Part shown: positions 1 through 33,397 of the stretch, piece after piece
Layout of the letters: the number at the start of each line of letters is the position of its first letter
Numbering within the stretch: the first letter of the stretch is position 1
Assembly (NCBI GenBank): GCA_024280935.1
Contig: JAJRPE010000067.1
Coordinates: forward strand, 1-33,397
Source: Candidatus Hydrogenedentota bacterium
GTDB taxonomy: Bacteria; Hydrogenedentota; Hydrogenedentia; Hydrogenedentales; JAEUWI01
Reading direction: 5' to 3'
Length of the DNA: 33,397 bases
The notes under the pieces: model-generated
What the model was told of the DNA's origin: nothing
The model's database searches: none
Seen by the model: only the letters and a program-made list of their open reading frames with translations
Position numbers and translations under genes: made by a program

Positions 1-46
1 AACTCCATCTGCGGTCCTTGCCGTGCGGTTATCCTCACGGGCAAGC
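1..46 (+). repeat. 46-bp exact copy of the sulfatase active-site segment
   Basis: Bases 1-46 are identical to bases 405-450 inside the downstream sulfatase gene. The copy encodes the same stretch around the CGPCR active-site signature and then diverges; the frame runs into a stop near base 90. Bases 37-48 and 53-64 also form an imperfect hairpin with a 4-base loop. The copy sits exactly at the sequence edge. It may therefore be an assembly artefact, or the end of a second sulfatase-like fragment. Confidence 0.85.
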
Positions 47-152
47 CCCACAGGGCTTGTCCGTGGCACCTGGAGCTTGTTTCTTGTGACTGAGGTCATC
101 CGTTCCATAAACGCTTTACTCGTAAAAGACCAGACCAAGGGAGAAAAAGATC

Positions 153-1730
153 ATGCAGGGAACTATCAACCGCCGCGACTTTCTACGCCACGCTGGCACG
201 AGAACTCTGGCTCTCGCTGGATTGGCCCACATGGATGCCCACGCCCAATCCTCAAAGCGCCCCAACATCGTCTGGATTTACAGCGACGATCATGCCCAGG
301 CCGCCGTGAGTGCCTATGGCAGCCGCTTGGCCGAGGTCGCGCCCACGCCGAATATCGACCGCATCGCGAACCAAGGCATGCGCTTCAACAACAGCTTCGT
401 CACCAACTCCATCTGCGGTCCTTGCCGTGCGGTTATCCTCACGGGCAAGCACAGCCACCTCAACGGATTCCGTAAAAACGGTGACAAGTTTAATCCGCAG
501 CAGCAGACCTTTCCCAAGCTCCTTCAGGGCAATGGCTATCAGACCGCTGTTTTTGGCAAGTGGCACTTGGGCACCAATCCAGTGGGCTTTAATGCGTGGG
601 AGGTCCTCCCGGGCCAGGGCCATTATTACAACCCCGATTTCATCACGGCGGAAGGCAAGAAGAAAAACCATGGTTATGTGAGCGATATTATCACTGACAA
701 AGCCCTGCACTGGCTTGATGAAGAACGCGACACCGACAAGCCCTTCATGCTCATGGTGCAGCACAAAGCCCCCCACCGCGAGTGGGAACCGGGTCCCGAT
801 CATCTCACCACTTTCGATGATGTGGAGATTCCCGAGCCGGACAACCTTTTCGACGACTATGAAAACCGAGGTTCGGCGGCGAAACTGCAAGACATGTCCA
901 TTGAGAAAACCATGACCATGGACTCCGATCTGAAGGTATGGCCCAAAAATATTAGCGATTCAAAAGCGCAACGGAAGTGGAATCGCACCCTGGGGCGGCT
1001 GAACGAAAAACAGTTGGCGGCTTGGAACGCCGCCTATGAGCCAAAGAACGATGCCTTCCGAAAATCCAACTTGAGTGGCAAAGACCTCGTCCGATGGAAG
1101 TACCAGCGTTATATGAAAGACTACCTCCGCTGCATCCGCTCGGTGGACGACAACGTGGGGCGGGTGCTCGACTATCTGCGCGAAAAGGGGTTGGACAAAA
1201 ACACCATCGTATTTTACTCCTCCGATCAGAGCTTTTATCTGGGCGAACACGGCTGGTTCGACAAGCGTTTCATGTACGAGGAGTCTCTGCGTACTCCGCT
1301 CCTCGCCATGGGGCCGGGCATCGTCCCCGAAGGAAGCACCTCCGATGCCATGGTGCAAAACCTCGATATGGCCGAGACCTTCCTGGAGCTGACCGGGGCC
1401 AGGGTGCCCGACGATATGCAGGGGGCGAGCCTGGTGCCGCTCCTGAAGGGCGAAAAGCCACCCACGTGGCGCGATGCCATCTACTACCACTACTACGAAG
1501 GCGAGGGAAAGGTTCACAACGTCTACGTCCACTACGGCGTGCGCACAGAGCGCTACAAGCTCATTTATTTCTACACCCTCGACGAATGGGAATTCTACGA
1601 CCTCAAGACCGACCCTGCGGAAATGCGCAATGAAATTGGCAATGCCAACTACACCGCCGAAATTAAGCGCCTGCGCACCGAGTTGCGGCGGCTGCGCAAA
1701 CACTACCAAGTACCCGGGGACACTGCCTGA
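153..1730 (+). CDS. Tat-exported sulfatase (formylglycine-dependent, S1 type)
   Basis: A 525-residue sulfatase that would hydrolyse sulfate esters, probably on a sulfated polysaccharide outside the cytoplasm. The N-terminus carries a twin-arginine motif (NRRDFLR, residues 6-12) and a short hydrophobic stretch. The metal-binding start of the fold is WIYSDDHAQ (41-49). The active-site signature is CGPCR at 88-92; Cys88 is the residue converted to formylglycine, and the usual Ser/Ala at the fourth position is Cys91. Further family blocks are FGKWHLG, HKAPH and the SSDQ...[10 protein letters not shown] segment. Length is normal for the family. A GGGAG site lies about 9 bases before the ATG. No FGE gene or other sulfatase is in the window apart from the 46-bp fragment upstream. 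The substrate cannot be told from sequence alone. Confidence 0.93.
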
Positions 1731-1736
1731 CGATCT

Positions 1737-1766
1737 TCCACACTGAGTATGTCCACACTGAGTATT
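1737..1766 (+). repeat. 15-bp tandem duplication behind the sulfatase gene
   Basis: Two adjacent 15-base units, 1737-1751 and 1752-1766, match at 14 of 15 positions (TCCACACTGAGTAT plus G or T). They start seven bases after the sulfatase stop codon. This is a simple local duplication with no evident function. Confidence 0.7.
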
Positions 1767-1853
1767 GCATTCCATCCATCACTACGGTATCCTTGTTGTG
1801 GAGGTGCGGTGATACGTTTTTGACACGAATCACGACGCGTGAGGTAACGGAAG

Positions 1854-2750
1854 ATGGCAGAAGAGACCCCCTTTGTTGTGGTCGGATTGGGCGAAGTACT
1901 TTGGGATATGCTCCCCGAAGGCAAACAGTTGGGCGGCGCACCCGCCAATGTTGTCTTTCACGCGAACGCGCTGGGCGCCCAATGCGCCATGGTTAGTTGC
2001 GTTGGAAAGGATCCGCTGGGCCGCGAGCTGCGCGAATTGCTCCAGGTAAACGGCCTCGGCGTAGAATTCATCTCCGAGGATCCCGCCCACCCCACCGGGA
2101 CGGTGTCGGTATCGGTAAGTTCCGATGGACAGCCTTCCTACACCATCCACGAGAAAGTTGCCTGGGACTACATGCCCTTCCGCACGGAAGACAAGATGCT
2201 GGCAGCCAGGGCGAATGCAGTCTGTTTCGGCACCCTGGCCTCACGTAACCCACATAGCTGGGAGAGTATCCGACGATTTCTGGATGCCACCATGCCTGGC
2301 TGCCTTCGGGTGCTGGATGTGAATCTTCGGCAGCGGTATTATTCCAGAGAGATTATCCACGATCTTCTCAACCACGCGGAGGTACTCAAACTTAACGAGA
2401 ATGAACTGCCTATGATAACCGCCCTTCTCAACATCGATGGCTCCACCAAGGAGCGTATGGAAAAGCTCCTCAGTGAGTTTGCCCTTCACGCCGTCGCGCT
2501 CACCCGAGGCGCACGGGGAAGCGTCCTCTTGACCCAGGATTCCCTGGAGGTTCATCACGGCATTTGCATCGATACCATAGTGGATACCGTTGGAGCCGGG
2601 GATGCCTTTAGCGCCGTACTGATCATGGGGCTGCTACATGAGTGGTCTCTGGAGGAAATCAGCAACCGCGCCAACCAACTTGCGAGCATCGTCTGCTGTC
2701 AAGCGGGTGCCATGGCCTCCCACCCCGAGAACCTGCAATTTATTTCCTGA
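1854..2750 (+). CDS. PfkB-family carbohydrate kinase, fructokinase-like
   Basis: A 298-residue ribokinase/PfkB-fold kinase that phosphorylates a sugar with ATP in the cytoplasm. The N-terminal sugar-binding segment has GEVLWD (13-18) and the GGAPAN motif (27-32). DVNLR (155-159) is the conserved strand before the linker. The C-terminal PfkB signature DTVGAGDAF (244-252) includes the anion hole GAGD and the catalytic base Asp250. The pattern GEVLWD...GGAPAN is typical of fructokinases, so fructose is the likeliest substrate, but this is inference. A GAGG ribosome site lies 10-14 bases upstream of the ATG. It follows the sulfatase by 123 bp on the same strand and could use sugars released extracellularly. 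Confidence 0.9.
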   Translation: MAEETPFVVVGLGEVLWDMLPEGKQLGGAPANVVFHANALGAQCAMVSCVGKDPLGRELRELLQVNGLGVEFISEDPAHPTGTVSVSVSSDGQPSYTIHEKVAWDYMPFRTEDKMLAARANAVCFGTLASRNPHSWESIRRFLDATMPGCLRVLDVNLRQRYYSREIIHDLLNHAEVLKLNENELPMITALLNIDGSTKERMEKLLSEFALHAVALTRGARGSVLLTQDSLEVHHGICIDTIVDTVGAGDAFSAVLIMGLLHEWSLEEISNRANQLASIVCCQAGAMASHPENLQFIS

Positions 2751-3128
2751 GCCAATCGTGCCGTGACGATGTCGTCGGTCCGAATATGTGTGCCGGTTAT
2801 AGCGGTCTGCGAGTGCGAGCACGTGATCCAATAGGGCCGATCTGAATCGAAATACGAACGGTAAGGGTGCCACCCTCACGCGTAGCCGGTTTCCGGCCTA
2901 GCTTGCGGGTGCATTTCTCAACCCCCTTTAGCTCGTGACGCATGCCGTAACACTCTTACAGTCTTTTTTCGGTATGGTGTCTATTCTGTTGACGTTGCAC
3001 CCGCAAGCTCCCCCGCTTCGCTCCTCCGCGTGAGGGTGACACCCTTGTCGTGATCTTTGCTAATAGTGGTACACATCTATTCTCACTGCTCTTGATGCGA
3101 GTGTGTGTGATCTGCAACGAGGTTTTCA
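2751..3128. other. Convergent intergenic region holding a paired palindromic repeat
   Basis: This 378-bp gap lies between the ends of the kinase gene and the histidine-kinase gene. Half of it is the composite repeat at 2863-3046. Outside that I see no convincing ORF, RNA gene or classical terminator with a T-run. Confidence 0.7.
2863..3046 (+). repeat. Composite element of two inverted 50-bp repeats (copy 1)
   Basis: Arm A (2863-2912) and arm B (2997-3046, inverted) share both ends, AAGGGTGCCACCCTCAC and GCGGGTGC, but have two core types. The core of A contains GCCGGTTTCCGGC; the core of B contains GGAGCGAAGCGGGGGA. The arms are separated by 84 bp. A second copy at 31157-31344 has the same two arm types in the reverse order, so it is the same composite in opposite orientation. 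The start of each arm is itself a tight palindrome. This looks like a REP/BIME-type or small MITE-like element. No transposase is in the window. Confidence 0.88.
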
Positions 3129-4244
3129 CTACTCCCCTGATTCCACCGCGCCATCTCCAGCCCCCTCTGGCAACTCCATCACGAACATAACCCACCCTTC
3201 GGGGGCATCGGCGAGCCAGAGTTTTCCCTGGTGGGCACGGACAATCTCACGGGCGAGACTGAGTCCCAGCCCCACGCCATCAACCTTTCGGGAATGGGCG
3301 GGATCGGCCCGATAGAAGCGCCGAAAAACCTGCCGCCGGTCCTCTTCGGGAATGCCCTCGCTCGTATTGGCAATGGCAAATCGCAGGTTTTCTTCGTGCC
3401 TGAATAGCTGAAAGCGAATCTTGCCGCCGTCGATATTGTACTTGATGGCGTTGTTCACCAGATTTTGAATGGCCTGCTGCAAGAGTGCCTCATCAGCATC
3501 AACCCAGGCATCTTCTTCAAGCTCTTGAATCACGCGAAGTTCCGGTGCCAGGATTTCCACGTCCTCGATCACCTGCCCAAGAAGTTCATCGAGCCGCATC
3601 GGCGTGAGCGCAACACGAATTCGCCCCGCATCGGCCAAAGAAAGCAACAGCAAGCGACGAATAATGACCTTGAGCCGCTGCACTTCCTCCAGAAGGCGGC
3701 CCAGGTTTTGTTGTAATGGTGAACCATCGGGAGCCTCCTGCAAGGCTTGATCCAGTTGCCCCTGTAGAATAGTGAGCGGCGTCTTCAACTCATGGGCCGC
3801 GTCCGCACTGAAACGGGTCGCGTGGTTAAAACTGACCTCCAGCCGCTCCAACATGTCATTGAATACATCAATAAGTCGGCCAAACTCGTCGCCCGCGCCA
3901 CGCTGGGGTATGCGCCGCTCCAAATCCTGGGCTGTAATGCCTTCCGCCGCGTCAATAAGCAGGTCCACAGGTCTCACCGCATACCAGGCCAACAGCCAGC
4001 TTCCGCCCAATACGCAGACCAGACCAAGGGCGAAAAGGAACAAAAACTCCCTGCGAAACCAACGTACAGCATCAAGATGGCTTGCCAACCAGGCATGGCC
4101 AGCAACCAATTCAGTGTCAAGCCCAGAAAGGCTCGAAAACGCTTCCAAGAGCTGCCAGGACCACCAGGCGAATCCCAGCAATACCAACCCGGACACCGCG
4201 ACCGATACCAGCAAAACCCGGGTACGGAAGGAGCGGGGAGTCAT
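3129..4244 (-). CDS. Membrane sensor histidine kinase (HAMP/HisKA/HATPase)
   Basis: A 371-residue sensor kinase of a two-component system. Transmembrane helices lie at about residues 9-30 and 66-88, with only a short ~35-residue periplasmic loop between them. A HAMP domain follows (~89-140). The H-box FSADAAHELKTPL contains phospho-acceptor His151. The ATPase part has an N-box (NLVNNAIKYN), a G1-type segment (IPEEDRRQVFRRFYRAD) and the G2 motif GLGLS. All catalytic motifs look intact. The architecture resembles CusS/heavy-metal or envelope sensors, but the loop is too short for a large ligand domain. The ATG overlaps the regulator stop by 4 bases, so the two are co-transcribed and translationally coupled. 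Confidence 0.95.
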   Translation of the reverse strand: MTPRSFRTRVLLVSVAVSGLVLLGFAWWSWQLLEAFSSLSGLDTELVAGHAWLASHLDAVRWFRREFLFLFALGLVCVLGGSWLLAWYAVRPVDLLIDAAEGITAQDLERRIPQRGAGDEFGRLIDVFNDMLERLEVSFNHATRFSADAAHELKTPLTILQGQLDQALQEAPDGSPLQQNLGRLLEEVQRLKVIIRRLLLLSLADAGRIRVALTPMRLDELLGQVIEDVEILAPELRVIQELEEDAWVDADEALLQQAIQNLVNNAIKYNIDGGKIRFQLFRHEENLRFAIANTSEGIPEEDRRQVFRRFYRADPAHSRKVDGVGLGLSLAREIVRAHQGKLWLADAPEGWVMFVMELPEGAGDGAVESGE

Positions 4245-4921
4245 TCCGCTCCGTCCTTGCAGACACGGTAACCCACGCCGCGAATGGTCTCGATGACAGG
4301 GTTTTCCTTGTCCGGTGAGACTTTTTTTCGGAGACGCTGTATGTGAACGTCCACCAAATTGGTATTCGGATCAAAATCATAGCCCCACACGTGCTCCAGA
4401 ATCTGGGTTCGGGTGTAGACCCGTCCCGGACTGCGCATGAGATATTCCAGCAGGCTGAATTCCCGTGCCGTGAGTCTTACGGATTCTCCCCTGCGTTTAA
4501 CCTCGCGAGTCAACACGTTTACTGAAACATCACCCGCCTGAAGGAGGCTCATTTGCTCGTCCGACGACCGACGCAAGACCGCGTGGAGGCGAGCCGTCAA
4601 TTCCTCGACGTAAAAGGGCTTGGTGAGGTAATCATCCGCGCCCGTGTTGAGCCCTTCGATGCGCTCATCCAGTTCAGAGCGGGCCGTAAGCAAGATGACT
4701 GGGGTCGTGTGCCCTTTCTTACGAAACTGCTTGAGAATGCTGAGTCCGTCGCGACCCGGCAGCATGATGTCCAGCACAATGGCATCGTAGGGCTGGTCCA
4801 GGATGCGCTCCATGGCCTCGTCACCATGGTCGCACAATTCCACCAGGAAGCCCTGCTCCGTAAGGCCCTTTTTGACGAAATCAGCGATCTGCTTTTCGTC
4901 TTCCACCACGAGGATTTTCAT
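4241..4921 (-). CDS. OmpR/CusR-type response regulator
   Basis: A 226-residue DNA-binding regulator that pairs with the overlapping histidine kinase. The receiver domain has the acidic pocket Glu7/Asp8, phospho-acceptor Asp51 (VLDIMLPG) and Lys101 (LTKPF). The C-terminal winged helix ends in the usual DVHIQRLRKKV...IETIRGVGYRV segment. Length and motifs are complete. It is the first gene of the minus-strand pair and is divergent from the EF-hand protein gene, which is therefore a natural candidate target. The inducing signal is unknown. Confidence 0.96.
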   Translation of the reverse strand: MKILVVEDEKQIADFVKKGLTEQGFLVELCDHGDEAMERILDQPYDAIVLDIMLPGRDGLSILKQFRKKGHTTPVILLTARSELDERIEGLNTGADDYLTKPFYVEELTARLHAVLRRSSDEQMSLLQAGDVSVNVLTREVKRRGESVRLTAREFSLLEYLMRSPGRVYTRTQILEHVWGYDFDPNTNLVDVHIQRLRKKVSPDKENPVIETIRGVGYRVCKDGAE

Positions 4922-5064
4922 GGGCGCAGTATACCATGGGGTCTCGCCCCTGCCGCCAGATTACAAACTCGTCATAAAAGGGACGTAGTGCTTGTCATCT
5001 TCTTCCTCTATCCTGAGGCCATGACAGCCCATGGAAACTACAACCCAAGATGGAGGATGATGCA
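4922..5064. promoter_or_regulatory. Divergent promoter region between two-component system and EF-hand gene
   Basis: This 143-bp gap must hold the promoters for both directions. Two similar heptamers, TCGTCAT (4969-4975) and TTGTCAT (about 4991-4997), lie roughly 22 bases apart on one face of the DNA. That would suit an OmpR-family direct-repeat site, but the match is short. No clear -35/-10 pair was found. Confidence 0.35.
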
Positions 5065-5790
5065 ATGCAAATCAAATCAATCATTCGGACAATCGAAACT
5101 CGGCCCGTCGCCTGTTTGACGGGCGCGACCCTGTGCGTCGGCGCACTCGCCTTCGGACTGGCGGCAGTCGCAGAAGACGAAGCCCCGAAAAGCATCAACA
5201 AGGCCACCCAGCAAAGCGAGAAAGCATGCCCACGTCAACATGCGGACAACCAGGAGGAGGACTGGCGCCCTCTGGGACCCCGTGGAGAAGGCAGGGCCTA
5301 TGGCCGTCCCGATGGCCCGCCGCCGCGCCGTGGCGAATTTGGCCCCCGTGGACCCAGGGGCTACGGGCGACCCGAGGGTCCGCCACCGCCCCGTGGTGCG
5401 TTTGGACCCCAGGGGCAAGAGCGTGATTTTGCACGGCCACCCCGGCCTGAATTCGGAGGGCCGGGTCGTGGACCAGAGCGCTTCGCGCGTCGTGGAGAAG
5501 GCGGCCACCGTCCCCCACCCCCCCGTGGTGAATTCGACAAGGCCTGGGGCGATGATTTCGAGCCGCGCCGACTTGGTGGTGATCGTGGACCCCGTGGCTT
5601 TCGTGGACCAGGTCGTCCCCCGGGTCCGCCCGCCTTTTCGGATATCGACTCCGATGGCAGCGGCAGCATCAGCCCCGAAGAATTTAAGGCCTTCCACGAA
5701 CGCCGGAGTCCGGCCCACCGCCCACGAGGCCCCCGTGGAGAAGGCCGCCCACGTCACGACGGGCCACCGCCGCCGCCGTCCGCTGAATAA
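5065..5790 (+). CDS. Exported Pro/Arg/Gly-rich EF-hand protein
   Basis: A secreted, low-complexity protein, 241 residues from the preferred start. An in-frame ATG lies at 5050, but GGAGG at 5052-5056 is placed 8 bases before the ATG at 5065, so the later start is chosen. A signal peptide is evident (hydrophobic TGATLCVGALAFGLAAVA, then acidic residues). The middle is built of repeats such as PPPPRGEFG and RGPRGYGRP, and the 12-base unit CGTGGAGAAGGC recurs three times. Near the C-terminus is one canonical EF-hand loop, DSDGSGSISPEE, flanked by Phe residues as expected. It should bind calcium in the periplasm or outside. Its place beside a divergent two-component system suggests it is part of an envelope metal or cation response. 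No family name is recognised. Confidence 0.82.
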   Translation: MQIKSIIRTIETRPVACLTGATLCVGALAFGLAAVAEDEAPKSINKATQQSEKACPRQHADNQEEDWRPLGPRGEGRAYGRPDGPPPRRGEFGPRGPRGYGRPEGPPPPRGAFGPQGQERDFARPPRPEFGGPGRGPERFARRGEGGHRPPPPRGEFDKAWGDDFEPRRLGGDRGPRGFRGPGRPPGPPAFSDIDSDGSGSISPEEFKAFHERRSPAHRPRGPRGEGRPRHDGPPPPPSAE

Positions 5791-5828
5791 ACGCCGATTC
5801 GGGTAACAACCCGTTTCCGCTCTATGCA

Positions 5829-5867
5829 GACTGGAGCAGCCAATAATACGGCTGCTCCGGTCTTTTT
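5829..5867 (+). terminator. Intrinsic terminator after the EF-hand gene
   Basis: A 13-bp stem (5829-5841 with 5850-5862, one G-T pair) closes an 8-base loop and is followed by five T residues at 5863-5867. It is a textbook rho-independent terminator and separates the EF-hand gene from the ATPase pair. Confidence 0.92.
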
Positions 5868-6017
5868 GCTGTTTCTACCCCTTCTGAGCGTTTACACGCC
5901 CACCCGCTATGGCTTAGACTCTGTCTATCACATATCATGACCTTTTGGGCGAGATTAAGGACCACTCACCCCGGACTTGGGTTTCGAACGCAGAAACGGG
6001 TGGAGGAGGACAAAAGC

Positions 6018-7127
6018 GTGCTTACTGAAATCTACATTGACAATTTCCGATGTCTGACGAATTTTCGGATCGAACCCGGCTATTTCCAGCTCTGGTTGGG
6101 AGACAACGGTTCAGGAAAGACATCGACGTTCGATGCCTTGCGCAACATCCAACGTTTCTTGCGGGGTGAACACATCGAAGATATCTTCAGTGCGGCAAGC
6201 CTGACCACATGGGACAAACGCAGTGAACAGACCTTCGGTTTTTCCCTGAATATCGATGACGATGCCTACGAATACCAACTTACGATTCAGCATTCGCTTC
6301 AAGAGAACAGGATGCGTATTCTCCGCGAAGAACTCAAGTGGAAAGGCTTCACTTTTTTTCTCTTCGATGGCAAGGAAGTTCATCTTTACCGAATTAACCG
6401 CGAATCGCAGCTGGTGGAAGAGGGCACTCATTTTTCTGCGGATTGGAGCCGGTCCGTAATTTCCACCATAGCGCCCCGTGAAGACAATTTTCCCCTGCTT
6501 CGATTCCGGGAGGAGGTCGGAAGCTGGCTTTTGATTCACCCCGTTCCACTCGTTGTAAAGCAGGTAGCTGATTCCGAAACACGGCACTTATCCCTGCACG
6601 CAGAAAACTTTGCCCAATGGTATCGCCACATCCTTCAGGAAAAACCAGGTATCGGGTACAAGGCAAAGGAATCTCTTGCGAAGGTCTTGCCGGGTTTTGA
6701 ACAGCTCAGCCTAAAAGAAACGGGCGAAGCCAGAAGACTGACGGCCACCTTTCGCATCAACGGGGAAGATCGGGCCTTCGATTTCATGGCGCTTTCTGAT
6801 GGGCAACGGCAATTAATCGTGCTTTACACCGTGCTGGAAGCGTGGCGGGATGGAAGCTTTTCAACGCTGTTCATTGATGAGCCGGACAATTTCACCTCCT
6901 TGCGCGAGATAGGTCCCTGGGTTGATCTCCTGAATGAAATCTGTGACGAGGATGACAAGCAGGCCATCGTTGTTTCGCACCACCCCAAAATTATCAACAA
7001 GATGGCAAGAGGCGCTGAACTGTGGTTTTCCAGAGAAAAGGGAGCACACGTAGTCGTCAAGCCCTATCCCACAACGCCCGGCCTCACACCAGCAGAAACC
7101 ATGGCCCGGGGATGGGACGATGAGTAA
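6018..7127 (+). CDS. ABC/RecF-like AAA ATPase of a two-gene defence-like pair
   Basis: A 369-residue ATPase related to the SMC/RecF/OLD ATPase group. The open frame extends to an ATG at 5937, but GGAGGAGG at 6002-6009 positions a GTG at 6018, giving the classic start LTEIYIDNFRCL. Motifs in order: Walker A GDNGSGKT (28-35); ABC-type signature LSDGQRQ (259-265); Walker B LFIDEP with Asp287/Glu288; and an H-switch SHH (320-322). There is no long coiled coil and no nuclease domain. The downstream gene overlaps by 8 bases and encodes a Toprim-like protein, so together they mimic the ATPase-plus-Toprim layout of OLD nucleases and of the PARIS AriA/AriB pair. A defence role is inference from this layout. 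Confidence 0.85.
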   Translation: MLTEIYIDNFRCLTNFRIEPGYFQLWLGDNGSGKTSTFDALRNIQRFLRGEHIEDIFSAASLTTWDKRSEQTFGFSLNIDDDAYEYQLTIQHSLQENRMRILREELKWKGFTFFLFDGKEVHLYRINRESQLVEEGTHFSADWSRSVISTIAPREDNFPLLRFREEVGSWLLIHPVPLVVKQVADSETRHLSLHAENFAQWYRHILQEKPGIGYKAKESLAKVLPGFEQLSLKETGEARRLTATFRINGEDRAFDFMALSDGQRQLIVLYTVLEAWRDGSFSTLFIDEPDNFTSLREIGPWVDLLNEICDEDDKQAIVVSHHPKIINKMARGAELWFSREKGAHVVVKPYPTTPGLTPAETMARGWDDE

Positions 7128-7683
7128 GGCTTCTAAGTTCATCGTGCTCTGCGAAGACGAAGCCCACAAGATATTCGCTACACGCTTCTTGGCAAGAACC
7201 TGGCGCATCGACTCGCGTAATATTACTGTGGTCCCTTACCCTGGAGGACAGGGTTCTGGGAAAAAGCATGTTTTCGATACGCTGGGAAGACACATGAAGG
7301 CCTATCGTTCCCGACAGGCTTCCACCGTATTGATTGTGATGGCCGATGCGGATGAAGAGGAAGTCGCAAGCATGCAGAAGGCGTTGGATGAAAAAGTCGA
7401 GGGCGGGCGAAAAAAAGACGAGCAGATTATCTATGTGATTCCCAAGTGGCACATCGAGACTTGGCTGGCCTGGCTCGATGGTGATGAGAACGTTGATGAG
7501 ACGGATAAACATCGCTACAAGAACAGATACTCTCTTGAGAAACGAAACGACAGAAAGACGGTTCACCATCTCGTGGATACGCTCGCTAAACACTGCCGAG
7601 ACAATGAAAAACTGGTATCGCCCCCGGACTCCCTCATCGCGGCTTGCAATGAATTTGGGCGAATACGCGATACCCTGTCATAA
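7120..7683 (+). CDS. Toprim-like (DUF4276/DUF4435-like) partner of the ATPase
   Basis: A 187-residue protein starting inside the ATPase gene (8-base overlap), so the two are probably made together. Visible motifs are FIVLCEDEAHKIFA (7-20), where Glu12/Glu14 would match the Toprim glutamate, and VLIVMADADEE (70-80), which resembles the DxD of Toprim nucleases. A conserved-looking block IPKWHIETWLAWL (107-119) follows. These features fit the Toprim-like proteins found beside AAA ATPases. In the known systems that fold cuts DNA or RNA after ATPase sensing. I cannot assign it to a named defence system. The stop codon is 6 bp from that of the convergent alpha-galactosidase gene. Confidence 0.68.
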   Translation: MSKASKFIVLCEDEAHKIFATRFLARTWRIDSRNITVVPYPGGQGSGKKHVFDTLGRHMKAYRSRQASTVLIVMADADEEEVASMQKALDEKVEGGRKKDEQIIYVIPKWHIETWLAWLDGDENVDETDKHRYKNRYSLEKRNDRKTVHHLVDTLAKHCRDNEKLVSPPDSLIAACNEFGRIRDTLS

Positions 7684-7686
7684 TCC

Positions 7687-9744
7687 TTACTCGGCCCTCT
7701 TATAATGGATCACAGCCGCACCGGGGCTGGCCTCGATTTGGATATCAAGGCCCTGCTCCCTAAGCGCAGCACCCGTCATCCGAACCGTCTCAGGCTGATC
7801 AAAGTTCCTAACTTCGTATTCCGCGTCGGCCACGAGTCCCTGGAGCTTAAAACGCCCGCCATAGAGAGCACTCTCCTTGCGCCGAAAGGCCTGGACGAAA
7901 CCCTCGCCGCTTTCCGGGCGATGAAACTGCCACGCCACCCACGAATCTTCTGCCGAACTATAGGCTGTCAGGGGATAGTAGTCGCCATAGTAGTTGGGCG
8001 CAACGGCAAGCCATTCTTGATAGAGCTTTTGTATAAGGGCATCGTCCACATCGACCCGAAAGTCGAAACAGCCTATGTTGGCGGGGCACATGTTGCTGCG
8101 GCGGGTATAGGGATCGTAGGAGACACCTCCCGTTCCAGCGCCCCAGCCCACCGTGTTTGAAGGAGTATAGCCCGTTCCGTAGATCGGCAACCACATGGAC
8201 AAGCCGTAGGTGTGCCCTTGTTGGCCAGTCGGTTCAAAGAGATAGTCGCTCCGCAATAAGGGCACAGCACGACGCATCGTTTCCAAGTCGTTACGACGCC
8301 CGCCCGAGGCACAGGAGTCTATAAGCATCTTGGGGTGACGCCGAAGCAACTCATCCCAATACGCAAGGTAGCCCATCACGTACTTGTTTTCGGTGATGCC
8401 CTGGCGGTCTTCGGCATCGTTGCCACGCCAAAAGGGAAGGGGGTCAATGTTATAATCCTGGCGGTAGAGGTCGATGCCTTCCTCCGTGATGATCTTGTCT
8501 ATGTGATTGACCAGCCAATCCCAAGCCTCCGGGTCGCCCAGATTGAGCAGCCCGCCCTTTTCACCGCCAAAGACCCACTCCGGGTGTTCCGTGGCCAGCC
8601 AGGTGCCCGCAGCCACACGCTCGGGTTCAAACCATACAATGGTCTTCACGTCCTTGCTGTGCGCGTGGTCGCTAATTGCCCGAAGTCCATTCGGAAATCG
8701 GTGGGGCCGCCGGTCCACTTCCCAAGTCCCGGTCCAAGGCCAATTCTTTTCCGCCGCGCCCACATACCAACCGGCATCCATCCACCAGTAGTCAATCTTA
8801 ATGCCCTTTTCGAGATAGCTGTCGATAAACGCGATCTGGTTTTGCTCGTTGGCCTTGGTCATTTCGGCGAACTGGTGGGAACTGCATGCGGCAAAGAGCG
8901 GCAGCTTTATCTGCTCCCCGCCGGGTTGGGGAATATTGTATTGGATCATCCACTGCCGCCAGGTATTCTGGGCATCAATCCAAGTATTCTCCTTCGTATA
9001 TTGCAAGACCACCAGGGGCGTGCGCACCTCTTCCGACGGATAAAGGGTGAAATGGGTACGCTCCTGCCCGGCAACAACACGAAGCGAATTTTCCTCATCC
9101 CGCGCAAACTCGGCGGCCCATTGGCCGGGCCAGCCCACCACAATGATGACACCCTCGGCTCCTGAGCGGAGATTGAAATAGGGAAACTCAAAATTGGTTG
9201 GGCGTCCGCCCGTGGGCGCGGATAGAAAGGTTTCCCCGGCACCAAGCGCCTTGGTCAATGGCTCAAAGCTACTGGGGCTGAGCGTATCACCACGATTGTA
9301 ATAGAGGGTGAATTCACGGTCCGTGTCACGCTTCAGCGTGACATCCAATGCCTGAATATTGGACAGGATGGGCGTGTTTTCGGTACTGGTGTTCTTGAAA
9401 TACACCGTCCACTCGATGGTATTGAAGTCGCGGTACGCCACGCCTTCCCACCGGATTTCCAGCCCGGTATCTGGATCGGCATAGTTGATCGTGTGGGCGG
9501 TGCGGTGTTCATCTATTTTCTGGTGGTCGTCACGCCGTTCGCAGCGCGCAATAACGACTTCAGAGGAAAGCCCGTCGTACTGGAAGGAAAAAGGAACCGC
9601 CCTATTCTCGCCGACGAATACAGACTTCCAGTGGCTTTCCATCTCGCTGCCCCAAGCGGTCATGTCCGCCTGGAGCTCCAACGCAGTCACCGCACCGGAC
9701 CACACGATCACTGCAAAGACTAATGGCAATATGGAATGTCGCAT
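7687..9744 (-). CDS. Secreted GH36-type alpha-galactosidase
   Basis: A 685-residue glycoside hydrolase of clan GH-D. A signal peptide covers about residues 1-21. An N-terminal beta-sandwich is followed by the barrel. The barrel motifs are DYWWMDAGWY (318-327), WFEPERV (371-377), YRQDYN with putative nucleophile Asp430, and SCASGGRRNDLE (477-488), followed by RSDY with putative acid/base Asp500. These match the melibiase arrangement, so the likely reaction is release of terminal alpha-galactose from oligo- or polysaccharides. Other alpha-linked sugars cannot be excluded. An AAGGA ribosome site precedes the ATG. It could feed the sugar kinase at 1854, but they are not in one operon. Confidence 0.9.
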   Translation of the reverse strand: MRHSILPLVFAVIVWSGAVTALELQADMTAWGSEMESHWKSVFVGENRAVPFSFQYDGLSSEVVIARCERRDDHQKIDEHRTAHTINYADPDTGLEIRWEGVAYRDFNTIEWTVYFKNTSTENTPILSNIQALDVTLKRDTDREFTLYYNRGDTLSPSSFEPLTKALGAGETFLSAPTGGRPTNFEFPYFNLRSGAEGVIIVVGWPGQWAAEFARDEENSLRVVAGQERTHFTLYPSEEVRTPLVVLQYTKENTWIDAQNTWRQWMIQYNIPQPGGEQIKLPLFAACSSHQFAEMTKANEQNQIAFIDSYLEKGIKIDYWWMDAGWYVGAAEKNWPWTGTWEVDRRPHRFPNGLRAISDHAHSKDVKTIVWFEPERVAAGTWLATEHPEWVFGGEKGGLLNLGDPEAWDWLVNHIDKIITEEGIDLYRQDYNIDPLPFWRGNDAEDRQGITENKYVMGYLAYWDELLRRHPKMLIDSCASGGRRNDLETMRRAVPLLRSDYLFEPTGQQGHTYGLSMWLPIYGTGYTPSNTVGWGAGTGGVSYDPYTRRSNMCPANIGCFDFRVDVDDALIQKLYQEWLAVAPNYYGDYYPLTAYSSAEDSWVAWQFHRPESGEGFVQAFRRKESALYGGRFKLQGLVADAEYEVRNFDQPETVRMTGAALREQGLDIQIEASPGAAVIHYKRAE

Positions 9745-9845
9745 GAAGGTATCCTTTAGTGGCTATACGCCAACTTGCGATCACGATGGAGAATGGTGCG
9801 GACTTTTCTGTCCGAAACAATGGCAGCATGGCATCAGAAAAATGG

Positions 9846-10448
9846 TCACTTGTTTACTTCCTTACGAACAGGAGCTTTCCGATTCTGAAGATACTCACGT
9901 GCTCTCGCTTCAAGTTCAGGAGAACGGAGACCGGCTTCTTTCCCGGCGGCAACGGCTGCGTCAATATCCCCGTCACGCACACCAACAAAAAGACTCCAAG
10001 CGAATCCGACTCGGTTGGCGCTGGCACAATGGAGCATCACCTTTTTCTTCTTTTTCTGCGACTTGCGTATCACCCGAACAATCTTGTCCAACGTAGAATC
10101 ATTGAGACGCTCACGTCCGATGGGAATGTGCCGATACTTCATGCCCAGTGCCTTGACAACCCCTTTCTCATCGAAGGGAAGTTGCTCCACCTCAGGCTTG
10201 CTCCGAAAATTGACCACGGTTTTAACACCCCATTCAGATAGCGTTTTGAAATCGGGTGCAGCAGGTTGGCCTGCGAAGAAGATCTTCTTTTCCATCGTCT
10301 TTACGTTCAACGTATCGCCCAGTTCAATCGGTACGATACGAGACTCATCTGCGGACTCGGCAGCGTAGAGCACCGGGAAACACCCGATCAATATCGCTGT
10401 GAAAACTACCAGGAGGAGGCCGACTCTCGAAACTCTGTTGCGCTTCAT
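9846..10448 (-). CDS. Exported cysteine-phosphatase-like protein (DSP/DUF442 type)
   Basis: A 200-residue protein from the preferred start. The frame is open to 10532, but AAAGGA sits 8 bases before the ATG at 10448, which begins a proper signal sequence. The signal ends either at a possible lipobox (LIGC) or after the later VLYAA, so both a lipoprotein and a free periplasmic form are possible. The catalytic loop is HCASANR, fitting the HCxxxxxR rule of cysteine phosphatases but lacking the usual Gly. Upstream segments (FFAGQP...TLSEWGVKTVVNFRS) match the dual-specificity/beta-lactamase-hydrolase-like fold. Substrate unknown. It lies about 100 bp upstream of the alpha-galactosidase gene, on the same strand. 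Confidence 0.78.
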   Translation of the reverse strand: MKRNRVSRVGLLLVVFTAILIGCFPVLYAAESADESRIVPIELGDTLNVKTMEKKIFFAGQPAAPDFKTLSEWGVKTVVNFRSKPEVEQLPFDEKGVVKALGMKYRHIPIGRERLNDSTLDKIVRVIRKSQKKKKKVMLHCASANRVGFAWSLFVGVRDGDIDAAVAAGKEAGLRSPELEARAREYLQNRKAPVRKEVNK

Positions 10449-10537
10449 GGATATATTCCTTTCTGGTGGATACCCGAAACGACATTCTACTACAAAGAAC
10501 ACAATGGGGGAGAATACAACCGCGACAAACAAACGAA

Positions 10538-10563
10538 GGCAGCCTGGTGTGCGCCAGGCTGCC
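10538..10563 (-). terminator. Terminator of the PEP-CTERM gene
   Basis: A perfect 10-bp GC-rich stem (10538-10547 with 10554-10563) and a 6-base loop lie 46 bases past the PEP-CTERM stop. On the minus strand it is followed by a T-rich tract with interruptions. Confidence 0.8.
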
Positions 10564-10608
10564 TCTCTATGGACTCGGATTCGATTGTGGTTCTTTCGGG
10601 TAGTCAGG

Positions 10609-11439
10609 TTAGGCGGTGAACTTCTTGCGGAACGCGCCGCCTACTAGGCCCATGCCGAGAAGTACGATAGTGGACGGTTCCGGTACCGGTGCAAAGGGCG
10701 TATTGTCCTGCACGTTGATTACGTCGTTGCCACACTGCATCGTCCAGTGGAGGCCAAGGCCACCAAAGTTCGGATTGGTAAGGGAATCCTCGAAAAAGCC
10801 CGCAACTTCGAAGGAAATTTCGAGGAAGTTGTGGGGACCCATGGCGCCCCAAGCTACTTCAGGACTCCACAGCGCAGTACGATCACTGGGCTGGGGCGAT
10901 TGATTCTCGTCTACACGATAGGGGTTCGAGGTCGTAAAGGGAGTAACTACGCCCTCCAAGGTCCAAGAGCCAGGACCATCGTTGAGCCAAAGGCGACCAA
11001 AACGATTCTGATCCTGCACGGTAGCCCGTGTGCTCGTCGCGATAGCGATGTCATAGTCGCCCGTAGCACCCATGTCAATGAACATGTCGCCAGCATAAAG
11101 GTTGTCGGCATCCACGCCTTCGGGCGGGAAACCGGTTACCATGCCGATGTAGAGGCGTCCGCCCGTCAAGGCATTGGGATCGGAATCTTCGTAGGAGTAG
11201 AAGATTTGCTCGATGTCATAGAGCTGATCGCCGCCACCTGGTGTCGGACCTTCTTCATCAACTTGTGTGCGAATGTTGCCGTTATTCAGGGTTACTTGAT
11301 TCTCGTCCCAGTTGTCGTTGTTGACGTCACCGCCGTAACTGAACCAATCGGACCAGTCGCCATCTGTGGTTACCGCGCTCGCGCCAGTGACCATTACAGC
11401 CATCATGGCAAATGCGAATGCTACAGTCAGCTTTTTCAT
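10609..11439 (-). CDS. PEP-CTERM surface protein (exosortase substrate)
   Basis: A 276-residue exported protein. Residues 1-22 are a signal peptide ending GASA. The mature part is acidic and aromatic, with a beta-rich domain (GGRLYIGMVTGFPPEG, GDMFIDMGATGDYDIAIAT) seen in many PEP-CTERM proteins. The C-terminus is a complete sorting signal: PVPEPS (251-256), a hydrophobic helix, then the basic tail RKKFTA. Exosortase should cut near the PEP motif and attach or release it at the surface. A strong GGAGG site lies 9 bases before the ATG. It is expressed from its own sigma-54 promoter (11533-11549) and ends at its own terminator, so it is a separate unit from the exosortase genes. Confidence 0.94.
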   Translation of the reverse strand: MKKLTVAFAFAMMAVMVTGASAVTTDGDWSDWFSYGGDVNNDNWDENQVTLNNGNIRTQVDEEGPTPGGGDQLYDIEQIFYSYEDSDPNALTGGRLYIGMVTGFPPEGVDADNLYAGDMFIDMGATGDYDIAIATSTRATVQDQNRFGRLWLNDGPGSWTLEGVVTPFTTSNPYRVDENQSPQPSDRTALWSPEVAWGAMGPHNFLEISFEVAGFFEDSLTNPNFGGLGLHWTMQCGNDVINVQDNTPFAPVPEPSTIVLLGMGLVGGAFRKKFTA

Positions 11440-11532
11440 TGGTTTTTTCCTCCAAATTTTGATTGCAAGCTGGTGGAGTTGATTGAACCATCAATCTACC
11501 GTACGCTCTGTTAACCTAACCACCTTGCAATA

Positions 11533-11549
11533 CGCACAAGCCGTGCCAA
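11533..11549 (-). promoter_or_regulatory. Sigma-54 (-24/-12) promoter of the PEP-CTERM gene
   Basis: On the minus strand the sequence reads TTGGCACGGCTTGTGCG. The invariant GG (-24) and GC (-12) are exactly 10 bases apart, and the -24 element TTGGCACG is a full consensus match. The -12 element is GTGC rather than TTGC. Expected start is near 11522, giving a leader of about 80 bases. Confidence 0.82.
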
Positions 11550-11661
11550 AAACAAAACCGGCCTAATACCAACAAAAACAGGCGTTCGCCTTGTGTTGGC
11601 TTTTCATATTTGACATTACATTAATCATATTTGACTATTATGAGTCTATTCCGAGTTACCT

Positions 11662-11683
11662 ATATTGTCACCTGTGACAATAT
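11662..11683. promoter_or_regulatory. Perfect palindrome, candidate enhancer site for the sigma-54 activator
   Basis: Arms ATATTGTCAC (11662-11671) and GTGACAATAT (11674-11683) are exact inverted copies with a 2-base spacer. The centre lies about 126 bp upstream of the -24 element, a usual distance for sigma-54 enhancer binding. A related site lies upstream of the activator gene at 25684-25706. Confidence 0.7.
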
Positions 11684-12168
11684 TTTGTTCGCACTCTTAT
11701 GCGAATCACTCAACAGCAAACAAGTACTGTCAAGATCCATACTGAATTTCAGCATATTTTACCTTTTAGAGAGGGTGCGTCTTGTATTTCATTGAGGAAT
11801 ACGCAGATTCGCGACCAAAAATCTCTTCGACGGCATAAAGAGTAAGGGTATAGTTGTTCAGAAATGAACAATTCGGGCGAAGCGATGTCGATCGAGCGAT
11901 TATCGCCGTCAGCCCCTCAGCCAAGATCGAAAGAATGCTCGAAGAAGACAGGGACCGGGGAGCGACCCTACTGATTCCTCAAGCATCGAGATAACGCCGT
12001 TCTAGCTGTCGCCACGCCCCTCCTCCATTGAGGGGCTAAAAGCCCCCCTGCCCGGAGATACCGCCCCCCCCCCAAAAAAAAATTCCATCTCACGTCAATA
12101 CCTGCCGAAGGGCGGGGCAAAACTCACTTTCGTCGGCAATGGCCACGCACACTACACACCCATACCAC

Positions 12169-12612
12169 CTATTGGCGCCGTTGCGACTCAAGACCGTTGG
12201 CGACCCAGGCATTGCCGGTTTCGAGCCGGGCACTAAGCACCTCAATTATGTTCATCAGAAACTGCACCGCTTGTGGACCATCCAGCAGACGGGCGACTTC
12301 GCGCTCCCCGAATGCCAATACACACACGTCCGTTACAGCACGCGCTGTCGCTGATCGAGGACGCTGATGCAGGGTCGCCATCTCCCCGAAAGCCTCAAAG
12401 TCGCGGCACTTCGCAATGTGCTTGTCACCAATGTAAATTGACACGATGCCATCCAGCACCAGATATAGATAGCGTCCTGGATCACCTTCTCGAAAAATAA
12501 CATCCCCTGCGCTGAACCTTTTCTCCTGGCCCAGGGCGACGATAGCCTCGATCTCATTGTCACCGAAACCGAACAAAATACGGGCGCGACGCAACCGGTC
12601 TAATTCATACAT
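12169..12612 (-). CDS. Stand-alone cyclic-nucleotide-binding protein
   Basis: A 147-residue protein made of one CAP-type cNMP-binding domain. The beta-roll (FSAGDVIFREGDPGRYLYLVLDG, 33-55) leads to the phosphate-binding cassette FGEMATLHQRPRSATA (75-90). The Gly-Glu pair and the Arg-Ser-Ala needed to hold a cyclic nucleotide are present, so binding is likely. There is no DNA-binding helix-turn-helix or enzymatic domain, and the C-terminus ends after one helix. It must act by protein contact. It follows the PrsT-like gene by 94 bp on the same strand and may link cAMP or cGMP to the export system; that role is inference. Confidence 0.88.
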   Translation of the reverse strand: MYELDRLRRARILFGFGDNEIEAIVALGQEKRFSAGDVIFREGDPGRYLYLVLDGIVSIYIGDKHIAKCRDFEAFGEMATLHQRPRSATARAVTDVCVLAFGEREVARLLDGPQAVQFLMNIIEVLSARLETGNAWVANGLESQRRQ

Positions 12613-12706
12613 GACATTACTTCAGTCCATCGATTTCTGCTAAAAACATCGTCCACACAAAACAGACCGGGACACCAAGACGCTTGCCGCAAGCGGTGCC
12701 ACCTCT

Positions 12707-15613
12707 CTATTCCGAAAGCGTCTGAAGCAACGCTTCCGCCTCTTCCAACTGGGGAAAATCAAGGCCAGCATTTCGACTCATAGCCAAGGCGTACCGAATC
12801 CGCTTTTGGGCCTCCTCCTTCTTGCCCAACTCCACCAGCAACCGGCCATAGTCAAACATAATCGTCGGGTTCGCCGGATCAATTTGGGCGGCGCGCTCAA
12901 GGTTTGTGCGGCTCTCCTCCAAATTTCCGGTTCGCATCTGCGCCAGCCCAAGGGTATGACGCACACCCGCGTCGTTGGGCAGCTTCTCGCTGGCGATAAC
13001 CGCGTATTTGAGGGCCTCTTCATCGCGCCCGCCCGCGAGCAGCAAGGTGTACGCCAAATTGTTATTGGCTGCGGCATTGTCAGGCATGACATCAACGAGG
13101 GTGAGATAATCCGCCACCGCCGCATCAACATTTCCAGCGCGCTCCATCTGGGAAGCGTGACGGAACAGGGCTTCGGGCACCCGAGGCCCAACCTCCAACG
13201 CTTTATTGATGGCCTCCGCCTCGCCTTCGGTATCGCCCAGTGAATTCAATACCCGCGAGAGACCAATCCAGACACGAGAATCCTTCGGCAGAGCCGATGC
13301 CACAGCACGCGCCAGGTCACCGGCATCTTCGATACTATCTCCCCTGCCAAGGGACCGAAAGGCGAGTTGTGCAAGCGCGACATTCGGATCACGGCTACCC
13401 AAATGCTCCTGATAGAAGTCCCAGGCAGCATCGTTCAAGTCTGCGAGTTGCAGCGCAACGACCGTGGCATAGGCAGAAAGCAGCGATTGGTCTGCCCCCA
13501 TCGCTGCCGCCCATTCCCGTTCCTCCTCCTTCAGCAAGGGAACCTCGCCGCCCAACGCCGCCGATAGCATCATGCCATAGCGCCCCGCAACGACACCCTG
13601 CCCGCCTTCGGGAACAAGCGCTCCCCGGGCAGCCTCTTGTTCCCCGGCTTGCGCAAGACCCGCAGCCATAATAAGGGCCAGGCTGGGGCTTCGGTTCGCA
13701 GCAGACAGCCCATTCGCAATCTTCATCGCCCCGGCCCAATCGCCATCCTGTACACGACAAAGGGCCAACAACGTCGACCGGGCAGATAGTATGGCTGGCG
13801 CGGTCGTAGAAATAGCCTTCAATACCGTGGTCGCCTGCTCACAGTCACCCACACGAACCAACACGCGGCCCAGTATGGATTGCAGTTCGGGGTCATCTGG
13901 AAACTGGCTCGTTGCCCGGCCCAGCCACTGGAGGGCGAGGGCAGGCTCACCCGTATCAAGGTACGCTTGGCACAGGTAAAGATGGCTCCATTTTTCATCT
14001 GGAAACAAGGTATAGCTAGCCTCGGCAGCGCGGCGCGCAGCGTCAAACGCCCTTCCCTCGCGGAGGGCCGTGTAGTGCATCTGATGAGCGTCGATATTCT
14101 CCGGGTACATTCCAATTAGACGCTGAAGATTCTGTGCGGCGATCATGGGCTGGCGAAGCCGACGAAACACCTGTGAGATGTTGAACAGGGCTACCCCATG
14201 ATCAGGCCAACGCTCCAGACAAAAGAGAAATACGGAAAGTCCCTTCTCCCGAGAACCTCCAGAGACCATGGCAAATCCAAGGGCATTGTCCCGCAATACT
14301 GCGACGGCACGCGCTTCGGGAGTGTCCGACTTTTCCGCTTTCCAGCCTTCAAAGTGTGCTGCGATAACCGAGACGTCCTTGGAGAGGAACGCATCGATGT
14401 AGCCCCGCACCTGTGATGTCTCGGGAAGCCCATCGGCCAGTTCCTTCGCCAAGGCTGCCTGGTAAGTAAAGAGGGCGGCCAGCACCAATGTTTCCCGGGC
14501 CTCGTCGCCCCCCTCGGCAAGGTACATATCGCGATTGGCCAGCAATCGATTCAACGCAGCCTGTTTCCACAAGCCCTGCCACGTAACCGACTCGACGGCT
14601 GAGGACAATTCTGCGCCAACCCTGGCCGCGACTTTCTTGCGCGGGGCAGTGCCGCCGCTGGCAGCATAGGCCAGCAAGTTCATTATCTCACCCTCATCGG
14701 GCAGTACACGTGCGGCTTGTTCCAGAAACGCCTTTGCCTCATCGTAGGAACCTGCCTCTACCTTGTAGAAACCAATAATATAGTTTGCCCAAGCCGATTC
14801 GGGATCCTGCTCCAAAACTGCGCGGGCAGCGACTTCGGCCTTTTCCTGTTCACCAGCAATCATCAGGCTGCGAGCATAGCCCAGTCTAATCTCCAAGTCT
14901 TCCGGCCTGGCCTTGGTAAGCAGGAAAAACTCGCCAACCATCTCCTTGACGCGGCCCTGCGCACGATAAACATCGATAAGTCCCATGTGGGCAGCCACGG
15001 ATACCCCCGGTGAACCGTCGGCCAACACCCGGAACAAGGTCTCGGCTTCTTGCGCTTTTCCAGCCTTAAAATACGCTGCGCCCAAATTAAGACGTATCTC
15101 CTCTGAATCCGGATAGGTCTCCGAAAGGCCTTTCAGGGCCTGAATCGCTTCATCCGAACGCCCCATTTTCATCAGAATGACCCCACGCAGTGTGCCGCCT
15201 TCTTTGGGAACCTGCTTAGCGAATTCATCACTAAGGGAGAGCGCCTCATCTATCCGATCCACGCCTTCGAGCATCCGAATTGCTTCTACGTTGGCCTGTA
15301 AGTAGGCCTCCCCAAAAGCAGCATCCATGGTGAAGGCTTTTCTGAACAGCGCAAGCGCCTCGTCTGTCTTCCCTTCGGCCGCGCTGCATCGGGCCAGTCC
15401 CAACTGTGCCATGGGGTTGTCTGGATTGGCCTCCGCTGCGTTTTCATAGGCCTCTCGTGCCGCATCCAGGCGATCAAGGCTCCGAAGGGTGTCGCCTTCG
15501 GCTCTCAATTGCTCACTACGACGATCGCTGCACCCGGAGAATGCCAGCACCGCACAAGAGAGCAAACACAGAATTCCGTATCGCCGCCAATTCAGCGTAT
15601 TGAATATTGTCAT
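12707..15613 (-). CDS. prsT: PrsT-like TPR lipoprotein of the PEP-CTERM system
   Basis: A 968-residue protein built almost wholly of tetratricopeptide repeats. The frame is open to 15706, but GGAAGG placed 8 bases before the ATG at 15613 marks the true start. It then begins with a basic N-terminus, a hydrophobic stretch and a lipobox-like AFSGC, so it should be a lipoprotein. The TPR solenoid starts at once (AAREAYENAAEANPDNPMAQLGLARC) and runs to the C-terminus, with a degenerate middle. Size, lipobox and position beside exosortase and EpsI fit the PrsT family of EPS/exosortase loci. It probably scaffolds the envelope complex. It starts 16 bp after the EpsI stop, so it is in the same operon. 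Confidence 0.85.
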   Translation of the reverse strand: MTIFNTLNWRRYGILCLLSCAVLAFSGCSDRRSEQLRAEGDTLRSLDRLDAAREAYENAAEANPDNPMAQLGLARCSAAEGKTDEALALFRKAFTMDAAFGEAYLQANVEAIRMLEGVDRIDEALSLSDEFAKQVPKEGGTLRGVILMKMGRSDEAIQALKGLSETYPDSEEIRLNLGAAYFKAGKAQEAETLFRVLADGSPGVSVAAHMGLIDVYRAQGRVKEMVGEFFLLTKARPEDLEIRLGYARSLMIAGEQEKAEVAARAVLEQDPESAWANYIIGFYKVEAGSYDEAKAFLEQAARVLPDEGEIMNLLAYAASGGTAPRKKVAARVGAELSSAVESVTWQGLWKQAALNRLLANRDMYLAEGGDEARETLVLAALFTYQAALAKELADGLPETSQVRGYIDAFLSKDVSVIAAHFEGWKAEKSDTPEARAVAVLRDNALGFAMVSGGSREKGLSVFLFCLERWPDHGVALFNISQVFRRLRQPMIAAQNLQRLIGMYPENIDAHQMHYTALREGRAFDAARRAAEASYTLFPDEKWSHLYLCQAYLDTGEPALALQWLGRATSQFPDDPELQSILGRVLVRVGDCEQATTVLKAISTTAPAILSARSTLLALCRVQDGDWAGAMKIANGLSAANRSPSLALIMAAGLAQAGEQEAARGALVPEGGQGVVAGRYGMMLSAALGGEVPLLKEEEREWAAAMGADQSLLSAYATVVALQLADLNDAAWDFYQEHLGSRDPNVALAQLAFRSLGRGDSIEDAGDLARAVASALPKDSRVWIGLSRVLNSLGDTEGEAEAINKALEVGPRVPEALFRHASQMERAGNVDAAVADYLTLVDVMPDNAAANNNLAYTLLLAGGRDEEALKYAVIASEKLPNDAGVRHTLGLAQMRTGNLEESRTNLERAAQIDPANPTIMFDYGRLLVELGKKEEAQKRIRYALAMSRNAGLDFPQLEEAEALLQTLSE

Positions 15614-15629
15614 GCTTGTACCTTCCATC

Positions 15630-16265
15630 TTACTTGATGTTCTCGCGTAGGAATGGGGCCATTCGTAACGCCAGATCGTCCAATGCGGCAAATGCCTGAT
15701 CCTCACCCTGGATACCCGCTGCCGTTACGGGCATACTCAATTTAATCATGGTCGATGTGGGTGTGCCAAAACGCAACTGCTCACGCCCCCAAAGTAGTGC
15801 GTTCACAAAAGAACTCCCGGTAAAGGTGTCGCCCGTCTTGAACCAATATAGTATCGCTTCTTTCCTGTTTCCCTGAAAAATAACCAGTCGCTTGGCACGA
15901 AACTCCATTCCAACGGGGGCAGCGTACGCCCGTTCAACCTCCCACCCCTGCCCCACCAGGCATACCTCGGGAAAATGCAAACTCCGCCGTTTCTGCCCGG
16001 CATAAACCACCGTCACCAGAACAGGAAGGCCACTGGGAGTTACATAATGACGCATAAGAATCGAAGATGTTTCCAGAATGCGGCGGACCTCATCACCCGG
16101 ATCAATATCCTCACCGATTTGGCGATATTGTCCGATGCGTGCGGGCAAGTTGAGATTGGGGTTCTTGAGGGATGACATGGCGGCCCGATCCTGGGCATGG
16201 GTAATGCCAAGATGAAGCGTCGCCGTAAGCGCCATCGCTACGATACCGATGATGTAATGCTTCAT
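15630..16265 (-). CDS. epsI: EpsI-family exosortase-associated protein
   Basis: A 211-residue protein with an N-terminal signal or anchor helix (1-24) and an EpsI domain in the periplasm. The diagnostic block is RRSLHFPEVCLVGQGW (93-108), containing the conserved His, Pro-Glu and Cys. Further EpsI features are YWFKTGDTFTGS and the C-terminal LRFGTPTSTMIKLSMPV. EpsI occurs either fused to or next to exosortases and is thought to assist their role in EPS-linked sorting; its exact reaction is not settled. The ATG overlaps the exosortase stop by 4 bases. Confidence 0.92.
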   Translation of the reverse strand: MKHYIIGIVAMALTATLHLGITHAQDRAAMSSLKNPNLNLPARIGQYRQIGEDIDPGDEVRRILETSSILMRHYVTPSGLPVLVTVVYAGQKRRSLHFPEVCLVGQGWEVERAYAAPVGMEFRAKRLVIFQGNRKEAILYWFKTGDTFTGSSFVNALLWGREQLRFGTPTSTMIKLSMPVTAAGIQGEDQAFAALDDLALRMAPFLRENIK

Positions 16266-17191
16266 GAATCCTGGGACTCCACGTCATGCTCGGGCGCAAA
16301 CTTGCGCAATGCCGCCTCCACGGAAAACAACAACGCGAAAGCAACCGCAAAAATACCAATGCCGGAAATATCGTGAACCCAGCCCGTAGCCATATCACTA
16401 CCCCATACGTAGCCCACAACGCATAAGAAAAAAATACGAGACACATTCGCCAGAATCGCAATGGCGGGCGACACCAGGAGAATAAGAATTTTAGCCCACC
16501 ACCGCGCCTTGGAAACATAGGCCATGAGCGCACCGAAAGCAAGGAGCGCAACCAGTGACCGCATGCCACCGCACACATCGCCGACAAGGAGCCTATCCCC
16601 GGCATCGCCAATATAGACATAGGAGCCATCCTGGACCATATGCAGTGTCAGCGTCTTACCCAGAGCTACCGCCGACTCGGTGGCAAGCATCTTACTCTGA
16701 AAAGAAAGCCCGGAAGTTAGTGTATAGGGCATGGGAATCATGAAGAAGAGAAATGCCAGGGAAAACCAAAGCGTCTGGGTATGCTTTCGCCCAAGAAACA
16801 GCAGGCACAAGCCCGTGAGCACCGGTAGCAGCGCAAGGTGGACAATGGTCATAAAGCCCAGGAAGTCGCCCAGCAATAGCATGCCGCATCCCAAAGCCAA
16901 TACCGGGTATCCCAATAACGAGGGTTCGACGGGCATTCCAAGCAGACGAGTGCGGAGTCGCCACACAAAAAACAAGCTGATTGGCGGGATAATCAACGCG
17001 TGTGAATACAATGAATCGGGAAGGTTCCAGTTGGTGACAATATCCACAAAGGAGCGAAAGAAGGACACCAACACAAGAAGCGCCGCCGCCACAAACACGC
17101 CGATACAAAAACCTCGCTTCCGCTCCCACACGGCCGCCAGGGTTGGCACGCCCGCCCCGCCATCGTCATTTACATCAACAGCATCACTCAT
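16262..17191 (-). CDS. xrt: Exosortase (PEP-CTERM transpeptidase-like protease)
   Basis: A 309-residue polytopic inner-membrane protein with about eight hydrophobic helices. The exosortase active-site residues are all present: Cys207 in GDVCGGMRS, Arg252 in ANVSRIF and His273 in WVHDISG. It should recognise the PEP motif and cut the C-terminal helix from sorted proteins such as the one at 10609-11439. Sequence around the Cys and the separate EpsI place it among EPS-associated exosortases; I cannot give the subtype number. It overlaps the upstream TPR gene by 8 bases and the downstream epsI by 4, so the three are one tight operon. Confidence 0.95.
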   Translation of the reverse strand: MSDAVDVNDDGGAGVPTLAAVWERKRGFCIGVFVAAALLVLVSFFRSFVDIVTNWNLPDSLYSHALIIPPISLFFVWRLRTRLLGMPVEPSLLGYPVLALGCGMLLLGDFLGFMTIVHLALLPVLTGLCLLFLGRKHTQTLWFSLAFLFFMIPMPYTLTSGLSFQSKMLATESAVALGKTLTLHMVQDGSYVYIGDAGDRLLVGDVCGGMRSLVALLAFGALMAYVSKARWWAKILILLVSPAIAILANVSRIFFLCVVGYVWGSDMATGWVHDISGIGIFAVAFALLFSVEAALRKFAPEHDVESQDS

Positions 17192-20100
17192 TGCCTGCCT
17201 CCCCTTCTTTCAGCTTTGCAGCAAGAGCATCTATATCCGCTACAACATCTTTTTTCGCCCCATTGGCGAGAGCGCTAGCCCGAGCCGACTGAACGTATCG
17301 CTGCGCGCGCTCCAAGTCGCCAGTATTCAAGTAGGCTTCGGCCATGGCGATTTCATCCGATAAGGTTAGCGTTCCGGCCAGATCCCTGACACGACGGAGA
17401 TCATCGATGGCACCCTTCGCATCATTCTGACGAATCCGTAGTAGAGCACGCAGTCTTAAAAAGCGCGGGGCCTCCACAATATCCAGACTACGATTCACAT
17501 CATCCAGCGCAGCGGCAAGCCCGGCATTACTTTGGGCGCGCAATGCGGCACGCTGAAAGAGGACCTGGGCATCCTGCTTGTTGAGTCCTTCTGGATCGCT
17601 GCCTCGCTGCTCCAGATAACGGTCACACAGGGCGATAACCACGCCATCATTACCCAAGAGCCTCTGAACTTCAATATTTCCCAGTTGCGCAGGCGCGTAG
17701 CCAGGCACCAATAGCTGAGCTTGGGTAAAGGCGGAAGAAGCCTCACCCAGTTTATCCCGACCTCCCTGCTCGATGAGTAGTTGACCAAAGAAGGTCCATG
17801 CTTCGGGTTCGGTAGGTTTTTGTACATCGAGATAAGCCCGAACCACGGTCAGGGCCTCGTCATATTTTTTCCGTGCAACGAAGGATTTCGCCAGTCCGTT
17901 CACCGCGCCATAATCGCTTGGGTTCTTGGCCACCTGCTCCCGCAATCTGGATTCGGCATCGGCATAATCACCCGCCTGCATATCGAGAAAGGCCTGCAGT
18001 TCAATCAGATGAGGCTCCAAGGCGGGACGCTGCGAAACCAGCTTCTCGTAGCGCTTGAACATGGTCTTTGCCTCCTGCTTAAGCCCTGTGCTCCCATAAA
18101 TGCGAACGAGCATACGCACGGCGCGCTCGTCACTCGAATCAATGTCCAGAATGCGCTCCATAGATGCCCGCGCCGCTTCCTGATTAGCCAAACGCATTTG
18201 CGCATCGCCGATGATATGCCAGGCCACCTTATGGCTCGGCGTACGCTCGGCGACCACTTTAGCAATACGCTCTGCCTTACCGTACTGCCCTTGGAGCAAG
18301 GCCACTTCCGCACGCATCAATGCCACATCGTCCCGATAAGCGGAATCATCCGGCACACCATCAAGGAATCTTGACGCCTCTATCAGGGCCGGGGGCGTTT
18401 GACGCAGAGCCATGCGCGCACGCAAGACAGGTATACCATCATCGTCTGGCTTCGTCGTTTCGACGGTCGCCAGAATTTCATCCACGGTCTGTCGCTGTGA
18501 AAGTTCGCCCGACAATAACAACCGCTCTGCCACCCGTATTCGGAGTCTGTTCAAGGTAGATAGACCGTCCCCCGTTCCATCAAGCACTCCTTCGACGGAA
18601 CGAAGCTGGGCAAGTGCCTCGGACACTTCGCCGAACTGAAGCGCCAACTCCGCACGAAACAGCATAAGCTCGGAACGAGCATCGCCGTCCGCATCGTTGA
18701 GACTGGCATTCAAAATACCTTGGCCCGCGCTCAAATAGCCCCGGCGAGAAAAAAACGTCGCCCATTTCTTCACGTCGTCCGAATCAGAGGCATCCAATGC
18801 CTCGGCAGCTATCGCCAGGGCACTTTCCTTGTCATCCCGGCTCAAGGCAATGTTGGCATCAAGAAAGGCAAAATCTACCCTATCGATACCTGCTGCGAGG
18901 CCCTTGGCCGATACCGTCTCCGCCTTGGCAATCTCTCCCTCTTCCAGGTAGTATCCTGCCAGCGCCACGTAGACGCGAGGCAAGGTCGGATACAACACAA
19001 GCGCCTTTTCCACCAGAAGACGAGCCAACTCCTTATCCTCTTCACTTCGGCTGGCAAGTAAATCCCTGGCCGTGAGAAGCAGTTCGTCAACCGAAGGCTT
19101 CTCCTCCTCAAAAAAACGCTGCGCGGCAACACGAAGCTCCAGGACAGAGCGATTTTTTTCGAAAAAGCGGAACCAAATCTGGCGGGCCTGCCGATCATCT
19201 GGATTATTTCGCAGGTAAAACTCCAGAGATACACGGGCTGCCGGCCAGTCTTCTTCTTTTTCAAGCAAGGATATTGCGAGGAAGTAACGTGCCCGATGTA
19301 ATTTTGGATTCATCTCAACAGCAAGTGTAAAGTACTCCTTTGCTTCATCGAAGTCTTTGCGTGCGTAGGCAATTCTTCCCTTGATGTAATTGTCTGTCGG
19401 AATCTGGTTTGGGTATGCCTTGCGATAAGTTTCCCGAACGACATCGGCCGCCTCCAACTGGCTCTCAGCCAATAGGATTTCGATTTGGAACAGGAGGAGT
19501 CCGGGTGCATCTATGCACATCATCGGTTCCAAGGCCTCAATATGCGCCAGTGCGGCCTTTCGCTCACCCAGGCGCTCCAAGGCAAGCAGATGGCTCTGAT
19601 GCAAATCGGCCTCTTCGGGTGCTGCCGCTATCGCCTCCGCAGTGAGCTTTTTCACCGATTCAAAATCTTCCTTTAAGCGGTACAGTCGAACGAGCGCTCG
19701 GACAATTTCCAAGTCGGCCTGGGGTGTCTCGATGGATGCAGGAAGCAGGTCAGCCGCAGCGTCAAGGTTTCCAGCATCCATCAAATAATTTGCGTAGTTT
19801 GCTTTCACGACCAAGTCGTCTGGAAAGCTGGCACGCTCCCGATCCAGCAACGCCACCGCCTCCAGCGGGCGCTCCCGCTCGCGGTATATCCGCGCCAAAC
19901 GCAAAGGCACATCACGCCGAGGCGCATCTGGGTTCTCCAAGTACTCTTCGAAATCCTTCGCAGCTTCGTTGACTCGCCCCTGGCCATAAATGGCAATCGC
20001 CCTATCGTATTGCAACGCACTATCGGAAGCTGTCTCAGGCGCAATCGAATCAACGATAGCTTCTAAATCATCCCAGAGCCGGTGTTTCCGATAAAACGCC

Positions 20101-20444
20101 AGTAGTGCGTTCCGACGTCCAACGTCTTCAGGGGCCAACCGCATTAGTTTCTGATAGGCGCGGCCGGCTTCGATCAAATTTTGTCGTCGATCCGCATGTT
20201 GCTCGATGCAAAGCGCAGCAAAAGCCTCCAGAACATCCGTATCCGCCTGGTTCATAAAGAGGTACTGCCGATAAAACCACTTGGCACCTGAAATGTCCCC
20301 GTCGGCTGCGGCCTCTTTGGCTTTAATAAGATTTTGCTGCGCACGGTACTGGGGCACCGCGTAAAGCGCGACACCTGCTGCCACGATGGCCATAACCAGC
20401 AAAATACCAATACCGATGATAATCAACCACAATTTTTTTGACAT
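17184..20444 (-). CDS. Giant membrane-anchored TPR protein
   Basis: A 1086-residue protein with one N-terminal transmembrane helix (about residues 5-32, LWLIIIGIGILLVMAIVAAG) followed by TPR-like helical repeats along the whole length. There is no lipobox, unlike the PrsT-like gene two places downstream, so the two TPR proteins would sit on different membranes: this one in the inner membrane, the other probably in the outer. It overlaps the exosortase start by 8 bases. Together the two could bridge the envelope around the export machine. That arrangement is inference; no enzymatic motif is visible. Confidence 0.85.
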   Translation of the reverse strand: MSKKLWLIIIGIGILLVMAIVAAGVALYAVPQYRAQQNLIKAKEAAADGDISGAKWFYRQYLFMNQADTDVLEAFAALCIEQHADRRQNLIEAGRAYQKLMRLAPEDVGRRNALLAFYRKHRLWDDLEAIVDSIAPETASDSALQYDRAIAIYGQGRVNEAAKDFEEYLENPDAPRRDVPLRLARIYRERERPLEAVALLDRERASFPDDLVVKANYANYLMDAGNLDAAADLLPASIETPQADLEIVRALVRLYRLKEDFESVKKLTAEAIAAAPEEADLHQSHLLALERLGERKAALAHIEALEPMMCIDAPGLLLFQIEILLAESQLEAADVVRETYRKAYPNQIPTDNYIKGRIAYARKDFDEAKEYFTLAVEMNPKLHRARYFLAISLLEKEEDWPAARVSLEFYLRNNPDDRQARQIWFRFFEKNRSVLELRVAAQRFFEEEKPSVDELLLTARDLLASRSEEDKELARLLVEKALVLYPTLPRVYVALAGYYLEEGEIAKAETVSAKGLAAGIDRVDFAFLDANIALSRDDKESALAIAAEALDASDSDDVKKWATFFSRRGYLSAGQGILNASLNDADGDARSELMLFRAELALQFGEVSEALAQLRSVEGVLDGTGDGLSTLNRLRIRVAERLLLSGELSQRQTVDEILATVETTKPDDDGIPVLRARMALRQTPPALIEASRFLDGVPDDSAYRDDVALMRAEVALLQGQYGKAERIAKVVAERTPSHKVAWHIIGDAQMRLANQEAARASMERILDIDSSDERAVRMLVRIYGSTGLKQEAKTMFKRYEKLVSQRPALEPHLIELQAFLDMQAGDYADAESRLREQVAKNPSDYGAVNGLAKSFVARKKYDEALTVVRAYLDVQKPTEPEAWTFFGQLLIEQGGRDKLGEASSAFTQAQLLVPGYAPAQLGNIEVQRLLGNDGVVIALCDRYLEQRGSDPEGLNKQDAQVLFQRAALRAQSNAGLAAALDDVNRSLDIVEAPRFLRLRALLRIRQNDAKGAIDDLRRVRDLAGTLTLSDEIAMAEAYLNTGDLERAQRYVQSARASALANGAKKDVVADIDALAAKLKEGEAGNE

Positions 20445-20707
20445 AGTTTCCCTGCTTTTACAACGAGCAATTCCATCGTCTGTCTACCTCGTGCAGACAG
20501 TAGCAATTCCTGTCACGCACAGACAGTTTTCCACTCACTGCGTTTATCTGGCCCACGGCCCGCCACGCTTCACATTGGTATATCCCAAAGGAGCCGAGCC
20601 TGCCATACGATGTCAATACAGGTCCATTTTACAACTTCTCTGTCTCCTGTGAAAGACTGCCCTTCGATCAGGATCGTCCTTCAAACAACAGTCTGGCACC
20701 TCATAGG
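20445..20707. other. 263-bp gap between the Wzc-like and TPR genes
   Basis: It probably holds an internal promoter for the exosortase sub-operon. A weak -24/-12-like arrangement (GG and GC ten bases apart on the minus strand, 20540-20553) is present but poor at both boxes. A weak stem near 20656-20690 could act as an attenuator. Nothing in it is convincing. Confidence 0.4.
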
Positions 20708-23044
20708 TCATGGATCTTTACCGTCGAAGGGCAAGAGCACGACGACTTCCGCTTCCTCCTGTTCCACCTCCTCTGGCACTTCTTCATCCAGTACGTTTAT
20801 CTCCGGCATGGAACTGGCCGGAACCTGTTCGGCCGCACGCGCCGTGTAGTCGTCGTAGAGACGCTGATTCTTCCGAAGATAACCACCGCGCATGTTTCGT
20901 ATGCCGTTAATAACAATACCGATGATATTCGCTCGAAGCTGCTCAAGATCACTCAGACAACGACTGACCATGCCCAGCGTGGGAATACCCGCACCCACGA
21001 CGAAGAGAACACCGTCCACCGCCGGCGCAAGTAGTTTGGCATCTGACATGAGCAACAAGGGCGGCGTATCTACGATAATGTGATCAAAATGCTCATCAGC
21101 CCATTCCATGAAATCCATCATCGCCCGCGACGCCAGACGCGACGCAAGCTCCGAAGCATCCATACCAGGACCAACGATGCCGAGGTTCTCAAAGGCGGTC
21201 CGGCGAACCAGATCTTCACGCGCTTGCTCGTCTCGCAACAATTCCGAAAGCCCCGCAGCGGGTTCCAGGCCAAAGACGCGCTCTATATCCGGCTTTTGCG
21301 AGCTAAGATCAAGTAGCAGCACCCGGCGACTGGCTTGCTCCAGGGCAATCGCCAAATTGGCCGCGATCGATGTCTTACCCTCCTGCGTACTCGCGCTGAC
21401 AACCAGCAAACTGCTAACCTCGGCCGCGTTGTCCTCGGGAAACAGCATCCGGGCCAATATGCGACGGTACTCGTCGGCGACCGTGGAATTCGGGTGCTGC
21501 ACCATGAGCATGGCACAATCGGCATCGGCAAGGTGGCTGTCTTCGCTGAGATGAGGAATCGATGCGATGGTGGGCAACTCCGATATACGGGCCATGTCCT
21601 GTCGGGTACGGATTTGCTGATCCAACAATTCACGGACCACGCCATAGCCCAAGCCCAGGCCCAAAGCCATCATCAACCCCACGATCGCCATGATAACCTT
21701 CATTCTCCGATCCTTGCTCTGTGGAGCATTGGGCGGAGATGCGATGCGTACCCGCGCCGGTGCCTGTTCATCCAACTGGATTTGTTGCACCTGAGCATCA
21801 AGTTGGGCGAGAAAAGCCGCTTTCACGTCCGCCTTCTCCTGAAGTTGCTGAATATTAGCCCGTTCCTTTGAGGCCAGTGTCAGATTACTTTCTTGTTTAT
21901 CCACGTAGTCGTCGTAATGCTGTTTGTTCTTTTCCAGATTGAGCTCTTCATCCGCCAACACGCGTTTCGCAAGCTCAAGCGCCAGTGCGGCTTGGCTCGA
22001 AAGGGTCTTCAGTACATCCGACCGCGCCATTTGCTTCTTTATCTCCGCATTTCTCTGCACCGACTCGAGTTTGCGGCGGGCTGCTTCCAATGCGGGATGC
22101 GTGTCCTTGTGGGTCTCTTCAAGCGAAGAAACACGACTTTCCTGTGCATCGAGTTCACTCTGAAAACTCACTATGCGGGGATCCCGAATAACCTGTTCCT
22201 CTACGCCATATTGGTAGATCGGCGCTCCCCTGTTCTGAGTATGATTGTCTTGTAATGCCCGAATTCTTTGGTCGGATTCTTCGGCATTGGCAACCCCGTT
22301 CCGGGCCTGCGTTACGCGCTCCTCCGCCTTCAACCACTCGTTCCGATACTGCTCGGCTTCCGTGCTATCCTCTGGCCGCCCCCCCACCATCGCGCCCAGC
22401 TTTCCTTCCAGTTTTTGAATCAGTGTTCGTAATGCATCGAGCTCGAACCTGGTCTTCTCGATCTCGTCGTTGAGTGTTTCGACCCGGTGGTTATCCAAAT
22501 CCAAAGCGTATTGGGAAACCTGTCCTTGGTAGACATCCATGACATTCTCGAGGACAATAAGAGCTTCCGCCCTGGATTTCATGGTGCAAGACACCGTCAC
22601 CAACTCACTATTCCGAAACTTCGCAGTTCGTATGGTCCCCTGAATGAAGGCAAGCTTATCGAGTTTCGCCTGAACACTGGGTAGCTCTCGAACCTCTTCA
22701 CGCTCCAAAACGGGGCTAAGCACAATGCTGCCCGTAATCTTGGCCAACTCCGTACCCACAAACTGTGCATAGGATATTGTAGCCGCATTCCCCGCACGTT
22801 GGTCGAGAATTCGGTCCACCACCGAACCGAATTGGATCACCGCAGATGCCGTGTATACATCGGGCACGATAAACCAACCGGCAACCGCCAAAGGCAAGGA
22901 GAGGGCCGCAGAGATCAGGACAACAGAAAAAAGACGAAGGCTCACGAAATTCTTAATACTAAAATGCAAGCCCGGTGTCTTGGTCTGGACCCTGGGGCGG
23001 TCACTGTCAAAATCATCGGCTACGGTGGAGAAGTCACGAGACAT
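20708..23044 (-). CDS. Wzc-like polysaccharide co-polymerase with altered tyrosine-kinase domain
   Basis: A 778-residue protein; the frame is open to 23203, but GGGAAGG 8 bases before the ATG at 23044 marks the start. A Wzz-type N-terminal part has membrane helices near residues 40-62 and again after about 450, with long coiled-coil helices between them in the periplasm. The C-terminal kinase domain has Walker A SASTQEGKTS (550-559) and Walker B HIIVDTPP (Asp659). Walker A' is VLLLDLSSQKP, in which the usual second Asp and the Arg are replaced by Ser and Gln. A short tyrosine cluster (Tyr722, 730, 733) precedes an acidic tail. It should control chain length and export with the Wza-like partner, whose gene ends 5 bases upstream. 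Confidence 0.9.
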   Translation of the reverse strand: MSRDFSTVADDFDSDRPRVQTKTPGLHFSIKNFVSLRLFSVVLISAALSLPLAVAGWFIVPDVYTASAVIQFGSVVDRILDQRAGNAATISYAQFVGTELAKITGSIVLSPVLEREEVRELPSVQAKLDKLAFIQGTIRTAKFRNSELVTVSCTMKSRAEALIVLENVMDVYQGQVSQYALDLDNHRVETLNDEIEKTRFELDALRTLIQKLEGKLGAMVGGRPEDSTEAEQYRNEWLKAEERVTQARNGVANAEESDQRIRALQDNHTQNRGAPIYQYGVEEQVIRDPRIVSFQSELDAQESRVSSLEETHKDTHPALEAARRKLESVQRNAEIKKQMARSDVLKTLSSQAALALELAKRVLADEELNLEKNKQHYDDYVDKQESNLTLASKERANIQQLQEKADVKAAFLAQLDAQVQQIQLDEQAPARVRIASPPNAPQSKDRRMKVIMAIVGLMMALGLGLGYGVVRELLDQQIRTRQDMARISELPTIASIPHLSEDSHLADADCAMLMVQHPNSTVADEYRRILARMLFPEDNAAEVSSLLVVSASTQEGKTSIAANLAIALEQASRRVLLLDLSSQKPDIERVFGLEPAAGLSELLRDEQAREDLVRRTAFENLGIVGPGMDASELASRLASRAMMDFMEWADEHFDHIIVDTPPLLLMSDAKLLAPAVDGVLFVVGAGIPTLGMVSRCLSDLEQLRANIIGIVINGIRNMRGGYLRKNQRLYDDYTARAAEQVPASSMPEINVLDEEVPEEVEQEEAEVVVLLPFDGKDP

Positions 23045-23049
23045 ATAGT

Positions 23050-24363
23050 TTACCTTCCCAGATTCTTCGCGCCGCTGAGCGCATTGGCGGCACTGCCAAC
23101 CTGGCGCAAGGAGTCCAGCAGAAGTAAATTGGTCTGTATTTGGCTTGAATCGCTTGAGTTGTACAACAGATCGATACGCTCTTTGGAGTAAAACGCGTCC
23201 CATGCCTGAGAATAAAGTCCCAACGCTTGAGAGGTCACGCCAAGAATAGGAGTGACCACCCCCGTGGAGCGACCAATGAATTCGCCCAGATTCACAAGAC
23301 GCTTGCGCGGTACGTAGAGAATATCACCCGGTTGAACAGGAATATCCGTACCGGTCTTCAGCATTTTCTTGATATTGATGAGTTGTACCTCGGTTTCCGT
23401 TTCGTTGACTTCCCGAATGAGGACCACCTGTTTCAAACGTCCCGAAGTTTCACGAAAGCCCCCCGAAGAGGCCAGCAGTTGAAGCAGGGTCATGCCCTCC
23501 GACAGGGGCCGAACACCAGGACGTCCGACTTCCCCCAACACATAAACCAAGTTGAGTCCTTCCGGTATGAATACCGTGTCACCAGGCAGCACCAGCGTTT
23601 GCGCCTCATGACTGTCTCCCTTTTCCAAGCCGCGCAAGTCATATTCTGTAGCGCTCCGTTCTTCGTCCGTGCCACGAATTATGAAGGCTTTGACCAACTG
23701 CCCCTGGCCACCAACGAAACTATCTCCCCCACGCTGATTCACACGGAGGCTACCTGCGGAAATAATCGCATCCAACAAGGTCAGCGGCTTCAAATAGGGA
23801 TATTCCGCAGGACTGTTCACGTCCCCCATTACGGTATAGGTTCGGCTGGTCGCCTGAAGTATCTGCAGGCTTACCTCGGCCTCATAGTACAGCTCTTTAT
23901 AGGCCTCCCGCACGACTTCCGTGGCCTCTTCCCGTGTCAGGCCCGCAACTTTGAGATCGGGAACCCAGGGCAAGGAAATATATCCATCGTGGCGCACCTG
24001 GATATCGTTGGTATTCAAGCTTTCGTCGTCAAAGGAACGAAAACCCAGCGTGTCGGTGGGACCGATGCGATAGGTGTCCAAGATGGCCATGACATCCGTA
24101 TCCACCAGTGCCGGGGACTCATCCGCTGATGCCTCGGCCACAAGGAGGCCTTCGGGCACGTCATCGGGACGGGTTTCCTCGGTAGGTACAACGACAACTT
24201 CCGTAACGGCGCTACTACTGCTGCTCGAATCCGCAGCCACGTCCACAGCCACGTCCACATCCATGTCGGTACCCGGCGTGTTTCCACTATGGGCACAGCC
24301 CGCCAGCCAGCACAAGGCCACTATCATTGGTATTTCAATCGTTCGTCTCAGGCACTTTCTCAT
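23050..24363 (-). CDS. Wza-like polysaccharide export lipoprotein
   Basis: A 437-residue outer-membrane export protein. The start at 24363 (MRKCLRR) is preferred over 24381, with AAGGG just upstream. The signal ends in a clear lipobox, LAGC. A Ser/Asp/Val-rich linker of about 70 residues follows. Next come the polysaccharide export domain (YRIGPTDTLGFRSF...VRHDGYISLPWVPDLKVAGLT) and at least two SLBB repeats (YTVMGDVNSPAEYPY and YVLGEVGRPGVRPL). The C-terminal segment lacks an evident Wza-type amphipathic helix. It would form the exit channel for the glycan fed by the Wzc-like protein. The gene follows the sigma-54 activator by 21 bp, implying co-expression. Confidence 0.93.
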   Translation of the reverse strand: MRKCLRRTIEIPMIVALCWLAGCAHSGNTPGTDMDVDVAVDVAADSSSSSSAVTEVVVVPTEETRPDDVPEGLLVAEASADESPALVDTDVMAILDTYRIGPTDTLGFRSFDDESLNTNDIQVRHDGYISLPWVPDLKVAGLTREEATEVVREAYKELYYEAEVSLQILQATSRTYTVMGDVNSPAEYPYLKPLTLLDAIISAGSLRVNQRGGDSFVGGQGQLVKAFIIRGTDEERSATEYDLRGLEKGDSHEAQTLVLPGDTVFIPEGLNLVYVLGEVGRPGVRPLSEGMTLLQLLASSGGFRETSGRLKQVVLIREVNETETEVQLINIKKMLKTGTDIPVQPGDILYVPRKRLVNLGEFIGRSTGVVTPILGVTSQALGLYSQAWDAFYSKERIDLLYNSSDSSQIQTNLLLLDSLRQVGSAANALSGAKNLGR

Positions 24364-24384
24364 TCCGACCCTTTCGCGCACGTA

Positions 24385-25464
24385 CTAATCGAGCTTTCCA
24401 ATCCCATAGGCTTCGATACGGCGAAGCAAGGAGCTGTAACTGGTGCTCAATAGTTTTGCGGCCTTTCTCCGATTCCATAGCGTATAGTTCAGTGTCTCTT
24501 CAATCAGCGTACGCTCAGCCGCCTCGGCAGCCCTTCGTGCCGCTTCCTTCAACGGCACAAAGATACGCTCTTCCTCACCTTCCGAGGCACCGTTTCCCGA
24601 AACTGGCACAAGGCCCGGCTCTGGAAACTCCACTTTTCCTGTGGCATTTTCCACCGCAAGGAGCAAATCGACCAATCCGGTCGTAACGTATTTCTTGATA
24701 CGCCCGGATAGTTCGCGGACATTGCCGGGATAGTTCAATTGGCTCAGCGCTTCGAGAAGGTCCGGTGTGAACGGCACATACTCTTTCTTCATCATCTTAC
24801 ACATATTATAATTAAAATGCTCGGCTAGTAAAGAGATATCTTTGCGTCGCTCTCGAAGAGGAGGAATATCAATCACTACCTCGCGCAGCCTGAACGACAC
24901 ATCCTCGCGCAGACGGCCTGTGGCTACGGCCTCATCAAGGTCCAGATTGGTGGCGGCGATGACACGGGCATCGGAACATACTGGCTCGGTCCCTCCTATG
25001 CGCAAGATGGGTTCGCCATCGAGAACCTGCAAAAGTTTCACCTGCACCTGCGGGGCGGTTTCACAGATTTCGTCCAGAAACAGGGTGCCCCCATGCGCCA
25101 TCTCGAAGCGTCCCGGCTTCGCCGTGTCGGCGCCCGTGAATGCACCCCGCTCGTATCCAAAGAGTTCACTCTCAAGGATATCTGTGGGAATGCTCGGGCA
25201 ATTCACCTTGATGAACGCTTTGCCGTAGCGCGGCGACCGTTTATGCAACATCTTAGCCACTATATCTTTGCCGGTACCCGTCTCTCCGCAGATAAGAACC
25301 GAAAGATCCACCTTGGCCAGTCGTTCGATCATAGCCTCTACCTCCTGAATTCGGGGATCATCTCCGATCAGGTGCTCGTGCAATGGCAGGGTCACCGACT
25401 CGTGTTGCCATATATCTTGCCTGAGTGAACTGGGCACTGCAATCTCCTTTCTCACATCAGCCAT
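24385..25464 (-). CDS. Sigma-54-dependent activator without a receiver domain
   Basis: A 359-residue enhancer-binding protein. The frame opens at 25551, but a sigma-54 promoter spans 25531-25548, so that ATG lies in the promoter; the ATG at 25464 (MADVRKE) is preferred. A short N-terminus leads into the AAA+ domain with Walker A GETGTGKD (60-67), the sigma-54-contacting GAFTGA (107-112) and Walker B GGTLFLDE (125-132). A Fis-type helix-turn-helix ends the protein. There is no receiver or PAS domain, so it is not PrsR and its signal must come by expression level or a partner. It heads the export operon and probably activates its own promoter and that of the PEP-CTERM gene. Confidence 0.93.
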   Translation of the reverse strand: MADVRKEIAVPSSLRQDIWQHESVTLPLHEHLIGDDPRIQEVEAMIERLAKVDLSVLICGETGTGKDIVAKMLHKRSPRYGKAFIKVNCPSIPTDILESELFGYERGAFTGADTAKPGRFEMAHGGTLFLDEICETAPQVQVKLLQVLDGEPILRIGGTEPVCSDARVIAATNLDLDEAVATGRLREDVSFRLREVVIDIPPLRERRKDISLLAEHFNYNMCKMMKKEYVPFTPDLLEALSQLNYPGNVRELSGRIKKYVTTGLVDLLLAVENATGKVEFPEPGLVPVSGNGASEGEEERIFVPLKEAARRAAEAAERTLIEETLNYTLWNRRKAAKLLSTSYSSLLRRIEAYGIGKLD

Positions 25465-25530
25465 CCTGGTCTTCACCAATAGCGTGCGACAGCACGTCGT
25501 AAACGTATCCAAGAATGCGCACTTGGAGTA

Positions 25531-25548
25531 GAGCATCAAATGTGCCAA
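25531..25548 (-). promoter_or_regulatory. Sigma-54 (-24/-12) promoter of the activator/export operon
   Basis: On the minus strand the sequence reads TTGGCACATTTGATGCTC. GG and GC are exactly 10 bases apart, the -24 box is TTGGCACA and the -12 box is ATGCT (consensus TTGCT). The expected start near 25521 leaves a 57-base leader before the ATG at 25464. Confidence 0.82.
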
Positions 25549-25551
25549 CAA

Positions 25552-26084
25552 TCTGACGAATAGGGCAAGAACAGCAAGATCACCGCAACAACTACCATAT
25601 ATAGTAGTTTGGTGCAGAATAATTGTTTAATCAGCAATATTCTGCTATCTGACTTTGCCTCATATCTATGCTGTTGAGGACTAAAATTGCTCACCAGTGA
25701 CAATTTTTGTATCGAATTGGGCTGAGACTTGTGCTCTAATGGACATGCATCAGACCGGTCGTATAATATTATGTCTCGTGTCGAGCCACCTTATTCTCGC
25801 AATAGCACAGTGATTTGCCCCAATTAAATCACGAAACAACGTATTGGTTAACGATATTTTTATTCGCGACAAGAAATATGCAACGCTGACAAACTTATGC
25901 GCAAATCCTTACGAAAAATAACTCTTGACACAGGAGCGTCGAGCAACCAAATTTATAACCACTTTAATAACAACAACTTGCATCGCAGCAATTATTTGAG
26001 TCACGACCAAAATACGCGGCATGAAACTTGCTTCATGTCTATATACTCAAACCATACTCTACACGCTAGCGCTGGGAGGCTACA
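25552..26084. other. 533-bp AT-rich divergent regulatory region
   Basis: This separates the activator gene from the degenerate GGDEF gene and is richer in A and T than its neighbours. It holds three inverted repeats: 25590-25609 (arms AACTAC and GTAGTT, 8-base spacer), 25684-25706 (the GTGACAAT site) and 26020-26037 (arms CATGAA and TTCATG, 6-base spacer). The last lies about 50 bp before the GGDEF start. I see no clear plus-strand promoter and no gene. Confidence 0.65.
25684..25706. promoter_or_regulatory. Palindromic site matching the one upstream of the PEP-CTERM gene
   Basis: The arms around spacer CA are AAATTG(C)TCAC and GTGACAATTT; the left arm has one extra C. The half-site GTGACAAT is identical to that at 11674-11681. 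The centre is about 150 bp upstream of the -24 box of the activator promoter. Confidence 0.62.
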
Positions 26085-26477
26085 GTGAAGACTGAGTTCA
26101 CGATACTTCGTCAACTGCTACAGTATGAGCTCTATGGTGCCCAACGGCACCGCCGATTCGTTACCATGGTGATGGTAACCACGGAAGAGGGCATATCTGG
26201 ACTGCGGAATTTTTTGGGATCACACATTCGTGATAGCGATGTGATCGCCGATTTCGACAGTTCCATCGCCGTGCTGATGGGTGAAACAGATAGCCAGAGC
26301 GCGATGGTTGCTGTTGATCGCTATAAAGGCTTTTTTGAAAGCCAGTTGGATCTCCGCTTTTCCGTCGTGACCTATCCGAGCGATGGCGGAAAGGCGGAAA
26401 ACCTCATTAAGATGGCCTACCGTCGGCTCAGCAAAGCGAAACAGGGTGAGGACGGTACGGTGGTCACCTCAGGCTGA
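26085..26477 (+). CDS. Degenerate GGDEF-domain protein
   Basis: A 130-residue cytoplasmic protein with a GTG start; GGGAGG at 26074-26079 supports it. The C-terminal half follows the GGDEF fold closely: IRDSDVIADFDSSIAVLMGETD (48-69) aligns with the usual RxxDxxARYGGDEFAVLLPET, and FSVVTYPSDGGKAENLIKMAYRRLSKAKQGEDG (92-124) with the usual SIGVATYPxDG...ADxALYxAKxxGRN. The GGDEF signature itself is replaced by DSSI and is one residue shorter, so cyclase activity is very unlikely. It may be a nucleotide sensor or protein-contact module. Being divergent from the sigma-54 activator, it may set the state of the export locus. Confidence 0.78.
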   Translation: MKTEFTILRQLLQYELYGAQRHRRFVTMVMVTTEEGISGLRNFLGSHIRDSDVIADFDSSIAVLMGETDSQSAMVAVDRYKGFFESQLDLRFSVVTYPSDGGKAENLIKMAYRRLSKAKQGEDGTVVTSG

Positions 26478-26508
26478 AAATACTACAGCCCAAACGTACT
26501 ACCTCAAC

Positions 26509-26534
26509 CACGCTCCTGCCAGGGCGTGATTTTT
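26509..26534 (+). terminator. Probable intrinsic terminator after the GGDEF-like gene
   Basis: A stem with CACGC/GCGTG at its base and a one-base bulge (26509-26528) is followed by five T residues (26530-26534). It lies about 30 bases after the stop codon. Confidence 0.7.
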
Positions 26535-26563
26535 CATCTACTGCCCGCCTGGAAGCAGAAAGC

Positions 26564-27796
26564 TTGATCTTGCCCCCGGGAAGGGAGGATCATTCCCTGG
26601 AACGCCGCCCTCGGAGACCCGTGTCCTTGACGAATCCATCAACGCCAGCCAATGCTTCCCACGCGTCACTTTCACTTGGAATGCGTTGTGTGCTTCTTCT
26701 CTTCCTCTTGTGTGCAATCCTGGGAAGCCTGGAACTGGGTGCTCGAATGCTGACGTGGGCCGGATACACCCCTTCCACCCATCGGCTGGCACGGGATTAT
26801 GGGCAATTGATACGGCGCGGACCGGAATGGATACGTTTTGTTCCCGATGACGAACTCAGCTATCGCCTTCGCCCCGGCTTTTCACTTACATCTTCACAAG
26901 GACTCGGTCGGACAGCACATAATGGGGACGGATTTCGCGCCCTTTCCGATTTTCCACCCAAGACACCAAACACGCTCCGAATTTGCTGCTTCGGTGGCTC
27001 TACAACCTACGGGGTCGGAGTCGAGAACAATCTCGACACGTACCCCGCTCAACTGGAAGAACTCCTTGAGCAAGCTGCGCGAAACGCAGGATGGGACGCA
27101 ATCGAGGTGTTCAATCTAGGCGTGGGCGGGTACAATTCACGGGAGATTCTGGGCACAATGGCACGCATGATCCCCGCGTTGAAGCCCGATGTCGTGCTGA
27201 TACAAAATGCCATCAACGACGTTATTCCCCGATTCTACCCGGACTTCCAAGCCGACTACAGCCATTTCCGCACAAACTTTAGTCCACTGAAACTGTCTCT
27301 CTGGCACCAGATAGCCTACCGCTCTCATGCGTGGTTAACCCTTACCCATGGCCTTGGCTGGATCAGGCCGTTGTCTCTTCAAAGCCAAACCCAGCGCCCC
27401 ATGCCGCCCATCGCGGATGCTCTAGCCAATCTGGAAGCCAACCCACCCACCGCATTCGAGGATAATTTGCGTACAGCCACCGCGCTTGCCCAGAAGGCTG
27501 GTGCCCAAGTTTGGCTTTTGACCCAACCTTACCTGGATATCCCCACCTTTGTCGGCCCCACCGAATCGATGCGGCGCTTGGAAGGGGGCTACCGAAACGG
27601 TCTTCGAGAACACACGATAATCGTGGTGGCGCTGGCCGCTGAGCTGAGAATCGGATTGGTCCCCCTTCACACGTCCATGCCACGGGCGCAAGAACTGTTT
27701 ACCGACCCCATTCACATGAGTCCAACAGGCAACGTGGTCAAAGCCACACAAATCGCAGAAGCCATCGGCGCCACGCTGCCGAAACGAATGCCATAG
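26564..27796 (+). CDS. Membrane-anchored SGNH/GDSL-type hydrolase
   Basis: An esterase- or acyltransferase-like protein of up to 410 residues. The SGNH blocks are complete: nucleophile Ser146 in CFGGSTTYGVG, Gly188 in NLGVGGYNS, Asn218 in NAIND, and Asp381/His384 in DPIHMSPTG. One transmembrane helix (about 41-60) would place the catalytic domain in the periplasm. The start is uncertain. The longest frame begins with TTG at 26564; a GTG at 26621 with GGAG upstream and the ATG at 26681 are alternatives. Coding beside a polysaccharide-export island suggests that it adds or removes acyl groups on the glycan. That is inference. Confidence 0.85.
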   Translation: MILPPGREDHSLERRPRRPVSLTNPSTPANASHASLSLGMRCVLLLFLLCAILGSLELGARMLTWAGYTPSTHRLARDYGQLIRRGPEWIRFVPDDELSYRLRPGFSLTSSQGLGRTAHNGDGFRALSDFPPKTPNTLRICCFGGSTTYGVGVENNLDTYPAQLEELLEQAARNAGWDAIEVFNLGVGGYNSREILGTMARMIPALKPDVVLIQNAINDVIPRFYPDFQADYSHFRTNFSPLKLSLWHQIAYRSHAWLTLTHGLGWIRPLSLQSQTQRPMPPIADALANLEANPPTAFEDNLRTATALAQKAGAQVWLLTQPYLDIPTFVGPTESMRRLEGGYRNGLREHTIIVVALAAELRIGLVPLHTSMPRAQELFTDPIHMSPTGNVVKATQIAEAIGATLPKRMP

Positions 27797-27954
27797 ACAA
27801 CGCGGCTCATCCGATTTGAGCGTACATGGGGATGCATGCGTCCCTTATGTGCATGCATTCCTTTCGTGCAAAAGGTGCGTCCCCCAGCCCTTGTCATAGC
27901 CCCTGTATTTTGGTGGATAATAGTCCCAGCAGGTATTCAAGCACAAACAAGACT

Positions 27955-28165
27955 TCGCTTGCAGCCACCGCCCCGAAGGGGCACAACAGGTTAGCCCAGG
28001 GCAACGCCCTGGGTTAGCTGGCACAATAAAAGTGGCCGCCCTGAAAGGGCACAAGAGGAACGTATCGACATACTTTTATGCCCTTTCAGGGCGAAAAAGA
28101 GTATATGAATCCCGACCCAGGGCGTTGCCCTGGGCTAACCTCTTGAGGCCTTTCAGGCCAAACAG
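27955..28165. repeat. Nested REP-like inverted repeat
   Basis: Outer arms 27988-28013 and 28116-28141 are perfect 26-bp inverted copies, and each is itself a hairpin (CCCAGGGC, 3-base loop, GCCCTGGG). Inner arms 28037-28051 and 28079-28093 are perfect 15-bp inverted copies, each again a hairpin around GCCCT...AGGGC. Further small hairpins flank both sides (CCCCGAAGGGG at about 27971-27981 and GGCCTTTCAGGCC at 28147-28159). The whole could fold into a four-armed cruciform. Similar GCCCTGGGCTAAC/AGGGC palindromes are common intergenic repeats in some bacteria. No RAYT transposase is nearby. Confidence 0.85.
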
Positions 28166-28279
28166 AAATACGCAGCCAGCGTTCAGTTCTTGAGCGCAAT
28201 GGGACGGGCGTTCAGGTCGGATGTACGCTTAACCTGCAAAAGCGCCTAATCTGGCACAGCACCCTTGGTCTTGAACAAC

Positions 28280-28309
28280 AAACGCCCGATTCCGCAGAAT
28301 CGGGCGTTT
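28280..28309 (-). terminator. Terminator-like hairpin behind the small minus-strand gene
   Basis: A perfect 13-bp stem (28280-28292 with 28297-28309) and 4-base loop CGCA end 28 bases past the stop of the small gene. On the minus strand the stem ends in TTTGTTGTTC, a weak T tract; on the plus strand it is followed by TTTC. It may work in both directions for the converging genes. Confidence 0.75.
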
Positions 28310-28337
28310 CAAAATCGTTATTGTGACCACCGACCGA

Positions 28338-28559
28338 TTAGGCCGTTGCTGCAACCTCTGGCTCAATAAGGACCGTTACGTCGCCCTTGGCCAGAATTTC
28401 CTCGGCACGGTCATAAAGCACGAACTTTTTCGCGCCTTCTTCCCGTGCGTCGTCTTCGGCTACGCCAACCATGGAGTCACGCCATCCCTGCATGCCTTCC
28501 ATATCCCAGCGTTCCTGCTGCTTTTTCGTCAAGGTGTACCGGTAGATCTTTCGTGCCAT
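28338..28559 (-). CDS. Small hypothetical protein (73 aa)
   Basis: A short, charged protein of 73 residues from the ATG at 28559, which has AGGAG 8 bases upstream; an in-frame ATG at 28640 has no such site. The first half is basic and helical (MARKIYRYTLTKKQQERW), then comes an acidic stretch (GVAEDDAREEGAKKFVLYD) and a hydrophobic strand (DVTVLIEPEVAATA). No signal peptide, membrane helix or known family is recognised. It has its own good promoter and a terminator hairpin, so it is probably a real single-gene unit. Confidence 0.65.
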   Translation of the reverse strand: MARKIYRYTLTKKQQERWDMEGMQGWRDSMVGVAEDDAREEGAKKFVLYDRAEEILAKGDVTVLIEPEVAATA

Positions 28560-28669
28560 TTTGAAGCTCCTGAGGTAAAAAGTGACTGCTGGACGAGAAC
28601 CTTCGCGCCTGAAGGTGTAATGGCCCCGCAACGTCTTCATCTTGATAAATCGCCCAAGTTATTCCGAGG

Positions 28670-28698
28670 ATTGTAGCAGAATAGCCTGTTTTTTACAA
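28670..28698 (-). promoter_or_regulatory. Sigma-70 type promoter for the small gene
   Basis: On the minus strand -35 TTGTAA (28693-28698) and -10 TACAAT (28670-28675) are separated by exactly 17 bases. Expected start is near 28663, about 100 bases before the preferred ATG at 28559. Confidence 0.72.
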
Positions 28699-28886
28699 TA
28701 TTTATGTCCTATTGCCCCAAAAAGTTCCCTGATTGCTGATATAAGTGGGCATCTGCACGGTTGGGCCGCCGCCAGAATCCATGGTCCTTGTCATCCGTTG
28801 TCAGAGAATATTTTTGCGTTTTTCCCCGATTCAGGGCACTAAACCCATGCGCGGGGTATTGATACAGCAGTTCCTATGGCGCTACG

Positions 28887-31070
28887 ATGACCCCACGTGC
28901 CCGACCCGAAAAAGAAAGATTTATGAAACCAACGTCGAGAGATACGCCCGAAAGAATGCTTTCCAAGAAGGTGCCCACGGTTACGGTGGTGATACTGGCT
29001 CTACTTTCAGTCCTTTCCACTGTTGGGGCGGCACCGAGTTACCGCCCGGAAAAGGCGCGGCGCTCCCTGAATACCGACCAATACAGCCTTTCCATTCAGA
29101 AAAACAATCAGGTCGATATTTACACGACCAACGGCCTTCCCATTGTTGACAATGCTTTTCCCGCGATCACATTTACGGGCAAGCCGCCCCGTCCGCTCAA
29201 GGTTGATCACCGCCAAAGCACCCGCGTCGGCATCAGCAACGCGCTTGGCAAGGGCAATGGACTCCTGTTTCAGACGACCGAGTGTGAATGGCGCATCGCC
29301 ACCTATCCGGGTCAGCCCTTTATTACGGTTGATTTGACCTATACCAACACGACCAGGAAGCCGGTTCAGATATCGGCACTCATCCCCTGGACCATCGGTG
29401 AACGGGGCAAGGGGGCCGTCTTTGTTGGGCCAGTGGGTGTCGGAAAGGTGTCGTTGCTTCAGAATGCCACGGCGGCGGATCCCCACGCTCGTATTGTGAA
29501 TTCGACCGAGCGGAGTCCGGGTCACGTAGCGGCGCAGAACCGCTCCACGGGGGACGTTTTCGTGGCAGGATTCATTTCCCATGGTGCCGGAGAGCGCTAT
29601 TTGCGGCTGGCTGAAGGGGGCGGCGGCGGTTCGGGCTTGTTCAGGCAGTTTTCTGCTGTTTGCGCGTATGATCCGCCAGTGGTGCTGAATCCAGGTGAAC
29701 GGCTTCAAGCTGACACGCTCTACCTGTCTATCCAGGAAACAAGCTTGCCTGATGCGTTGCGCCGCTTCATTCTTGCGTCGAAACGTGTCGACCGCTTTGC
29801 CAGTCTTCCTTCGGCCTATCGACATGGCTGGAACGCGGGTGCCTCGGCCGACTTGGATGAGGCTACGGTGCGCGCCACAATGGAGCGTCTTGCGGCCGGC
29901 GGGGCGGAGCCGGGGTGCTCCCACGTTCATCTGGGGAAAGCGTGGATGCTGAATCCTGAGACACTGGAGTTGGACAAAAAGCGCTTCCCCGATGGCTTGG
30001 CACCCTTGGCGGAGCACGCCCATGGGCTGGGGTTGACGATGGGAATGACCGTGCCGCTGCTCCCTCTGGACTTGGCAACCCTGTCCGCTTTTGTCTCTGC
30101 CTGCGACGGGTGGGGGGTAGACAGCATCGAGCTTGAGTACACCGTCGGCATGGCAGGGACCGATGGTGTGGCCATTCACCCAAGTCAGCTTCGTGATGCC
30201 TTAAAGGACGGGGAATATAGAGGGCGGCGTCCAGTTTATGTGCGCCCTGTTATGGGGGGGGGATTCGGGCTGCTGGACTGGGCACGGACTTCGCGTCAAT
30301 TCTATCTGCCGCCCTCAGGGAATCCACTTCTGACCGCCTCGGGCGCTACGATCCTTCAGGATGGGTCTGGGTTGACGGATGGGGCATTTGTGACGGCATT
30401 TTCCCTGGCAGCAATGACAGGGGCGAATCTGCGGCCAACAACACCCTTTTCCGACCAATCCCGAATGCGTCGCAACGTGTTGGCACGCTTGGTGCCCGAA
30501 TACAAGTATCCGGCACTCCCCGTCGATCTGCTCCAGGAGACAGCACCACGGCAGTGGTATCTTCCGCTCAAGACCGAAGCGGGAACGTGGACGATTGCGG
30601 GCCTTTTTAATTGGGATGCCAGCGGTCCCCAGACATTCCGCACGCCGCTCGCCTCTTTTGACCTCAATCCAGGCGTGCGCTATACGGTGTACGACTTCTG
30701 GGCTGGTCGTTACTTGGGGATGATCAAGGATATGCTTCAGGTGGAAGTGCCCGCCGAGGGCGTTCGCCTTCTGGGCTTGCGCTATGCCGAACAGCGCCCC
30801 ATGTTTGTCGCCAGCAACCGCCACTACACCCAGGGGGCGTTGGACCACACCGAAATTGCGTGGTCCTATGAGGCTCAGCGGCTTTCGGGAAGCTTCGCGG
30901 GTCTGGAAGGCTTTCCGTATACACTGACCTTCCATATCCCAGAAGCCTACCGCCTGAAAGGCGTGGCGTGCAGCGAAGCAATAACCGGGCAAGTGGAAGA
31001 GAACGGAACGCTACGCCTGTCGTTTTCTCCGGTGGTCAGCGGTGCGGTCACGTGGAGTTTGCAGTTTTGA
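28887..31070 (+). CDS. Secreted GH-D-clan-like (melibiase-like) protein, catalytic site altered
   Basis: A 727-residue frame. An exported protein starts most naturally at the ATG at 28956 (MLSKKVPTVTVVILALLSV...GAA) or that at 28923; neither has a strong ribosome site. An N-terminal beta-sandwich (about 65-300) leads into a barrel with HGWNAGAS (313-320), VHLGKAWM (347-354), FPDGLAPLAEHAHGLGLTMGM (367-387), and a C-terminal beta domain (NWDASGPQTFRTPL...YTVYDFWAGRYLG). The order resembles GH36/GH27 proteins. At the strand where the nucleophile Asp is expected the sequence is VDSIELEY (411-418), with Glu415/Glu417 and no obvious Asp. It may be inactive, carbohydrate-binding, or use another residue. 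Distinct from the GH36 at 7687. Confidence 0.72.
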   Translation: MTPRARPEKERFMKPTSRDTPERMLSKKVPTVTVVILALLSVLSTVGAAPSYRPEKARRSLNTDQYSLSIQKNNQVDIYTTNGLPIVDNAFPAITFTGKPPRPLKVDHRQSTRVGISNALGKGNGLLFQTTECEWRIATYPGQPFITVDLTYTNTTRKPVQISALIPWTIGERGKGAVFVGPVGVGKVSLLQNATAADPHARIVNSTERSPGHVAAQNRSTGDVFVAGFISHGAGERYLRLAEGGGGGSGLFRQFSAVCAYDPPVVLNPGERLQADTLYLSIQETSLPDALRRFILASKRVDRFASLPSAYRHGWNAGASADLDEATVRATMERLAAGGAEPGCSHVHLGKAWMLNPETLELDKKRFPDGLAPLAEHAHGLGLTMGMTVPLLPLDLATLSAFVSACDGWGVDSIELEYTVGMAGTDGVAIHPSQLRDALKDGEYRGRRPVYVRPVMGGGFGLLDWARTSRQFYLPPSGNPLLTASGATILQDGSGLTDGAFVTAFSLAAMTGANLRPTTPFSDQSRMRRNVLARLVPEYKYPALPVDLLQETAPRQWYLPLKTEAGTWTIAGLFNWDASGPQTFRTPLASFDLNPGVRYTVYDFWAGRYLGMIKDMLQVEVPAEGVRLLGLRYAEQRPMFVASNRHYTQGALDHTEIAWSYEAQRLSGSFAGLEGFPYTLTFHIPEAYRLKGVACSEAITGQVEENGTLRLSFSPVVSGAVTWSLQF

Positions 31071-31471
31071 TGGCGGTGGGATTTTAGAGTGCCCGTTGAA
31101 CAAAAGTGGTCGGGCCACAACCCAATATTCACCACGAGGACCATCAGAGGGCCGTCAAGGGTGCCACCCTCACGCGGAGGAGCGAAGCGGGGGAGCTTGC
31201 GGGTGCAATAAACCAAGGCCTGAGGCGATGCTCCGGGAGAAACCGCACGCGTGTAAGGACGCAAGCTGTGGATCGCGACAGCCCCCGGGAACCCGCACCC
31301 GCAAACTCAGCCGGGAACCGGCCTCGTGTGAGGGTGGCACCCTTACAGCTTACTTTTTGATTTCGGGTGATTGCGTTACTTTGAACAAAACACAGGCGAG
31401 ACCCCTATGCTACGTGCGCGACTCAATGGGAAGATGTTGCGTGCAATTCCCTTCGTACTGTGCGATGAGTT
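31071..31471. other. Convergent intergenic region holding the second paired repeat
   Basis: The 401-bp gap lies between two converging genes. Bases 31157-31344 are the composite palindromic element; the remainder has no gene, RNA or clear terminator. Confidence 0.7.
31157..31344 (-). repeat. Composite element of two inverted 50-bp repeats (copy 2)
   Basis: Arm C (31157-31206) differs from the reverse complement of arm B (2997-3046) by one base. Arm D (31295-31344, inverted) shares ends and the GCCGGTT-CCGG core with arm A. The element is 188 bp, against 184 bp for copy 1, and is inverted with respect to it. The 88-bp centre shows no clear similarity to that of copy 1. Confidence 0.88.
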
Positions 31472-33397
31472 CTACCGGATTACCGTGCGGGTAATACCTT
31501 TGCGTACGGTGCTTTTCGGGCCGAGCTTGTCCTTCCGTTCCTTCAGGGCAAGGGGATCGGCACCCCGTTTTTCCGCTTCCTCCACCAAGCTGCGTGCGCT
31601 ATTCTTGTCATCGGAGGCCAGCGCCATATCGGCCATTTTCAGCCAGGATTCGGGGTCGTCTGGATAGGCCTGTTGGGCGGCTTTCAGGTAGGCGACGGCC
31701 CGTTGCGGCTGCTTCAGTTCCATGGCAATATCCGCCAATATGAGTTCTGGCATTTGTAAATCGGTGGTCTTCTGCTGGGCACCGTAGCGAAGATAGGCCT
31801 CGGCGGCGGGCCAGATACCGCCGGCACCACATCGCGCAGCGAGATGTTTCCAGGCATCCCCATTGTTTGCCTGCTTGGAGCCCCATTCGGAAATAAAGTT
31901 ATCGGTTCCATCCATTCGCGCGCTCACGTAGCCAAGGAGGGACCATCCCGAGGGGTTTGCGGGTTCCCGCTCCAGACCCATCTGGAGCAGATAGAATGCG
32001 CTGAGGAGATTTCCTTCCAGGAGATTTCGTTGGGCCTGCAAGAAAAACACGACGGCGGATTGGGGCGACTTTTGCTGCACTTCCATCGTTTGGGCGCGGA
32101 GGTTTTCACGCTGCTGCGCCACATTTCGGAATTGCTTGAGCGGCCCTGCAAGCGCCTCACTACGTCCATTTTTTGCCACCTGCTCCAGCAGCGGTAGTCC
32201 GGTCTCCAGGTCGCCCATCCCAGCGGCAAGAAGGCCGTAGCGCTCCAGCACGGAATCGGGAAGGGGGCCGAGCTTCTGCGCCCGATTGAAGGCCCGAAGT
32301 GTTTCCTCTATGTAATGCCGGTCACCCGTGGTCCGGGCCTGTTGTTCCGCTGCGGAGGCCAGGTAGAGGGTTGTTTCCTGGTCCAGGGGGCGCCGCGCCG
32401 CAGCGATGCGAAGGTGTTCGAGGGCTTTGGCGTACTGTTCTTGTTCGAGGGCGAGCATTCCCAGATTTTTTCGGGCATCGGTGTTTTCGGGATCGCGCTC
32501 CAGCACATCGGCCCAGGCCGCCGCCGCCTGTTTGATCACGGCGCGCTGCCCGTCACTGCCGGTCTCCAGTGTGTTGGATTTGGCGACAAGGAAGTTTCCG
32601 ATGGCCAGCGACGGGCGTAGGGAATCGGGATGGGCCGTGCGTTCTGCCTCCCACAGTTCGACGGGGCGGGTCCATACCCCGCAGCGCTGAAAAGAAATCG
32701 CGGCAAGGCCGAGGATAAGTGCCGCAGCGACACCGCCTCCCACGAGGCGCGCCCGTGGGCTGCTGAGAAACTGAAGCCCCCAAGGGGCCAGGATACAAAT
32801 TGCCGCCCAGGGGGCGTACAGGTAGCGGGTTGGGCCAACGGCTTCAGCGGGGCCGCAAAAGGCGGTATTTGCCAGTGCAAGGAGCACCCAGAGGGCCAAT
32901 ATGGCAGGCAAGCGTTTACCCATGGCCCCCAGCCCGATACCCAAGGCAATCAAGAGCAGTGCCACAATACCCGGCAGAAGTCCGATAGAGACAGGCAGGA
33001 GGCTGTAGTTCATGGGCAGAAGGCCGTAATACAGACCGAAGCCTGCCTGGGCCACAAGCCCCATAAACTTTTCGCCGAGGCTATGGTGTGCAGCACTGGC
33101 ATCCAGGAGGCCCGATGCCATGCCCGCAACCCACATGAAGGTGGTGGCCAGCAGCAGGAGAACAGCCACAACACCCCTGAAATCTGTGGTGTCACTGCCC
33201 TTGTCGCAGTGGTAGAAGAGCAGTCCGATTCCGATAAAGGGAAAGCAGAGGGCGGCACTGTCGCTTCCAAAGGCGAGGAGGAAGCAGATAACAGAAGCTG
33301 CGAGGCAGAGAACACAGCGTTGTTGTGTTGCGCAACCCCGCAGCAGGAGGAGCAAGGCGGCGAGTCCAAAGAAGGTAGATTGCAGCACTGGGCGTGC
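31472..33397 (-). CDS. Membrane protein with C-terminal TPR domain (TMTC/GT39-like), N-terminus missing
   Basis: The visible part is about 640 residues; the frame stays open to the right edge (ARPVLQSTFFGL...), so the N-terminus is beyond the sequence. The first ~230 residues are multiple membrane helices with VGPTRYLYAPWAAICILAPW, a segment typical of TPR-bearing membrane proteins of the TMTC / O-mannosyl-transferase-like group. About 400 residues of TPR repeats follow (NTDARKNLGMLALEQEQYAKALEHLRIAA). If the missing part carries the usual acidic glycosyltransferase loop it would be a lipid-linked sugar transferase; that cannot be tested here. It converges on the GH-D-like gene. Confidence 0.8.
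   Translation of the reverse strand, partial: ARPVLQSTFFGLAALLLLLRGCATQQRCVLCLAASVICFLLAFGSDSAALCFPFIGIGLLFYHCDKGSDTTDFRGVVAVLLLLATTFMWVAGMASGLLDASAAHHSLGEKFMGLVAQAGFGLYYGLLPMNYSLLPVSIGLLPGIVALLLIALGIGLGAMGKRLPAILALWVLLALANTAFCGPAEAVGPTRYLYAPWAAICILAPWGLQFLSSPRARLVGGGVAAALILGLAAISFQRCGVWTRPVELWEAERTAHPDSLRPSLAIGNFLVAKSNTLETGSDGQRAVIKQAAAAWADVLERDPENTDARKNLGMLALEQEQYAKALEHLRIAAARRPLDQETTLYLASAAEQQARTTGDRHYIEETLRAFNRAQKLGPLPDSVLERYGLLAAGMGDLETGLPLLEQVAKNGRSEALAGPLKQFRNVAQQRENLRAQTMEVQQKSPQSAVVFFLQAQRNLLEGNLLSAFYLLQMGLEREPANPSGWSLLGYVSARMDGTDNFISEWGSKQANNGDAWKHLAARCGAGGIWPAAEAYLRYGAQQKTTDLQMPELILADIAMELKQPQRAVAYLKAAQQAYPDDPESWLKMADMALASDDKNSARSLVEEAEKRGADPLALKERKDKLGPKSTVRKGITRTVIR

Follow-up and report, generated by a model that had tools for sequence, protein, structure and literature searches.

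The literature on split ATPase/Toprim systems describes PARIS as a class 4 OLD system (PMC12796447), whose ATPase and Toprim protein are encoded by separate adjacent genes (PMC12796447, PMC10568477). In the account given in PMC12409363, the ATPase forms a hexamer that retains the Toprim tRNase up to the binding of a phage trigger. The class 1 OLD protein of Thermus scotoductus (Ts OLD, PDB 6p74) contains the same two modules in one polypeptide. As reported in PMC7049728, it is without the defining ABC signature motif; the metal-A ligands given there include E377 in Ts OLD and E400 in Bp OLD, and the metal-B ligands S478 and E480 in Ts OLD. Gabija, a class 2 OLD system, has a fused ATPase-Toprim protein followed by a UvrD-like helicase. 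According to a proposal in PMC12839542, OLD-ABC modules linked to TOPRIM have been recruited into BREX and BREX-related loci, where they serve as suicidal backup effectors. On the candidate system HEC-01 the literature found amounts to one report that lists it among the systems detected in Desulfovibrio piger (PMC12724379) and to general statements on Hma-embedded candidates (PMC12111858, PMC12988326).

Split ABC ATPase/Toprim pairs are thus a known kind. We describe here a pair of this kind which by its sequence appears to lie outside both PARIS and the sampled HEC-01 clade, and for which no named family was found in the family libraries and the literature searched (preprints and supplements being outside that search). 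It was found on a stretch of 33,397 nucleotides from a Candidatus Hydrogenedentota bacterium, the whole of which is called the window. The + strand of the window carries two intact overlapping genes, for an ATPase and then a small protein. Reading of the open reading frames confirmed the coordinates, the 8-base overlap and the motifs given by a first-pass annotation (GDNGSGKT, LSDGQ, FIDEP and SHH in the ATPase, CEDE and DAD in the small protein). The features are as follows, with conservation counted over 27 relatives.

5828-5863, + strand: terminator-like stem-loop and T run from a consensus scan, a boundary between the pair and the upstream gene
6018-7127, + strand: gene for an ABC ATPase of SMC/Rad50-head fold, 369 aa, GTG start
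6099-6122, + strand: Walker A, GDNGSGKT, residues 28-35 (G28, N30, G31, G33 and K34 in 27/27)
6792-6806, + strand: ABC signature, LSDGQ, residues 259-263 (S260 and G262 in 27/27, D261 in 25/27, Q263 in 22/27)
6867-6884, + strand: Walker B, LFIDEP, with FIDEP at residues 285-289 (D287, E288 and P289 in 27/27)
6975-6983, + strand: H-switch, SHH, residues 320-322 (S320, H321 and H322 in 27/27)
7120-7127, + strand: 8-base overlap of the two genes, ATGAGTAA, probable translational coupling
7120-7683, + strand: gene for a stand-alone Toprim-type protein, 187 aa, from its model a probable metal-dependent nuclease
7150-7158, + strand: CED (within CEDE, residues 11-14), with E12 a probable metal-A ligand after strand 1 of the model (E12 in 27/27, D13 in 24/27)
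7345-7353, + strand: DAD, residues 76-78, the Toprim DxD, with D76 and D78 probable metal-A ligands in the model (D76 in 26/27, E in the other; D78 in 27/27)
7438-7464, + strand: IPKWHIETW, residues 107-115, spanning the end of strand 4 and the beginning of the helix after it (E113 in 24/27, D in two and Q in one; W115 in 27/27)

The pair had also been described as standing between a terminator and a convergent gene, and this description holds. The stem at 5828-5863 has 14 pairs, of which nine are G-C, and is by far the longest of the terminator-like sites in a scan that as a whole gave 6 sites, barely above the 4.7 expected from shuffles. On the other side, the stop of the small gene at 7683 is closely followed by the end, at 7687, of a convergent alpha-galactosidase-like ORF. 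The GTG start of the ATPase ORF is preceded by GGAGGA, and an in-frame ATG is found upstream at 5937. The GC content of the pair (0.57 at third positions, 0.50-0.51 in total) is at the low end among the long ORFs of the window. An Rfam search of positions 4900-8000 gave no match, and the idea that an RNA from any described family belongs to the system is rejected on this result.

The genes around the window copy are ordinary, with no defence neighbour recognised. At 5050-5790 there is a Gly/Arg/Pro-rich, secreted-looking protein, which has an EF-hand-like motif, DIDSDGSGSISPEEF, at its end and was not found next to the regulator that is conserved in two same-genus relatives. Read by eye, positions 10609-25551 contain an exopolysaccharide gene set resembling the PEP-CTERM/exosortase kind, whose members include a chain-length determinant, TPR proteins, an EpsI-like protein and a sigma-54 regulator. 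An empty site was sought in two same-genus genomes. A block of sulfatase, fructokinase, histidine kinase and regulator genes is conserved in both (L127 and L129), and the pair does not adjoin it; no clean empty site was found, because synteny breaks at the regulator and the orthologue of the alpha-galactosidase is about 90 kb away in genome G001.

The ATPase matches Pfam AAA_21 (51.2 bits, above the cut-off) and SMC_N (38.5 bits, just under the cut-off). Its AF2 model has a pLDDT of 89.9, and is matched by VIA-align to SMC/Rad50 heads with Z of about 21, and to the PtuA ATPases of Septu and retrons with Z of about 19-20 (PtuA 19.5). AriA and OLD ATPases are not among the best 50 VIA-align matches, which excludes nothing. 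A sequence search of the PDB gave three matches, 6p74 being the sole OLD protein among them. The combination of Walker A, signature, Walker B and H-switch that characterizes an OLD-type ABC ATPase is complete, and in its full signature LSDGQ the protein differs from Ts OLD.

The small protein has no family match in Pfam, NCBIfam or PHROGs, weak chance rows aside, and matches HEC-01B of PADLOC weakly (3.2e-5). In its AF2 model (pLDDT 86.6, pTM 0.84) strands and helices follow one another as in a Toprim domain. Three OLD structures lead the VIA-align results, namely 6p74 (Z 8.5, rmsd 3.7, 135 residues aligned to the Toprim of Ts OLD), 6nk8 from Burkholderia (Z 7.1) and 6njv from Xanthomonas (Z 6.8). 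The first unrelated rows are a designed cage at Z 6.6 and lumazine synthases at about 6.5, so that 6nk8 and 6njv are formally tied with unrelated folds, and the 6p74 match is only about 2 above them. Foldseek gave nothing at E ≤ 0.001; the same was true against viral models, where an RloB-like model and a DnaG-Toprim model were among the weak rows, and the PDB sequence search gave nothing useful. With hhalign, the profile of the small proteins aligns to DUF4276/HEC-01B at 91.5% (E 8.8e-7), with E, DxD and ExW all aligned, and to RloB at 66.6% (E 5.4e-5). A response regulator used as control gave 0.12%, and one single OLD Toprim sequence was missed, at 1.3%. The Toprim pattern of E followed by DxD is therefore seen in the predicted fold, in the conservation and in hhalign. 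The earlier suggestion that this protein is Toprim-like is supported both by the leading OLD structures and by the HEC-01B alignment, and structure prediction, which had been proposed as a check, returned a Toprim-like rather than an unrelated fold.

The likeness to class 1 OLD appears to extend to the putative active site, in the order E, DxD, and E after strand 4, the difference being one polypeptide in OLD and two genes here. VIA-align starts with residue 6 of the small protein on residue 371 of 6p74, and residue 4 on residue 392 of 6nk8; if there are no gaps, E12 would fall on E377 in Ts OLD and on E400 in Bp OLD. In the model D76 and D78 come after the third strand, at the place expected for OLD D431 and D433, and hhalign aligns them with the DxD of HEC-01B. 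The block IPKWHIETW had been left unexplained by the first-pass annotation. It can now be tied, with some probability, to the fourth strand and metal-B region of the OLD Toprim: matched by hand to the stretch VVQPSLEAA of 6p74, it is probably the counterpart of PSLE (S478, E480), and E113 is a probable metal-B ligand in the model. Position 111 is H, N, S, R or E among the 27 relatives. Unlike Ts OLD, the new small proteins have no conserved acidic counterpart of the metal-B residue D381; the corresponding position 16 is H16 in the window and H, Q, L, G or R, all non-acidic, among the relatives. To judge from the sequences, D13 beside E12 could take the place of this acid, as ED or EE may in HEC-01B.

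Both genes were found together in 27 loci. In every one the ATPase comes first and the small gene is on the same strand, with -17 to +13 nt from the ATPase stop to the residue at which the small protein begins to align; translational coupling of the pair, in the window via the 8-base overlap, is probable. Because order, strand and near-zero spacing recur in 27/27 loci and the motif residues are conserved, the pairing goes beyond chance. No third gene recurs beside it. In every comparison that allowed dS to be calculated (5/7 sequence pairs for each gene), the dN/dS ratio is below 1, at 0.09-0.28 for the ATPase and 0.10-0.48 for the small gene. The count of 27 leaves aside fragments, contig ends and broken frames (L047, L049, L012, L013, L015, L031), weak matches (L033, L034) and L062, whose parent matches are L022-L024. 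L016-L021 and L063 are second copies of places already within the 27, and so are other short loci that were taken again with wider flanks; none was counted twice. L062 (G100:C136, 6549-9168), from the same genome as L001, holds three remnants of the small protein, about 1.2 kb apart and comprising only the C-terminal 35-60 residues or so, which adjoin a DNA methyltransferase and, by eye, a restriction-type gene. Their appearance is that of copies which have decayed or recombined.

The pair is rare, and its distribution is patchy. A single scan of genome contigs gave six loci, and the pair was found in 7/100 relatives, counting the genome of the window. In the phyla of three relatives, with the centre genome included each time, it was found in 11/294 genomes (Planctomycetaceae relative; two of these weak), 5/297 (Desulfocarbo relative) and 5/240 (Lentisphaeria relative). 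Phage, plasmid and IMG/VR collections gave no homologue, and residence of the pair on phages or plasmids is rejected on that basis.

By sequence, HEC-01 is the nearest PADLOC candidate. HEC-01A is the best PADLOC family for the window ATPase (7.8e-21) and is matched by all 11 ATPase members tested (best 4.8e-25), while the HEC-01B models that match most often do so for 3/11 small proteins at E ≤ 0.01. Like the new pair, HEC-01 consists of two adjacent genes, for an ATPase and then a small Toprim-like protein, and it is an Hma-embedded candidate, as is the new pair in L064 and L065. The same phylum holds both, and an HEC-01-like pair is present even in the genome of the window: this second ATPase and DUF4276-type pair is in L092 (G000:C657, 7354-9281). 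Two RloB genes are also found in that genome (G000:C18 and C390).

The ATPases separate the two, however. In a tree of 45 rows, a single group (100/98) on a long stem takes in all 27 new ATPases. Ten HEC-01 ATPases were sampled, of which nine, from the same phylum, form a separate group (100/100), also on a long stem, and the tenth (L094) is loose; as far as these ten show, the new clade stands apart from HEC-01. The small proteins also differ, HEC-01B being of ELEAW type and the new proteins of PK..(H/N)IETW type. The new profile found none of the small proteins of the ten HEC-01 loci at E ≤ 1e-8, and Pfam DUF4276 did not match the small protein of the window or of five further members (6 of 11).

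RloA/RloB has a similar composition, an ATPase with a small Toprim-like partner, and RloB has CEG..TE, DxD and an FExW block. It differs in that RloB is matched by Pfam PF13707 and the new small protein is not, and that the RloA ATPases are a clade of their own, the third group of the tree (100/99). The OLD rows were too long to place. Comparison with PARIS, as with OLD, had been made in the first-pass annotation. The analogy is apt, since ATPase and Toprim are encoded by separate adjacent genes in 27/27 loci, and the window ATPase matches AriA models (5.5e-16). It does not extend to the small protein, for which the nearest PADLOC candidate is HEC-01: DUF4435 has no Pfam match in the window protein or five further members (6 of 11), AriB has no PADLOC match among 11 small proteins at E ≤ 0.01, and no DUF4435 was found in 67 related genomes. 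Membership of PARIS, a system that also senses anti-restriction proteins such as Ocr and cleaves tRNA, is accordingly rejected. Gabija is rejected too, because there are two separate genes, with no fused Toprim, no helicase and no recurrent third gene.

The window ATPase falls in a clade of seven (100/100) with L001, L002, L003, L004, L064 and L065. These come from Lentisphaeria (L004) and a Phycisphaerales MAG (L003), and include the two Hma-embedded copies (L064, L065); L001 and L002 we take, from the organism names, to be Desulfobacterota. Two copies in one same-genus genome (L044, L045) are elsewhere on the tree. The window copy therefore groups with other phyla and not with its own genus, which argues for horizontal transfer.

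In 4/27 loci the pair is inside a defence operon with all genes on the same strand: two Hma, one BREX and one type I restriction. The gene orders are HmaB-pair-HmaC (L064, L065), PglX-..-pair-..-PglZ-BrxL (L060, where PglZ and BrxL were recognised from their 61% and 82% identity to the L059 proteins) and HsdM-HsdS-pair-HsdR (L057). In a fifth locus, L059, the pair directly precedes BREX PglZ-BrxL. These five copies occupy at least four separate places on the ATPase tree. In L060 an ORF for a further small ABC-type ATPase (8204-9217) comes after the pair within the BREX locus, which also contains two ORFs (3082-4968 and 4965-6164) that have no PADLOC match at E ≤ 1e-20.

Five more loci have a defence-type gene less than 2 kb from the pair. 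These are a DruE-like helicase at 194 nt (L051), a type II restriction enzyme at 544 nt (L001), an Mrr_cat endonuclease at 235 nt (L061), and Fic genes at 1.4-1.6 kb (L046, 12084-13286; L050, 7489-8649), whose Fic domains were assigned by Pfam and whose SoFic label comes from two batch-scan matches that fit them. The other 17/27, including the window, have ordinary neighbours by eye, with no defence gene recognised within about 5 kb. Two MAG loci have the pair between dnaN and recF (L004, 256-4170) and upstream of dnaX and recR (L006, 2928-8297), positions which may be chance or hint at replication-linked insertion. Distant copies in L044 and L050 are near the biotin synthesis genes bioA and bioB.

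For 20 of the loci the neighbour scan covered 129/131 flanking ORFs (two long ORFs were left out), and for the remaining seven the neighbours were chosen by eye and then scanned. Matches to PDC-S04, PDC-S24, PDC-S15, mad2 and mad3 were present and were not assigned to individual loci. As a random control, 136 ORFs were taken from 18/20 fetched stretches of 10 kb in four genomes, leaving out three long ORFs and two loci. The control matched 32 PADLOC families, among them AbiEi, PD-T4-6, mad3, mad6, MkoA and PycC; no Hma, BREX or restriction family is among the control matches listed, which cover 25 of the 32. Since random stretches also match PADLOC, proximity to such a match is weak evidence, and the argument for defence rests instead on embedding, patchiness and transfer. 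The first-pass annotation had proposed a survey of neighbourhoods, with confinement to housekeeping contexts counting against a defence system, and the homologues are not so confined.

The reading we favour, with moderate confidence, is that this is a two-gene defence module of split OLD type, a PARIS/HEC-01-like abortive system forming a new clade. Since it travels between bacterial phyla and is occasionally found in anti-phage operons, it most likely serves as an infection alarm that is mobile and has an effector cutting nucleic acids. Fold, motifs and fixed pairing are computational results; complex formation, trigger, substrate and outcome we infer by analogy. The ABC ATPase would form ATP-dependent dimers or higher assemblies, and may hold or gate the separately encoded Toprim protein in a complex. 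On infection, a phage product or interference with the host restriction machinery would be sensed, changing the state of the ATPase and so freeing or activating the nuclease. The nuclease would then cut nucleic acid by two-metal catalysis, using E12, D76, D78 and E113, possibly with D13 for the second-metal acid of OLD; the substrate may be tRNA, which AriB cuts, or DNA, the substrate of OLD and GajA. The resulting shutdown of the cell would stop the phage. The picture of an ATPase sensor releasing or activating a two-metal Toprim nuclease is drawn from the analogy with PARIS and from the backup-effector proposal for BREX. The BREX copies (L059, L060) and Hma copies (L064, L065) show recruitment of the kind proposed there, and a module that moves between phyla and inserts into Hma, BREX and type I restriction operons would be a backup effector in them.

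The same two modules could also recognise and cleave plasmid or other foreign DNA directly, in the manner of Gabija or of Wadjet, which combines an SMC ATPase with a Toprim nuclease, leaving the host alive. This is suggested by the homology of JetD to the OLD Toprim, described in PMC10568477, and by the combination of an SMC/Rad50-type ATPase with an OLD-type Toprim, both of which PMC7049728 ties to DNA cleavage in OLD proteins. However, an ATPase of 369 aa is too short for long coiled-coil arms, the two genes recur without kleisin- or kite-like partners, and the split ATPase/Toprim pair of known function, PARIS, acts by abortive tRNA cleavage as described in PMC12409363. We therefore regard direct cleavage of this kind as unlikely.

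A role in DNA repair or replication, in which a RecF/Rad50-like ATPase and a RecR-like Toprim protein act on DNA ends or gaps and not in defence, would fit the SMC/Rad50-head fold (with SMC_N just under the cut-off) and the positions beside dnaN/recF and dnaX/recR. There is also a precedent in an archaeal OLD-family protein that, as PMC12796447 describes it, works in the cell cycle and not in defence. The rarity, patchiness and transfer between phyla are not what such a role would suggest, nor are the copies found inside Hma, BREX and type I restriction operons or the conserved nuclease-type residues, and it seems quite improbable. That the genes are a toxin-antitoxin pair which addiction maintains, any defence being incidental, is very unlikely: the gene overlap, the patchy distribution, the Pfam description of AAA_21 as ‘putative AbiEii toxin, Type IV TA’ and the restraint of the nuclease by the PARIS ATPase (described in PMC12409363) would agree with it, but that description is the label of a broad ATPase family, the ATPase is large, conserved and of sensor type, and embedding is seen in restriction operons and not on plasmids (no plasmid match).

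To return to the abortive defence module, its place in different operons allows a more specific suggestion, which is possible but doubtful. The clade may be a portable restriction guard, a split-OLD lineage with its own Toprim subfamily that entered Hma, BREX and type I operons independently and fires when phage anti-restriction proteins block the hosts, lone copies such as that of the window watching some other target. If this were true, an anti-anti-restriction alarm of PARIS type would have evolved a second time, independently, in this clade. Because insertion into Hma, BREX and type I restriction operons has recurred, the idea of a backup effector can be put to a direct test. Together the pairs, from poorly studied phyla, make up a coherent and as yet unnamed branch of the two-gene ATPase/Toprim modules, in which the formerly orphan-looking conserved block IPKWHIETW probably has its explanation, and the signature CED, DxD and P-K-x-x-IETW can be used by annotators to find further members of the branch.

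Follow-up and report, generated by a model that had tools for sequence, protein, structure and literature searches.

The PEP-CTERM/exopolysaccharide regulon of Candidatus Hydrogenedentota is probably (at roughly 80%) run by a receiver-less, autoregulated sigma-54 activator that acts through an upstream dyad, TTkGTCA-N4-TGACmAA. The sequence analysed (the window) is a stretch of 33,397 nucleotides from a Candidatus Hydrogenedentota metagenome-assembled genome of 6.76 Mb in 661 contigs, which encodes a single copy of rpoN (PF04552, 212.5 bits). The sites of this regulon, their conservation and enrichment, and the synteny, co-occurrence and domain content of its genes are established here, and the activator and mechanism proposed to join them are discussed with the alternatives below.

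Promoters and dyads of the exosortase locus

On the minus strand, the activator gene is followed by genes encoding an export protein, a Wzc-like kinase, a TPR protein, an exosortase, EpsI, a second TPR protein and a cNMP-domain protein, and then by a PEP-CTERM gene with its own promoter (Table 1). The genes from the activator through the cNMP gene are close-set or overlapping, the one exception being a 264-bp gap ahead of the first TPR gene, and neither the gap 20444-20708 nor the gap 12612-12707 contains a terminator-like site. Terminator-like stems follow the PEP-CTERM gene (10565-10536, a strong one) and the divergent gene (26509-26528). Transcription from the activator promoter would cover the whole export/exosortase operon. 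Gene order is conserved within the genus and, for the most part, throughout the taxonomic order, and the exosortase is 70% identical to that of the nearest named relative, also a Candidatus Hydrogenedentota genome of this kind. The sorting-signal models (PF07589, TIGR02595) and the exosortase models (TIGR02602, PF09721) all score over their cut-offs, which places the locus in the PEP-CTERM/exosortase system, while the exosortase stays below the cut-off of the XrtA subtype (TIGR03109, 165.6 bits; cut-off 208). The cNMP-domain protein was considered as a DNA binder and rejected, as it has no HTH, and the domain search revealed no HTH protein in the operon other than the activator.

Table 1. Features of the exosortase locus, in window coordinates; genus left out, score with the genus left out of matrix training.
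Feature	Position	Strand	Evidence
PEP-CTERM protein gene, single gene	10609..11439	-	PF07589 29.7 bits (cut-off 20.7); TIGR02595 24.7 (cut-off 16)
Predicted sigma-54 -24/-12 promoter of PEP-CTERM gene	11533..11549	-	Same site in relatives L088, L089, L090
Third, weaker dyad upstream of PEP-CTERM promoter	11617..11642		Matrix score 15.0
Main dyad ATTGTCACAGGTGACAAT, proposed activator site	11664..11681 (matrix match 11660-11685)		Matrix score 21.0; 17.8 genus left out
Distal dyad, perfect arms TTGTTCA-GAAA-TGAACAA	11850..11875		Matrix score 22.2; 23.6 genus left out
Protein with cyclic-nucleotide-binding domain, no HTH; final gene of proposed operon	12169..12612	-	PF00027 69.7 bits, only match
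Second PrsT-like TPR protein, under the PrsT cut-off	12707..15706	-	TIGR02917 180.5 bits (cut-off 312)
EpsI-family exosortase-associated protein	15630..16265	-	TIGR02914 74.4 bits (cut-off 42.8)
Exosortase (EpsH family)	16262..17191	-	TIGR02602 145.4 bits (cut-off 105.55); PF09721 181.8 bits
TPR protein, PrsT-like but below cut-off	17184..20444	-	TIGR02917 128 bits (cut-off 312)
Chain-length/tyrosine autokinase (Wzc-like)	20708..23203	-	TIGR01007 110.4 bits (cut-off 108.05)
Polysaccharide export protein (Wza-like)	23050..24381	-	PF02563, SLBB domains
Sigma-54 activator, AAA+ core, GAFTGA loop, Fis HTH, 359 aa	24385..25464	-	PF00158 201.7 bits; PF02954 30.3 (cut-off 22)
Predicted sigma-54 -24/-12 promoter of activator operon	25532..25548	-	Kept in orthologues
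Dyad TTGTCACTGGTGAGCAA upstream of activator promoter	25687..25703 (matrix match 25683-25708)		Matrix score 28.7; 24.5 genus left out
Dyad of divergent GGDEF-fold gene	25872..25897		Matrix score 17.4; 16.8 genus left out
Sigma-54-like promoter GCGGCATGAAACTTGCT of divergent gene	26016..26032	+	Score 11.3, weaker than the other two
130-aa protein, predicted GGDEF fold without GGDEF signature	26085..26477	+	AlphaFold2 pLDDT 89; Foldseek matches to GGDEF domains, best 3.8e-8

The first-pass annotation had claimed two -24/-12 promoters on the minus strand, and both were recovered where it had placed them. TTGGCACGGCTTGTGC (11549-11534) and TTGGCACATTTGATGC (25548-25533) each carry GG and GC exactly 10 bases apart and a TTGGCAC box, as in the sigma-54 consensus of the TGGCAC...TTGC type, and are the top two minus-strand matches when the whole window is scanned with a matrix set from the published consensus. 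The remaining high scorer in the window, at 30480 on the plus strand, is intragenic. A third sigma-54-like promoter, that of the divergent gene, has its own dyad and had been overlooked in the first reading; relatives carry stronger versions of it at roughly the same position.

Palindromes had also been placed about 126 and 150 bp upstream of the two promoters, and the measured distances from palindrome centre to GG are 125.5 bp for the PEP-CTERM gene and 149.5 bp for the activator. The PEP-CTERM-side palindrome is ATTGTCAC-AG-GTGACAAT (11681-11664), and the activator-side palindrome is TTGTCACTGGTGAGCAA (25703-25687), whose right arm has one extra base. The half-site GTGACAAT occurs in five copies in the window, against 0.68 expected; the lone copy that had been pointed out at 17034 is present, but it is not the only one, as the cNMP-domain gene contains a second, at 12556. 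The perfect 16-mer proved too strict as a genome-wide search word, with a single site in the 6.76 Mb genome, and at no more than two mismatches the palindrome has 23 sites, against 6 for a reversed control pattern. Sites with one mismatch are mostly coding and unpaired, and a two-mismatch match on contig C191 was discarded, being inside a sulfatase gene. Four of 100 shuffles of the window alone reach as many loose palindrome matches (four); the letters of the window alone would make a suggestive case only, and the strength of the case comes from other genes and genomes.

When promoters are aligned on the -24 box, a TCA-N4-TGA core emerges, with the outer TTG/CAA adjacent to it or one base off, and the symmetrised consensus of 15 activator promoters is TTkGTCA-N4-TGACmAA in an A/T-rich flank. 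The activator's own site looks imperfect because the palindrome is a degenerate dyad. The resulting matrix gives five matches scoring at least 15 in the window, all intergenic, where 0.07 are expected from block shuffles, and all five persist if the matrix is trained without the genus. Three of them had escaped the first reading: the third and the distal dyad on the PEP-CTERM side, and that of the divergent gene.

Most promoters of activator orthologues carry the dyad; none is seen in the promoters of some more distant orthologues (L194, L206, L212). In 9 of the 15 activator promoters the start of the dyad falls between -154 and -160, counted from the start of the promoter. Within the genus the position of the activator dyad is nearly constant, which supports the autoregulation that had been predicted. 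From dyad centre to the GG of the -24 box, distances span 82-254 bp, most of them near 100-170, a variability as expected of an enhancer.

Paired sites before PEP-CTERM genes

The dyad matrix was trained on activator promoters alone, so that PEP-CTERM genes stayed outside the training. The genus set comprised 57 PEP-CTERM genes from four genus members, with the cluster genes excluded, and the outgroup consisted of five other genomes of the order, whose activator promoters, but not PEP-CTERM genes, had been in the training of the full matrix. Background genes were simple ORF calls and PEP-CTERM starts were heuristic; test and background genes were treated by the same rules in the full-matrix dyad counts and in the sigma-54 and pair counts.

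With the genus left out of the matrix, a dyad scoring at least 12 precedes 30/57 genus PEP-CTERM genes and 2/516 other genes (p=6.5e-32). The full matrix finds a dyad before 21/29 PEP-CTERM genes in the five outgroup genomes, and at a score of at least 14 it finds one before 25/57 genus and 20/29 outgroup PEP-CTERM genes and before 0/516 others; about half of the genus PEP-CTERM genes are without a clear dyad. Sigma-54 scores of at least 12.5 are reached before 25/57 genus and 17/30 outgroup PEP-CTERM genes, compared with 12/516 others, and having a predicted sigma-54 site upstream is a general trait of PEP-CTERM genes in these genomes. The first-pass annotation had proposed a search for paired sites before other PEP-CTERM genes, and the prediction passed it strongly: dyad and promoter occur together before 21/57 genus and 18/30 outgroup PEP-CTERM genes, as against 1/516 others. 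Among genes with a sigma-54 site scoring at least 11, 21/33 genus and 18/23 outgroup PEP-CTERM genes and 1/25 others carry a dyad matching at least 10 of 12 letters. The present genome has 12 PEP-CTERM genes, 9 with a dyad and 10 with a sigma-54-like site scoring at least 10.

Duplicated promoters were considered as a cause of the enrichment and rejected; the upstream regions are unrelated, those of 62 genes falling into 60 components, and the sites are therefore not copies of one duplicated promoter. Random scatter of the palindrome in coding sequence, which had been named as a possible refutation, is seen in part: single dyads do occur there, but without a strong sigma-54 promoter downstream. 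Additional background of about 390 kb from the same genome and 390 kb from a second genome (G002) contained no dyad scoring at least 15 paired with a sigma-54 site in the combined ~780 kb. Dyad and sigma-54 site are paired at the activator and at PEP-CTERM genes, and otherwise in one weak intragenic pair (sigma-54 score 10.7).

The activator, its proposed mechanism and alternatives

The activator is encoded within a 388-aa ORF that opens at TTG 25551; this start was ruled out because it lies upstream of the gene's own -12 box, and ATG 25464, giving 359 aa, fits. A domain profile search gives no receiver-domain match, and the receiver-less layout that had been described holds in 25/25 orthologues, all of which are too short at the N-terminus. 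In the alignment of the 25 orthologues, GAFTGA is kept in most and the HTH is near invariant. Among 60 genomes, activator and exosortase are both present in 21, one only in 7 and neither in 32 (p=2e-9); the seven are three genomes with the exosortase only (G029, G040, G056) and four with the activator only.

In the proposed mechanism, the dyad TTkGTCA-N4-TGACmAA would serve as the upstream activating sequence, to which the AAA+/Fis activator from the head of the operon would bind. The bound activator would loop to the sigma-54 polymerase at the -24/-12 promoter and open it by ATP hydrolysis. At its own promoter this would create positive feedback, with presumed read-through into wza-wzc-TPR-exosortase-EpsI-TPR-cNMP, and further targets would be the many single PEP-CTERM genes across the genome and the divergent gene for the degenerate GGDEF-fold protein.

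The linked activator is most likely the protein that binds the dyad, on strong circumstantial evidence rather than proof. It is unlikely that the regulon is real and that another sigma-54 activator, e.g., a receiver-bearing NtrC-type protein, binds the dyad, with the linked activator merely a target; the genome offers candidates for such a role, with about 33 candidate sigma-54 activator matches and 8 response-regulator-like matches to the PrsR model under its cut-off, whereas the linked activator heads the operon, has its own promoter with a fixed dyad, has an invariant HTH and co-occurs with the exosortase. An improbable reading is that a repressor or other non-sigma-54 factor with an overlapping regulon binds the dyad and the activator uses another, unseen site. 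Short inverted repeats are indeed used by many dimeric regulators, and some promoters have two or three dyads, yet the large and variable distance from the promoter and the tight pairing with sigma-54 sites fit an enhancer better than a repressor site.

Membership in the known proteobacterial PrsK/PrsR system, with a drifted site, is very improbable. The logic is alike, with an activator site, a sigma-54 motif, single PEP-CTERM genes and long upstream regions (PMC1569441). However, the activator scores 260.3 bits against the PrsR model (TIGR02915, cut-off 502.6) and has no receiver, and PrsR itself was rejected as the regulator, with no protein above that cut-off in 13 genomes. A variant of the proteobacterial motif 1 was likewise rejected, as its TTTACA tail, the sole part compared, occurs at chance level (3/57 upstream regions, 4.1 expected). 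The PrsR test thus failed twice, on score and on receiver, and with no PrsR in the 13 genomes and TTTACA at chance, the circuit is PrsR-like in its working and not a member of that system. That chance brought a pair of short palindromes and a pair of sigma-54-like sites together in one window, as the shuffles of the window alone and the one-mismatch sites scattered in coding DNA might suggest, has a negligible probability, being already refuted by the enrichment and the genus-left-out prediction against other genes and shuffles.

Under the preferred reading of a receiver-less activator at the dyad, the absence of a receiver domain means that control must come from the activator level, the short N-terminus or a partner protein. 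Structure prediction gives the product of the divergent gene a GGDEF fold with good confidence; the alignment shows that it has no GG(D/E)EF catalytic signature, and it scores under the diguanylate cyclase cut-off (TIGR00254, 20.7 bits; cut-off 37.4). Within the genus it is 88-97% identical and thus more conserved than the activator (76-86%), and in the 60 genomes the two genes are both present in 18 and one only in 10 (p=4e-7). This degenerate protein might possibly be the missing sensor that controls the activator in trans, a tentative and rather doubtful reading in which it would act, for example, through a bound nucleotide such as c-di-GMP and contact with the AAA+ ring of the activator, and would close a feedback loop because its gene carries the same switch. 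If so, the PEP-CTERM regulon of the phylum would be run by a nucleotide-sensing partner and not by a PrsK/PrsR phosphorelay.

Comparison with known systems

PspF, FleQ and VpsR offer partial parallels to the activator. Like PspF, to which it is related in sequence, it has no receiver and combines an AAA+ core with a Fis HTH. A partner protein controls PspF; here, in contrast, the targets are PEP-CTERM/exopolysaccharide genes, no PspA-like partner is seen, and the candidate partner is the GGDEF-fold protein. A PDB search gives FleQ and VpsR as sequence relatives; these activators of flagellar/exopolysaccharide genes control exopolysaccharide and respond to c-di-GMP. Both have a receiver-like N-terminal domain, which is absent from the activator described here.

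A 2025 survey of sigma-54 regulons makes no mention of PEP-CTERM, exosortase or Hydrogenedentota (PMC12316311), and in the literature searched no paper was found that names Hydrogenedentota together with PEP-CTERM or exosortase. For this uncultured phylum, the analysis defines a DNA word and provides a candidate activator, a target list and a predicted feedback loop, and the dyad word predicts which PEP-CTERM genes are co-expressed with the exosortase.

A comparable switch was known before only from Proteobacteria, with a different regulator and DNA site. In the arrangement described by Haft et al. (2006), motif 1 is followed, after a spacer of 63 nt on average, by a sigma-54 motif and then the PEP-CTERM gene, and PrsR probably acts as the activator; in their account the design was confined to Proteobacteria, and other regulators and DNA motifs were left to discover elsewhere (PMC1569441). 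In Aquincola, pepA has been shown to be RpoN-dependent, with a mapped start (PMC9850573). The present circuit resembles PrsK/PrsR in having an activator site upstream of a -24/-12 promoter, many single PEP-CTERM genes, and an AAA+/Fis activator gene near exosortase/exopolysaccharide genes. It differs in its receiver-less activator, in its dyad, where the proteobacterial site is a 17-nt motif ending in TTTACA, in a spacer longer than the proteobacterial one (most dyad centres near -100 to -170), in its phylum, and in that the activator's own operon and the GGDEF-fold gene also carry the switch. This comparison suggests that sigma-54 coupling of PEP-CTERM genes, through different activators, recurs in distant bacteria.

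Genes neighbouring the activator and the PEP-CTERM gene

The gene divergent from the activator gene encodes a small, highly conserved protein that has a predicted GGDEF fold without the GGDEF signature, and it carries its own dyad and sigma-54-like promoter; its product is a possible sensor or partner of the activator. A gene resembling dual-specificity/tyrosine phosphatases directly follows the PEP-CTERM gene, with a terminator-like stem lying between the two. The exosortase operon ends in a gene for a cyclic-nucleotide-binding domain alone, without an HTH, which is retained across the genus. Besides the exosortase of the operon, the source genome encodes another exosortase relative, which is distant (26% identity); genus members likewise have one.

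Positions of the features described in this part
Feature	Location	Positions
GGDEF-fold protein gene	window	26085-26477
Phosphatase-like gene	window	9846-10532
Cyclic-nucleotide-binding domain gene	window	12169-12612
Second exosortase relative	source genome (G000), contig C140	966-1748
Strong dyad	G015, locus L095	4548-4573
Strong dyad	G015, locus L095	6264-6289

Exosortase clusters and dyads in other genomes

Two other genomes (G029, locus L098; G056, locus L107) have exosortase clusters that would serve as natural negative controls: no activator orthologue was found in these genomes at E<=1e-90, and the 20 kb of sequence covered at these loci holds no strong dyad. In G015, a genome of another family, two more strong dyads with sigma-54 sites lie close to the exosortase cluster.
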